This document shows, piece by piece, positions 1 to 48,867 of a DNA stretch of 48,867 nt. A program made the position numbers and the translations under genes. This stretch comes from Candidatus Liberimonas magnetica (lineage in GTDB: Bacteria; Elusimicrobiota; Endomicrobiia; Endomicrobiales; JAFGIL01): the NCBI GenBank assembly GCA_020523885.1, contig JAJAPY010000024.1, positions 1 to 48,867 on the forward strand. The letters are read 5' to 3'. Positions within the stretch are counted from its first letter, which is position 1. Each line of letters starts with the position of its first letter. The notes under the pieces were generated by a model, which did not search any database, had not been told where the DNA came from, and was given only the letters and a program-made list of their open reading frames with translations.

Positions 1-52
1 TTGCTTCGCCTCTGGCTCGCAATGACAAACCTCACTTAACGAAGTAGTGCTA
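1..52. repeat. Right end of a MITE-like interspersed repeat (partial at window edge)
   Basis: The first 41 bases match 14272-14312 exactly, inside the second copy of this repeat. The segment at 35-52 (cttaacgaagtagtgcta) is the reverse complement of the left end of that second copy near 14174-14191, so it behaves as a terminal inverted repeat. Only the right half is present because the window starts inside the element. It lies upstream of fmt and shows no coding signal. Confidence 0.7.
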
Positions 53-132
53 TAAATAGACTTAAAATTTGGAAAAGAAGAACAAGTTATGGATAAATTT
101 GAGTTTAAATTGTTTTACGGGAGCATAAATTA

Positions 133-1080
133 ATGAAAATATTATTTTTTGGGACACCAGAGATCGCTGAAGTGTATTTAAAAGAGCTTATACAGACACA
201 GGAAGTTGTTGGTATAATTACCAGGCCGGACCGTCCCAGGGACAGGGGGCAAAAACTGGTTTCGCCGCCAGTCAAGATACTTGCAGAGCAGAACAATATT
301 CCTGTTTTTCAGCCTGAAAAATTTAATGATGATATCATTAATAATTTGAAAGTCTTAAATCCTGACGTTGGCGTAGTTGTTTCGTACGGGAAATTGATAC
401 CGGAGAATATTTTTTCGGTCCCGAAGATCGGGTGTTTTAATATACATTTTTCTCTTCTTCCAAAATACAGGGGAGCGGCACCTATACAATGGGCTTTGAT
501 AAACGGCGAAAAAGAAACAGGGGTAACGACTTTCTGGATTGAAAAAACATTAGATAGCGGCCCAGTACTTGTTCAAAAATCTATTGAAATAAGCCAAGAC
601 GATAATTATCTGTCTTTGGCTAAAACGCTTACAGCTTTAGGCGTGGTGGTTTTGCAGGAGAGTTTTGACAAGTTGAAAAAAGGACAGAGCAGGGGCGAGC
701 CGCAGAACGGGACGCCGACTTTTGCTCCGCCTTTGAAAAAGGAGAACGGGAAAATAGACTGGTCAAAACCGGCGGATGTTATCTTTAACCTCATAAGAGG
801 CACTACCCCCTGGCCCGGGGCATATAGTGAGATAAAAGAAGGAAATCTAAAGGGTAAAATATTAAAGATCATTAAAGCCCACGCGGTGCAGGGCGCAAAA
901 TACGAGACAGAAACTTCTCCGGGGCAGATAGTTGAGATAGTTAAGAACGCAGGTTTCATCGTCCGCTGCGGGGAGGGGTTTTTAATGATAGAAGAAGTGC
1001 ACCTTGAAAACAAAAAACAGTCTTCAGCCTGGAGCTTTTTGCAAGGGAGCCATTTTAATAGCGGCGATAAAATCTTTTAA
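133..1080 (+). CDS. fmt: Methionyl-tRNA formyltransferase
   Basis: This enzyme transfers a formyl group from 10-formyl-tetrahydrofolate to Met-tRNA-fMet for translation initiation in the cytoplasm. The 315-residue length is typical of the family. The N-terminal formyltransferase fold starts MKILFFGTPEIA. The hallmark segment SLLPKYRGAAPIQ is followed by a TTFWIEKTLDSGPVL stretch that carries the conserved substrate-binding and catalytic region. The C-terminal part contains the expected KENGKIDWSKPA and IRGTTPWPGAYS motifs of the tRNA-binding domain. The ATG at 133 has a GGGAG ribosome-binding site about 9 bases upstream. The next gene starts 3 bases after the stop, so the two are probably cotranscribed. 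Identification is by family motifs and is firm. Confidence 0.97.
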   Translation: MKILFFGTPEIAEVYLKELIQTQEVVGIITRPDRPRDRGQKLVSPPVKILAEQNNIPVFQPEKFNDDIINNLKVLNPDVGVVVSYGKLIPENIFSVPKIGCFNIHFSLLPKYRGAAPIQWALINGEKETGVTTFWIEKTLDSGPVLVQKSIEISQDDNYLSLAKTLTALGVVVLQESFDKLKKGQSRGEPQNGTPTFAPPLKKENGKIDWSKPADVIFNLIRGTTPWPGAYSEIKEGNLKGKILKIIKAHAVQGAKYETETSPGQIVEIVKNAGFIVRCGEGFLMIEEVHLENKKQSSAWSFLQGSHFNSGDKIF

Positions 1081-1083
1081 ATA

Positions 1084-2097
1084 ATGAATATTAATATATA
1101 CAACACTAAATGGCTTAGAAGGTTGTTTCTTGTTCTTATTGGAATAATTGCAGGTTTTGTCCTATTATGGGGACTTGTTTCACAAAGGCGGTTAAATCGC
1201 GGCATATTTTATAATGTTGAAAAAGTGCAGTATATAAATACATCTAAAATTACAAAAGAAGGGCTGGCCAGGGAAGAAGAGAAAATAGTAAACGGTAAAA
1301 GGATTTATAAATATGTTTATTTAGAAGATAAATTTGAAAGAAGAATCACCCCTGTCGATAATCCTGATAAAAGAGATACTGCCTTTTTATTCTTTGCCGA
1401 TTCTTATATGTTAGGCCAGGGAGTTAAAGATAATGAGACATTGCCCTTTTATCTGTCTCAGCTGGTCCCGAATTGTAAACCGTATAATTACGGCTGTCCC
1501 GGGTACGGCCCGCACAACATGTTGTCAAGACTTGAGGGTAAAGGGATAGTCAATGAGATAGATAAGAGCAAAAAATATGTATGTATATATTTATTTATCC
1601 CTGCTCATATAAACAGAGTCATTGGCTCGGTCAGCTCACGGAAAAGAGTTCCATATTATTATATTAATAAAAAAGGTATACTTGAAAGAGACGGTGATTT
1701 TGTTTCAGGCAGACCTTTGTTGACACAGGCCTATGAGATTTTAGGAGGCAGTAAATTTGGCCGGTTTATTTTAAACGGCCATGATTTTCCTAAGATCAAT
1801 GAAAGCCATATAAGGTTAACTTGCAGGATAATAGAAGAATCAAGAAATTGTTTTAAAGAGAAATTCGGAAGCGATGATTTTATTGTATTATTTTGGCCGG
1901 ACAGCGGCCCGGGATATATGAGTAAATTGATCCCATACCTGAAAGCTGCAGGGGTAAAATATCTTGATTATCATGGACTGGAAGATTTTTATAAAGAGGG
2001 CTATAAGATCCCGCACGATAACCATCCGAACAAATTAGCATACGAGCAGATGGCTAAAACAGTGTCAAAAGACCTTGAAGCGATCCTGAAGAATTAA
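1084..2097 (+). CDS. Membrane-anchored SGNH/GDSL-like hydrolase family protein
   Basis: The 337-residue protein has an N-terminal hydrophobic segment (about residues 13-31) that should anchor it in the inner membrane with the rest outside. Residues around 100 read FFADSYMLGQGV, matching block I of SGNH hydrolases (usually GDS). A C-terminal DNHPNKLAYEQMA segment matches block V, with its conserved Asp and His. SGNH proteins of this layout often act as acyl esterases on sugars or cell-surface polymers, but no substrate can be read here. The gene starts 3 bases after fmt, which is a transcriptional rather than an obvious functional link. The usual GDS is ADS here, so the nucleophile Ser is kept but the first Gly is not. 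Confidence 0.7.
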   Translation: MNINIYNTKWLRRLFLVLIGIIAGFVLLWGLVSQRRLNRGIFYNVEKVQYINTSKITKEGLAREEEKIVNGKRIYKYVYLEDKFERRITPVDNPDKRDTAFLFFADSYMLGQGVKDNETLPFYLSQLVPNCKPYNYGCPGYGPHNMLSRLEGKGIVNEIDKSKKYVCIYLFIPAHINRVIGSVSSRKRVPYYYINKKGILERDGDFVSGRPLLTQAYEILGGSKFGRFILNGHDFPKINESHIRLTCRIIEESRNCFKEKFGSDDFIVLFWPDSGPGYMSKLIPYLKAAGVKYLDYHGLEDFYKEGYKIPHDNHPNKLAYEQMAKTVSKDLEAILKN

Positions 2098-2102
2098 TTT
2101 CT

Positions 2103-2730
2103 CGCAGAGCGGGAGAGGGTAAGTTCCGCCCCAGAGGCGGAACGCGACATACATGAATGAGGAAGTTGACAACATAGAAGGGTTCAGAGAGAATAAGAAG
2201 TTTATCTTCTTATTCGAACGCAGAAGGGAAACTTAGTTTCCCTCTGGGAGCGTTCCTGCGAGCAGTTTCCGATTGAGCAGGAACAAGCCCGATCCCGCAG
2301 AGCGGGAGAGGGTAAGTTCCGCCCCAGAGGCGGAACGCGACATACATGAATGAGGAAGTTGACAACATAGAAGGGTTCAGAGAGAATAAGAAGTTTATCT
2401 TCTTATTCGAACGCAGAAGGGAAACTTAGTTTCCCTCTGGGAGCGTTCCTGCGAGCAGTTTCCGATTGAGCAGGAACAAGCCCGATCCCGCAGAGCGGGA
2501 GAGGGTAAGTTCCGCCCCAGAGGCGGAACGCGACATACATGAATGAGGAAGTTGACAACATAGAAGGGTTCAGAGAGAATAAGAAGTTTATCTTCTTATT
2601 CGAACGCAGAAGGGAAACTTAGTTTCCCTCTGGGAGCGTTCCTGCGAGCAGTTTCCGATTGAGCAGGAACAAGCCCGATCCCGCAGAGCGGGAGAGGGTA
2701 AGTTCCGCCCCAGAGGCGGAACGCGACATA
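2103..2730. repeat. 193-bp tandem repeat array, three full copies plus a 49-bp partial copy
   Basis: Copies start at 2103, 2296, 2489 and 2682, an exact 193-base period, and the copies look identical. Each unit contains several hairpins: gttccgcc/ggcggaac, gaataagaag/cttcttattc and agggaaact/agtttccct. Each full unit also holds an identical 27-codon ATG-TAG reading frame (2153-2236, 2346-2429, 2539-2622) without a convincing ribosome-binding site. The partial fourth copy ends 11 bases before the ychF-like start codon, so the array forms the whole upstream region of that gene. The near-perfect identity suggests recent tandem amplification. Confidence 0.95.
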
Positions 2731-2741
2731 AGGGAGAAATA

Positions 2742-3782
2742 ATGAAAGTAGGAATAGTCGGGCTTGAAGGGGCAGGCAAAAAAAGCCTGTTTTCGCTTTT
2801 AACAGGAAAAGATATCGAAGCGCATGTGCAGGTAAAGGAGGAAATAGGCGTGGTAAGTGTACCTGATGAACGGATAGATTTTCTTGCCGGAATGTTTGCC
2901 AGCAAGAAAAAGGTTTATTCACAGATAGAATTCCATCTCATCCCGTCGGTCAAGAAAGATTCGCAGGAAACAAAGAAAATGCTTGTTGAAACGAAATTTA
3001 TGGATATGATAGCCATCGTGGCCCGTCAGTTTTCCGATGAGAATGTTTATCATCCTTTAGGCAATGTGGATTTCCAAAGAGATTACTTTACATTGAAGAA
3101 CGAACTGCTTCTGGCGGACCTGATGCTTGTCGAGACCAGGCTTGATAATATAGCCAAGCAGCTGAAAGCAAAAAGCGATACCGTGGTCTTAAAAGAAAAG
3201 GAGGTCATCGAAAAGCTAAAAACAGTCCTTGAACAAGGCAATTATTTATCTTCCCTGAAACTCACCGATGAAGAAGGAAAGATAATCAAAAGCTTGAATT
3301 TTTTAACGTTTAAACCTGTTTTTGTAATAATTAATTGCGATGAGGACAAGGTGAACACAGCATTTAACCTGCCGGACGGAGCAAAAAGCCTGAATGTATC
3401 GGTTAAGATAGAACGTGAGATACAAGGCCTTGCGGAAAACGAAAAGAAGGAATTCCTTGACACTTTAGCCTTGACCGATACTTCCATAAATCGTCTGATA
3501 AAATTCGCCTATAGCTACGGGGAACTTATCTCGTTTATCACGGCAGGGCCTAAAGATTCCCACTCCTGGACCATAAGGAACGGGACCAACGCCCATAATG
3601 CCGCAGGGGCCATACATTCGGATATAGAAAAAGGCTTCATTAGGGCCGAGGTTGTTTCCTTTGAAGATTTAAAACGTGCCGGCTCCGAAGCCGAGGCAAA
3701 AAAACTCGGTGTCTACAGGCTGGAAGGAAAAGAATACATTGTTAAAGACGGCGATATCATAGTCTTCAGGTTCAATGTTTAA
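2742..3782 (+). CDS. Divergent YchF/OLA1-family protein with altered P-loop
   Basis: YchF proteins are ribosome-associated ATPases of the Obg-like family, usually about 363 residues; this one has 346. The C-terminal TGS-like domain is well preserved, with SWTIRNGTNAHNAAGAIHSD, EKGFIRAEVVSFEDL and GKEYIVKDGDIIVFRFNV-type segments diagnostic for the family. The N-terminal G1 motif is GLEGAGKKSLF instead of the family GLPNVGKSTLF, so the Ser/Thr after the invariant Lys is shifted. No clear switch II DxxG is visible. A strong GGGAG ribosome-binding site precedes the ATG. The protein is YchF by descent, but its nucleotide-hydrolysing ability is uncertain. Its leader is formed by the tandem repeat array. 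Confidence 0.85.
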   Translation: MKVGIVGLEGAGKKSLFSLLTGKDIEAHVQVKEEIGVVSVPDERIDFLAGMFASKKKVYSQIEFHLIPSVKKDSQETKKMLVETKFMDMIAIVARQFSDENVYHPLGNVDFQRDYFTLKNELLLADLMLVETRLDNIAKQLKAKSDTVVLKEKEVIEKLKTVLEQGNYLSSLKLTDEEGKIIKSLNFLTFKPVFVIINCDEDKVNTAFNLPDGAKSLNVSVKIEREIQGLAENEKKEFLDTLALTDTSINRLIKFAYSYGELISFITAGPKDSHSWTIRNGTNAHNAAGAIHSDIEKGFIRAEVVSFEDLKRAGSEAEAKKLGVYRLEGKEYIVKDGDIIVFRFNV

Positions 3783-3848
3783 AGACAGTGATAAGGGGTA
3801 AGAGGAAATACAAATAACGAACTTGTCAATTTAAGAAGGAGCGATATC

Positions 3849-4202
3849 GTGACTAAAAAACCTATTATTAAATACCAAATCAAAAACCATAATAGAGCAT
3901 GGAACCCGCTGTTTAAAGACAAGAAAAGCTGGCTTTTCGGTTTTTTTAAGCCGAAGACAAGGTCTATCAAAGATTATGACTATCTTGAACTGCACAAATA
4001 TCCGGAGCTGTTCATTTTACTTGAAGGCAGGATAGTTATGACTTTTAAAAAGATCGAAAACTCTCCTATAGAAAAGCTGGAACTTAAAAAAGGCGAAGTT
4101 GTGATATTTAACTGCTGGCACAACGGCTATGCACTTGAAAAAGGAAGCACTGCTTTGGTCATAGAACGCCCCAAAAATCCCACTAAACATCTTAATATCT
4201 AA
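3849..4202 (+). CDS. Small cupin-fold protein
   Basis: The 117-residue protein has the layout of a single cupin domain: LHKYPELFILLEGRIVMTF looks like motif 1 and LKKGEVVIFNCWHNGYALEKG like motif 2. Only one of the usual metal-binding histidines per motif is obvious, so metal binding and catalysis are unclear. The start is GTG at 3849 because AAGGAG lies 8 bases upstream. It sits 66 bases after the YchF-like gene and 19 bases before mfd on the same strand, so all three are probably cotranscribed. A role in sugar or small-molecule binding is possible but not shown. Confidence 0.65.
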   Translation: MTKKPIIKYQIKNHNRAWNPLFKDKKSWLFGFFKPKTRSIKDYDYLELHKYPELFILLEGRIVMTFKKIENSPIEKLELKKGEVVIFNCWHNGYALEKGSTALVIERPKNPTKHLNI

Positions 4203-4221
4203 ACCTTCACGGAGCTTATCG

Positions 4222-7200
4222 TTGAAAAAAATATTTTCAGGACTGTTTGCCGGCGGGAAAGCTTATTTTGTTCTTGAAAATCACGATGCATACAAGAACA
4301 CATTGGTAATTGCCGGGGAAGACGAAATTAACCTGTGGTTCAATAACCTTACGGCGCTCGGCAAATTTTACTACAATCCGAAGATATATTCATTTTTGAC
4401 AACTGACAACTTTAACCGGATAGAAACCTTAAATAACCTTAAAAACTCTTCCTCGTCAATAATACTTGCGACCGAAAGCTCGGTCAAAGAAAAAACATTT
4501 TCAGCCGGTTCATTTCAAAAAAATATATTAAAACTCTCAAGCGAAAGCCGGTTTAACCTGGAAAATCTGACTAAGAATCTTATTGATTTCGGGTTTACCC
4601 ATGACGAGTTCGTAGAAGAAAAAGGCCAGTTCTCAAGGCGCGGGGAGATACTCGATGTATGGCCTGTCGACCAGAACGTGCCGTGGCGCCTCGTATTTAA
4701 TAATGACACCCTTGAATCCATCCGCAGTTTTGATGTGGACAGCCAGCGCTCAAGCCGGTTTTTTAATAAAATAGAGATCCTTCCTGTAAAAGAAATCCCT
4801 GAAGGTTACTTAAGCGAATATCTTTCAGAAGAGACAAAAGTATATTTTGATATTAAACCCGACCCGGAGCTTGAAAAGATATTTGAAGGTTATGATTGTT
4901 TTATAAATGAGCCTCTGAGTAAAGATGCCGAAGATGCAGGTTTTAAAGCCCTGTTGAAATATGAGGGAAAGATACCTTTGTTCATTGACGAGTTTAAAAA
5001 GTTCGCAGGCTCGGGATACAAAACCGCTATTTTCTGTCCGCATCAAGGCGAAAAAGAAAGGATCGAAGAGATACTTTTTGAGAATAAGCTGTTAGATTTT
5101 GTTTCTGAAATAAATATCGGGCCGTTGGAAGAAGGTTTTTATTCGGATAAGAGGCGGCTGGCGGTTTTTAGCAGCCAGGAGATCTTGTACAAGAGAAAGC
5201 CGGTCAGTTTCCCGAAATTTAAGACAGGAAGAAGGCTTGAAGGGTTATGGGAGATATCAAGCGGCGATTACGTTGTGCATGAAAGGTACGGCATAGGCCG
5301 TTACCTGGGGCTAAAGAAGATAGCAAGGGGCCAGCAGGAGCAGGAATACCTGTGCATCGAATATAAAGGCGGGGATAAGCTTTACATACCTATTTACGAT
5401 TTTAAGGTCGTGCAGAAATATGTGGGGCTTGAAGGGTACAGGCCGAAACTTCATTCGCTCGATACCGTAGCCTGGGAAAGGGCAAAACAGAGAGCAAAAG
5501 AAAGTGCGATCGAACTTGCCCAGGACCTCTTAAAGCTATATGCCGAACGCCAGAAAAGCGAAGGTGTCGCATACCCGAGAGATATCCCGTGGGAAATGGA
5601 ATTAAGCGATTCGTTCCCGTATTCGGAAACCGAGGACCAGCTCAAAGCCATAGAGGAAGTCAAGGCTGACCTGTCAAAATCTCAGCCTATGGAAAGGCTT
5701 GTCTGCGGCGATGTCGGTTACGGGAAAACCGAGGTCGCGATCCGTGCGGCATTTAAAGTTGTCCTGTCTTCAAAACAAGTAGCAGTGCTTGTGCCTACGA
5801 CCGTCCTTGCGGAACAGCATTTCCAGACCTTCACCCAGAGGCTGTCTCCGTTCCCGGTAAAAATAGAGGTGTTGAGCAGGTTCCAGTCAAAGCTTGAGCA
5901 GACAAAAGCGATAGAGAACATCAAAGCAGGCTCGGTGGATATAGTCATAGGCACGCACAGGCTCCTGCAGAAAGATATAGAGTTCCATGACCTGGGGCTC
6001 CTTATAATAGATGAAGAACACCGCTTCGGCGTCAAGCAAAAAGAGAAAATAAAGTCTATGAAAAAAAACGTAGACGTGCTCCTTCTTTCAGCTACGCCGA
6101 TACCCAGGACGCTTTCTCTTGCGCTTTCAAATATCAGGGACCTTTCTGTCATCGAGACGCCGCCGTACGGAAGGCTTCCCATAGAAACGCACCTCGGTCA
6201 TTATGACGAAAAGCTAATCCAAAAAATAATAAGGGCAGAACTCTCCCGCGGAGGTCAGGTTTTTTATGTGCATAACAGGGTCGAAACGATACTTACTAAA
6301 GCCGAACAGATAAAAAAACTTATACCTGAATCTAAGCTTGGCATTGTTCATGGACAGCTTTCTGGCCCGGAGATAGAAAAAGCGATGTGGCGGTTCCTCC
6401 ATAAAGAAATAGATGTGCTGTTGGCTACCACTATAATCGAGTCAGGCCTAGACATACCTTCAGTAAACACCATGATAGTTGAAGATGCGGAAAATTTCGG
6501 CTTATCCCAGCTTTACCAGTTAAGAGGAAGGATAGGCAGGTCCAGCCAAAAAGCCTATTGTTATTTATTTTCGAGTTCCTCTTCTTTGACGGAAGATGCA
6601 CGCAAGAGGCTTGAGGCCCTAAATGAATTGAGCGAGCTTGGCTCAGGGTTCAGGCTGGCCTTAAGGGACCTGGAGATCCGAGGCGGAGGAAATGTCCTTG
6701 GGGCAGAGCAGCACGGTTTTGTAAGAGAGGTCGGTTTTGAGCTGTATTCAAGACTGATTGCCGAAGCCAGCCGCAACCTTAAGGGCGAGGTCGCTTTGCC
6801 TAAAGAAAACGAAGAATCCAAAACAGTAGTCGATTTCGATATCCCGGCCTATATCCCGGAAAGCTATATAGCCTCGGATGATCTAAGGATAATATTTTAT
6901 AGAAGACTTGTGAATGCAGGCTCAAATGAAGACCTGTCCGGAATAAGGGAAGAGTTCCTAGACCGTTTCGGGAAGCTCCCCGTGCCCCTTGAGAACCTTT
7001 TCAGGCTTACGGGCCTCCGTTTAACAGCGCAAAAAAGCAATGTCAAAAGCATTATAGAAAAAGAAAAGTTTTACGAGATATATTTTCTTGAAGATATAAG
7101 CGTTAAGCCTGAGAACATAGTACAACTTGCACAGGACTATAAGGATATCCTGGAATTCATACGCGGGGAATCTAAAGGCATCCGCCTGATAAAAAAACTG

Positions 7201-7278
7201 ATCCGGGCTGAACCTGTTGACTACCTGAAAGCTTTCTTGTCAAACCTTCACAAATATGTTAAAATTAACCAAAAATGA
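4222..7278 (+). CDS. mfd: Transcription-repair coupling factor
   Basis: Mfd displaces RNA polymerase stalled at DNA damage and recruits UvrA. This copy is 1018 residues, shorter than the roughly 1150 of E. coli because the N-terminal UvrB-like region (about 1-330) is reduced. The RNA-polymerase interaction domain is seen as GDYVVHERYGIGRYLGL with YKGGDKLYIPI near residues 350-400. Helicase motifs follow: Walker A GDVGYGKT at 496-503, DEEH at 597-600, LLSATPIPRTL, TTIIESGLDIP and QLRGRIGRS. The C-terminal TRCF domain follows. The start is a TTG with a CGGAG site 8 bases upstream. Its stop overlaps the next ATG as ATGA. Confidence 0.97.
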   Translation: MKKIFSGLFAGGKAYFVLENHDAYKNTLVIAGEDEINLWFNNLTALGKFYYNPKIYSFLTTDNFNRIETLNNLKNSSSSIILATESSVKEKTFSAGSFQKNILKLSSESRFNLENLTKNLIDFGFTHDEFVEEKGQFSRRGEILDVWPVDQNVPWRLVFNNDTLESIRSFDVDSQRSSRFFNKIEILPVKEIPEGYLSEYLSEETKVYFDIKPDPELEKIFEGYDCFINEPLSKDAEDAGFKALLKYEGKIPLFIDEFKKFAGSGYKTAIFCPHQGEKERIEEILFENKLLDFVSEINIGPLEEGFYSDKRRLAVFSSQEILYKRKPVSFPKFKTGRRLEGLWEISSGDYVVHERYGIGRYLGLKKIARGQQEQEYLCIEYKGGDKLYIPIYDFKVVQKYVGLEGYRPKLHSLDTVAWERAKQRAKESAIELAQDLLKLYAERQKSEGVAYPRDIPWEMELSDSFPYSETEDQLKAIEEVKADLSKSQPMERLVCGDVGYGKTEVAIRAAFKVVLSSKQVAVLVPTTVLAEQHFQTFTQRLSPFPVKIEVLSRFQSKLEQTKAIENIKAGSVDIVIGTHRLLQKDIEFHDLGLLIIDEEHRFGVKQKEKIKSMKKNVDVLLLSATPIPRTLSLALSNIRDLSVIETPPYGRLPIETHLGHYDEKLIQKIIRAELSRGGQVFYVHNRVETILTKAEQIKKLIPESKLGIVHGQLSGPEIEKAMWRFLHKEIDVLLATTIIESGLDIPSVNTMIVEDAENFGLSQLYQLRGRIGRSSQKAYCYLFSSSSSLTEDARKRLEALNELSELGSGFRLALRDLEIRGGGNVLGAEQHGFVREVGFELYSRLIAEASRNLKGEVALPKENEESKTVVDFDIPAYIPESYIASDDLRIIFYRRLVNAGSNEDLSGIREEFLDRFGKLPVPLENLFRLTGLRLTAQKSNVKSIIEKEKFYEIYFLEDISVKPENIVQLAQDYKDILEFIRGESKGIRLIKKLIRAEPVDYLKAFLSNLHKYVKINQK

Positions 7279-8072
7279 GAGAGCCGGCCCAGTTTATGAA
7301 AACAACGATCTATTATTTTACAGGTACGGGTAACTCCTTAAAAGTTGCGCGAGATATAGCCGGAGGGCTTGGCGAAACAGAGCTTATACCCATAGCTAAA
7401 GCAATAAAAAATGATGTAAAACCCTCAGCCGACAGGATAGGTTTAATTTTTCCGGTTTACGTATGGGGTGTACCGGTAATTGTAACTAATTTTGTCAAGA
7501 AACTGGAAGCAACCGACAAATACTTTTTTTCCGTGGTTACTTACGGCGGTATGCCTGCATCTACGGTCAACCAGCTAAAAAACCTTCTAAGAGGCCGGAA
7601 CATCAAGCTGTCTGCAGGTTTCGGCGTGAAAATGCCGGGAAACTATGTGCCTCTCTATGGGGCGTATCCGGAAAAAACCTGCAATGAATTATATGATAAA
7701 GAAAAAAATAAGATAAAAGAAATAATTGAATATATTAAAGCCGGCAGGGAAGGCAGGTGTGAAGATAATTCATTTATCGTTAACTGGATTTTTTCAGGGA
7801 TAATATATAATTTAAGCGTATCTAAGATGCATGAAGCAAGTAAGAAATTCTGGGTAAAGGACACCTGTACTAAATGCGGGCTGTGTGAAAAAATATGCCC
7901 TGTGAAAAATATTAGACTTGACCAAGGCAAGCCCGTTTGGGATAAGCGGTGCGAGCAGTGCCTGGCTTGTATTCAATGGTGCCCTGTAGAAGCTATTCAG
8001 TTCGGGAAATCAACTGAAACAAGGAAAAGGTACCGCCATCCGGAAATAAAGGTGGAAGATTTATTTATATAA
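7275..8072 (+). CDS. EFR1-type flavodoxin-ferredoxin fusion protein
   Basis: The protein joins an N-terminal flavodoxin-like domain (YYFTGTGNSLKVA, the FMN-phosphate loop) to a C-terminal two-cluster ferredoxin. The cluster-binding cysteines read CTKCGLCEKICP and CEQCLACIQWCP, the pattern for two [4Fe-4S] clusters. This is the EFR1 arrangement, thought to move electrons between flavin and iron-sulfur centres, with unknown partners. The frame can start at ATG 7275, which overlaps the mfd stop (ATGA) and would be translationally coupled, or at ATG 7296, which matches the usual family N-terminus MKxxIYYFTGTGNS. I cannot decide between them because neither has a strong ribosome-binding site. Confidence 0.88.
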   Translation: MREPAQFMKTTIYYFTGTGNSLKVARDIAGGLGETELIPIAKAIKNDVKPSADRIGLIFPVYVWGVPVIVTNFVKKLEATDKYFFSVVTYGGMPASTVNQLKNLLRGRNIKLSAGFGVKMPGNYVPLYGAYPEKTCNELYDKEKNKIKEIIEYIKAGREGRCEDNSFIVNWIFSGIIYNLSVSKMHEASKKFWVKDTCTKCGLCEKICPVKNIRLDQGKPVWDKRCEQCLACIQWCPVEAIQFGKSTETRKRYRHPEIKVEDLFI

Positions 8073-8137
8073 AATGGTTATTGATAAAAAGTTTATGTTA
8101 TATCTTTTTTAAAATAATAGCACTGTAAGGAGACTAA

Positions 8138-9478
8138 ATGAAACCGTACGCTAAACTGACCTTATTATTTCTTGTTTTTGTATTTCAAGCTCCATTTACT
8201 TTTGCAAGCGGTATTTTTACAACACCTGGCACCAGGGCCTGTTCCCTGGGTGCTGCGTATATAGGAATTGCCGATGATATTACTGCTATTTATTGGAACC
8301 CTGCAGGGTTAAGTCAATTACAAGGGAAAGCTTTTGAAGTATCGGCTCTTTTTGCAGACACTCAGGCGAAGAGCAACAAATCTCTTTCAAATGTTGCAAG
8401 CCCTAATCCTTACGACGGAGATTTTCCGATTAAGAACCTATATGATAGTCTCGGAGGCGAACCGAACGAATACAACTCAAAAGAATTAAAGCTAAAGGCT
8501 ATAGTCCCGTTTATTGGAGGTTATACAAGAGTAAAGGATATTACTATCGCTGCCGGTGTTTATGCCTTAGGTGGAGGCGGAGGCAACTGGGAAAGTACCG
8601 TTAACGGAAGTTTGTCTGCGAATGATACAATAACTGCGTCAGCAGAACGCCAGAAAGCGTTCGTCCTAGCCAATATATCAGCTTCAAAAGAGGTCAATGA
8701 AAAACTTTTTATTGGTGTAGGGATAGACACAGTGGGAATGATAGACCACCTGAAAATTTCCAAAGAGTATACAAAAAGCGCTTCATCGCCGTTAGCCAGT
8801 TACCTGGCTATGATCGAACAGCAAAGTACAGGTTCAAATTATCAAATTGTCTTTGGCGGCATGTACAAACCGACAGGAAAGGTCAGATTGGGGTTAGTGT
8901 TCAGGAGCGGCACGGTAATTCAATTAAGCGGAAAAGCAAGGACAGTTACTAAAGGTATTTCTGCCATAACAAGCGGAGCTGTGCCTGATCTTGATTTTGA
9001 TACAAACTACAGGCAAAACTATACCTTCCCCATGACATACGGTCTAGGTGTATCGTATGAACCAAAAAACTCCCTTCTTTTTGCTTTTTCCGTTGAACAG
9101 AATAAATATTCAACCTTAAGGAATGCTGTTACTTTTGACAATGAGCTTGCAGGTATTTTTACTAATTCAAATACTGATATGCAGTGGAAGGACACTTATC
9201 AGGTCCATTTCGGGACCGAGTACCGTCTTAATGAAAAGTGGGCTTTGCGTGCAGGGGTTCAAAATGACCCGTCTCCGGTAAACAATGATTACAGGACACT
9301 CCTTGATACGAATCAATATGAGAGAATATATATTACCTTGGGCGCAGGCTATAAAATAAAATCAATGACAATAGACTGCTTTGTATCTTCAAACTATTCA
9401 AATAATATAACAAGAAATACAAAAGAGTATGAGTTTAATTCCAATTCGGTGCGTTTGGCATTTGGATATAAATTATAA
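8138..9478 (+). CDS. Outer-membrane beta-barrel protein, OmpP1/FadL/PorV-like
   Basis: A 446-residue exported protein with a clear signal peptide (MKPYAKLTLLFLVFVFQAPF, cleavage likely after TFA). Right after it comes the family hallmark GAAYIGIADDITAIYWNPAG, found in FadL-like and PorV/UPF0164-type barrels. The rest alternates short polar and hydrophobic strands and ends in an aromatic/basic final strand (LAFGYKL), as expected for a barrel inserted in the outer membrane. It may transport hydrophobic compounds or act as a secretion-associated barrel; the sequence does not separate these. An AAGGAG site precedes the ATG by 7 bases. Confidence 0.85.
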   Translation: MKPYAKLTLLFLVFVFQAPFTFASGIFTTPGTRACSLGAAYIGIADDITAIYWNPAGLSQLQGKAFEVSALFADTQAKSNKSLSNVASPNPYDGDFPIKNLYDSLGGEPNEYNSKELKLKAIVPFIGGYTRVKDITIAAGVYALGGGGGNWESTVNGSLSANDTITASAERQKAFVLANISASKEVNEKLFIGVGIDTVGMIDHLKISKEYTKSASSPLASYLAMIEQQSTGSNYQIVFGGMYKPTGKVRLGLVFRSGTVIQLSGKARTVTKGISAITSGAVPDLDFDTNYRQNYTFPMTYGLGVSYEPKNSLLFAFSVEQNKYSTLRNAVTFDNELAGIFTNSNTDMQWKDTYQVHFGTEYRLNEKWALRAGVQNDPSPVNNDYRTLLDTNQYERIYITLGAGYKIKSMTIDCFVSSNYSNNITRNTKEYEFNSNSVRLAFGYKL

Positions 9479-9550
9479 AAGGTAAGAAGTGGACGATAGA
9501 AGAAAAACATTTTACCGTCTACCGCACCCCTCTGGGGTAGGGAGGTTTTT

Positions 9551-10432
9551 ATGAACACCTTTAAAACATTTATTTTAATGTTAGCTCTAACGGCCTTGTT
9601 GATGTTTATCGGATACAGCTTATCGGGCCAGAACGGGATGGTAACAGCGCTTATTTTCGCAGGGGTAATGAATATGGCATCTTACTGGTTCTCAGATAAG
9701 CTGGTCCTGGCCATGTACGGTGCAAAGGAAATAAAAGAAAATGAAATGCCGGAGATATATTCTATAGTACAAAGGCTTGTCATGAAATCCGGTATACCCA
9801 TGCCGAAGCTTTACATCATCAACAGCCCTGCCCCCAATGCCTTTGCCACAGGAAGAAACCCCGAGCATGCGGCTGTCGCAGTTACAAAAAGTATAGTAGA
9901 GCTCTTGAACGACGAAGAACTCGAAGGCGTAATAGCCCATGAGCTTTCGCATGTAAAGAACAGGGATATCCTTATAGCATCTATCGCCGCAACAGTTGCA
10001 GGTGCGATATTCATGCTTGCACGTATGGCGCAGTTCGCAGCCATGTTCGGCGGCTCAAGGGACAATGATAACAGGAACGGAGGAGCGCTTGGAGCGATCG
10101 TTATTGCGATAATCGCTCCTCTGGCCGCCATGGTGATACAGATGGCTATTTCCCGTTCCCGTGAATACGAAGCAGACGCCTCAGGCGCAAAACTCTGCGG
10201 TAAACCGCTCGCCCTGGCGAGCGCGCTAAAGAAACTGGTAGACAACGTAAAACACTCGCGGGCTGAAATAGGAAGCCCCACTACCGCACATATGTTCATA
10301 GTAAATCCCCTGAAAGGTAAATCATTGCTGACTCTCTTTTCTACTCATCCGTCCCTGGAAGACAGGGTTGACAGGCTTGAAAAGATGGCACAGGAAATGA
10401 GCAGCTATAAAGTCCCGAAAGTAATTTATTGA
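9551..10432 (+). CDS. htpX: Membrane zinc metalloprotease HtpX
   Basis: HtpX is an inner-membrane M48 peptidase that degrades misfolded membrane proteins. This 293-residue protein has two N-terminal membrane segments (about residues 6-25 and 31-50). The zinc motif is HELSH at residues 130-134 and the third zinc ligand lies in [16 protein letters not shown]. Two more hydrophobic segments lie between the two motifs. The C-terminal [19 protein letters not shown] is typical of the family. GGGAGG lies just upstream of the ATG. The preceding 70 bases include a small palindrome (accccTCTggggt) that may be part of the leader. No stress promoter was recognised. Confidence 0.96.
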
Positions 10433-10508
10433 GATTGTTAAATAACCCCAATCTCTGATTACACTGATTTTCAAATGATTAGACAGATTAATACTTGCAG
10501 CATGATAT

Positions 10509-10534
10509 CCCCCGATACAAATCGGGGGTTTTCT
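10509..10534 (+). terminator. Rho-independent terminator after htpX
   Basis: An 8-bp perfect stem (cccccgat/atcggggg) with a 4-base loop is followed by TTTTCTCT. It lies 77 bases after the htpX stop and 34 bases before rlmN, so it separates the two transcription units. Confidence 0.85.
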
Positions 10535-10567
10535 CTATAGAGCGACAAAAGACTTTATTAAAATATT

Positions 10568-11602
10568 ATGATGAAAAAACATTTTCTTGATCTCAAACCT
10601 AAAGAAATAAAAGAATATATACAAAAGTGCGGCCACGGCTCCTACAGGCTGGCTCAGGTGCTTGAGTGGGCCTACAAGAAAAAAGTTGATGATTTTCATA
10701 GTTTTTCAAACCTTCCCAAGGACTTGAGGAATAGGCTTGACAGTGATTTTGCCTTGAGGGTATTCAAGATAAAAAATAAAAGCACTTCCGGGCTTGACGG
10801 TACGATAAGGTATAATTTTTTGACGCGGGACGGGAATACCGTGCCCGCTGTTTTATTGCCGCAGAGGGAAAGGAACGTGGTTTGCATCTCGACGCAGATC
10901 GGCTGCGTTATAGGGTGCAAGTTCTGTAATTCAGGAAAAAAAAGGTTCGTAAGGAACCTGACCCGGGGAGAGATATTAGAACAAGCGCTTGACGTCGAAA
11001 AAGACCTGTCCATAAAAACCGACGGCATTTTATTTATGGGTATGGGCGAGCCTCTGCTTAATTTTGACAATATTGTAAACGCCATAAAAACCATGACTGA
11101 CCCGGAACAGATGGGTATAGGAAGGCGGCATATAACGGTCTCTACAGTAGGGTTTATAGAAGAGATAAGGAAGTTAAGGCAGGAAAAGCTGGGTATCAGG
11201 CTTGCCGTATCCCTTCATGCCCCTGATGACGAGATTCGCGGCAGGTTTATCCCGGGGGTAGTGCCGTATTCTATAGAAGAAATATTAAAAGAAGGCATAG
11301 CGTATTCCCGCAGCAATAACTCCCGTTTAACCATAGAGTACGTGCTTATAGCTAACGAAAACGATACTTTACTTTCTGCAAAAAAAATTGTTAAATTAAT
11401 AAAAAAACATTCAGATAGAGATGATAAGATACAAATAAATCTGATACCTTATAATCAAACCGGCAAAGATAAATTATTGTGCCCGAGCAAAGAGAAGATA
11501 GAGAGTTTCAGAAGTTTCCTTATAAAGAGCAAGATCCTTGCCATAGTAAGAGAACCCAGAGGCCTTGACATCGGTTCTGCCTGCGGCCAATTGGGGGTAT
11601 AA
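10568..11602 (+). CDS. rlmN: Dual-specificity 23S rRNA/tRNA adenine C2-methyltransferase RlmN
   Basis: RlmN is a radical-SAM enzyme that methylates C2 of A2503 in 23S rRNA and of A37 in some tRNAs. At 344 residues it has the family length. The radical-SAM cysteines are C113, C117 and C120 in CVIGCKFCNSG. MGMGEPLLNFDN and the SVSLHAP-type segment (here LAVSLHAPDD) follow in the usual order. The second catalytic cysteine is C339 in the C-terminal GSACGQL. Two adjacent ATGs (10568 and 10571) are possible starts. The upstream terminator and 34-base gap suggest its own promoter. Confidence 0.96.
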   Translation: MMKKHFLDLKPKEIKEYIQKCGHGSYRLAQVLEWAYKKKVDDFHSFSNLPKDLRNRLDSDFALRVFKIKNKSTSGLDGTIRYNFLTRDGNTVPAVLLPQRERNVVCISTQIGCVIGCKFCNSGKKRFVRNLTRGEILEQALDVEKDLSIKTDGILFMGMGEPLLNFDNIVNAIKTMTDPEQMGIGRRHITVSTVGFIEEIRKLRQEKLGIRLAVSLHAPDDEIRGRFIPGVVPYSIEEILKEGIAYSRSNNSRLTIEYVLIANENDTLLSAKKIVKLIKKHSDRDDKIQINLIPYNQTGKDKLLCPSKEKIESFRSFLIKSKILAIVREPRGLDIGSACGQLGV

Positions 11603-11648
11603 ATTTTTACAAAGTTATTGTAGAATTTGCAATAAATAAGGAAGATTT

Positions 11649-12548
11649 ATGAAAAAGATAGGATTAGCATTAGGCGGGGGCGGAGCACGGGGGCTGGCGC
11701 ATATCGGGGTTCTGAAGGTTCTTGAAAACGCTAAAATCCCTATTCATTCCATTGCAGGGACATCTATGGGAGCTATACTCGGAGCATGTTATGCCGTTGA
11801 GCCTGATGCCTCCAAGCTTGAAAAACGCGTGAGGGATATACTTTCAGGCCCTTCCTTTACGAAACTGCAGATCGAGACCTTGAGGTCAGACTCAAAAGGA
11901 AAGCACAGTTTCATAGAAAGAGCAAAGTCACTTTTTATGAACGGGTATATACATTTAGTTGAAGAGACAAAACCTTCGTTCTTTACAATCGAAAGGCTTG
12001 AAGAAATAGTCTGCGGGCTTTTGCCTGATATAGATATATCCCGGACAAAAATACCTTTTGCCTGTGTGGTTACGGACCTTTCAAACGGGACAGCCAAAAC
12101 ATTTACCAAAGGCTCGCTAAGGGAGTGCGTAATAGCATCGTCTTCAATTGCCGGGGTTTTTCCTCCTGTAGTGATAGAAGGGGTCTACTATAATGACGGC
12201 GGCTATGCCGGCTCAGTGCCGGTAAATGCCGTGAAAGAACTGGGTGTTGATTATGTTATAGCCTGCGACGTAAAAAGTAAAGTGCTTAAATTTGACAAGT
12301 TTTCTAAAGCTAAAGACATTATTTCAAGGTCGGAATATATAACCGGTTCTATTTTAAACGAGTGTATAATTGCAGAAGCTGACCTGGTAATTTCTCCAGG
12401 TGTAAAACATATAAACTGGACAGGGTTCAATAAAATCGATTTTATGATAAAAAAAGGGGAACAGGCGGCATTGTTTAAAATAATAGAAATAAAGGCAGTT
12501 TTAGAGTATAAAAACATCATTGACCGTATAAAGAAGCTATTTTCGTAA
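11649..12548 (+). CDS. Patatin-like phospholipase (RssA/NTE family)
   Basis: The 299-residue protein starts with the anion-hole motif GLALGGGGARGLAHIGVL. The nucleophile elbow is GTSMG with Ser39, and the catalytic dyad Asp is Asp183 in YYNDGGYAGSVP. These are the complete active-site elements of bacterial patatin-like lipid acyl hydrolases. No signal peptide is visible, so it should act in the cytoplasm or at the inner face of the membrane. A GGAAG ribosome-binding site precedes the ATG. Substrate and physiological role cannot be read from the sequence. Confidence 0.92.
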   Translation: MKKIGLALGGGGARGLAHIGVLKVLENAKIPIHSIAGTSMGAILGACYAVEPDASKLEKRVRDILSGPSFTKLQIETLRSDSKGKHSFIERAKSLFMNGYIHLVEETKPSFFTIERLEEIVCGLLPDIDISRTKIPFACVVTDLSNGTAKTFTKGSLRECVIASSSIAGVFPPVVIEGVYYNDGGYAGSVPVNAVKELGVDYVIACDVKSKVLKFDKFSKAKDIISRSEYITGSILNECIIAEADLVISPGVKHINWTGFNKIDFMIKKGEQAALFKIIEIKAVLEYKNIIDRIKKLFS

Positions 12549-12581
12549 AATATTTAACGTCTCATCGAACCCCTCAAATTG

Positions 12582-14402
12582 ATGAACAGCAAAACCTTCG
12601 GCATCCTTCTTATTTTCTTGGCGGTCTTCTTTAACTTCTATTTCCGTTACCCGTTCCTGAACATTCCTCTTGAAAGAGACGAGGGCGAATATGCCTATAT
12701 CGCTGATGTGATCGAAGACGGCGGTCTGCCGTACCGTGATGCTTTTGACCAGAAGCCGCCCGGTATATTTTATTTATACTACCTTGTATTTTTGATATTC
12801 GGAAAAAAAGTAATAGCCTTACGGCTTTTTGCGGCTTTTTATAATTTAATATCTGTTTACTTCGTTTATAAAATAGGGAAGCTGCTAAAGGGCAAAGACC
12901 TCGGGTTTGTGGCAGCTTTGATATTTTCTTTGACCAGCTCGGAGAGGAGGCTGCTCGGTTTTAGCGCCAATACGGAAGTTTTTATGCTGGCGCCTATAAT
13001 CGCAGGGACTTATTTCGCTTTGGCCTATCTAGCATCAAAAAAAATGGCCGCTCTGATTATTTCCGGAGCCCTCTTCGGCGTTTCTGTAATGTTCAAACAG
13101 CCCGCATTCCTTAATTTTTTCTGCATGTTCTTTTTTATCGCGTATTACGGGATCAAAGAAAAGGAAAGTGTTACCCGGTATCTTAAGGCATGCCTTGCGA
13201 TGGCAGCAGCTTTTGCAGTGCCTATTTTGCTAAGCGCGCTGTATTTTGCCGGTTCAGGCGCATTTGACGATTTTAAATACCAGGTCTTATTGCATAACGT
13301 GGCTTATATAGGCTGGGCTATCCCGAAAGGTCATGGCATGAAAAATCTTTTAGACACTCTAAGTTTTCTTTCACAGAGTCAGGCTGTCTTATGGGCGCTT
13401 CTTTTTTTCGGGATGATAGTGATAATTTTTGAGCGCAGGGCAAAATATTTCGAATTTATCATCTTCTGGTTTTTGTTTTCTTTTCTTGCGGTAAGCCTTG
13501 GAAAAAGGTTTACTCTTCATTATTTTGAGCAGTTAATGCCTCCTTTGGCGCTTATTTCTGGTATGGGATTAATAGGCTTAACTACTTTTCTCAACAGGAA
13601 CAAAGTGCCAAAGCTCGGTTTTTCTGTTTTTATGGTGTTTCTATTGGTTCTCTTACTGCCTTATAAGGCCAATAGAGCATACTCCGATTACAGCAAGCAG
13701 GAACTTACGTCTGCTATCTACAGCGGTAACCCGTTTAACGAAGACGTGAAAGCAGCAGAATTCATAAAACAAAACTCCGATATTAAAGACAAAGTATTCG
13801 TAGCTGGTTCAGAGCCGCAGATTTTGTTCTACGCAGACCGAAAAAGCGCGTCCAGGTACATTTTCTTCTACCCTTTGACAGGCGGGTATGCTGATTCACT
13901 GGATAAACAAAAAGAAGTCATAGGGGAATTGAACAAAGAATTGCCCAGGTATATAGTTTATTCAAATTATCTGCTTTCGCTCGGGATAACGCCGAAATGC
14001 CCGAGATACATATTTGAAGAGCTTGATAAAATACTACAAAACTATACCCTGATTGCATTAGTAGACCCCAAACAACCTAGTATTGTATGTTCCGGCAAGG
14101 AACTTGAAAGGTTGTTTGAGGAAGAAAAGAATATGTTCTATAAAGAGCGGCTTTTTATTTACGAAAAGAAAATTAGCACTACTTCGTTAAGTCGAATATC
14201 ATACGACACTCTTTCTTCTTCGGTGTCTTTGCGAGGAGCGAAGCGACGTGGCAATCTCCAAAACGTCGAGATTGCTTCGCCTCTGGCTCGCAATGACAAA
14301 CCTCACTTAACGGTAGTGTTAGGGGGCACTGAAAAATACATTGCCCCCCAGGACCATTCGATTTTACTTATGGTGCTGAGTAAAGTCGAAGCATTACAGT
14401 GA
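12582..14402 (+). CDS. GT39-like membrane glycosyltransferase with repeat-derived C-terminus
   Basis: The protein has 10 or more hydrophobic segments and an N-terminal PLERDEGEYAYIADVI motif followed by DAFDQKPPGIFYLYYL. This is the acidic catalytic-loop pattern of ArnT/PMT-type (GT39) glycosyltransferases, which use polyprenyl-phosphate sugars at the inner membrane. I start it at ATG 12582 rather than the TTG just before. The natural protein probably ends near IYEKKIS (about 14172). The last 75 or so codons read through a MITE-like element (14173-14321) and beyond, giving low-complexity residues such as SLRGAKRRGNLQ. The native stop seems to have been removed by the insertion. The next gene is also a polytopic membrane protein. 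Confidence 0.8.
   Translation: MNSKTFGILLIFLAVFFNFYFRYPFLNIPLERDEGEYAYIADVIEDGGLPYRDAFDQKPPGIFYLYYLVFLIFGKKVIALRLFAAFYNLISVYFVYKIGKLLKGKDLGFVAALIFSLTSSERRLLGFSANTEVFMLAPIIAGTYFALAYLASKKMAALIISGALFGVSVMFKQPAFLNFFCMFFFIAYYGIKEKESVTRYLKACLAMAAAFAVPILLSALYFAGSGAFDDFKYQVLLHNVAYIGWAIPKGHGMKNLLDTLSFLSQSQAVLWALLFFGMIVIIFERRAKYFEFIIFWFLFSFLAVSLGKRFTLHYFEQLMPPLALISGMGLIGLTTFLNRNKVPKLGFSVFMVFLLVLLLPYKANRAYSDYSKQELTSAIYSGNPFNEDVKAAEFIKQNSDIKDKVFVAGSEPQILFYADRKSASRYIFFYPLTGGYADSLDKQKEVIGELNKELPRYIVYSNYLLSLGITPKCPRYIFEELDKILQNYTLIALVDPKQPSIVCSGKELERLFEEEKNMFYKERLFIYEKKISTTSLSRISYDTLSSSVSLRGAKRRGNLQNVEIASPLARNDKPHLTVVLGGTEKYIAPQDHSILLMVLSKVEALQ
14173..14321. mobile_element. MITE-like element with terminal inverted repeats
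   Basis: The left end ttagcactacttcgttaag is matched in inverted, imperfect form at 14306-14321 (cttaacggtagtgtta). The inverted match is near perfect against the copy at window positions 35-52. The interior is an imperfect long palindrome: a tttgcgaggagcgaagc segment pairs with gcttcgcctctggctcgcaa. It carries no gene and is inserted in the 3' end of the GT39 gene, extending its reading frame. It is a non-autonomous element; no matching transposase was found here. Confidence 0.75.
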
Positions 14403-14451
14403 TTACCTTGCAGATTCCAATGATTAAATCAACGTAACCACAAATTAGAAG

Positions 14452-16692
14452 ATGAAAATAACACTTTTCTTATTGGTTGTTGCGATCTATGTTATTTCAA
14501 GCCCGCCGGCCCTGATGACAGGCGACGGGGGGGAGTTCATAACAAGCGCGTGCACCTTGGGCATATCCCACCCGCCGGGTTTTCCGCTTTATTGTTTGTT
14601 AGGTAAATTGTTCAGCCTTATCCCGGCCTCAAATTCAGCCTGGCGCATCACTTTCAGTTCAGTAATATTTTCCGCACTGAATTCTGTCCTTTTGTTCATC
14701 CTGGTATTTAAACTTACGAAGAATACCTGGGTGTCATTTTTTGGCGGGATTATTTATGCGGTAAATGCTACAGTGTGGTCTCAGGCTCTGGTAGCAAAAG
14801 TCTACCCGTTAAACGCTTTCATGATAATAGCGTGCCTGATATTCCTGCTAAAATGGCAAAGGGACGGCGATAACAGGTATTTTTACCTGTTCGGGCTCTT
14901 GTTCGGCATTTCTCTTGCCAACCACTACCCGTTAATGGCCGTTGCCTCACCTGCCTACCTTGTCTTAATACTGTTAAACTATAGGTCATTGACTTTAAAG
15001 GATATGGCCATTTCAACAGGTTTTTTTATATCCGGGCTTTTTATTTATGCTTACCTGCCTATACGCTCAGCCATGAGCCCGCCGAATAACTGGGGAAACC
15101 CGCACAATCTAAGTAATTTTTTAAGCCACGTCATAAGAAAACAGTATAAGGTGCTTGAACTGGGCCAGGCTGTCGCTTTTAATGAAAAAGCCAAATTCAT
15201 CGCGAATTATTTTTATGAGTTATACAGGCAATTCAATTTATTTATTATACCTGCCGTGATCGGACTTTGGGTTTCATTTAAAAATGATAAAAGATCGTTC
15301 CTGTCTTTTGTTCTGTTGTTTTTAACTAACAGCATTATGCTTACATACGTTCTGCAGTTTAGTTTTAATCCTGAAAGATTAACGATAGTAAAGGTTTACT
15401 ACATACCTTCTTATATAGCATTTGTTGTTTTTTTAAGCATCGGTTTAAACTATATTTATGGCTTGTTTTCGAGCAAGCTATCAAGAATACTTATAACAGT
15501 ACTTGTGCTGTGTGCAGTTATTTACGATTTTTCATTCAGCTGCCAGTACAACCACAACAGGAACAATTTTGTAGCGTATGATTACGGGAAAAACATACTT
15601 TCATTTTTGAAAAAGGGTTCTACTCTTTTTATAGCAAAAGCCGGGGACGAGTCCCTGTTTTCAGCCCTTTACATGCAAAAAGTAATGAGAAAAAGGCAGG
15701 ACTTGAATATCATCGACTGCTGGGGCAATGTCTTTGTGAATGTTTACGGCGATGATTTTCCTTTTATGCCGGACAAGGAAGAATGGCAGGAGCGAAGGAA
15801 TGCCGTTGAAGGAAACATCATTAAAAATACAGTGGACCCGGTTTACTATCTGACTTTTGAGCCGGACTGTGTCGCTCAATCGTTGAATTTAAAAAGGAAC
15901 GGCCTTATATATCAAGTCGCTAAGGCCGGCCAAAACAGCAAGAACCCTGCAGAAAATACAGCTATATGGAAGCTCTATAATTATAGAGGAATGCAATACA
16001 GGACGTTCGCTGATTATCAGGAAAGAGAAATAGCCGGATTCTACTATTACATGATGGCTGACGACATTCAAACTAAAAGCACGGGCCAGAGCGATATAAC
16101 TTTAGAAAAAGCTTTCAACGTATCTTCTGATGTCAGCTGGATCAGGAATAATATAGGTTTAGAATATTACAGGAAAGGTTATTATCAAAATGCAATGGAA
16201 AAATATACAGCTTTATTAAAAGACTACAGGGATAACAGCATAGGCTGGTTTAACCTGGGTTTGGTGTATAAGAACATGAATCTGCCGGATAAAGCTCTTG
16301 AATGTTTTGAAAATAGCGTTAAATATGCCCCGCAGGACCTGGACGGTTATAAAGAGCTGGCTGACGTCTTTTACCTGCTCGGCAAATTAGATAGAGTCGA
16401 AAGAATATTCAGCACCGTATTAAAGAACAATGAGAAGTATGCAAATATGTATTATTCTTCGGGTACTGAGCTTTATAAAAAGGGTGAGTTTATAAAAGCT
16501 ATAGATGAATGGAAAAAAGCGGCCCTTATCAAACCCGATTACGCCATAATACATTATAACCTTGGAGTTGCTTACCTTGACCTGAAAGATTTCGATAAAG
16601 CCAGGGCATCCCTTAACAAATTCCTTTCTTTGGAGCCAAACAGTAATTTAAACAAAAACGTAAGAACTGCCCTTAAAAATATCGCCAATTAA
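14452..16692 (+). CDS. DUF2723-family membrane protein with C-terminal TPR repeats
   Basis: The N-terminal 400 or so residues are polytopic and begin with PPALMTGDGGEFITSA followed by LGISHPPGFPLYCLLGKL. This is the DUF2723 signature, a group related to protein O-mannosyltransferases. The soluble C-terminal part (about 560-746) contains tetratricopeptide repeats, for example IGWFNLGLVYKNMNLPDKAL and IHYNLGVAYLDLKDFDKARA. The design suggests a membrane glycosyltransferase with a protein-interaction arm in the periplasm. The substrate is unknown. It follows the GT39-like gene by 49 bases, so the two may act in the same surface-glycan process. Confidence 0.85.
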   Translation: MKITLFLLVVAIYVISSPPALMTGDGGEFITSACTLGISHPPGFPLYCLLGKLFSLIPASNSAWRITFSSVIFSALNSVLLFILVFKLTKNTWVSFFGGIIYAVNATVWSQALVAKVYPLNAFMIIACLIFLLKWQRDGDNRYFYLFGLLFGISLANHYPLMAVASPAYLVLILLNYRSLTLKDMAISTGFFISGLFIYAYLPIRSAMSPPNNWGNPHNLSNFLSHVIRKQYKVLELGQAVAFNEKAKFIANYFYELYRQFNLFIIPAVIGLWVSFKNDKRSFLSFVLLFLTNSIMLTYVLQFSFNPERLTIVKVYYIPSYIAFVVFLSIGLNYIYGLFSSKLSRILITVLVLCAVIYDFSFSCQYNHNRNNFVAYDYGKNILSFLKKGSTLFIAKAGDESLFSALYMQKVMRKRQDLNIIDCWGNVFVNVYGDDFPFMPDKEEWQERRNAVEGNIIKNTVDPVYYLTFEPDCVAQSLNLKRNGLIYQVAKAGQNSKNPAENTAIWKLYNYRGMQYRTFADYQEREIAGFYYYMMADDIQTKSTGQSDITLEKAFNVSSDVSWIRNNIGLEYYRKGYYQNAMEKYTALLKDYRDNSIGWFNLGLVYKNMNLPDKALECFENSVKYAPQDLDGYKELADVFYLLGKLDRVERIFSTVLKNNEKYANMYYSSGTELYKKGEFIKAIDEWKKAALIKPDYAIIHYNLGVAYLDLKDFDKARASLNKFLSLEPNSNLNKNVRTALKNIAN

Positions 16693-16696
16693 GTTT

Positions 16697-18163
16697 TTAC
16701 TGGTTCCAGAAGGTTATATAGATCGAAGTCCCGTTCCTAATTATGTCAAAAACCAAACCGTCATTAATATTCAATGTACTTGTAATTTTTCTCAGGTCTT
16801 CAACACTTTGTATCGCTTCCCTGTTAATTCCTTTTAACACATCCCCTTCCTTTAAGCCAAAATCATGTTTTTGTTTTTCATAATTTATTTCAGTTATTAC
16901 AACGCCTTTTTCATCCTGGCTGATATCGTATTTTTTAGACAATTCAGTACCGATATCCTGAAAGGTCATATTTTCCCATACGAAAGCTTCGTTTTTGCCT
17001 GCGGGTTCTTCTTTTTCTGTTAATGCCGCATTTTCCGGCATCTCTGTGATTTTAAAATCAAGGGATATTTTCTTTTTATTCCTTAAAAGAACGACATTAA
17101 CACTCTGTCCGGGTTTGATATTCCTGACGATACTTTGTAACAGCACGACATTTCCGATTTTATACCTGTTAAATTCTAAAATAATATCGCCGCGCTTGAT
17201 CCCCGCTTTTTCAGCTCCTGCACCGGTGAAAACCTTGTTTACCAAGACCCCTGATTTTTCCGGAAGCCCGAATTGTTTTGCTATGGCATCATCTACATTC
17301 TTTATTTCAACCCCGAGCCAGCTTCGTGTAACTCTGCCTTTTTCTATGAGCTGGGTAAGGATCTCTTTTGCTTTGTTTATCGGGACGGCAAACCCCACGC
17401 CGGAAAAAACGCCTGTAGGCGCATAGATGGCAACGTTTATGCCGACAAGCTCGCCTCTTAAGTTTACAAGCGGGCCTCCGGAATTCCCGCGGTTGATAGC
17501 TGCATCTGTTTGTATAAGGTTTTCATATCTAATCCCTTCAATATCCAAAGATTGTCTTTTTGCGCTTACGATACCTGCGGTTACGGTCTGCTCCAGGCCG
17601 AAAGGCGAGCCTATGGCTATTACCCAATTGCCTACAGCGAGCTTATCCGAATCTCCGAGTTTTGCAGAAATGAATTTATGGTTTGATTTTATTTTAATTA
17701 TTGCCAGATCGGTAAGAGGATCTTTCCCGATAACCTTTGCATCGTAGGTTGTGTCGGTGCAACAAAAATGTACGCTTATATCATCCGCATTAGCGATTAC
17801 ATGATAGTTTGTAAGTATATAACCTTCAGGGTCTATCACTACACCGCTTCCTCCTGCCTCTAACTTTCTTTCAAGATAACGTTTTTTATGCCTAGACCTG
17901 CCTTGCTGCCGGTCCTGGAACTGCTCAAAGAAAAACTCAAACGGGTCTCCGAAATAAAATTCATTTTCCGGTATTTTGACTACCTTTTTTGTAGTCACGC
18001 TTACCGTAATAGGCTTGTACTCATCTGCTATGGATGAAAAAACATCCTGAAATGCCGTTGCTGTTTCAAAGGATTTCGGGTCTTGGGTGTAGGCTCTGAT
18101 GGGGGAGCCGTTTAACAAGAAAATGGTACAAATAATAAGCCGAAAAGGTTTTAACAAATACAT
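16697..18163 (-). CDS. Periplasmic serine protease/chaperone, HtrA/DegP family
   Basis: The 488-residue precursor has a signal peptide (about residues 1-24). The trypsin-like domain has the full triad: His121 in TNYHVIAN, Asp152 in TDLAIIKI and Ser228 in NRGNSGGPLV. Two PDZ domains follow (about 280-370 and 405-485), as in DegP. Family members degrade misfolded envelope proteins. The gene is on the opposite strand to the DUF2723 gene and their 3' ends are 4 bases apart. It has no close operon partner. Whether it corresponds to DegP or DegQ cannot be told. Confidence 0.95.
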   Translation of the reverse strand: MYLLKPFRLIICTIFLLNGSPIRAYTQDPKSFETATAFQDVFSSIADEYKPITVSVTTKKVVKIPENEFYFGDPFEFFFEQFQDRQQGRSRHKKRYLERKLEAGGSGVVIDPEGYILTNYHVIANADDISVHFCCTDTTYDAKVIGKDPLTDLAIIKIKSNHKFISAKLGDSDKLAVGNWVIAIGSPFGLEQTVTAGIVSAKRQSLDIEGIRYENLIQTDAAINRGNSGGPLVNLRGELVGINVAIYAPTGVFSGVGFAVPINKAKEILTQLIEKGRVTRSWLGVEIKNVDDAIAKQFGLPEKSGVLVNKVFTGAGAEKAGIKRGDIILEFNRYKIGNVVLLQSIVRNIKPGQSVNVVLLRNKKKISLDFKITEMPENAALTEKEEPAGKNEAFVWENMTFQDIGTELSKKYDISQDEKGVVITEINYEKQKHDFGLKEGDVLKGINREAIQSVEDLRKITSTLNINDGLVFDIIRNGTSIYITFWNQ

Positions 18164-18486
18164 TTTATTGCCTCCGATAATCTTGTCTTTGGTTATAAAA
18201 TATATAAAATTTAATCTTTAATTACAACCCCATTTTATCCAGAAACACTATCTTTTAGCTACTTGTGGGAACTAATAAAAATGCCTTATCCTTTGATAAG
18301 GGAGTTGCCATGCCCGCAATTTGTAAGCGGGCATCTAGTGGTGTTGCTAAATATTTTCTTCAATCATTAAGGCAGAAAGCGGTAAATTATTGATTAAAAT
18401 AGGAATATTATATATAATACCACATGCAAGATTAAAATGTTCTTTAATTTTCCAATTTACATTTTGATATTTGCAGTGTTCTTTGT
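18164..18486. other. Intergenic region between htrA and tRNA-Arg with a REP-like hairpin
   Basis: This 323-base gap carries no convincing gene. It contains the htrA upstream region and two hairpins. The stronger, at 18310-18334, pairs atgcccgc with gcgggcat around a 9-base loop and resembles the CCCGC...GCGGG hairpin found inside the type IIG gene at 45459-45483. Neither is followed by a T-run, so they are repeats rather than terminators. The tRNA-Arg promoter should lie near 18430-18480 but no clear boxes were found. Confidence 0.55.
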
Positions 18487-18560
18487 GTCTCCGTAGCTCA
18501 ACTGGATAGAGCATCTGCCTTCTAAGCAGAGGGTTACGTGTTCGAGTCACGTCGGAGACG
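18487..18560 (+). tRNA. tRNA-Arg (anticodon TCT)
   Basis: The 7-bp acceptor stem pairs gtctccg with cggagac and is followed by discriminator G. The D-arm, a tctgc/gcaga anticodon stem with loop CTTCTAA (anticodon TCT at 18521-18523) and a TTCGAGT T-loop are all present. CCA is not encoded. Confidence 0.96.
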
Positions 18561-18591
18561 CTATGAGAGTGTCAAAAAAAGGAAATGTGTA

Positions 18592-19587
18592 ATGATAAGA
18601 GCGGTTTATTTAAAAAACGGCGATTCTTCCTCCGCTACGGATGTCGCAAAGATAAAAGATATTATTGAATCTAAACCAAACCTGATTTGGATAGATATTA
18701 TCATTGAAAATAACGATTTTAGTTCGGAAGAACTTTCCCTGCTTACGGACGTTTTCAAGTTTCACGAGCTCTCTATTGAAGACTGCCTTATACCTCAATA
18801 CCATCCAAAAATTGAAGAATTTGAAAACTATGCCTTTGTGGCATTGCATGGAATAAAGACAAGGGTAAAAGATTTTTCTGATTTTGAGGAGACGATATAT
18901 GAACTTGATATCTTTATAGGGAAAACATATATTGTAACGGTCCATACAAGCGAAGTTCTGCATATAGAAAGCCTCTATCAAAAAGCAAAATTGAAACCGT
19001 TGGTTGAGCTAAAAAACCTGGAAAACTTGCTTTACAGCATATTTCAAAAGATAGTGGCAAGTTATGAATTTAACATACAGAAGATAAGCGAAACAGTAGA
19101 TATGATTGAAGACAAAGTCCTTGAAAATCCTTCCCAAGAGCTTATATCGAATATACTTGATTTAAAGAAAGAACTTTTAAACCTTAGGAAAATAGGCGAA
19201 GCTCAAAGGAATGTTTATGGATTCTTTACAAGGGAAATAAATCCTTTTATATCAAAGAAATCAATTGCTTATTTCAGGGAAATATTGTTTCAGTTTGAAA
19301 GGCTGAGCCAGACAATTGCGTCATATAACCAAATAATAAGCAGCATTTTGGAAGTTTATGTTTCTTCAGTTACGCTTAAATTGAATGAAGTCATAAAGTT
19401 TTTAACTGTCATTGCAACAATATTTTTGCCGGCCTTGCTTATTACGAGTTATTATGGTATGAATGTAGTCCCGTTCCCTGAACATAAATTGTTCGGTGAT
19501 GATTTAGTATGGTATTTTGCTTTTTCCCTGATACTTGTATCGACATTACTGATTTATATTTATTTAAAAAGAAAAAAATGGCTTTAG
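18592..19587 (+). CDS. corA: CorA-family divalent metal (Mg2+) channel
   Basis: CorA is a homopentameric magnesium/cobalt channel of the inner membrane. This 331-residue protein has a long soluble cytoplasmic part and two C-terminal membrane segments. The signature YGMN follows TM1 (ITSYYGMNVVPFPEH), and a basic tail KRKKWL ends the protein. I choose ATG 18592 (MIRAVYLK) because AAGGA lies 8 bases upstream and upstream codons run back into tRNA-Arg. It lies between two tRNA genes on the same strand. It is chromosomal and unrelated to the element downstream. Confidence 0.93.
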   Translation: MIRAVYLKNGDSSSATDVAKIKDIIESKPNLIWIDIIIENNDFSSEELSLLTDVFKFHELSIEDCLIPQYHPKIEEFENYAFVALHGIKTRVKDFSDFEETIYELDIFIGKTYIVTVHTSEVLHIESLYQKAKLKPLVELKNLENLLYSIFQKIVASYEFNIQKISETVDMIEDKVLENPSQELISNILDLKKELLNLRKIGEAQRNVYGFFTREINPFISKKSIAYFREILFQFERLSQTIASYNQIISSILEVYVSSVTLKLNEVIKFLTVIATIFLPALLITSYYGMNVVPFPEHKLFGDDLVWYFAFSLILVSTLLIYIYLKRKKWL

Positions 19588-19612
19588 TTCCATAATATTT
19601 TATACGTTTTAA

Positions 19613-19689
19613 GGTGGTTGTAGTTCAGCGGTTAGAACGCCTGACTGTGGCTCAGGAGGCCGCGGGTTCAAATCCCGTCAGCCACCCCA
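19613..19689 (+). tRNA. tRNA-His (anticodon GTG), integration target of the element
   Basis: The gene begins with the extra G-1 typical of tRNA-His (ggtggtt), pairs with the agccacc end, and includes an encoded CCA at 19687-19689. The anticodon GTG is at 19647-19649 in loop ctgtggc. The last bases, accccaaact from 19684, form the 10-bp core that recurs at 40909-40918, so the element meets the chromosome at this 3' end and keeps the tRNA intact. The stop codon of the serine recombinase on the other strand lies inside it. Confidence 0.96.
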
Positions 19690-21240
19690 AACTTCTTTTT
19701 GAACCGAAATAGCACCTGTTTTCAGACGACAATCGAGAGGTTCTAACCTCTCGATTTTTGTTTTTACCCCTAAATTGTTTTTTTGGATCAAAAAAAATGT
19801 ATTTTTCAATTCTATCGTCAGTAAATTATCCTTTAGGGACAGGTTCGAACCTAAAAAGGACAGTATAAACTTCTTGTCCTCATCAGACCCCTTAATAAAG
19901 AGGTTTTTTGCATCTCTTGCGAAGTCAAAAACCTCAATAGCCTTTTCCAGCCAGTTTTTAGCGCCTTTGCCGTTATTTTGAATTAACTCTTCCAGCTTTA
20001 TCCTTTCATTCGTTAACTCATCTTTTTTCCTTAAAAACTCTTCTTCAGATATTTCCTTGTTTATTCTCATGTTTAGAAGACTGTCCAGTTTAGTACTACA
20101 GCTCGTTAAAGCCTTCTTAAAGCCTTCAATTTGCTTTTCAAGCCCTTTGGTATCCTGTTCATAATAAAGTTTCAGTTCTTCTATGGCCCAATCATGGAAT
20201 TCCTGCGAGATCTGTATGCTTTCAAGGGTCTCAAGGATTTGTTTTTCAAGTTCAGTATCTTTAATAAACCCTTGAGTGCATTCCGGATTTTTCTTTTTAG
20301 TGCAATGGTAGTAAGCATAATGATGAATATTCTTGTTTTTTTGGTGTTTTGTATGTCTTTCTGCGGTTATCATACAACCACATTCCCCGCATCTGATTAG
20401 CTGGGTAAATGGAAAAAAGTGTTTTCTTATCCTAGGCTTGATTTTTTTATCCATTGCTTCTTGGACTAAGTCAAATTCTTCCTTGGAAATCATTGGTTCA
20501 TGATTTCCTTTATATAAGTTGCCAGCAAAATAAAAATGTCCATAATAAAATGGATTCCTAAATACCTCATAAATCTTACTGCGATTTGGTGTTTTGCCAG
20601 TAAAAAGAGTTAAATTCCATTTATATACAGCAATGTCATATACTTTTTCTATGGTATAACTCTTCTCAAGTATTAAATCCCACATTTTTCTTACAATTTC
20701 AAATCTTTCAGGGTCTTTTATTATGGTTCTGTCTCCTTGGGGTTTATATTTGTCGTTCAGGTATCCTATGGGAGCTCTTCCCGGGTGCCATCCTCTGACA
20801 GCTTTACTTAACATTCCTCTTTTGGTATTTGCACTTAAATCCCTTATGAACTGGTTTGCCATCCCAAATTCAACAGCCATCATAAGTACATTATCATTAG
20901 GGGAATATACCCTATCATAAGCGTGGATGGATTTTATGATATTTTTTTGCAATAGATCAATTATTAGTCCCCCATCAATAAAATTACGGGCTAATCTGTC
21001 CAATTTCCAGCAAAGTATGCCATGTGCCTGGTTTTTGGCTAACAAGGACATCATTTGATTAAAAATTGGCCTTCCTGCAGCTTTTGCTGACATTGATTCT
21101 GTAAAAGTGTTAACGATTTCCAGCCCATCTTTTTGGGCTATTTTCAGAAGCTCAGAAATTTGAGACTCAATAGAAGCAACCTGTCTGTCTTCGCTCTCAG
21201 ATGATTTTCTTGCATATAGAAAGTATTTAATGTTTTCCAT
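19678..21240 (-). CDS. Large serine recombinase (site-specific integrase)
   Basis: The 520-residue protein has an N-terminal resolvase domain with the catalytic serine probably Ser13 in YARKSSESEDRQ and the KLDRLARN motif of the active site. A central recombinase domain (about 160-260) follows. A zinc-ribbon has cysteine pairs in RCGECGCMI and YYHCTKKKNPEC. A coiled coil (about 350-440) and a C-terminal tail complete it. Its last residues VWGG and its stop codon are read from the reverse complement of the tRNA-His 3' end, so the present C-terminus is created by integration. It is very probably the enzyme that inserts and, with a partner, excises the element. It is the last gene of a leftward unit with the 52-residue protein and a tyrosine recombinase. 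Confidence 0.95.
   Translation of the reverse strand: MENIKYFLYARKSSESEDRQVASIESQISELLKIAQKDGLEIVNTFTESMSAKAAGRPIFNQMMSLLAKNQAHGILCWKLDRLARNFIDGGLIIDLLQKNIIKSIHAYDRVYSPNDNVLMMAVEFGMANQFIRDLSANTKRGMLSKAVRGWHPGRAPIGYLNDKYKPQGDRTIIKDPERFEIVRKMWDLILEKSYTIEKVYDIAVYKWNLTLFTGKTPNRSKIYEVFRNPFYYGHFYFAGNLYKGNHEPMISKEEFDLVQEAMDKKIKPRIRKHFFPFTQLIRCGECGCMITAERHTKHQKNKNIHHYAYYHCTKKKNPECTQGFIKDTELEKQILETLESIQISQEFHDWAIEELKLYYEQDTKGLEKQIEGFKKALTSCSTKLDSLLNMRINKEISEEEFLRKKDELTNERIKLEELIQNNGKGAKNWLEKAIEVFDFARDAKNLFIKGSDEDKKFILSFLGSNLSLKDNLLTIELKNTFFLIQKNNLGVKTKIERLEPLDCRLKTGAISVQKEVWGG
19684..19693. other. Left attachment site core (attL) in tRNA-His 3' end
   Basis: The 10-bp sequence accccaaact is repeated at 40909-40918, and the tRNA-like sequence to its left is not repeated there. 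A core this short, next to a large serine recombinase gene, fits serine-integrase type attachment rather than the longer tRNA-end duplication left by tyrosine integrases. The palindrome-rich recombinase C-terminal sequence starts right after it. Confidence 0.65.
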
Positions 21241-21295
21241 AAATTTGTTCCTGGTATTGATTTACTAATAGAATAAATCAATAAAACAGTTTCGT

Positions 21296-21454
21296 CTACT
21301 TTGCTTTGCTATAGTACTTTGAAAACAGCAGTTTGTACAGGTTTAAAAGATTTGAGGCTAAAATAAGAGCTTCTTCATCAGATAATTGTGTCTGGTGTTT
21401 CTTAAAATATATTTCTTTAAATTTCTTAATTGATTCAGGAGAAATTTTACTCAT
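21296..21454 (-). CDS. Small element protein (52 aa), function unknown
   Basis: I place the start at the ATG whose first base overlaps the last base of the upstream tyrosine recombinase stop (TAATG), giving a 52-residue protein starting MSKISPESIKKFKEIYFKKH. It is helical and charged, with SDEEALILASNLLNLYKLLF as a second helix pair. Similar short proteins sit next to recombinases in many mobile elements of uncultured bacteria; their function is unknown. The position between two recombinase genes suggests a recombination cofactor or directionality factor, which is inference. Confidence 0.6.
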   Translation of the reverse strand: MSKISPESIKKFKEIYFKKHQTQLSDEEALILASNLLNLYKLLFSKYYSKAK

Positions 21455-23382
21455 TATGCTCTTCTCCGTACATTTTTTAACCACTTCTCAAATGAAGTCC
21501 GGTCAAGAATAATAAGCCTATTAATTTTTATAGACTTAATTTTGCCAGAAGCAACCATTTTCCTTATGTAATCTTTTTTTCCTTTACTATTGTAACCTGC
21601 AGCACTGGCTGCATTTGCTAATTCGACATATTTCATGTTGAAATTATCAACTTCCCATTTGGGTATTAGTAATTCATGAGTATTGTCGTTACACGGATGA
21701 AAGTAATTTGCTTTTATAAAATAATCTAGCCGTTGATATGTCTGAGTTTTCGCTAACCCCCAAAGTGCTCCGATGTCTTCACTGGTATAATAATTGTTTA
21801 TATTGAGTGCATTACTCTGAACTTCTAATCGTTCATTGTCAAATTGTGTTAATAGATCACTTATTTCATAGCTATTTTTAGAACTTAATAGATTTTTAGT
21901 GTTTAGCCATTCAATTAGTTGAAAATATTTAAAATTCATATTTTCTTCCATTTGCGCTTTTTCTTTGTGTTCACGGAAAGGTTCGTGACGAATCTCGGCT
22001 TTCATTAATCTTTTTCTGTTATCATTAAAATCACCACTATCATAACGTCGCACCATGCCTAAGGTTTTGTGTCTAGTGATAAGCATTATCTCTTCATAGC
22101 TCCATCCTAAATTGAGCAAATAAGTAACTAAGCCTCTTCGACAGCAATGAGTCTTGTTTTTTAAATTGCTTAAACCATTCTCAATCATAAACTTAGAAAA
22201 ATAGTGTCTATAATTTTCACGAATATAGAAAGGATTTCCTGTGCAAGGGTTTAGGAACAATATGTGGGTTTCACGTTGACTTTTGTCTGAATATATTGGC
22301 GAGTCAGAAATATTTAAAAATTTAAGAAGATTATCCCGAGATGATAAAAACAGATTAAGATCATCTTTTATTTCTTCATATTTAATCCATATTATATCTA
22401 CATGTCCTTCTGGTCTTTGTTTAGCGCCATATATATAAATTGGTACGTAGCCATCACGTATTTCCTTAACCCTTATATCTTCAACTGCGAGATTTATCAG
22501 TTCTGAAACTCTTAGAGCCGCTAGAAAGGACAATTTTATTGAAAATTTTGGAAGAATATATCTGTATTTGTTGGGTATATTCAGTTGTTTAAAACTATTT
22601 ATATCAATATATGTAATTCGGTTATAATCTGTTTTAGAAAGATATCCACCAGCTTTGGTTAAATAGCCAGATTGTTGTGTTTTTATCCTCGCCATAGGAT
22701 TAACATCAATAATTTCAGCCGCATAAGCTCGATTGATAAATATTTTAAGATTCGAAAGAATTGTATTAATATAAGCTTTTTTTAACCTTCTTCCAGTTAG
22801 CCATGAGCTTGTGGATTCGTTGTTCATAAATGAAACAAAAGCTCTCATATGTATTGGGGTAATACATTTTAATGAGTATATTGAAGAAGTTGGTTCATTA
22901 TAGTAAATGAAATTGATAAGTAATTGTAGGTAATATCGTATTTTTTCAATAGACCTTGGTTTCAATCTTCCTTTTGTGTAGCAGCTTGTCCAAGAATCGA
23001 TTAATTCTGTTATCTCTTTTTCCAGATTAGGATGGAAAGGAACTGTTTTAAGTAAATTATCCAAGCCTACATATTCTTTGTTGGCAAGTGAAATATAACG
23101 TAAATCAATATTAAAGTCTGCCCATCTAATAAAACTTCTAAGATACTGTATTGCTTTCTCTAGTTCAACTCCGTGTTTGTCAATAACATTATTCAAAACA
23201 TCCCTATTTATTTTGTTAAGGTCATACTTAACTTCTTCCATAATTTTGATCATGTTATTAACACGACAGCGTATTATGGAAGGGTTTATATCTACCCAAG
23301 TTTTTAATTTGCCGAGCATTGTTCCTCTAATGCCCGGTTTAATATGATTTTCTAAGTATTTTACTAACTGTAAATATCTCAT
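21454..23382 (-). CDS. Tyrosine recombinase with extra C-terminal DNA-binding-like region
   Basis: The 642-residue protein has catalytic residues Arg291 (AALRVSEL), a beta-hairpin Lys in GAKQRPEG, His412 and Arg415 (HCCRRGL), a second His in ITRHKTLG and nucleophile Tyr447. After this comes about 190 residues not normal for integrases. They include a helix-turn-helix-like WGLAKTQTYQRLDYF segment and a terminal excisionase/MerR-like module (about 585-640) ending DRTSFEKWLKNV. The same GAKQRPE and WGLxxTQTYxR motifs occur in the rightward recombinase at 24686-26611, so the two are paralogues. It heads a leftward unit with the 52-residue protein and the serine recombinase. It may move the element, resolve dimers or invert DNA. 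Confidence 0.9.
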   Translation of the reverse strand: MRYLQLVKYLENHIKPGIRGTMLGKLKTWVDINPSIIRCRVNNMIKIMEEVKYDLNKINRDVLNNVIDKHGVELEKAIQYLRSFIRWADFNIDLRYISLANKEYVGLDNLLKTVPFHPNLEKEITELIDSWTSCYTKGRLKPRSIEKIRYYLQLLINFIYYNEPTSSIYSLKCITPIHMRAFVSFMNNESTSSWLTGRRLKKAYINTILSNLKIFINRAYAAEIIDVNPMARIKTQQSGYLTKAGGYLSKTDYNRITYIDINSFKQLNIPNKYRYILPKFSIKLSFLAALRVSELINLAVEDIRVKEIRDGYVPIYIYGAKQRPEGHVDIIWIKYEEIKDDLNLFLSSRDNLLKFLNISDSPIYSDKSQRETHILFLNPCTGNPFYIRENYRHYFSKFMIENGLSNLKNKTHCCRRGLVTYLLNLGWSYEEIMLITRHKTLGMVRRYDSGDFNDNRKRLMKAEIRHEPFREHKEKAQMEENMNFKYFQLIEWLNTKNLLSSKNSYEISDLLTQFDNERLEVQSNALNINNYYTSEDIGALWGLAKTQTYQRLDYFIKANYFHPCNDNTHELLIPKWEVDNFNMKYVELANAASAAGYNSKGKKDYIRKMVASGKIKSIKINRLIILDRTSFEKWLKNVRRRA

Positions 23383-23526
23383 AGGTTACATGACCTTCTA
23401 ATCATTAGAGATCATGTAAACATTATAAATCAAAAAGGCGGTTAGATAAAACGTGGCAAACTAGGGAAGAAAAAATAGATATACGACGGAATCAATAATT
23501 TAGCTAGGTAATATATATGGAAGATG

Positions 23527-24543
23527 TTATTCTGGCAAGTTTTGGACTGTTTTAACTGCAACTGGATTGTTGTTTAATCTGTAACCGTTTATTCTTGATG
23601 CTAAAATTAAGTTTTTGCTAAATTTGCTGAATTTTACATTGTTTAGATCTGATATTGCATTATAAATATTCCCTCGTGTATATCTATCATTGGCGTCCTT
23701 TGTTTTGGTTGGTTTAGATGCACAATCTGTTAAGTCTGGAAATGTTTTGCACAAGCCAAGCAAAAATGCTGTTTCCATGTCTTCCAAGTCATTTTCTAAC
23801 AATTTGTTCCTATCGCTTTCCAGTTTGCTCGCCAGTTTAAAGCAGATATCATGTTCCAATGGTCCAAGTGGTATAGGTGTTAGCTCTATTATTATAAGCT
23901 GTTTATTTCTTGGCACGATAATATCCAAATCATTTTCATAAAATTTGCCTATCCTTCGTAGTCTATACGCATAATTATTTAGAAATTTAGAAAGATCTTG
24001 GACAGTAAGCTTTGTTTTTGTGCGTGTCTCAAACATTGCTCTGGCGCTATTCACTATATCTAGTAATTCTGCTTTTAAATTGATTCCATTTTGGCCGACT
24101 ATATTTATTAACTTGTCATTAATAGTTGTTAAGCGTTTCTTGTATTTTAAAACAGGTAATTCTTTAGCTACTTCAGGTGTCGCACCTGGACCTCCCGGGC
24201 CAATTTCAAAGCCGTCTAAATATTCAGAGTATAAAAACTTCTCTCCAAAACCTGATATATCTATCTCTCTGTTGATAAACATGCATTTTAGGTAGTATGA
24301 ATAAACCACAGTCAACCACATGGAGTTATCTAAATCCTCAATTTTGTCAGAATATTTGTGACATAAGTTTAAATACTCTACTGCAATAGTTAATTTGTTC
24401 TCAATTAAGTGTTCAATTGCCAATGTTAACAAGCAATTGGCAACATCCTGATTATCTTCAACATTGATATTCAACTCTTTAACTTTTGCAATATCTTCTT
24501 CCTGAAATAGCTTGTCATAACCTGAAGGTTGGTTTATTTCCAT
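23527..24543 (-). CDS. Unrecognised element protein (338 aa)
   Basis: No family is recognised. The start is ATG 24543 because GGGAG lies 6 bases before it; a TTG two codons upstream is less likely. The N-terminal half is helical (DNQDVANCLLTLAIEHLIEN...). There is a Gly/Pro-rich turn EIGPGGPGATPEV near residue 115 and an acidic-hydrophobic stretch with DLDIIVPRNKQLIIIELTPI near 210. That last pattern (D...V...E) could suggest a nuclease-like fold, but no EXK is seen. The gene lies between the two tyrosine recombinases and is divergent from the rightward one, so the 142-base gap between them probably holds both promoters. Confidence 0.6.
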   Translation of the reverse strand: MEINQPSGYDKLFQEEDIAKVKELNINVEDNQDVANCLLTLAIEHLIENKLTIAVEYLNLCHKYSDKIEDLDNSMWLTVVYSYYLKCMFINREIDISGFGEKFLYSEYLDGFEIGPGGPGATPEVAKELPVLKYKKRLTTINDKLINIVGQNGINLKAELLDIVNSARAMFETRTKTKLTVQDLSKFLNNYAYRLRRIGKFYENDLDIIVPRNKQLIIIELTPIPLGPLEHDICFKLASKLESDRNKLLENDLEDMETAFLLGLCKTFPDLTDCASKPTKTKDANDRYTRGNIYNAISDLNNVKFSKFSKNLILASRINGYRLNNNPVAVKTVQNLPE

Positions 24544-24685
24544 GTTCAACTCCCTTTTATTTTACGTTTTGTAATATTTTAGCATTTTTAGTAGTAATCG
24601 TGTCACATTTTATATTTTAGTTGCTGGAAAGAGATAGGCGATTTAACTTAATTAATAAGGATTATTATATAAAGGAGGTTTTAAA

Positions 24686-26611
24686 ATGGCTATTGTAATA
24701 GATGATGCTAGGTTACCGGAGTCAAAAAAGCTAGTTGCAAAAGAAATAATGGCAAAATGGGCGAAAATAAATGATTTAAAACGCGTAGTGCGTTATAAAA
24801 AGCAGATTAATAAAATGTTAGAAGAAGTTGATTACGATGTTGCAAAAATAAACAGAGAAATCTTCAGTGCAGTACGCAAAAAAAATAATTGGGTTGAGCG
24901 CTATACTTGGCCGATAACTGCATGGAACTCATTCTGTCTTTTTGGAATACAGAACAGACCTGACCTGTTCTCAGAAGAAAATATGATTAAAAGAGTTAAA
25001 GCTTTGCCACAAGCCGTCTTGCCTCCAAGTATCTCAGATGAAATATCTAAAATAATAGATTCTCATTTCGTGTTTTCAACAGCGGCAAAGTTAAAAAGCA
25101 GATCACAAGAAGTAATAATGGCCAGTTTTAAGGTATTTTACAATTATGTTATTAAAGAAGAACCTGGTAGAACTATATCGAAACTGGCAGATTTTGTTGA
25201 AAGAGATGTTTTAAACTTTAGAAATTCTCTGATGCAGACTCAGTTAAGCCCCCTAACTGGTCAAAAAGTTGCATTCAATACTTTAATAGGGCATATATCA
25301 AACCTGAAACGTATCTATAAGATAGGTTACGATCAAGGAAAATTATCAGATGATATATTGAAGAATATAAAAGCAAAGTATCATAGGACAAACAAAAGAG
25401 AATTTTGCTTGAGTAAAGAGCAAGTTGAAAAACTTAGGGTTATAAATGCGGAAGAACTCAATAATAAATCCTTATTAGAGCAGTTCGAATTGGTCAGGAA
25501 TGCAACAATGCTTTCTGTACAATATGAGGCAGCCCTAAGAGCAGATGAGGTTGTTAATTTATGCTGGGAAAATCTACCTAAATATGAAAGAACGAGAACC
25601 AATATTGGTCCAGTTATTGTGATAGGCGCAAAACAAAGACCTGAAGACTTTGAAGACAGGGTATATATACTGTATGATCGACTTGATATTGATTTGGCAA
25701 AATGGAAGACTATTAGCGATGAATTTTGCAAGAAACACAATATGATCCCATCTGAAAAAAGCATTAATGGCAAGACATATCATCCAATATTCTTTTCTGC
25801 CAAAGGAAAAACGCTTGGTTCTGAGACATATATATCTTCAATATTTGCAAGTTTATTAAAAAAAGCAGGAATAATCTTGCCATTAGGATACAAGTCGCAT
25901 ATCATCAGGCACTCAAGAATTACTCATTGGATCGATGATGGTTATCCATTTGAAAAAGTCCATGAAAATGCCAGGCATAGTGATTTAAGTATGACGTGGC
26001 GGTATTTTCACAGCAATGCTCAGAAACGTATTGAGGCAGTTGAAAAAGTTGAGAAGCTTGATAAAGAAAGCAGAGAGCTGAGGATGTCCGTACTACCTCC
26101 CAAAGGAGCTCTTCGTTCTATGATAGAGCAGATATTTGGTTATCTTAAGAATAATAAAGATATTTTGAATACTGAAGAGTTGGATACAATTAATCTTTTG
26201 GAAATAGAAAAAAACATAGTTAAAAAATGTAACGATTATGTTGAAAGCAAGTTTTATTACACTTTCAGAGATGTTGTTGACAAATGGGGTCTTGGGAGAA
26301 CACAAACATATGAGAGGATAAATATACTTGCTAAAGAAGGATTAATCAAACCAATTCTTGATAAAAGTGGAACACAAAGGTATTCAAAAGAAGAAATCGA
26401 TTATTTAACTACATTAGTCGATTCAAGGAAAGCATCTATTGCTTTTGGCTATAAAGAAAAAACGCCTACAACTATTCCCGGCCTGGCAAACAAAGGTATA
26501 ATCAGGTCAACAAAAATAGGGAAGCTACATCACTTCGAACCAGGGGAATTAGTGGAGCATTTTTTTGACAAAAATGCTCCACATCCATCCTCAAAACCCA
26601 TCTGCCATTAA
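24686..26611 (+). CDS. Tyrosine recombinase with extra C-terminal DNA-binding-like region (second copy)
   Basis: This 641-residue protein has the same plan as the leftward one. Arg285 lies in AALRADEVV, the hairpin Lys in GAKQRPED, His405 and Arg408 in HIIRHSR, a second His in ARHSDLSM, and Tyr440 in WRYFH. The C-terminal extension repeats the WGLGRTQTYERINIL helix-turn-helix-like motif. It ends with an excisionase-like stretch (about 575-630) containing SIAFGYKEKTPTTIPGLA. An AAAGGAGG ribosome-binding site precedes the ATG. Sequence similarity to the first copy outside the motifs is modest, so the duplication is old or the two were acquired separately. Two such enzymes plus a serine recombinase in one element is unusual. 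Confidence 0.9.
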   Translation: MAIVIDDARLPESKKLVAKEIMAKWAKINDLKRVVRYKKQINKMLEEVDYDVAKINREIFSAVRKKNNWVERYTWPITAWNSFCLFGIQNRPDLFSEENMIKRVKALPQAVLPPSISDEISKIIDSHFVFSTAAKLKSRSQEVIMASFKVFYNYVIKEEPGRTISKLADFVERDVLNFRNSLMQTQLSPLTGQKVAFNTLIGHISNLKRIYKIGYDQGKLSDDILKNIKAKYHRTNKREFCLSKEQVEKLRVINAEELNNKSLLEQFELVRNATMLSVQYEAALRADEVVNLCWENLPKYERTRTNIGPVIVIGAKQRPEDFEDRVYILYDRLDIDLAKWKTISDEFCKKHNMIPSEKSINGKTYHPIFFSAKGKTLGSETYISSIFASLLKKAGIILPLGYKSHIIRHSRITHWIDDGYPFEKVHENARHSDLSMTWRYFHSNAQKRIEAVEKVEKLDKESRELRMSVLPPKGALRSMIEQIFGYLKNNKDILNTEELDTINLLEIEKNIVKKCNDYVESKFYYTFRDVVDKWGLGRTQTYERINILAKEGLIKPILDKSGTQRYSKEEIDYLTTLVDSRKASIAFGYKEKTPTTIPGLANKGIIRSTKIGKLHHFEPGELVEHFFDKNAPHPSSKPICH

Positions 26612-26919
26612 TACAGCAATCAAGTCCGGTTTATACAGTAAAACCAGGTATTTCTTTGGGGTGCTCACTATAGGAAACTGTTTTTGCTATCAAGGTTATT
26701 TTTATAAACCTTGATAGCAAGAATTTAACAGATTTAGCATATTTGTCGTCGACCGCCAATGTGTTTCCATTTATGCTGGTCAGATTGTAGTTCGGTTTGT
26801 ACAGATAAAATCACTTAAAAACGCAGTATACCCTTCAAACTAAAATCTTCATAATATTATCCAATCCATCCAATAAGTTATTATCAATATCACATATTAA
26901 AATATCAAGGACATAATCA
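26612..26919. other. Intergenic region with an inverted repeat and spaced direct repeats
   Basis: The region between the second tyrosine recombinase and the sigma gene has no convincing gene. A perfect 14-bp inverted repeat (ttgctatcaaggtt/aaccttgatagcaa, 9-base spacer) lies at 26684-26720 and is not followed by a T-run. A 14-base motif, TYCGGTTTRTACAG, occurs at 26625-26638 and 26791-26804. Such patterns could be recombinase arm sites, an origin or an operator. The sigma promoter should also be here because a terminator lies directly upstream of that gene. Confidence 0.5.
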
Positions 26920-26959
26920 GCCTCAGTGCTACCTTTAGGTAGCACTGAGGCTTTTTTTT
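26920..26959 (+). terminator. Strong rho-independent terminator or attenuator just upstream of the sigma gene
   Basis: A 15-bp perfect stem (gcctcagtgctacct/aggtagcactgaggc) is followed by eight T residues. Only four bases separate the T-run from the AAAGGAG ribosome-binding site of the sigma-like gene, leaving no room for a promoter in between. The hairpin must therefore lie inside the leader transcript of that gene and should control it by readthrough. It could also end the recombinase transcript. Confidence 0.9.
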
Positions 26960-26976
26960 GTTCAAAGGAGCTTTCT

Positions 26977-27687
26977 ATGATGTCAAAAATCAACAAACAC
27001 ACTGCGCAGTATTTTACCAAAATTTACAGTTACCGCAAGCTTTCAGAAAAAGAAATACATGAATTGTATAAAAAGAAGTCTAAAAATGAAGTTGTAAAGG
27101 AAATAACAGAAAGGAACCTTCAATTGGCGATATATTTGGTACGGGCTTGGCAGAACAATGCACAAAAGTATGGTATTGATTATATGGACCTTGTATCTGC
27201 GGCTACTATAGCTTTACTAAAAGCAACTAGGAATTATAATCCAAAGCTTGGCGGCTATTATAAGTATGTATCTTCTTATGTAGGCAGCTATCTGGAAGCA
27301 GAAATATATAAGCATCTGAATTACTCCAGGTTGTATGGTAAAGAAAGAATAAAAAATGGTTTTGATGTCAACCCTTCTGACTCTCTAGATAAAATCATTT
27401 CAGATAATGGAGAAGATGAACCGCTTATGCTTAAGGATTTGATTGAATCTCCTGCCGATAAAACGGAGTTTATAAAAATCGAGGTTGGCAACATGTTATT
27501 ACAGCTTGAGAAATCAAAAAACACTGTTCATCCACTTGCATCAATTATCCTTCAATTAAGGTATGGAATAGGTAAACATCGCAATAACCCTCTTCCGTTA
27601 TCGTCAGTGGCTAAAATACTAAGGCTTAGCAAAGAAGGAGTTAGGAAAATTGAAATAAAGGCCCTTTTATATTTGCGAAAACTTTAG
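26977..27687 (+). CDS. Element-encoded sigma-70-family factor
   Basis: The 236-residue protein has a sigma region 2 (about 45-115: ERNLQLAIYLVRAWQNNA, YMDLVSAATIALLKATRNYN, then a YKYVSSYVGSYLEAEIYKHL segment). It also has a region 4 (about 200-236: LPLSSVAKILRLSKEGVRKI followed by EIKALLYLRKL). Region 3 is replaced by an acidic linker. Region 1 is absent. Such a protein should recruit RNA polymerase to element promoters. I choose ATG 26977, directly followed by another ATG, because AAAGGAG is 6 bases upstream. Its own expression is probably gated by the terminator at 26920-26959. Downstream genes on the same strand are likely targets, which is inference. Confidence 0.85.
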   Translation: MMSKINKHTAQYFTKIYSYRKLSEKEIHELYKKKSKNEVVKEITERNLQLAIYLVRAWQNNAQKYGIDYMDLVSAATIALLKATRNYNPKLGGYYKYVSSYVGSYLEAEIYKHLNYSRLYGKERIKNGFDVNPSDSLDKIISDNGEDEPLMLKDLIESPADKTEFIKIEVGNMLLQLEKSKNTVHPLASIILQLRYGIGKHRNNPLPLSSVAKILRLSKEGVRKIEIKALLYLRKL

Positions 27688-27723
27688 TTGCCGATATTCA
27701 TGAATTGATTTATTTTCTTAGTA

Positions 27724-27740
27724 GACAGGACAAACCTGTC
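27724..27740. promoter_or_regulatory. Small inverted repeat upstream of the 249-aa gene
   Basis: gacagg and cctgtc flank a 5-base loop, 12 bases before the AGGAGG ribosome-binding site of the next gene. It could be an operator or a leader hairpin. No function is shown. Confidence 0.35.
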
Positions 27741-27763
27741 AAATAAATATTTTAGGAGGCTGT

Positions 27764-28513
27764 ATGGATACAAAAGATGTAATTTTCAAGGAGTATATCA
27801 AAGATGTATTCCCGTATTTTGACGGTAATGGGACAGTGGTTCACACAATATCTGCATTATGTAAAAATCCAAAGACTGCTGAAATAGAGCATTTTTTCGG
27901 TAAAGACGAATGTCTTAATGAATTTGTAGATTTAGGGAGTTTAGCAATCGCTCACAAATTACTAAAGGAAACGCCCAGACGTACAAAAAATGCAGAATAT
28001 ATATTTACTGTATTTTCAAAAGACTCGCCAAATAAGGAAATAGTTTTAAAAGAACTAAAAAGCAGCAAAAAGGAAAAGAGATTTAAGGTTTTCTGGCAAA
28101 AATCATTTGGGTTAAGAAAAAATGCCTTCTATTCGTGGGGTTGGCTTAACAATGTGATGTTCAGTACATTCCCAAGCTCTGAAGGACAGCATAGTATTGT
28201 AAAGATAACTTATCCGACAAAGAAGCTTATTTATCGGATCCATTTTCCTGATATGTATCCTATTCAAGGAAAACCTTTTATTGTGATGTCAGGACTAAAC
28301 GGCAAAGGAGTTGAAATAATGAAATCAACCGAAACGAAACCGTTTAAGGAAAGTTTACCATTTGATCTGGAAAAAATCAGGAATAATCCAGTAGAGAGAA
28401 GTTTTAAGGCAGTAATCAATAATCCTATTCAAGGAAATACCTATAAAATAGTTTGGAAAATAGGGTTTGAGGATACATCAAAGTATCTTGCATGGCTTGA
28501 GTCAAGAATGTAA
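27764..28513 (+). CDS. Unrecognised element protein (249 aa)
   Basis: No family is recognised. The protein is rich in beta-strand-like stretches and aromatic residues, for example FYSWGWLNNVMFSTF and TYKIVWKIGFE. There are no membrane segments, no signal peptide and no obvious catalytic motif. A lysine-rich stretch ELKSSKKEKRFKVFW near residue 105 might bind nucleic acid. It has an AGGAGG ribosome-binding site 8 bases before the ATG and starts 76 bases after the sigma gene. It heads a rightward series of small genes that runs up to the LexA-like repressor. Confidence 0.6.
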   Translation: MDTKDVIFKEYIKDVFPYFDGNGTVVHTISALCKNPKTAEIEHFFGKDECLNEFVDLGSLAIAHKLLKETPRRTKNAEYIFTVFSKDSPNKEIVLKELKSSKKEKRFKVFWQKSFGLRKNAFYSWGWLNNVMFSTFPSSEGQHSIVKITYPTKKLIYRIHFPDMYPIQGKPFIVMSGLNGKGVEIMKSTETKPFKESLPFDLEKIRNNPVERSFKAVINNPIQGNTYKIVWKIGFEDTSKYLAWLESRM

Positions 28514-28526
28514 AGTGTAAAAAAAA

Positions 28527-28540
28527 CGAGCACTTGCTCG
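28527..28540. promoter_or_regulatory. 14-bp palindrome next to a ribosome-binding site
   Basis: cgagca-ct-tgctcg lies immediately before the AAGGAGGTGA ribosome-binding site of the 80-residue gene. In RNA it would form a tight hairpin beside the site and could tune translation or stabilise a processed end. Confidence 0.35.
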
Positions 28541-28555
28541 AAGGAGGTGATACCT

Positions 28556-28798
28556 ATGGATACAAATGTAAAAGAAATATCAGTAACAAGACACATAAAT
28601 CTACTGGATGGTCAAAGCATGGACATCAGTGTGACCGGTTCTGTCAGAGAAGCAGGGATAGGTCCAGAATTAGCTAAGGTTGTGCTTTTGAATGTCCTTA
28701 GCCATGGAGTAGTAACAGTTCTTAAAGATGAGATACTGAAGCCGATAGAAGAAAAGTATGCAAGGCCTATGCAAAAACAGGCGCTTAAAGTTTACTAA
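28556..28798 (+). CDS. Small element protein (80 aa), function unknown
   Basis: The start is ATG 28556, the M of MDTNVKEI, because the GTG three codons earlier lies inside the AAGGAGGTGA ribosome-binding site. The protein has an N-terminal beta-like half (SVTRHINLLDGQSMDISVTG) and a helical second half with VVLLNVLSHGVVTVL. No family is recognised. The next gene's ribosome-binding site begins 2 bases after its stop, so the two are translated from one message. Confidence 0.6.
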   Translation: MDTNVKEISVTRHINLLDGQSMDISVTGSVREAGIGPELAKVVLLNVLSHGVVTVLKDEILKPIEEKYARPMQKQALKVY

Positions 28799-28814
28799 AT
28801 GGAGGTGAATGGCA

Positions 28815-29117
28815 ATGTACTACAACAACGATACTGTTTTAGAGTCATGTATGAAATTAGCTGCTATTCCAGTCATGGGTGGTTTAATGGGTGTTGCAGC
28901 AATAATGATAAACATATTGCTCGATGTCCTGATGGCAGTACCATTCTGGATATTTTGGACTATTTTCAGGATAGGAGATAAATACTTTTACTTTTTGCCT
29001 GAAATATATCACAGTATCTCATTATGGCATTGTATAAGTATTTTTATATGTCTTGAGACGATTAGATGGGTTTTATTAAAGAATAGTTCGAGCGTTAATT
29101 CTAAGAGCAGCGGATGA
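28815..29117 (+). CDS. Small membrane protein (100 aa)
   Basis: Two ATGs are in frame at 28809 and 28815. The GGAGGTG ribosome-binding site at 28801-28807 leaves 7 bases only for the second, so I choose MYYNNDTV. Two or three hydrophobic segments (about 17-45 with MGGLMGVAAIMINILLDVL and 65-88 with SISLWHCISIFICLETIRW) indicate an inner-membrane protein. A holin-like or entry-related role is imaginable, but nothing in the sequence proves it. Confidence 0.6.
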   Translation: MYYNNDTVLESCMKLAAIPVMGGLMGVAAIMINILLDVLMAVPFWIFWTIFRIGDKYFYFLPEIYHSISLWHCISIFICLETIRWVLLKNSSSVNSKSSG

Positions 29118-29128
29118 AAGGATTATTC

Positions 29129-29293
29129 ATGAAAAATCCAAGAAACCTCAAAAGTATTATCGGAATATTCACTGATACAAAAGATGTTGCTAGAAAACAT
29201 GATGAATATTTAAGCGCTCGTAGACCCAGAAAAGGTTGGGCTAGAAAACTGCGCTTAATGAAAAAAAGAGCGGATGATATAATAATTCAGTAA
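29129..29293 (+). CDS. Very small basic protein (54 aa)
   Basis: The protein begins MKNPRNLKSIIGIFTD and ends with an Arg/Lys-rich half (ARRPRKGWARKLRLMKKRA), so it could bind nucleic acid or membranes. The start at 29129 has AAAGGA 6 bases upstream. An in-frame ATG at 29114 overlaps the previous stop (ATGA) and would add five residues. It lies in a run of closely spaced genes of the same strand with good ribosome-binding sites, which supports it being real. Confidence 0.5.
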   Translation: MKNPRNLKSIIGIFTDTKDVARKHDEYLSARRPRKGWARKLRLMKKRADDIIIQ

Positions 29294-29305
29294 AGGAGCA
29301 CTGCA

Positions 29306-29470
29306 TTGAAAATCGTTGTAGAGTTAAAAAATCCCAGCCAATGTAATGATTGTCCTTGCATTGATAGTGAATTTTACCCTATGAAATGCAACTATTTCAA
29401 TATTAAGCTGAGATTTAGTAAAGATGGAATAAACAGGCCAAAGATGTGTATCAAAAAGAACGGTTTATAG
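29306..29470 (+). CDS. Very small cysteine-rich protein (54 aa)
   Basis: Translation would start at TTG 29306 with AAAGGAG 8 bases upstream. The protein has five cysteines: CNDCPC near residues 13-18, one at about 28 and one at about 48. This could hold a small zinc or metal site. Length, spacing and the ribosome-binding site fit the neighbouring small genes. No family is recognised. Confidence 0.5.
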   Translation: MKIVVELKNPSQCNDCPCIDSEFYPMKCNYFNIKLRFSKDGINRPKMCIKKNGL

Positions 29471-29504
29471 AAACCACAAATAAATTCACAGGAGGTGAGA
29501 TACT

Positions 29505-29741
29505 ATGAAATGGTTATCAGTAGTTTTATGTTGGCTGGCGGCAGCAGGAATATTTTACAGCATGTTTTTCAAGCTGGCGCCGTATGTTTGCACACTTATC
29601 CCTGCCGGTCAATGGCAGGGATTTATGAAAGTTGCCGTTTATTTTGCTGTAGCTTATTTAGGCGGGCTTGGAATACCGCTAATTCTGATATTTTACAGCT
29701 CAATAATACTCTGGAAGGCAAAGAATTTTGATAATTTCTAA
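29505..29741 (+). CDS. Small membrane protein (78 aa)
   Basis: The ATG at 29505 follows AGGAGGTGA by 6 bases. The protein has two strong hydrophobic segments: WLSVVLCWLAAAGIFYSMFF near residues 3-22 and a second near 43-68. A short soluble loop with PAGQWQGF joins them. It resembles small phage or plasmid inner-membrane proteins in general form only. A longer frame (29495) in another phase is its shadow. Confidence 0.6.
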   Translation: MKWLSVVLCWLAAAGIFYSMFFKLAPYVCTLIPAGQWQGFMKVAVYFAVAYLGGLGIPLILIFYSSIILWKAKNFDNF

Positions 29742-29756
29742 TAGAAGGAGCAAAAA

Positions 29757-30584
29757 ATGAAAATAATGCTTACTACCGACTTACATGGAAACACGTGGAA
29801 ATACAAAATGCTTGTAAAAGAGGTTCTTAAGCTAAACCCCGGCGTTGTTATCAACGCCGGGGATATGTTGCCTAATGATAACAATCTGCACAGGCAAAAG
29901 GAATACATCCTAAACCAGTTAAATGAGCATTTTAAAGCTTTCAATGAAGCAAAAATATATTATCTATGTTTTCCAGGGAACGATGATTTGAAGGCTTTTG
30001 ATGGCCTATTTGAAGAAATCTGCAATAGATATCCCTATGTCAAGTATTTGGCTCAAAAGAAGGTTAAAATAGGCGATTATGAGTTTATCGGGTTCAACCT
30101 GGTTCCGAACTTTCCCTTCGCATTAAAAGATAGATGCAGAAAGGATGATAAAAAGTTTAGAATTGGCTATCAGCCCGGATATGCATTTTTCTCTACTGAA
30201 AATGGGTTTGAAAAAATATCGGACTGGAAAAGTCACATTAAAACACTCCCTACGATAGAAGAAGAACTTGAAAATCTTGTGAAACCTCAGGATATGTCTA
30301 AAACCATATATATTATGCATGCCCCACCGGCTAATCTTTGGCTTGATGTCACATTAACTGGTATGAAGGTTGGTTCTAAAGCAATCTATAGATTTATTAA
30401 GAAATATCAGCCAAAGCTGACATTACACGGGCATATCCATGAGTCTCCCGATATGACAGGTGTTTGGAAGGCAAAGCTCGGCAAAACTTTATGTATCCAA
30501 CCTGGCCAATACGGGCATATGGAAGATCTTGTTTATGTATCTATAGATTTAGATAAATTTCAATGTGAAAGGATAAGAATATAG
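29757..30584 (+). CDS. Metallophosphoesterase (calcineurin-like)
   Basis: The 275-residue protein carries the complete metallophosphoesterase motif series: Asp8-x-His10 (TTDLHGN), Asp36 in INAGD, FPGND, an IMHAPPANLW histidine motif and HGHIHE. The enzyme should cleave phosphoesters with two metal ions in the cytoplasm. Substrates could be nucleotides, cyclic nucleotides, nucleic acid ends or protein phosphates. An AAGGAG site lies 6 bases before the ATG. Its codons 27-36 form a perfect 11-bp hairpin in the message. It lies at the end of the small-gene run, 82 bases before the LexA-like repressor gene. Confidence 0.9.
   Translation: MKIMLTTDLHGNTWKYKMLVKEVLKLNPGVVINAGDMLPNDNNLHRQKEYILNQLNEHFKAFNEAKIYYLCFPGNDDLKAFDGLFEEICNRYPYVKYLAQKKVKIGDYEFIGFNLVPNFPFALKDRCRKDDKKFRIGYQPGYAFFSTENGFEKISDWKSHIKTLPTIEEELENLVKPQDMSKTIYIMHAPPANLWLDVTLTGMKVGSKAIYRFIKKYQPKLTLHGHIHESPDMTGVWKAKLGKTLCIQPGQYGHMEDLVYVSIDLDKFQCERIRI
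29837..29862. other. Perfect 11-bp hairpin inside the metallophosphoesterase coding sequence
   Basis: ccccggcgttg and caacgccgggg flank a 4-base loop (ttat). The stem is far more G+C-rich than its surroundings and encodes the metal-ligand region NPGVVINAGD. No T-run follows, so it is not an intrinsic terminator. It might slow ribosomes or polymerase near the gene start. Confidence 0.6.
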
Positions 30585-30612
30585 CTTATTTGAACTCAAA
30601 CTTCTCTAGGTC

Positions 30613-30664
30613 TTGACAAATTAAATTGGAGTATGTATAATCATAGTGTATAATAGGTGTATAA
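30613..30664 (+). promoter_or_regulatory. Consensus sigma-70 promoter with overlapping TGTATAA repeats (likely repressor operator)
   Basis: TTGACA (30613-30618), a 17-base spacer and TATAAT (30636-30641) make a perfect consensus promoter for the LexA-like gene. The heptamer tgtataa occurs at 30634, 30647 and 30658, covering the -10 box, the likely transcription start and the bases before the ATG. A repressor bound there would block transcription. I infer autoregulation by the LexA-like protein. No ordinary ribosome-binding site precedes the ATG, so the message may be leaderless or nearly so. Confidence 0.75.
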
Positions 30665-30666
30665 CT

Positions 30667-31290
30667 ATGAATAATATCGTTTTAACAGACAAAGAAAAGG
30701 AAGCACTTCGTTCAATACGTAATTTTTTAATGCATAACGGACGCATGCCGTCTGTTCGTGAGCTAATGAACTATATGGGGTATAAATATCCGCGTTCTGT
30801 TTCATTGCTCTTTGTGCAACTTACAAAAAAGGGTATTTTAAAAAGAAAACTTGATGGAAAAGTCATACTTGCAAATGATAATGATAAAAAAGAAGTTAAT
30901 GCGCAGACTGTAGATATTCCTTTGCTTGGTTCTGCTCCCTGTGGAACTCCAAACTTTGCCGAAGAAAACATTGAAGCAGTGTATCCAGTATCTGTTAGGC
31001 TTGCACCGCCCCCATATAAATATTTTCTTTTGAGGGCAAAAGGCGATTCAATGAATGCAAAAAGCATTAATGACGGCGATTTGCTTTTAATAAGGCAACA
31101 ACAAACTGCAAAAAATGGTGATTCGGTAGTGGCGCTTATTGACGGCGAATCAACAATAAAAGAATTTCATAAAACGGATAATGCAATTGTACTGAAACCG
31201 CGGTCTAAAAATGATAAATTTAAGGCAATAATTCTAACAAATGACTTTCAGGTTCAAGGAGTTGTTGTTACAGCAATCAGAGGTTTATAG
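30667..31290 (+). CDS. LexA/CI-type self-cleaving repressor
   Basis: The 207-residue protein has a winged-helix N-terminus like LexA (TDKEKEALRSIRNFLMHNGR, then MPSVRELMNYMGYKYPRSVS) and an S24 peptidase C-terminal domain. The self-cleavage site is Cys92-Gly93 in GSAPCGTP, a Cys-Gly bond like UmuD rather than the Ala-Gly of E. coli LexA. The catalytic dyad is Ser128 (KGDSMNA) and Lys165 (STIKEF). It should repress element genes and be inactivated after DNA damage through RecA. I choose ATG 30667 (MNNIVLTD) because the upstream codons overlap the promoter. It is flanked by the small-gene run and the cargo genes, so it probably controls excision or cargo. Confidence 0.92.
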   Translation: MNNIVLTDKEKEALRSIRNFLMHNGRMPSVRELMNYMGYKYPRSVSLLFVQLTKKGILKRKLDGKVILANDNDKKEVNAQTVDIPLLGSAPCGTPNFAEENIEAVYPVSVRLAPPPYKYFLLRAKGDSMNAKSINDGDLLLIRQQQTAKNGDSVVALIDGESTIKEFHKTDNAIVLKPRSKNDKFKAIILTNDFQVQGVVVTAIRGL

Positions 31291-31302
31291 GAGGAATGTA
31301 AA

Positions 31303-31530
31303 ATGGGTAAAAACATTTGGGTTGTCCACAAAGGCAATAACTGGGCTGTAAGAAGAGAAGAAGGTAATATTGTTTCTAATCATAGAACTCAAGGTGCAGC
31401 AATTGATGCAGGAAAACCAATTGCAAAAGCAAATCAATCAGAATTATTAATACAAGGTCGTGATGGTAAGATAGTAAACAGAAATACATATGGGCCTAAT
31501 GATCCTTGCCCACCGAAAGATAAGAAATAA
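31303..31530 (+). CDS. DUF2188-family small protein
   Basis: The 75-residue protein has the DUF2188 pattern: IWVVHKGNNWAVRREE, followed by THGxAxxxGxxxA-like TQGAAIDAGKPIAKANQSEL and LLIQGRDGKIVNRNTYG. Members are small and of unknown function, common in phage and mobile regions. A GGAGG site lies 7 bases before the ATG. The gene follows the repressor by 12 bases and is probably in the same transcript. Confidence 0.85.
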   Translation: MGKNIWVVHKGNNWAVRREEGNIVSNHRTQGAAIDAGKPIAKANQSELLIQGRDGKIVNRNTYGPNDPCPPKDKK

Positions 31531-31538
31531 ATATTGCT

Positions 31539-31567
31539 TTGAGAAATAATATTTAAAGTTGTATAAT
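31539..31567 (+). promoter_or_regulatory. Candidate promoter of the methyltransferase operon
   Basis: TTGAGA (31539-31544), a 17-base spacer and TATAAT (31562-31567) lie 88 bases before the first methyltransferase gene and after the DUF2188 stop. The -10 box has the preceding context gtataat, as at the repressor promoter, so the same regulator might act here. That is inference. Confidence 0.6.
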
Positions 31568-31654
31568 TCTTAAATAGTAGTATAAAATTTAAAAGTCTAA
31601 GTCTAGATTGGAAAAATAAGAAAAGTATAATTTTATATAGAAAAAAAGGATCGC

Positions 31655-33361
31655 ATGAACTTAAGGAAAATGCCATTATTAGAACAAAAACCAGACTCAA
31701 GTGCACTTCAGATTGATTTTGGTAGTATTCTGATTAATACGAAAAATGGTTCTGTTAAAGAGATGTTTGCGGAACATGTTGCTAACGGTCTCCCTCACGA
31801 CATCGTAGGTGCAAGTTTTGAGAAGTCGCTTGAGTATTTTGAAAGAAAAAATACCGGGCAGTACTATACCCCTAAAGAGATAGTCGAATATATTCTTTCG
31901 CAACTGGATATAAACGAGGATTCTAAAATATTAGACCCTTCCTGTGGTTGTGGATCCTTTATAATGGAAACATTTGAGTTATTGAAAAAGAAGTATGGAA
32001 TGCAGTCTATTAAGAATATTTATGGTGTTGATTTAAACGATAATGCAGCAAATGTGACTCGCCTTTGTTTGTTCCGTAATGTCGAATTTAATAAGAGATA
32101 TATTGATACAATAAAAGGCAATATTAAAACAGGTAATAGCATCGTTTCAAACCCGCTGATAGACAAGAATGCTTTCAATTGGGGATTGGAGTACAGAGAA
32201 GTCCTTGAATCTGGTGGCTTTGATGTAATTATCGGGAATCCCCCTTATGTTACTTTAAGTCAATCATCAGCATTTGATCCTGAAGAATCGTTTTACTCAA
32301 GCATAATCAATGGGCCTGTGAATGCTGCTACACTGATGATTTGCCGGTCCCTAGATCTTCTTAAACAGGGTGGTATATTGGCATTCTTACTGCCAAAATC
32401 TATTTTATATGTGAACTCATATTCAAAATTCAGGGAATATATATCGGACAATACTGAAATACAGCAAATTTATGATTTAGGTCCAAGATTTGAAGATGTT
32501 CGTGGAGAACAGTTTATTCTCATACTTAAAAAGAGCAAGCCGTCTATCATAAATAAGGTAAAAATTAGTGTTTTTGAAGCAAAGCTGAATGGTTTAAATA
32601 ACCAGCCAACAGCTTATGTCGAGCAAAATGAATTGAAGCACTCTGGCAGATTTTTAACGTTTGAAAATAAAGAATATTATTCTTTAGTAAGTAAACTGGC
32701 AAAAATTGGAGTTTCATTAGAGACTTATACGGATGGCAAGATATTTCGTGGTCTGCCAATAGGCGGGAACCATACTACAGTCCTTAATAAACCTAATTCC
32801 GAAAGAGTAATAAGAGGTAAAGATATTGCAAAATTCAGAATAAAGACCCTTCCTCTTATTGATAGCGCACAGCTTCAAAAACAAAGTGATAGTAAAATAC
32901 GAGAAATTAAGAAAAAGAAAATTGTTTTACAAAATATATTTTCAGCAGAAGCTGGTATTATTTCATCGTATGATGCTAAAGGGTTATTAACCCTTGATAC
33001 GGTAACCAATATTATCGTAAAATCTGATTTCGAAGGAAAATATATACTTGCGCTCCTTAATTCAAAGCTAATCAATTTTTATATTATGTACTATTTGTTC
33101 AATAAGTCAAGATTGACAATGCACGCAGATAAAGCTTATTTAGGGCTAATTCCAGTCATTAATGAACCTGATAAGCGCATAGTTAACTCCATGATATCTA
33201 TAATTGATGATATTGTGAATGGTATCGGGACAGTTGACCCTAAAGAAAAACAAAGAGATTTAGATAAACTAGTATATAGACTTTATTCGTTAAATAAGGA
33301 AGAAATAATATTAATAGAGTCAGCTGTTAATAAAATAATGTCTAGGAAAAGTATATGGTAA
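31655..33361 (+). CDS. N6-adenine DNA methyltransferase, Eco57I/type II gamma-like
   Basis: The 568-residue enzyme should methylate adenine N6 in a specific DNA sequence using S-adenosylmethionine. TGQYYTPKEIVEYIL (about 70-85) is motif X, DPSCGCGSF at 94-102 is the AdoMet-binding motif I, and NPPY at 195-198 is catalytic motif IV. The C-terminal half (about 330-540) looks like a target-recognition domain. No nuclease domain is visible. Its stop overlaps the start of the second methyltransferase by 7 bases. It opens a seven-gene block with both nuclease-like and signalling genes. An AAGG site precedes the ATG. Confidence 0.9.
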   Translation: MNLRKMPLLEQKPDSSALQIDFGSILINTKNGSVKEMFAEHVANGLPHDIVGASFEKSLEYFERKNTGQYYTPKEIVEYILSQLDINEDSKILDPSCGCGSFIMETFELLKKKYGMQSIKNIYGVDLNDNAANVTRLCLFRNVEFNKRYIDTIKGNIKTGNSIVSNPLIDKNAFNWGLEYREVLESGGFDVIIGNPPYVTLSQSSAFDPEESFYSSIINGPVNAATLMICRSLDLLKQGGILAFLLPKSILYVNSYSKFREYISDNTEIQQIYDLGPRFEDVRGEQFILILKKSKPSIINKVKISVFEAKLNGLNNQPTAYVEQNELKHSGRFLTFENKEYYSLVSKLAKIGVSLETYTDGKIFRGLPIGGNHTTVLNKPNSERVIRGKDIAKFRIKTLPLIDSAQLQKQSDSKIREIKKKKIVLQNIFSAEAGIISSYDAKGLLTLDTVTNIIVKSDFEGKYILALLNSKLINFYIMYYLFNKSRLTMHADKAYLGLIPVINEPDKRIVNSMISIIDDIVNGIGTVDPKEKQRDLDKLVYRLYSLNKEEIILIESAVNKIMSRKSIW

Positions 33362-34173
33362 ATAATGATAAGCGTTATAATGAATTAACCGGGAAGGAAT
33401 GGCTGCAATATTCCTTTAGTATTTGGAGAGATTTAAGAAAATCTGCCGAAGAAATTAAATTGAAGCATCCTGCGATGTTCCCTGAACAGCTCGCTTCCAG
33501 AGTAATAGACATTTATACTAAGAAAACAAACACTATTCTTGATCCTTTCATGGGAGCCGGAAGCACTGTATTGGCTTCGTATAAAAAAGGTAGAAAGGGT
33601 ATAGGGATAGAGTTGTCAAAAGAATATATCAGTATCGCTAAAAGCAGGCTGAAAGAAACAAAAAAGAAATTAAAAGATATAGCTACTATTGAGCCCGCAA
33701 TATTTCAAGATGATTCTAGAAATATGATGAAGCATCTCAAAAAAGAAAGTGTTGATTTATGCCTCACATCGCCACCTTACTGGGATATATTGCTGAGAAA
33801 CAGAACGGCAGATAGACAAGATATAAGAAAATACAGCGATTCTGATGTGGATCTAGGAAATATCAATGACTATGTAAGATTTTTAAATGAATTGAAAAAG
33901 GTATTTTCATCAGTATATGAAGTGTTAAAGCCAAATGGCCATTGTGTAATTGTTTTAATGGACATAAGAAAGAAAGACAAATTTTACCCTTTTCATTCGG
34001 ATATGGCAAAAATAATGGAAGAACTAGGTTTTGTTTATGAGGACCTTATTATCTGGGATAGACAACACGAATACAATAATATGAAACCATTAGGATACCC
34101 TTATGTATTCAGAGTCAATAAAGTTCATGAATATATTTTAATATTTAGAAAAAGGGTGGAATTAAATGGATAA
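33355..34173 (+). CDS. DNA methyltransferase of the N4-cytosine/N6-adenine (PF01555-like) class
   Basis: The 272-residue protein has motif I as LDPFMGAGST at residues 62-71 and catalytic motif IV as TSPPYWDIL near 137-145. Motif I precedes motif IV, a gamma-like order, while the SPPY sequence is like that of N4-cytosine or N6-adenine enzymes. The N-terminal LQYSFSIWRDLRKSAEEIKL and KHPAMFPEQLASRVI segments are typical of one subgroup. No large target-recognition domain is present, so specificity may come from a partner. It overlaps both the upstream methyltransferase (7 bases) and the downstream LAGLIDADG gene (8 bases), which strongly suggests coupled translation. Confidence 0.88.
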   Translation: MVNNDKRYNELTGKEWLQYSFSIWRDLRKSAEEIKLKHPAMFPEQLASRVIDIYTKKTNTILDPFMGAGSTVLASYKKGRKGIGIELSKEYISIAKSRLKETKKKLKDIATIEPAIFQDDSRNMMKHLKKESVDLCLTSPPYWDILLRNRTADRQDIRKYSDSDVDLGNINDYVRFLNELKKVFSSVYEVLKPNGHCVIVLMDIRKKDKFYPFHSDMAKIMEELGFVYEDLIIWDRQHEYNNMKPLGYPYVFRVNKVHEYILIFRKRVELNG

Positions 34174-35137
34174 TGCACAATTGGCTTATTTGCTTGGCAT
34201 GATAGCTGGAAAAGGAACTATAAGAAGAAATCCGAATGATACTGATGTTATCATTGAGATTCCTCATAAGAATATTATAAGCGAAGGGATGGATGCAGCT
34301 CTTTCAGTTAAAGCAAGTCTCATAGATATAAAGAATAATCTAGAACCTCTTATTGGTGCAACCTTGACTCCTAATCTAGAAAAAAATAAAACTACAATTA
34401 AATTCGTGAAAATAAACGAAGATTATCTAATTCGGGAAATTAATCGGCATTTTCAGAATTTTAACTCCTGTAAAGACTTCAGGATTCCTGAAGAAATATT
34501 TAATTCACCTAATGATATAAAAAAAGAATTTATGTTGGGGCTAGGAGATGTTACGGCGCATATAAGGAGTAGCAATGTTGCATTCAAAAGAAAAGATGCT
34601 CTTCATATCCATGGCTATAGGACATATATAGAGATTCCCGTCAACTGGTATATGGTGGTAGATATTGGCAATCTGCTTACTGATCTTAATGTTCCAATCC
34701 ATAATATAGATTGGGCACATCCTAATATGAGAGATTCAAATTTGAAACAGTATAATAAAGGTAACAAAATGTTCTGGTATAAAGAACACCAGATAAAAAT
34801 ATTTGCCGATGAATATGAACAAATAGGTTTTAAAATAGATCATAAAATGAAAGCATTGAAGACTTTAGCGGATAAAAACAGGGAAGAGTATGATAAAGAT
34901 TTAAAGGTTAAGATGAATGATACTGATTCTGATACGAGAAAAGAAAAATACAAAAATATGATTGGACACATTGACAGAATTCATCATAAGTATTATTGGG
35001 AAACCAGGGAAGTTAATAAGGAGCCGAAGCCGGTACATCCTATGGAATCAAGCGATAAGATCCCAGTCGAAATCAGAGGAAAACATTTTGATTCTTGGAA
35101 GGCTATTTCTGATGCTTTGGGTTATCGGAGAAAATAA
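34166..35137 (+). CDS. LAGLIDADG-fold protein with degenerate active-site residues
   Basis: The 323-residue protein has two LAGLIDADG-like helices: LAYLLGMIAGKGTI at residues 6-19 and KEFMLGLGDVTAHI at about 119-132. In classical LAGLIDADG nucleases each helix ends with a catalytic acid just before a Gly. Here the positions read GKG and DVT, so both acids appear replaced or displaced. The fold may therefore be used to recognise DNA rather than cut it. A basic C-terminal region (about 220-275) is also present. It overlaps the methyltransferase gene by 8 bases and is 1 base from the PD-(D/E)XK gene, so it belongs to this operon rather than to a mobile intron. It could still be the restriction enzyme. 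Confidence 0.7.
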   Translation: MDNAQLAYLLGMIAGKGTIRRNPNDTDVIIEIPHKNIISEGMDAALSVKASLIDIKNNLEPLIGATLTPNLEKNKTTIKFVKINEDYLIREINRHFQNFNSCKDFRIPEEIFNSPNDIKKEFMLGLGDVTAHIRSSNVAFKRKDALHIHGYRTYIEIPVNWYMVVDIGNLLTDLNVPIHNIDWAHPNMRDSNLKQYNKGNKMFWYKEHQIKIFADEYEQIGFKIDHKMKALKTLADKNREEYDKDLKVKMNDTDSDTRKEKYKNMIGHIDRIHHKYYWETREVNKEPKPVHPMESSDKIPVEIRGKHFDSWKAISDALGYRRK

Positions 35138-35138
35138 G

Positions 35139-35621
35139 ATGAGTAAACAAGAAGAACAGTTATATCCTGAAATTGAAGAATGGTTTAAAGGTTATCTTAA
35201 AGACAGATATCCTAAATATGAAATAATTACCACTTACAAGACATCTCGTATAACCCTGGATTCCTATTTAAAAACCCTTAAAATTGACTTGAATGTAGCC
35301 GTAGGACTGGCTATAAAAGTTGATATTGTTGCTGTTCTGAGGAAAGGCGAGGAAATAAAGTTAGCATTTGTAGAAGTAAAGGATGGCCCTCTTACACTTC
35401 CTGCTCTTGGCCAGTTGTGGGGTTATACTCAATTAATAAGTCCAGTTGAGTCGTTTTTGATTTCATCAAAATCATTAGGTAGACTTCCCCATCTTTTCAA
35501 TATATTAAAAAGAGAAGACCTTTTGGTATATGGTTTAAAGAAGGAACGAATAATGAAAATTGCAAAATGGGATACGACAAAAAAGTCTATTGATTATTTT
35601 TCTCTAATACCAAAAAAATAG
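35139..35621 (+). CDS. Small PD-(D/E)XK nuclease
   Basis: I take ATG 35139, one base after the LAGLIDADG stop, giving 160 residues; the longer upstream frame would overlap that gene heavily. The nuclease core is Asp62 (KVDIVAV), Glu79-x-Lys81 (FVEVKDG) and a helix with Gln92 (ALGQLWGY). This is the arrangement of PD-(D/E)XK endonucleases. No DNA-recognition domain is visible, so a partner, perhaps the LAGLIDADG protein, may direct it. It is followed after 24 bases by another gene of nuclease type (SfsA-like). It is the strongest candidate for the cutting subunit of this cluster. Confidence 0.8.
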   Translation: MSKQEEQLYPEIEEWFKGYLKDRYPKYEIITTYKTSRITLDSYLKTLKIDLNVAVGLAIKVDIVAVLRKGEEIKLAFVEVKDGPLTLPALGQLWGYTQLISPVESFLISSKSLGRLPHLFNILKREDLLVYGLKKERIMKIAKWDTTKKSIDYFSLIPKK

Positions 35622-35645
35622 GCACTCTAGAATGAGCATTAAGCC

Positions 35646-36383
35646 GTGAGTATATTTAGATTTAAAAAGCCTTTGATAGAAGGTGTCGTTATGGATCGAC
35701 CGAATCGTTTTGTAATGATGGTCGATGTAAATGGCCGAATAGAAAGATGTTTTTGTCCGTGCCCCACGAAAATTGGTAACCTAATATTCGAAAGCATCCC
35801 TTGTCTTCTGTCAAACAGTAATAGCTCTAACACTAAGTATACAGTAGAAGCTATATCCTTAAGTCCTGTAGATGTCACAAGGAAAAAATGGATAGGGATT
35901 AATCAAACAAAAATAAACAGTTACATTGAACATTTATTTCTTGCTGGAGAATTGAATAAAGTTGTGAAGAGAATAAAAAGTGTAAAGAGAGAATACGGTT
36001 TGAGTAACTCAAAAATAGATTTTCTTGTAAATACTTGTTTAGTAGAAGTAAAAACACCTTTAACTAATTTACCCTACAAATCTTATTTAAAATATCAACC
36101 CGACAAAGCATTTCATTCTTATCATAGAACTATAAAACACTATAACCTTCTTTCAAAACATATTGGAGAATTTTCTAGGGCAATCGTCTTGCATTGTTTT
36201 ATGTATAATGCAGAAAAATATAGAGACTTGTTTAATAACATAACGAAAAAAAGGATGCGGAATATAGTTAAAAAAGCCATCTTCAATGGTGTAGAAAATT
36301 GGCAAGTTAATCTTAAAATAGGTCCCAAAGGCGTAAGTCTCATAGATTGTTATAAATTAAATAATATATGTAATGGAATATAG
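35646..36383 (+). CDS. SfsA-like DNA/RNA nuclease-family protein
   Basis: The 245-residue protein matches SfsA over its length. It has an N-terminal OB-like part (LIEGVVMDRPNRFVMMVDVN), then CPCPTKIG in place of the usual CPNTGxM. A second match, WIGINQTKIN, stands for VGVNT. The nuclease core has Asp125 (SKIDFLV), Glu134-x-Lys136 (LVEVKTPL), all kept. SfsA proteins are normally lone housekeeping genes with nuclease activity reported and an unclear role. Here it is inside an operon with methyltransferases and overlaps the next gene by 11 bases. The start is GTG 35646; an in-frame ATG at 35691 is possible but would lose the conserved N-terminus. Confidence 0.82.
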   Translation: MSIFRFKKPLIEGVVMDRPNRFVMMVDVNGRIERCFCPCPTKIGNLIFESIPCLLSNSNSSNTKYTVEAISLSPVDVTRKKWIGINQTKINSYIEHLFLAGELNKVVKRIKSVKREYGLSNSKIDFLVNTCLVEVKTPLTNLPYKSYLKYQPDKAFHSYHRTIKHYNLLSKHIGEFSRAIVLHCFMYNAEKYRDLFNNITKKRMRNIVKKAIFNGVENWQVNLKIGPKGVSLIDCYKLNNICNGI

Positions 36384-36618
36384 AAAAATAACGAAAATAG
36401 AGTTTCTTCGAACTCGGGATTATGGAATTAAATCCTGTAGGTCTGTAGGAGTTGATGTCACAAAACAATATGATTATTATTTCTGGTGGAATTATGTAGA
36501 ATATTTTAGGACCTTAATAGATAAAACTAAAGTTGATAAACGAATATTAGACAGAGCCTTATGGCAGTATTCAAAAGAAAACCAGAAAAATAGCTACAGT
36601 CATGGTTTGAGGTCATAA
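36373..36618 (+). CDS. Small operon protein (81 aa), function unknown
   Basis: No family is recognised. The protein is rich in Tyr, Trp and basic residues (QYDYYFWWNYVEYFRTLIDK) and has a helical C-terminal part ending ENQKNSYSHGLRS. Its start lies inside the SfsA-like gene (11-base overlap) and its stop is 4 bases before the response-regulator gene. This layout suggests it is translated with them. A structural or adaptor role in the same complex is possible but is inference. Confidence 0.7.
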   Translation: MEYRKITKIEFLRTRDYGIKSCRSVGVDVTKQYDYYFWWNYVEYFRTLIDKTKVDKRILDRALWQYSKENQKNSYSHGLRS

Positions 36619-36622
36619 TTTT

Positions 36623-37000
36623 ATGAAAGGTTTTCTAATTGTTGATGATGAAACAGCAATGTTTCAATTATACAAAGGTATTATCAGGAAGGAATTTGAG
36701 GCCGTAGTTTTTACTGCTGAAAATAGTGAAGAAGCAGAAGATATGATAGATAAAATAAGCCCTGCAATAGATGTTATAATATCGGATATAAACAGACCAG
36801 GAAAGAGTGGTTTGGATTTTGCTCGCGATATTCATAGAAAATATCCAAAGATCAAGATATTCCTTGTATCCGGGAACCTGGCAGATGGCAGAAAGGAAAA
36901 GGCAGAAAAACTAATTAAGGCTGGTGTAATAAAAGGATTATTACAAAAACCTTTTGAAGTATCTAATTTTAGAAGTATGGTAAAATCATTTACTAAATAG
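36623..37000 (+). CDS. Stand-alone response-regulator receiver domain (CheY-like)
   Basis: The 125-residue protein is a single receiver domain. Acidic residues Asp8 and Asp9, phosphoacceptor Asp55 (IISDINRPG), Ser83 (FLVSGN) and Lys109 (LQKPF) are all in place, so it should be phosphorylated. No output domain and no histidine kinase gene are seen in the window. It starts 4 bases after the 81-residue gene and is the last gene of the methyltransferase-nuclease block. A receiver in such a block could couple a host kinase signal to nuclease control, which is inference. No terminator was found after it. Confidence 0.9.
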   Translation: MKGFLIVDDETAMFQLYKGIIRKEFEAVVFTAENSEEAEDMIDKISPAIDVIISDINRPGKSGLDFARDIHRKYPKIKIFLVSGNLADGRKEKAEKLIKAGVIKGLLQKPFEVSNFRSMVKSFTK

Positions 37001-37089
37001 TGGGAGTTCTATATATCCCCTTGTTTATACTCGATATTAATATTAAGTTTGCGTCAATTTATACATTATGACTAATAAGGAGAAACGAA

Positions 37090-37683
37090 TTGTTACCAGA
37101 TTTTCTTAAAATTAAAACTAAATTTACTGATGTTATGAATAAGTTTATGAAAACCCTGATAAATCAAGAGCCATTATTAAAGGGTGTTTCTAAAGCTAGA
37201 CATTTTGAAGGAGATATCATCTCGGGGGTTTCACAAGATGGGTATAAAGATGAATCAAAATATCAAGACTTCAAATCTGAATTTAAAATAGATAAGGATG
37301 ATTTAATAAAAAAAGGACCGAGATTGTTTATTGAAAATTGTGAAATTGTTGCTAAAGAGATGAGAGAAGCAGCTGCTAAGGCTATGATAGATAAAATAAA
37401 TCAGGTCACTGAAGAGACTGGGAACATCGTAGATGGAAAAGGTAAGAGATTTAGCTTTGAGTTATTTATGGAAATGTTAGATAAATATCCTATGGAATTT
37501 GATGAAAATAAAAACCCAATTATGCCAACAGTGATTGTTTCTCCAGCAATAGCATTAAGAGTGAAAGAAGAACTTCCTGTATGGGAAACTAACCCGGTGT
37601 ACAAAAATCAATTAGATAATCTAATAGAAAGAAAAAGGAAAGACTGGAATGATAGAGAGAGCTATAGAAAACTGGTTGACTAA
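37090..37683 (+). CDS. Partner protein of an Mrr-like nuclease (197 aa), function unknown
   Basis: The start is TTG 37090 with AAGGAG 6 bases upstream. The protein is mostly helical with a charged centre (KEMREAAAKAMIDKINQVTE) and a conserved-looking MPTVIVSPAIALRVKEELPV stretch near residue 150. No family is recognised and no catalytic motif is visible. Its end overlaps the start of the Mrr-like gene by 35 bases, so the two form a translationally coupled pair. A role as sensor, inhibitor or specificity partner of the nuclease is plausible. Confidence 0.7.
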   Translation: MLPDFLKIKTKFTDVMNKFMKTLINQEPLLKGVSKARHFEGDIISGVSQDGYKDESKYQDFKSEFKIDKDDLIKKGPRLFIENCEIVAKEMREAAAKAMIDKINQVTEETGNIVDGKGKRFSFELFMEMLDKYPMEFDENKNPIMPTVIVSPAIALRVKEELPVWETNPVYKNQLDNLIERKRKDWNDRESYRKLVD

Positions 37684-39265
37684 TACTAATGAACGCAATT
37701 ATCAAATTGCTTTCTGTCAGGTGCTAATGAATAAAGGCGAAAAGATAATTTATGTTTGCTCTCATGGACCAGCGGAGCAAGGCAAGGATATAATTAGTAT
37801 TGATAAAGAAGGTAATAGTAAAGCTTATCAGCTAAAGACGGGTGATATTAACTTAGCTGAGTGGAGAAAAATTAGAGGCGAAATCCAAGATTTAATAGAA
37901 CTATCTATAAGACACCCCTCTGTAGATAAAACTAAAATGCATAAATCAGTATTAGTTGCAAATGGAGATATAACTGCCGATGTTAGAGCCTATATAGATC
38001 AGTTAAATGATGACAATGTCAGAATGAATCGTAATTTTTCACCTTTGTCTATTGTTTGTAAAGATACGCTTTTAAAAGAGTTCATAGATGCTCATGGTAG
38101 ATTTATGCCAGTAGAATTAAAAGATATGCAAATGTTCTTGGAGATATATTTGCATAATGGTAAAGATTTTTTTCCTAAAGAAAAATATATAAATCTAGTA
38201 AATAATATGCTTTTTTCAAAAACATACAAACAAAAATCTGATTACTTTAACATAATATCTAGTAGTGTTATTATAACTTCTTATATTTTAAAGTCTTTTC
38301 AAGAGCAAAATAACTACTACGCCATGTTCGAAGCATGGGTATTGCTTGCAGGTAATATATTAAGATATGTGAAAAGAAACAATATTGACAAAGAATTATA
38401 TTTGGAAACATATGATTTGATAAAAGAAGAGGTTGAAAAGAACATTCAGCTTTTAGAAGAAGAAATTATTGCTAAAAAGGTATTTTTAGAAGGAAATCCA
38501 ATGGGGGATGGTTGGTGGGTATATAAAGCGAGAGCAACTATTGTATTGGGAACTATATCTGCTTTTGAAGTAAAAAACATAGAAAAAAATAAAGAATATA
38601 GAGTCCGACAGCAATTCGTTGATTTGGTTAAAGAGAATGTAAGTAATAAAGTTGTGTTTTATTGGGGCGAAAGTGCCTTTCCGTATTTTCTTAATATAAT
38701 TAATTTCCTTGAAGCCATTCAAGAAAAAGAATTAGCATTAAATCTTCTTATTGCATTGTTTAGCGATACATTAAAAATGAAAGAGTTCGAATACAAAGGG
38801 TTCCCAATGCCTAATCCATATTATACTGCTGAAGAATTATTGGAAGCACTATTAGGTATTTCTTTTGATCAGTTAGGAGAAGAAACATTTGTAGGGTCAT
38901 CATATGTGTTGAACTCATTAATAGAGATGCTTGCTAGAAGAAATCAAAGAAAAATTCTTGAAGAAAATTGGAAAAAAGTGTCATATATTCATTACGATGT
39001 GTTTGCTCCAAAGAAGTTTGAAGACATCTTTTTATGGAGAGCAGAGGAAGGAGAAAACCATTATGAATTTCCAAATATGACTCAAAGCTGGAAAGATCTT
39101 TACAAAGAAGCAAACAATTGCGAAAACGTGGATAATTTTTATAGAGAATATTCTGATTTAATTAGATATGCACTGATAACATATCCACATAGGATAAATA
39201 AATATGTTGTAAGATCGCTAGATATAGTGTCTTGCTTTGGAAAAAAGCTACATACAAATTTATAG
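37649..39265 (+). CDS. Mrr-like PD-(D/E)XK restriction-type protein with long C-terminal domain
   Basis: The first 70 residues contain the Mrr-type nuclease pattern, with Glu43/Asp47 in EQGKDIIS and Gln61-x-Lys63 in YQLKTGDI, a QxK variant of the core. The other 450 or so residues are helical and of unknown family, with motifs such as NPMGDGWWVYKARATI and FYWGESAFPYFLNII. The helical pattern suggests a repeat-like or sensor domain. The total of 538 residues is much longer than a plain Mrr. The overlap with the 197-residue gene indicates a two-gene system. It may cut modified or foreign DNA. After its stop lies a nuclease gene remnant. Confidence 0.7.
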   Translation: MIERAIENWLTNTNERNYQIAFCQVLMNKGEKIIYVCSHGPAEQGKDIISIDKEGNSKAYQLKTGDINLAEWRKIRGEIQDLIELSIRHPSVDKTKMHKSVLVANGDITADVRAYIDQLNDDNVRMNRNFSPLSIVCKDTLLKEFIDAHGRFMPVELKDMQMFLEIYLHNGKDFFPKEKYINLVNNMLFSKTYKQKSDYFNIISSSVIITSYILKSFQEQNNYYAMFEAWVLLAGNILRYVKRNNIDKELYLETYDLIKEEVEKNIQLLEEEIIAKKVFLEGNPMGDGWWVYKARATIVLGTISAFEVKNIEKNKEYRVRQQFVDLVKENVSNKVVFYWGESAFPYFLNIINFLEAIQEKELALNLLIALFSDTLKMKEFEYKGFPMPNPYYTAEELLEALLGISFDQLGEETFVGSSYVLNSLIEMLARRNQRKILEENWKKVSYIHYDVFAPKKFEDIFLWRAEEGENHYEFPNMTQSWKDLYKEANNCENVDNFYREYSDLIRYALITYPHRINKYVVRSLDIVSCFGKKLHTNL

Positions 39266-39393
39266 AGTCAAAGAAAGCAGGAAAAGATACGATTAGAGCA
39301 TCTCAAATCAATTGGTTAGAATCCGCACTTGAAGCCGGGTTTAGTATACGAGATTTTCTATTAGTGGAGTGGGATTTTAAAGATAATGGATAG
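39202..39393 (+). pseudogene. Remnant of a VRR-NUC nuclease domain
   Basis: In a frame that overlaps the end of the Mrr-like gene, the translation reads LLWKKATYKFIESKKAGKDT, then SQINWLESALEAGFSIRDFL and a stop at 39391-39393. This matches the C-terminal half of VRR-NUC domains: strand, ExK, charged loop, Gln-x-x-Trp-Leu helix and Gly-containing turn. The frame has no start codon and the first half is missing, with a stop just upstream at 39199. It is therefore a fragment. The rest of the gap to 39502 holds an AT-rich hairpin at 39407-39429 and a direct repeat at 39439-39462. Confidence 0.55.
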
Positions 39394-39438
39394 CAAATTA
39401 AAACTTAATACAATAGTTTAAATTGTATTGTAAAATAA

Positions 39439-39462
39439 ATCAATTATTTGAAATAAAACAGG
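39439..39462. repeat. Left 24-bp direct repeat of a two-gene cassette
   Basis: The sequence atcaattatttgaaataaaa plus cagg recurs at 40863-40886 with one mismatch (a to g). The pair flanks exactly two genes, the double-membrane-segment protein and the HEPN-like protein. It may mark a cassette that was inserted or duplicated as a unit. Confidence 0.6.
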
Positions 39463-39502
39463 ATCGAAAAACGCTTTAGTAATATCTTTAATAGGAAATA
39501 TA

Positions 39503-40048
39503 ATGAAAAAAATAATTATCTTTATATTGGCAGCTCTTTTAATATATTTTATTATATTATCTTTTTATTTGAGAACAAGGCCGATAGAACAAAAACAAGA
39601 TTCAAAAGAGATAGTGTCTTTATATAGGCCACATTTAGAAAATATTAATAGCATTCTTAAGCAGAAAGCTTTATTTGATAGTTGGAACAGATACTACGAT
39701 CCCGCTTATTTTTTAGAATACTTTAAACAATATAATAGTATTCTTCAAAAACTTAAGAAAATAAATCCTAATATCTTTTCTGTATTGCCAAAAAGGTCAT
39801 TTCCGCTACCATCAAAAACTACTGATTTTGATGGTAGAGGGTATCTAGTAAAAACAGATTTAGAAAAACTTTCGGAAGATATAAATCTAGCCATAGCATT
39901 AATAGATAATAATTATGGCATTAAAATATCAAACCAGGATGAAAAGAAAAAATTGTTCTATGAACAGTGGTGGTTCCAATTTCTTATTGCTCCTTTCATT
40001 GTAGGTATAATATTGATAATAATAGAAAGGATAATCAGAAAAAAATAA
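39503..40048 (+). CDS. Membrane protein with N- and C-terminal membrane segments (181 aa)
   Basis: Two hydrophobic segments (residues 3-25 with IIIFILAALLIYFIILSFYL and about 152-176 with FLIAPFIVGIILIIIE) bracket a 125-residue soluble part that should face the periplasm or the cytoplasm as one loop. No enzymatic motif is visible. The ATG follows AGGA by 8 bases. It lies inside a repeat-bounded cassette with a HEPN-like gene, so the two may act together, for example as a membrane effector and a sensor. That is inference. Confidence 0.6.
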   Translation: MKKIIIFILAALLIYFIILSFYLRTRPIEQKQDSKEIVSLYRPHLENINSILKQKALFDSWNRYYDPAYFLEYFKQYNSILQKLKKINPNIFSVLPKRSFPLPSKTTDFDGRGYLVKTDLEKLSEDINLAIALIDNNYGIKISNQDEKKKLFYEQWWFQFLIAPFIVGIILIIIERIIRKK

Positions 40049-40102
40049 AAGTATTTGTTGGGTTGTAATTGTTTTGCAAAATTATACTAATTGGACCAAT
40101 GT

Positions 40103-40834
40103 ATGTATAAAAATCATCTTATTTATTCTTTTATTGATGGATCGTTTATGGATATTGCCGATAAAGATTATTTGGCGGCAAGAATATGTTATCGGTATGA
40201 TTTACCCCAAGAGTTTTTATGGTTATCTTTACAAGCTATAGAAAAATATATCAAAGCAATATTGCTATATAACGAACAAGAAACAAAAAGTATCGGACAT
40301 GATATATCTAAGGCTTATGATAAAATGAAATCTTTGAAGGAATTTAGTTTTGATATTCCTAAAGATGTAGAGTCATTTATTAGTTACTTAAATAGATATG
40401 GTTTAGATCGTTATTTTGAGAAGCCATATTTTTTATATGGAGAAGAATTATTGTCACTTGATAGAACTGTCTGGTTTATTAGGCGATATTGTGGTTTATT
40501 TAATTCTAAAATTAAAAAAATAGATGGAACAATGGTTGATGGTTTGTCTGCAAATTTAAAGAGAATTCAAAATCCTTATTATTTAAAACAACCAAATAAG
40601 TTTATTCATCATGGGTATTTAGGACATGTGTTAAATAACAAAAGATTAGAATTGAGGAAGCAACTCGTTTACAAAAATTTCTATTTTGGGACCTATAAAA
40701 GGAAGTTAATTAAAAATTACAAATTAAAGTCAGGTTCTGGCACACCAACTCATATTCATCATAAAGAAATATTTGATGAATTAAAAGCAAAAGTAAGGTT
40801 TTCAAAAGAAATAATAGATCATTTTAAGAATTAG
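40103..40834 (+). CDS. HEPN-domain-like protein
   Basis: I choose ATG 40103 (MYKNHLIYSF); the TTG four codons earlier is an alternative. The protein has a helical pattern like HEPN domains: DIADKDYLAARICYRYDLP, then LWLSLQAIEKYIKAILLY and GHDISKAYDKM. HEPN proteins are often ribonucleases with an R-x4-6-H motif, but I do not see this motif clearly, so it may be non-catalytic. The C-terminal half (about 150-243) is basic and unassigned, with PTHIHHKEIFDELKAK near the end. It pairs with the upstream membrane protein in a cassette flanked by direct repeats. Confidence 0.6.
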   Translation: MYKNHLIYSFIDGSFMDIADKDYLAARICYRYDLPQEFLWLSLQAIEKYIKAILLYNEQETKSIGHDISKAYDKMKSLKEFSFDIPKDVESFISYLNRYGLDRYFEKPYFLYGEELLSLDRTVWFIRRYCGLFNSKIKKIDGTMVDGLSANLKRIQNPYYLKQPNKFIHHGYLGHVLNNKRLELRKQLVYKNFYFGTYKRKLIKNYKLKSGSGTPTHIHHKEIFDELKAKVRFSKEIIDHFKN

Positions 40835-40862
40835 CAAAACTTTATAATATATTGAAATATCA

Positions 40863-40886
40863 ATCAATTGTTTGAAATAAAACAGG
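40863..40886. repeat. Right 24-bp direct repeat of the cassette
   Basis: This copy matches 39439-39462 with one mismatch and lies 29 bases after the HEPN-like stop. It ends 22 bases before the right attachment core. Confidence 0.6.
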
Positions 40887-41793
40887 TTCTGATAGCGTCC
40901 CCTAGGGGACCCCAAACTAAACGTCGTACCGATTTTTTACCCAGTTTCTGACGATAATCGAGAGGTTCGAATCTCTCGATTATCGTTTTTACCCCTAAAT
41001 TAAGATTTTTGATGATTTCAAACGGTTCTTTTAATTTTATCGTCAGTAAATTATCCATAAGGGAGAGGTACGAAGCTAAAAAGGATACTACATACCGTTT
41101 CTCTTCATCAGAGCCGCTTAAAAACCTGTTTTTTGCCTCTTTTGCCATATTAAAAACCTCAATAGATTTATCCAGCCAGCTTTTGGCGCTCTTTCCATCA
41201 GTTCTTATAAGCTCTTCTAATCGTATCTTTTCATTCATCAACTCGTCTTTCTTTTTTACATATTCTTCTTCAGTGATCTCTTTGTTAATTCTCATGTTCA
41301 TCAGTGTATCTATTTTGGTGCTGCAGGCTGTAAAAGCCTTCCTATAGCCTTCCAATAACATTTCCTGGCTTTTAATATCTTCTGCATAGTCATTTTTGAG
41401 CTCTTCTATGGCCCAGTCATGGAAATCCTGGGGGATTTCTACGCTTTCAAGAACGGGTATAATTTGTTTTTCCAGTTCAGCAGCAAGTATGTATTTTTGT
41501 GAGCAGTTGGGATTTTTCATCTTTGTACAATGGTAGTATATATAACGATGAGTATTACCATTCTTTTGGCGTTTAATCCTGTTTTCTGCTGTTATCATAC
41601 AACCGCACTCGCCGCAACGAATAAGCTGTGTAAATGGGAAATAATGCTTCTTTACCATAGGTTTAAAGCGGCCGCTGAGTATTTTCTGAGCCCTGTCATA
41701 TTCAGTCCTTGTAATCATGGGTTCGTGCTTTCCTGTATAAAGTGTCCCGGCATAATAGAAATATCCGTAATAGAAAGGATTTCTGAATACTGC
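40864..41793 (-). pseudogene. N-terminally truncated large serine recombinase of an older element
   Basis: Homology with the 520-residue recombinase starts at AVFRNPFYYGYFYYAG and runs through the zinc-ribbon (RCGECGCMI, YYHCTKMKNPNC), coiled coil and tail. The first 220 or so residues, including the catalytic resolvase domain, are missing, and the open frame before it (from 41952) is repeat-derived. It cannot be an active recombinase. Joining its tail (RRLVWG) to the tRNA-His 3' end would give VWGG and a stop, exactly like the intact copy. It is therefore an earlier occupant of the same site, displaced by the newer element. Its present last codons, after the core, are read from the newer element's end. 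Confidence 0.85.
40897..40918. other. Right end of the element: 14-bp palindrome and attachment core (attR)
   Basis: gtcccctaggggac (40897-40910) is a perfect palindrome that overlaps the core accccaaact (40909-40918), the same 10 bases as at the tRNA-His 3' end. Left of the core is newer-element sequence; right of it is the 3' end of an older recombinase gene. This is the expected outer junction of the 21-kb element. The 9-mer acctgtttt 20 bases inside the left core appears inverted 21 bases inside the right core. Confidence 0.65.
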
Positions 41794-41892
41794 ATCCAGG
41801 CGGGGCAAACAGATGACCTGATTTATGTCGTCGTTGACACAAGTACAATGCAATGCGAGAGAGTTAGTATCTGATGAAGTCTTATGTGACAT

Positions 41893-41971
41893 TTTTAGGG
41901 ACAAAATACTGTTTTTAGGGACATTCCGTTTTAGGGACATTTTTAGGGACATTTTTTACTTTTTAGGGACA
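41893..41971. repeat. Five short direct repeats TTTTAGGGACA
   Basis: The 11-mer occurs at 41893, 41913, 41929, 41941 and 41961, with spacings of 20, 16, 12 and 20 bases. On the other strand the units read ATGTCCCTAAAA and form the repetitive start of the truncated recombinase frame. The last copy encodes the C-terminus of the DUF4062 protein. A related tgtccctaaa lies near 48289. Confidence 0.85.
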
Positions 41972-43449
41972 TCGAGGTTAGACTGGAAATATGCACCTTT
42001 CTTGTATCCAATTTTCTTAATGTAGCCGGTATCTAATAAGCCTTTGATATCCCTTTTTGCAGTTTTATCACTAATATTTTTAAACAGTTCGGTATATTTA
42101 TGAATTGTAAAAGTATGGCGCTCATTAACCATCAGCCTTAAAGCCTCTATTTGCCGCTCATTTAATCCTAGTTCCTTTAAATCTGTCTGGCGCTCTTTCG
42201 GAATGCTTGGCACAAGATCTAAAATATTATCACCGGGACCAAAGAATCTGGATACAAAGAAGTCGCCTTCTTCTTCCAATACAGGCTTACTAAGCCCATG
42301 TTCTTTCATTAAGCGGTTCATTTTGCCGATACCAGTGCCGAACCGTTCCATATCAAGAGTTTCATGAAAAATATGGCATATATTTTCATTTCTTGTAGCA
42401 TGATGGCCCTCAAGCCTTTTTATGTTTAATCCGGGCAAAAGCCCGCCGGGATTGCTTACTTCAACCCTGTCATCAAATATAGATATCATTATCGGCGTTC
42501 CCATGCGGGTATAGTCCCGGTGCGCGATAGCGTTTATTACAGCTTCACGTATCGCTGCGTAGGGATATTCAGGAATATCAACCCGTTTAAATTCAACAAT
42601 TTTATTAGCAAGCCTGGTATTTCTTAAAAAGAATCTTTCAACCTGATCAAGCATCTTATATATGGGCCCGGTTATTTCTGCGGAATCCAAAAAATAGCTG
42701 CGGGTCGATCCTTTGAACCGGGCGATTCTAATCTCACTTTGAGGGATAAAGTCGGTAGGATTTTTGCCAAAAAACAGTAAAGCCGTGTTTGTAGGAACCA
42801 GTTTCTTGCCAGATTCAGATACGACCTTAAGTGTATTAACAAGAAAATCCTTTATTTCTATCTTTGGTACTGCAACTTTAAGCTTTATAGCCCTGGTTTC
42901 AAGAAAGTCCTTAACCTGTTTTTCGTCAATATTGCTGTATGATGCTTCAATATTTATTCTTTTATCAAAAGATAGGAGATTTATCATTCCTTTTTCATCC
43001 ATGCAGGAAATCAGGCTGTTAAGCACTTGTGTTCTTAGATCTTCAACAATATCAAAACGCTTGTAAATAGATACTTCCCGGGCAGATTTAATAAATTTCT
43101 GGATATCCTTGTCCTTAATGGAATCATTTTTTCCTTTGATATAGATAAGTGTATCGCCGTTAGGATTCTTTTTTAAAAAATGTTTGAATTCTCTTTCAGT
43201 AGCCGATAAGCCATCTGCTCCTTTGATGCCGTATTCTTTGCCGAGAACACCTATGTAAATATCACTGTTGGCTACTTCTTTCAAATAAGTTGAAGTAGGC
43301 GGTTTTCCCGTAGCAGGAAGGTCTTCAAACAAAAATACATCAAAGCAGTTTCTTAAAGAAGAGTTGTTGAGAATTACATCTTTTACAGCAAATCTTTCTT
43401 CCCTAAGTTCTTTCTGATTGGCGCTGATAAAAATTCGTTGTTTCTTCAT
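41956..43449 (-). CDS. DUF4062-HATPase-wHTH fusion, putative sensor/regulator
   Basis: The 497-residue protein starts with a DUF4062 domain (KQRIFISANQKELREERFAV; later GLSATEREFKHFL). The middle carries the RecG-like/HATPase_c_4 pattern: YPYAAIREAVINAIAHRDYT, then FDDRVEVSNPGGLLPG and FGTGIGKMNRLM. A winged helix (about 425-490, KTAKRDIKGLLDTGYIKKIG) ends it. In related regulators the N-terminal domain is usually AlbA_2; here DUF4062 takes its place. It could sense a signal by ATP binding and regulate transcription, or act in defence. The C-terminus is encoded by one of the TTTTAGGGACA repeats. It is transcribed away from the type IIG gene. Confidence 0.85.
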   Translation of the reverse strand: MKKQRIFISANQKELREERFAVKDVILNNSSLRNCFDVFLFEDLPATGKPPTSTYLKEVANSDIYIGVLGKEYGIKGADGLSATEREFKHFLKKNPNGDTLIYIKGKNDSIKDKDIQKFIKSAREVSIYKRFDIVEDLRTQVLNSLISCMDEKGMINLLSFDKRINIEASYSNIDEKQVKDFLETRAIKLKVAVPKIEIKDFLVNTLKVVSESGKKLVPTNTALLFFGKNPTDFIPQSEIRIARFKGSTRSYFLDSAEITGPIYKMLDQVERFFLRNTRLANKIVEFKRVDIPEYPYAAIREAVINAIAHRDYTRMGTPIMISIFDDRVEVSNPGGLLPGLNIKRLEGHHATRNENICHIFHETLDMERFGTGIGKMNRLMKEHGLSKPVLEEEGDFFVSRFFGPGDNILDLVPSIPKERQTDLKELGLNERQIEALRLMVNERHTFTIHKYTELFKNISDKTAKRDIKGLLDTGYIKKIGYKKGAYFQSNLDVPKK

Positions 43450-43998
43450 ATATTATGAGATAATTTTACTTATTTCTAAAGTAATTAACAGGATGAAGAA
43501 ATACTAAATATTAAAACTACAGATAGGACAGCCTTAAGAAATCAATATTTATTATTAGAAAAAAATATGATAAAAAAGGAAGGTTTTAAAAAAGACGCTG
43601 CTTATACGGCAAAACAAAAGGTGTCGGATATATAGTATTACTGTCGGATAAAATGTCGGATACTCTGATGTCGGATAAATATGAAATATGTCGGATAAAA
43701 TGTCGGATAAATAATCGTCAGGTAAAAATCCTTAATTGTCAGGTAATCGTCAGATAAAAATCTATAATTGTCAGATTTAATATAGAGATAAAATCAAATC
43801 ATCCGATTTTCCGCATAAGCTATAATGAACAAAAGTAACCAATCGTTAACTAATCGTAAAGCAAAACTATCTAATCGTAAAGTCTAAGACGAAGAATAAA
43901 CCTGTCGAAATAGGCAGTCATTTTTTAAACTATTATACTTTTACCTAAAAAATCACTTATTTATTAGCAAAAACAAGGTCAGAACCGCAAATAATTGA
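43450..43998. repeat. Intergenic region with phased TGTCGGATA and related repeats
   Basis: tgtcggata occurs at 43622, 43642, 43654, 43669, 43689 and 43701, with spacings of 20, 12, 15, 20 and 12 bases. A 32-bp tandem pair follows at 43713-43776 (aatcgtcag...aattgtcag). Two copies of ctaatcgtaaag start at 43850 and 43871. Sequence attattagaaaaaaata at 43551-43567 recurs at 48320-48336. No complete gene is seen. The repeats may be regulator-binding sites or decayed repetitive coding sequence of another HATPase-type regulator. Confidence 0.8.
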
Positions 43999-44000
43999 AT

Positions 44001-44029
44001 TTGCCTGTTACTTCAATATTTGGTATAAT
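44001..44029 (+). promoter_or_regulatory. Candidate promoter of the type IIG gene
   Basis: TTGCCT (44001-44006), a 17-base spacer and TATAAT (44024-44029) with an extended -10 TGG just before it. It lies upstream of a leader reading frame and the hairpin that precede the type IIG start. Confidence 0.65.
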
Positions 44030-44098
44030 TCTGACTAAATCTTGCTGCTGTTATGGGTACTGAAATCGTGAAAATGAATATATCAAAATGAGGGGATT

Positions 44099-44131
44099 AT
44101 GAGTACCAAAGCAAAAGGAATAGTAATTTAA
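44099..44131 (+). CDS. Putative 10-residue leader peptide
   Basis: ATG at 44099 is preceded by GAGGGG and followed by codons for STKAKGIVI and TAA. The stop codon at 44129-44131 touches the first base of the terminator stem. A ribosome pausing or releasing there would cover the stem, so translation could control readthrough into the type IIG gene. It is too short to prove as a gene. Confidence 0.45.
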   Translation: MSTKAKGIVI

Positions 44132-44165
44132 AACCACACTTGCAAAAATACAGTGTGGTTTTTTG
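44131..44165 (+). terminator. Hairpin terminator/attenuator before the type IIG gene
   Basis: aaaccacact pairs with agtgtggttt around an 11-base loop and is followed by a short T-run. The AAAGGA ribosome-binding site starts only five bases later, so the hairpin is in the leader of the restriction-modification gene. It repeats the design seen before the sigma gene at 26920. Confidence 0.75.
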
Positions 44166-44181
44166 TTGTAAAGGAATTTGA

Positions 44182-47139
44182 ATGACACTTACGAAACTGC
44201 AGGCCAAAGAAAACCTTTCAAAACTCATCAATAAATTTGAAGTGGAACTTGCCTCAGGGCAGGCCAGGGAATACAACGAAGAGGCAACTAAAACCGCGTT
44301 TATACAGCCGCTTTTAAAAGATGTGCTCGGCTGGGATGTTAACGATAACAACGAGGTCAGCCCTGAAGTCAGGGTTTCCCGCGGCAGGGTTGATTACGGC
44401 CTTAAAGCCTGCGGCAAAATAAGGATGTTTGTTGAAGCAAAGCCCATAAAAGCGGATTTGGATAAACATATAGAGCAGGCTGTCCGCTACGGCTACAACC
44501 GCAGGGACGTTCCCTTTGTGCTTCTTACGGATTTTGAAGGAGTAAAACTTTTTGACGTTACCTTTAAGCCTGATTTACGAAACCTTAAAAAAGGCTTGAA
44601 AATTGAATTAAATTATAGAGACTATCTAAAACAGTTTGACAAACTGTGGCTTTTTTCAAAGGAGTCCGTTGAAAACGGCGAATTAGACAAGCTCCTTTTA
44701 AAGAAGCCCAAAGACCGCCAGACAGTTGACAAGGCCATACTTGCCGACCTTGAAAACTGGCGCGAAAAACTCGCAAAAGACATCTACAAAAACAACCCTC
44801 ATCTTTTCCATTCGCAGGACCTGGAAAAAGACAGCGCCTACCTTAAAGAAATTACGCAAAAACTGCTTGACCGCATAATCTTTATGCGCTTTTGCGAAGA
44901 CAGAAAACTTACGCACAGAAACAATTTAAGAGCCATCTTTGAAGAAAGAACGGATGCCGTAGGCCCGAAGGCAATGCTTTTTCTGGCAGAAGAGTTTAAG
45001 GATTACAGCCGGGTTTATAACAGCGACCTCTTCGCTTTTAAAGATTGGGAAGAGAAACTACAGATAGATTTTAAGGTAATGAAAGAAATAATCCTTGAAA
45101 TGTATAATCCTTACCAGTTTGACGTTATCCCTCTGGAAGTTTTGGGCAGTATTTACGAGCAGTATCTTGGCTACACGGCGCGGCTTACGGAACACCAGGT
45201 AAAATACGAGCTTAAAATGGATGTTCGCAAAGCCGGCGGGGTTTACTACACGCCGGAATATATCGTTGACTACATAATAAAGAACACGGTAGGCAAACTT
45301 CTAACCGAGCTTCCTCCATCCAAAATCAAAAAACTGCGCATTCTTGACCCTGCCTGCGGCTCCGGCAGTTTTCTTATAAGAGCCTACGAAGAAATGCTTA
45401 ACTACTACAAACAGCAAAAAATAAATAAAAGAAAACATTCTTCCTCTCTCCCTGTGTCATTCCCGCAGGCAGTAAGCGGGAATCCAGAAAATGCCGTTGA
45501 CGGCGAACTCGCCCTTAACCACGATCAATCCTCCCGCCCGCTTTCAATCCAGGAAAAAGCTAATATTCTAAAGGAACACATCTTCGGAGTTGATATAGAC
45601 GAGCAGGCGGTGGAAGTAACAAAGCTTTCCCTAATGCTTAAAATGCTTGAAGACGAATACGGTTTTGTCCCCGGCCGCGCGGTCCTTCCCATGCTTGACG
45701 GCAACATAAAATGCGGAAACTCCCTTATATCCGGTTCAACCTTAGAGCTGAAAAAATACTTCGGCGACGATTACTACAAAGTAAAACCCTTCAACTGGGA
45801 AGAACGCTTCCCCGCCGCCCTGCGCGAAGGTGGATTTGACGTTGTGATAGGAAACCCGCCTTATATTGGATTTCATGGTTTTGCTTTAAATAAAAATTAT
45901 TTTAATGATAAATATCTAAGTGCAAAAGGGAAATATGATATTTATGTTCTTTTTATTGAAAATGGATTGAATTTACTTAAAGGAAATGGTTTGCTTTCAT
46001 ATATTTGTCCGACTGGTTTTATGAAAAGGGATCATGGTCAAGATGTAAGGAAATATTTGTTGCATAATTCCGTGATTAAGTCAATAATTGATTTTGAACA
46101 CAAGCAGGTATTTAAAGATGCTCTAAATTATACAGGTATATATATATTGTCAAAGCCATACAACAAAAATAATAAGTTTAGATATTTAAAGGATATAGAT
46201 GATGCTTTTGAGTTGTATAATCAAGACGATCTTTCCGAAAACACATGGATATTTAGAGATAAATTGAATACTGCTATAATTCAAAAGTATAAAAATAATA
46301 AGCGGTTTGGAATATTATTTGATTATGTAGATAGTATATCCGAAGGAATAGTAACAGGGTTAAACGATGTGTACTTGTTAAATGAAGAATTGATAACGCA
46401 GAAAAAATATGAAAAGATATATTTTAAACCCTGTCTTAGGGGGAGAAATATTAGGAAATATAGTTTTGAGAATGTTTCAGAGTGTGTGTTTTATCCATAT
46501 ACAAATAATGAAATAATTGATGAAGATAGTATACGAATAAAAGCTCCAAAATATTATGACTTTTTATGTGAGAATAAAAGCAAATTAAAGGCAAGAGAGT
46601 ATTTTAATAAATCTTCAAAAAAGTGGTATGAATTGTGGAATCAAAGAAAAGAATCTAATTTTAATAGTGTAAAAATAGTTGTCCCAGAACTTGCAGATGG
46701 AAATCGCTTCATGCTGGATTTTAATAAATTATATTACGGAGATACTGTTTGTGGGTTTTATTTAAAAAATGATGTAAAAGAGAATGTAAAATATATTTTA
46801 GGGGTACTTAACTCAAAGTTTTTAGAATGGTTTTATAAGCGAACCACAGTGCCGAAAGCAAATGATTATTTTATTTATAAAACGATGTTTCTTAAAAATA
46901 TCCCAATAAGAAAAATTGACTTTGAAGAAAAAATAGAAAAAGGGTTGCATGACAATATTGTTTCGTTAGTAGATATTATGCTTGATCTAAATACAAAGAT
47001 TCAAACAGCTCAAGGCAGTAAAAAAGAACAAATCCAGCAGCAGATATCCCAAACCGATCGCGAAATTGACGAGATAGTCTATAAACTCTACGGCTTAACC
47101 AAAGAAGAAATAAAAATCATAGAAGACGATTCAAAATGA
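44182..47139 (+). CDS. Type IIG restriction-modification enzyme (nuclease plus N6-adenine methyltransferase)
   Basis: The 985-residue protein joins an N-terminal PD-(D/E)XK nuclease (Asp71 in GRVDYGL, Glu85-x-Lys87 in FVEAKPIK) to an N6-adenine methyltransferase and a C-terminal target-recognition domain. GGVYYTPEYIVDYII is motif X, LDPACGSGSF (about 388-397) motif I and NPPY at 558-561 motif IV. A helical connector lies between nuclease and methylase. It should recognise one sequence, methylate one strand and cut outside. Base composition shifts to high A+T just after NPPY (about 45870) and back near 47010, which suggests an exchanged recognition domain. A loop at about 420-450 contains an in-frame REP-like hairpin. 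The start has AAAGGA 7 bases upstream. Confidence 0.93.
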   Translation: MTLTKLQAKENLSKLINKFEVELASGQAREYNEEATKTAFIQPLLKDVLGWDVNDNNEVSPEVRVSRGRVDYGLKACGKIRMFVEAKPIKADLDKHIEQAVRYGYNRRDVPFVLLTDFEGVKLFDVTFKPDLRNLKKGLKIELNYRDYLKQFDKLWLFSKESVENGELDKLLLKKPKDRQTVDKAILADLENWREKLAKDIYKNNPHLFHSQDLEKDSAYLKEITQKLLDRIIFMRFCEDRKLTHRNNLRAIFEERTDAVGPKAMLFLAEEFKDYSRVYNSDLFAFKDWEEKLQIDFKVMKEIILEMYNPYQFDVIPLEVLGSIYEQYLGYTARLTEHQVKYELKMDVRKAGGVYYTPEYIVDYIIKNTVGKLLTELPPSKIKKLRILDPACGSGSFLIRAYEEMLNYYKQQKINKRKHSSSLPVSFPQAVSGNPENAVDGELALNHDQSSRPLSIQEKANILKEHIFGVDIDEQAVEVTKLSLMLKMLEDEYGFVPGRAVLPMLDGNIKCGNSLISGSTLELKKYFGDDYYKVKPFNWEERFPAALREGGFDVVIGNPPYIGFHGFALNKNYFNDKYLSAKGKYDIYVLFIENGLNLLKGNGLLSYICPTGFMKRDHGQDVRKYLLHNSVIKSIIDFEHKQVFKDALNYTGIYILSKPYNKNNKFRYLKDIDDAFELYNQDDLSENTWIFRDKLNTAIIQKYKNNKRFGILFDYVDSISEGIVTGLNDVYLLNEELITQKKYEKIYFKPCLRGRNIRKYSFENVSECVFYPYTNNEIIDEDSIRIKAPKYYDFLCENKSKLKAREYFNKSSKKWYELWNQRKESNFNSVKIVVPELADGNRFMLDFNKLYYGDTVCGFYLKNDVKENVKYILGVLNSKFLEWFYKRTTVPKANDYFIYKTMFLKNIPIRKIDFEEKIEKGLHDNIVSLVDIMLDLNTKIQTAQGSKKEQIQQQISQTDREIDEIVYKLYGLTKEEIKIIEDDSK
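45459..45483. repeat. REP-like hairpin inserted in frame in the type IIG gene
   Basis: attcccgc and gcgggaat flank a 9-base loop, with gtc and cc extending outward. The hairpin resembles that at 18310-18334 (stem core cccgc/gcggg, 9-base loop). It encodes residues around SFPQAVSGNPE in a loop between methylase motifs I and II, where length variation should be tolerated. Confidence 0.7.
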
Positions 47140-47149
47140 GGAACATAAA

Positions 47150-48097
47150 ATGTGTGATAAAAGGGAATTTATAAATAATTTAAATGAAACAGGTAAATCT
47201 GTGGGTTCAGTAATTCGAGAAAAATTGCCAAAAATATTGAAATTTATTCAAAAACTATCTGAATACAATAAAAATAATTGTTACGAAGAAATTACTCTAA
47301 ATACATGGGAAGATGTTGAGAATAAAATTATAGAAATCAAATCTGACCATAATCAAAACCATGGCGTAATATTTAGAGGACAATCTGATAGTAGATGGAA
47401 TCTGGAAAGTTCCTTGGAGAGGTTTGGAATAAAAAATTGTTCGATAAATAAATACAGTGAATTTATTAATAGTTTTTATGAAAAAATATATAAAGAACCT
47501 TTATGTGTGCAGTGTCCGAAAAAACTAGATTTTATTGATCATCAAAAACTTATCGAAGCAGGCGACATTCCTTTAAACGATTATATGGTCTATTTAAGAC
47601 ATTACGGTTTTCCATCTCCTTTACTGGATTGGAGTGAAGATAAGGATGTTGCAGCTTTTTTTGCATTTGCGACACCTGAACGTGAAGGAGTTAAATATTC
47701 GTCAATATTCGTTTATTATCATTTTAGTGCTCAGCTTGTGGGTGATTCTCAACCAGACTTTGTTTTAAAATCATCAAAAAATAGATTGATAGAACGAGAT
47801 AAAATACAAAAAACATGTTTTACAGTTGCCTATAAAAATAATCGTAATTTAAAGACAGCAGAGTATGTCCCATTTATGGATATATTAAATAAAGAAACTG
47901 AAAGTCAAGACCATGGCAGTTATAAAATTATGAATAAACCAAAAATTGTCAAGATAAAGATACCGAGAACTGAAAAATATAAAATTCTAACAATAGTTAA
48001 CAAAAGAAATATTAATTATTATTCTTTATTTAAATCTGAAGAAGCATTTCTCATGAATATGTGGTACAAAAACAGACAGTCAGATAGCATTTTGTAA
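47150..48097 (+). CDS. FRG-domain protein
   Basis: The 315-residue protein has the FRG domain in its middle: GVIFRGQSDSRWNLESSLER (about 65-84), then YMVYLRHYGFPSPLLDWSED and VAAFFAFATPE. FRG domains are named after the Phe-Arg-Gly motif, occur often near restriction genes and phages, and are of unproven activity. The gene begins 10 bases after the type IIG stop, with GAGGA upstream, and is probably in the same transcript. Its base composition is high in A+T, like the type IIG recognition domain, so the two segments may have arrived together. An accessory defence or anti-phage role is inferred from context only. Confidence 0.88.
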   Translation: MCDKREFINNLNETGKSVGSVIREKLPKILKFIQKLSEYNKNNCYEEITLNTWEDVENKIIEIKSDHNQNHGVIFRGQSDSRWNLESSLERFGIKNCSINKYSEFINSFYEKIYKEPLCVQCPKKLDFIDHQKLIEAGDIPLNDYMVYLRHYGFPSPLLDWSEDKDVAAFFAFATPEREGVKYSSIFVYYHFSAQLVGDSQPDFVLKSSKNRLIERDKIQKTCFTVAYKNNRNLKTAEYVPFMDILNKETESQDHGSYKIMNKPKIVKIKIPRTEKYKILTIVNKRNINYYSLFKSEEAFLMNMWYKNRQSDSIL

Positions 48098-48397
48098 ATA
48101 GTTATGAATTTTTGGTACACAATAAGAAAATACGGTGTCAAATACGGTGTCAGGCTTGATAAGTTGAACAAAAAAGAAAAGATTGATATTGTCCTTACAG
48201 GTTGATTAAATAAAATAAAGAAGTTTTAATTATTTCAACAAGTCAAAGCCGTACACAATTTTCTGTAATAGTTAATCGGTTAAGAGTGTCCCTAAAGTCC
48301 CAGGTAGCGGATTAATCGCATTATTAGAAAAAAATAGCATAATAGGGCGCTATAGCAAAACAGCTGAGCTTAAATGTTAAGCAAAGGAGAAATTAGA
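48098..48397. other. Intergenic region with decayed short repeats
   Basis: No gene is supported. The stretch has tandem tacggtgtca motifs (48133 and 48146), a tgtccctaaa related to the repeats at 41893-41971, and attattagaaaaaaata at 48320-48336, the second copy of a 17-mer at 43551. A cggtgtcagg-like motif recurs at about 48558 and, degenerate, near 48592. These look like remains of mobile or REP-type elements. Confidence 0.45.
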
Positions 48398-48577
48398 ATG
48401 GACATAATAAATACTTTTATAAATGTGATTCTCATTGGTTGTATTTATTATTTTCGTAACTACTTAAAAAAAAAGGGTGAAAATATCGCAACAAAAGAAG
48501 ATATACATGAAATTACCGATAAAATTGAGTCTGTAAAACAAACATATGCAAAGAAAAACCGTGTCAGGCTTGCTTAA
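48398..48577 (+). CDS. Small membrane-anchored protein, probably truncated
   Basis: ATG 48398 has AAGGAG 9 bases upstream, giving 59 residues. An N-terminal membrane segment (about 4-22, IINTFINVILIGCIYYF) is followed by KKKGENIATKEDIHEITDKI, a start seen in longer hypothetical membrane proteins that continue as a coiled coil. Here the frame enters a tgtcaggctt repeat and stops, so the original C-terminal part is probably lost. The function is unknown. Confidence 0.5.
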   Translation: MDIINTFINVILIGCIYYFRNYLKKKGENIATKEDIHEITDKIESVKQTYAKKNRVRLA

Positions 48578-48719
48578 CTTGCCTAAAAAAAGCGGTGCCA
48601 GACATGACTTACTTGACTAACTGAATATGGGACGGAGTCGCGCAGAAGAGAAATTAAATTCAACGCGGGGTAACTCCATTGTTAGGAAATACGGTATTGA
48701 CAATCCAGGGACGGTTTTG

Positions 48720-48867
48720 ATGAAAACATATATTCTGATAGTCGCTTTGTTTGTCTTCCCGGCAATTGTGACTGGTGCGCAGAAGTTACCGGACATTAAG
48801 ACTGTTGATTATGTGGATATAAACCGCTATATGGGCACATGGTACGAGGTCGCCAGGATAACCCACT
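48720..48867 (+). CDS. Lipocalin family protein (partial, runs off the window)
   Basis: The frame starts at ATG 48720 with a signal-peptide-like N-terminus (MKTYILIVALFVFPAIVTGA) and continues VDINRYMGTWYEVARI, the lipocalin signature (GTWYE) typical of Blc-like proteins. No Cys lipobox is seen at the expected place, so it may be soluble in the periplasm rather than a lipoprotein. Only 49 codons are present. It likely marks the return to chromosomal sequence after the islands. Confidence 0.85.
   Translation, partial: MKTYILIVALFVFPAIVTGAQKLPDIKTVDYVDINRYMGTWYEVARITH

What the first reader, a model, noticed from the sequence alone, without database searches (positions are those of the whole stretch)
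31655..37000. Seven-gene overlapping operon combining two DNA methyltransferases, a LAGLIDADG protein, two nuclease types and a receiver domain
The sequence shows an Eco57I-like methyltransferase, a PF01555-like methyltransferase, a degenerate LAGLIDADG protein, a 160-residue PD-(D/E)XK protein, an SfsA-like protein, an 81-residue protein and a CheY-like receiver. Adjacent genes overlap by 7, 8 and 11 bases or are separated by 1, 24 and 4 bases, so they are probably one unit. The separate parts are known families. I know of no described restriction or defence system with this set. I infer a multi-subunit restriction-modification system in which recognition, modification and cutting are split between proteins, with phospho-signal input.
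Basis: partly seen in the sequence, partly recalled or inferred. Interest (0 to 1): 0.85.

Follow-up and report, generated by a model that had tools for sequence, protein, structure and literature searches.

The report
Restriction system with dead homing endonuclease
The operon holds a widespread but apparently undescribed type of bacterial restriction-modification system, in which a disabled homing-endonuclease protein appears to read the DNA site, a separate small nuclease cuts it, and two DNA methylases protect the host; this would be a new way to build a restriction enzyme.

Summary
All seven genes exist at the stated positions with the stated overlaps and gaps. The conserved unit is the first four: two DNA methyltransferases, a 323-aa LAGLIDADG-fold protein (LAG) and a 160-aa PD-(D/E)XK nuclease (PDX). 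LAG and PDX are inseparable: all 87 non-redundant loci found (Bacillota, Bacteroidota, Thermoplasmatota archaea and other phyla, plasmids, phages) carry them side by side, and searching with either protein returns the same places. Every locus not cut by a contig end has exactly two methyltransferases ahead of them, one adenine-type and one cytosine-type, from interchangeable families (Eco57I-, EcoRI- or D12-type with N4/N6- or C5-type). LAG folds as a LAGLIDADG endonuclease (pLDDT 92; every PDB match at E<=0.001 is one), but both catalytic acids are replaced in all 87 (N/K and T). PDX keeps D, ExK and Q in 60/60; its best fold match is Type IIS PaqCI. I infer a Type II system for an asymmetric site: dead LAGLIDADG reads, PDX cuts, one methyltransferase protects each strand. 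The SfsA-like nuclease recurs as an occasional accessory (7 loci); the 81-aa protein and CheY-like receiver never recur, so phospho-signal input is unsupported. Activity and site are untested.

The parts
31655..33361 (+). M1: Eco57I-type (gamma-class, NPPY) adenine DNA methyltransferase with TaqI-like C-terminal specificity domain, 568 aa
   Evidence: Pfam Eco57I 8.8e-29, N6_Mtase 2.3e-29, TaqI_C 1.6e-14; homologue in the same place in Eco57I-type loci
33355..34173 (+). M2: N6/N4 methyltransferase, permuted, motif SPPYW, probably cytosine-N4, 272 aa
   Evidence: Pfam N6_N4_Mtase 1.2e-36 in two permuted pieces; SPPYW in 38/38 homologues; m4C rather than m6A is inference from the motif
34166..35137 (+). 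LAG: LAGLIDADG-fold protein with both catalytic acids lost (K16, T130), predicted DNA-recognition subunit of the restriction enzyme, 323 aa
   Evidence: AlphaFold2 pLDDT 92.1, pTM 0.91; all 48 PDB matches at E<=0.001 are LAGLIDADG proteins; position 16 N82/K5 and 130 T87 of 87
35139..35621 (+). PDX: small PD-(D/E)XK nuclease (D62, E79-x-K81, Q92), predicted cleavage subunit, 160 aa
   Evidence: D62, E79, K81, Q92 invariant in 60/60; pLDDT 95.8; best fold match Type IIS PaqCI, E 3.3e-3, prob 0.99; adjacent to LAG at every locus
35646..36383 (+). SfsA-like nuclease (OB fold + PD-(D/E)XK), optional accessory, 245 aa
   Evidence: Pfam SfsA 2.3e-10, SfsA_N 3.1e-7; same family beside the cassette in L047, L048, L086 (downstream) and L050, L052, L069 (divergent, upstream)
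36373..36618 (+). 81-aa protein, co-directional passenger, not part of the conserved system
   Evidence: no homologue at other loci, none in 335 other genomes of the phylum
36623..37000 (+). single-domain CheY-like receiver, co-directional passenger, not part of the conserved system
   Evidence: Response_reg 2.6e-17; no homologue at other loci; 31 receiver matches in own genome
31539..31567 (+). best sigma-70-like promoter match ahead of M1 (TTGAGA-17-TATAAT, 11/12)
   Evidence: the number of sites in the region is not above shuffles, so weak

Best explanation
Genes 31655-35621 are a Type II restriction-modification system for an asymmetric DNA site. Two methyltransferases, one adenine-specific and one cytosine-specific, each protect one strand of the site. 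Restriction is done by a two-protein enzyme: LAG, a LAGLIDADG homing-endonuclease fold that has lost both catalytic acids, binds the site, and PDX, a small PD-(D/E)XK nuclease without a recognition domain of its own, is recruited and cuts. Shown computationally: gene order, obligate LAG-PDX pairing, constant adenine+cytosine methyltransferase pairing, LAGLIDADG fold, loss of both acids, intact PDX active-site motif. Inferred: that LAG binds the site and holds PDX, that cutting is blocked by methylation, and that the recognised sequence is the same or nearly so across the family. The SfsA-like gene is an optional accessory nuclease; the 81-aa and CheY-like genes are passengers.
For: (1) LAG and PDX adjacent, same order, in all loci examined; searching with PDX instead returns the same 6 genomes, 4 viral contigs, 2 phages and 2 plasmids: no orphan of either seen. 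(2) 82 of 86 related loci have exactly one adenine-type and one cytosine-type MTase ahead of LAG; the other 4 have LAG within 1.9 kb of the locus start. One MTase per strand is the usual arrangement for enzymes with asymmetric sites (PMC4081073). (3) LAGLIDADG fold, catalytic positions N/K and T in 87/87. (4) PDX D, ExK, Q invariant; closest fold PaqCI. (5) MTase sets change at least 5 times on the LAG tree, against a shuffled mean of 33, yet the adenine/cytosine pairing is kept: C5 MTases stay 63-72% identical whether the partner is Eco57I- or EcoRI-type, Eco57I-type MTases 39-50% between most C5- and N4-partnered loci, 30-37% to the window and L020. (6) Residues on the predicted DNA-facing strands of LAG domain 2 (R152, Y154, E156, H185, N187, R189, D190, E207-H208-Q209, K211) are invariant or nearly so across MTase types, and only two conservative positions separate the types. 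(7) Carriage on small plasmids and phages.
Against: No biochemical or methylome data; no complex was modelled. Catalytic positions were placed by motif and helix end, not by atomic superposition. LAGLIDADG by sequence alone is sub-threshold (Pfam Hom_end in 16/67 members, best E 0.004). LAG might cut one strand with an unrecognised site. The cytosine assignment of M2 rests on the SPPY motif.
Confidence: 0.75

Rival explanations
1. Type IIT-like heterodimer: LAG both recognises the site and nicks one strand through a non-canonical active site, and PDX cuts the other strand, as in BtsI, BsrDI and BspD6I.
For: In these enzymes a large subunit recognises and cuts one strand and a small one without specificity cuts the other, with two MTases (PMC4081073; PMC2909958). 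LAG has many invariant polar residues (D128, D182, H185, E207, H208, K211).
Against: Both LAGLIDADG acids are lost in all members; the known large subunits carry their own catalytic domain, LAG shows no such domain in the model.
Confidence: 0.15
2. LAG + PDX are a homing or selfish endonuclease pair that travels with methylase genes, not a restriction enzyme.
For: LAGLIDADG proteins are typical homing endonucleases (family knowledge).
Against: No intron, intein or interrupted gene; fixed order behind two complete MTases at every complete locus; catalytic acids lost; stand-alone cassettes on plasmids and phages.
Confidence: 0.04
3. One reading: SfsA-like nuclease, 81-aa protein and receiver are working parts, with phospho-signal control of restriction.
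For: Tight spacing of all seven genes; SfsA-like genes at six other loci.
Against: Receiver and 81-aa protein absent from all other loci; most loci lack SfsA too.
Confidence: 0.04

Closest known systems
Type IIT / two-subunit Type IIS restriction enzymes (BtsI, BsrDI, BspD6I) and their R-M systems
   Same: Two unequal restriction subunits, the small one a nuclease without recognition domain; two methyltransferases, separate or fused, one per strand of an asymmetric site.
   Different: Their large subunit carries its own catalytic domain; here the presumed recognition subunit is a LAGLIDADG fold with no recognised active site. Profile searches of solved structures gave no sequence relative.
Type IIS enzymes with separate recognition and cleavage domains (FokI, PaqCI)
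   Same: Recognition and PD-(D/E)XK cutting are separate modules; PDX's best fold match is PaqCI; asymmetric sites.
   Different: Here the modules are separate proteins and the recognition module is LAGLIDADG.
LAGLIDADG homing endonucleases (I-DmoI, PI-PfuI, bI3 maturase)
   Same: Fold of LAG: two LAGLIDADG helices, two pseudo-symmetric domains.
   Different: Catalytic acids replaced in all members; found behind MTases, not in introns or inteins.
WhiA
   Same: A bacterial DNA-binding protein built on a LAGLIDADG domain without nuclease activity (PMC11701221).
   Different: WhiA is a transcription factor with an HTH domain and is not tied to a nuclease or methyltransferases.
Type I and Type IIB systems with an S subunit (BsaXI)
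   Same: Dedicated specificity subunit.
   Different: In those the S subunit serves methylation and cutting in one complex; here the MTases are of kinds with their own specificity regions (TaqI_C, C5) and the LAG fold is unrelated.

Membership tests
Type II restriction-modification system | methyltransferase gene(s) next to a candidate endonuclease gene, inherited together | tested here: met
   every locus has LAG+PDX behind MTase(s)
Type II restriction-modification system | cuts unmethylated DNA at a specific site, blocked by the cognate methylation | not testable with these tools
   needs biochemistry or plating assays
Type IIS/IIT (asymmetric site) | two MTases, one per strand of an asymmetric site | tested here: inconclusive
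   82 of 86 related loci have exactly two MTases of different base type and the other four have LAG close to the locus start; that the two act on opposite strands of one asymmetric site is inferred
Type IIT heterodimer (BtsI/BspD6I kind) | large subunit contains recognition and one catalytic domain, small subunit the second nuclease | tested here: inconclusive
   small nuclease subunit present; LAG lacks the canonical LAGLIDADG acids and shows no nuclease domain, but another active site is not excluded
LAGLIDADG endonuclease family | LAGLIDADG fold | tested here: met
   all 48 PDB matches at E<=0.001 are LAGLIDADG proteins
LAGLIDADG endonuclease family | acidic catalytic residue at the end of each LAGLIDADG helix | tested here: not met
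   N/K16 and T130 in 87/87
PD-(D/E)XK nuclease superfamily | D...(D/E)xK active site on the common core | tested here: met
   D62, E79xK81, Q92 in 60/60; restriction-enzyme folds top the list, best E 3.3e-3
Known anti-phage systems in PADLOC-DB 2.0.0 | profile match of the nuclease and recognition proteins | tested here: not met
   0 families for window PDX and only a chance-level one for LAG; scattered weak hits in single members only
SfsA family | SfsA OB domain plus PD-(D/E)XK domain | tested here: met
   SfsA_N 3.1e-7, SfsA 2.3e-10, over the Pfam cut-offs; below the NCBIfam equivalog cut-off

The most novel reading that the evidence does not exclude
A widespread, undescribed class of restriction enzyme in which a catalytically dead LAGLIDADG homing endonuclease is the specificity subunit for a separate PD-(D/E)XK nuclease, and in which one conserved recognition sequence is protected by repeatedly replaced, non-homologous methyltransferase pairs (always one adenine plus one cytosine enzyme).
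Probability: 0.55. Interest if true: 0.85.

Novelty: new variant of a known kind. Interest (0 to 1): 0.74.

Why it matters
Type II restriction enzymes are grouped mainly into PD-(D/E)XK, HNH and GIY-YIG catalytic classes (PMC4081073); a LAGLIDADG protein as recognition subunit has not been described in the literature I could search. If right, it shows a homing endonuclease domesticated into immunity, a restriction enzyme split into reader and cutter, and a natural experiment in which the methyltransferases of one system are swapped for unrelated families while the target stays. It also offers a natural two-part nuclease for study and engineering, and would give a function to about 150 loci, whose LAG and PDX genes are annotated 'hypothetical protein' in the plasmid and phage records seen here.

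Tried and rejected
Single-sequence LAG search of viral contigs found nothing; the alignment found four. PDB sequence searches with the LAG and PDX profiles gave no relevant hit; only fold comparison worked. Rejected: the cassette as a seven-gene unit. Rejected: the ~700-aa plasmid/phage methylase as a double C5 enzyme; it is an EcoRI-type adenine MTase fused to a C5 MTase. Considered whether MhoVII (two fused MTases; PMC12898733) is this system: no, its MTases are both adenine-type and its endonuclease is compared with AlwI-family enzymes, with no mention of LAGLIDADG. Promoter and terminator scans were not usefully above chance. One column (C5 of L045, 24-38%) is a slicing artefact and was ignored.
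Full report
Observation. Pfam and NCBIfam confirm the Eco57I-type MTase (with a TaqI_C specificity domain), the permuted N6/N4 MTase, the SfsA-like protein and the receiver. The third and fourth proteins match nothing significantly in Pfam, NCBIfam or PADLOC.

Is it a unit? A class-wide genome search with the third protein (LAG) found four other genomes of the same order, and protein searches found two Lactiplantibacillus plantarum plasmids and two Heliusvirales phages. In every one the next gene is a homologue of the fourth protein (PDX), and MTases come first. An alignment search of 84,980 species genomes found 150 relatives, best 80 kept, and four viral contigs. All loci hold LAG followed at once by PDX, mostly overlapping by a few bases. 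Turning the search round with PDX returned the same genomes, contigs, phages and plasmids and no orphan.

Methyltransferases. Of 86 non-redundant related loci, 38 have EcoRI-type + C5, 36 Eco57I-type + N6/N4, 8 C5 + Eco57I-type; four have LAG within 1.9 kb of the locus start and show one MTase. The distant locus in G338 has a D12-type adenine MTase fused to an N6/N4 MTase. In the plasmid protein L012 the EcoRI-type and C5 enzymes are fused in one 700-aa chain, as lengths and motifs suggest for many others. So each complete locus has one adenine-type and one cytosine-type MTase, the pattern expected if the two strands of an asymmetric site need different bases methylated. That the N6/N4 enzyme is an m4C enzyme is inferred from its SPPYW motif (38/38); closest solved relatives include both DpnA-like adenine and N4-cytosine enzymes.

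LAG. AlphaFold2 with 67 relatives gives pLDDT 92.1 and pTM 0.91. All 48 PDB matches with E<=0.001 are LAGLIDADG homing endonucleases, inteins or maturases. The two LAGLIDADG helices end at residues 16 and 130, the places of the catalytic acids in this family (established family knowledge); there the 87 sequences have N (82) or K (5), and T (87), and the G338 relative R and T. LAG is therefore very probably unable to cut in the usual way. Loss of nuclease activity with retained DNA binding has a precedent in WhiA (PMC11701221).

PDX. D62, E79, K81 and Q92 are invariant in 60 of 60, a complete PD-(D/E)XK site. The model (pLDDT 95.8) matches best the Type IIS enzyme PaqCI (E 3.3e-3, probability 0.99), then other restriction enzymes; the match is weak in E-value but consistent with the motif. 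At about 160 residues there is little room for a recognition domain (inference).

Mechanism. The simplest reading is that LAG reads the site and recruits PDX, and that methylation of both strands blocks this. Conservation supports a shared target: polar residues on the predicted DNA-facing strands of LAG's second domain are invariant or nearly so in all MTase types, and only two conservative positions (A/G184, I/V210) separate the EcoRI-type/C5 loci from the Eco57I-type/N4 loci. The MTase families form a chain: C5 enzymes are 63-72% identical whether paired with Eco57I- or EcoRI-type partners, Eco57I-type enzymes 39-50% between most C5- and N4-partnered loci but 30-37% to the window and L020, and N6/N4 enzymes 48-57% between D12- and Eco57I-partnered loci. 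The LAG tree needs five changes of MTase set. This suggests that each MTase has been replaced independently by an unrelated one while the site stayed; it is an inference, testable by cross-protection.

Accessories. SfsA-like nucleases of one family lie directly downstream of PDX in the window, L047, L048 and L086, and divergently upstream of M1 in L050, L052 and L069; all are Eco57I-type loci and L050/L052 are near copies. Two of the window protein's closest relatives in the phylum also lie near N6/N4-type MTase sequence (L123, L124), though a plasmid relative does not. SfsA was predicted to be a PD-(D/E)XK nuclease with an OB fold (PMC1189080). The 81-aa and CheY-like genes do not recur anywhere in the set.

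Known systems. The nearest are two-subunit Type IIT enzymes such as BtsI and BspD6I, which also have two MTases, but their large subunit carries a nuclease domain (PMC4081073, PMC2909958). Searches of 5.39 million open papers for LAGLIDADG with restriction terms found no such system, and the 2014 Type II review does not contain the word. REBASE and subscription journals could not be searched, so prior description or naming there is possible.

Verdict. A real, conserved and apparently undescribed R-M architecture; filed as a new variant of the known kind 'Type II R-M', not as a new kind of defence. Function remains a prediction.

Noticed in passing
window 24686-26611 and 40864-41952: Tyrosine integrase (Phage_integrase 5e-12) on the left and a truncated serine recombinase (Zn ribbon and part of the Recombinase domain, no resolvase domain) on the right frame the region: likely a mobile or defence island.
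   Followed up: partly
window 44182-48097: A second R-M-like locus: 985-aa Eco57I/TaqI_C protein of Type IIG appearance followed by a 315-aa ORF.
   Followed up: no
window 41956-43449: Protein with DUF4062 and a RecG-C-like HATPase_c_4 domain, a candidate defence or regulatory gene.
   Followed up: no
window 37649-39265: 538-aa protein without Pfam hit whose N-terminus reads like a PD-(D/E)XK core (QGKDII...YQLK), downstream of the operon; possible further nuclease (motif by eye).
   Followed up: no
window 40091-40834: HEPN-domain protein (5.5e-6), often RNase-type in defence loci.
   Followed up: no
window 30646-31290: LexA-like repressor (LexA_DNA_bind, Peptidase_S24) shortly upstream of the cassette; in L123 a LexA-like start and an N6/N4-MTase match lie in one ORF near the closest SfsA-like relative.
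   Followed up: no
L026 5923-6996; L050 6168-6982; L032 6654-6989; L110: Unnamed small proteins (about 111-164 aa, sometimes two in a row, or a 357-aa form with a NOV_C domain) often sit between the cytosine MTase and LAG, in about half of the Eco57I-type loci; no Pfam match for the short forms.
   Followed up: partly
L026 3588-4823: HTH domain fused to the EcoRI-type MTase, suggesting self-regulation of the R-M operon.
   Followed up: no
L014 and L094: The cassette of the Heliusvirales phage NatCom_40364 is nearly identical to one in Ruminococcus torques ATCC 27756 (PDX 100% identical), so a phage carries this R-M system.
   Followed up: partly
L031 11086-12696: A further C5 MTase-like ORF of 536 aa some 3 kb downstream of an EcoRI-type/C5 cassette.
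   Followed up: no
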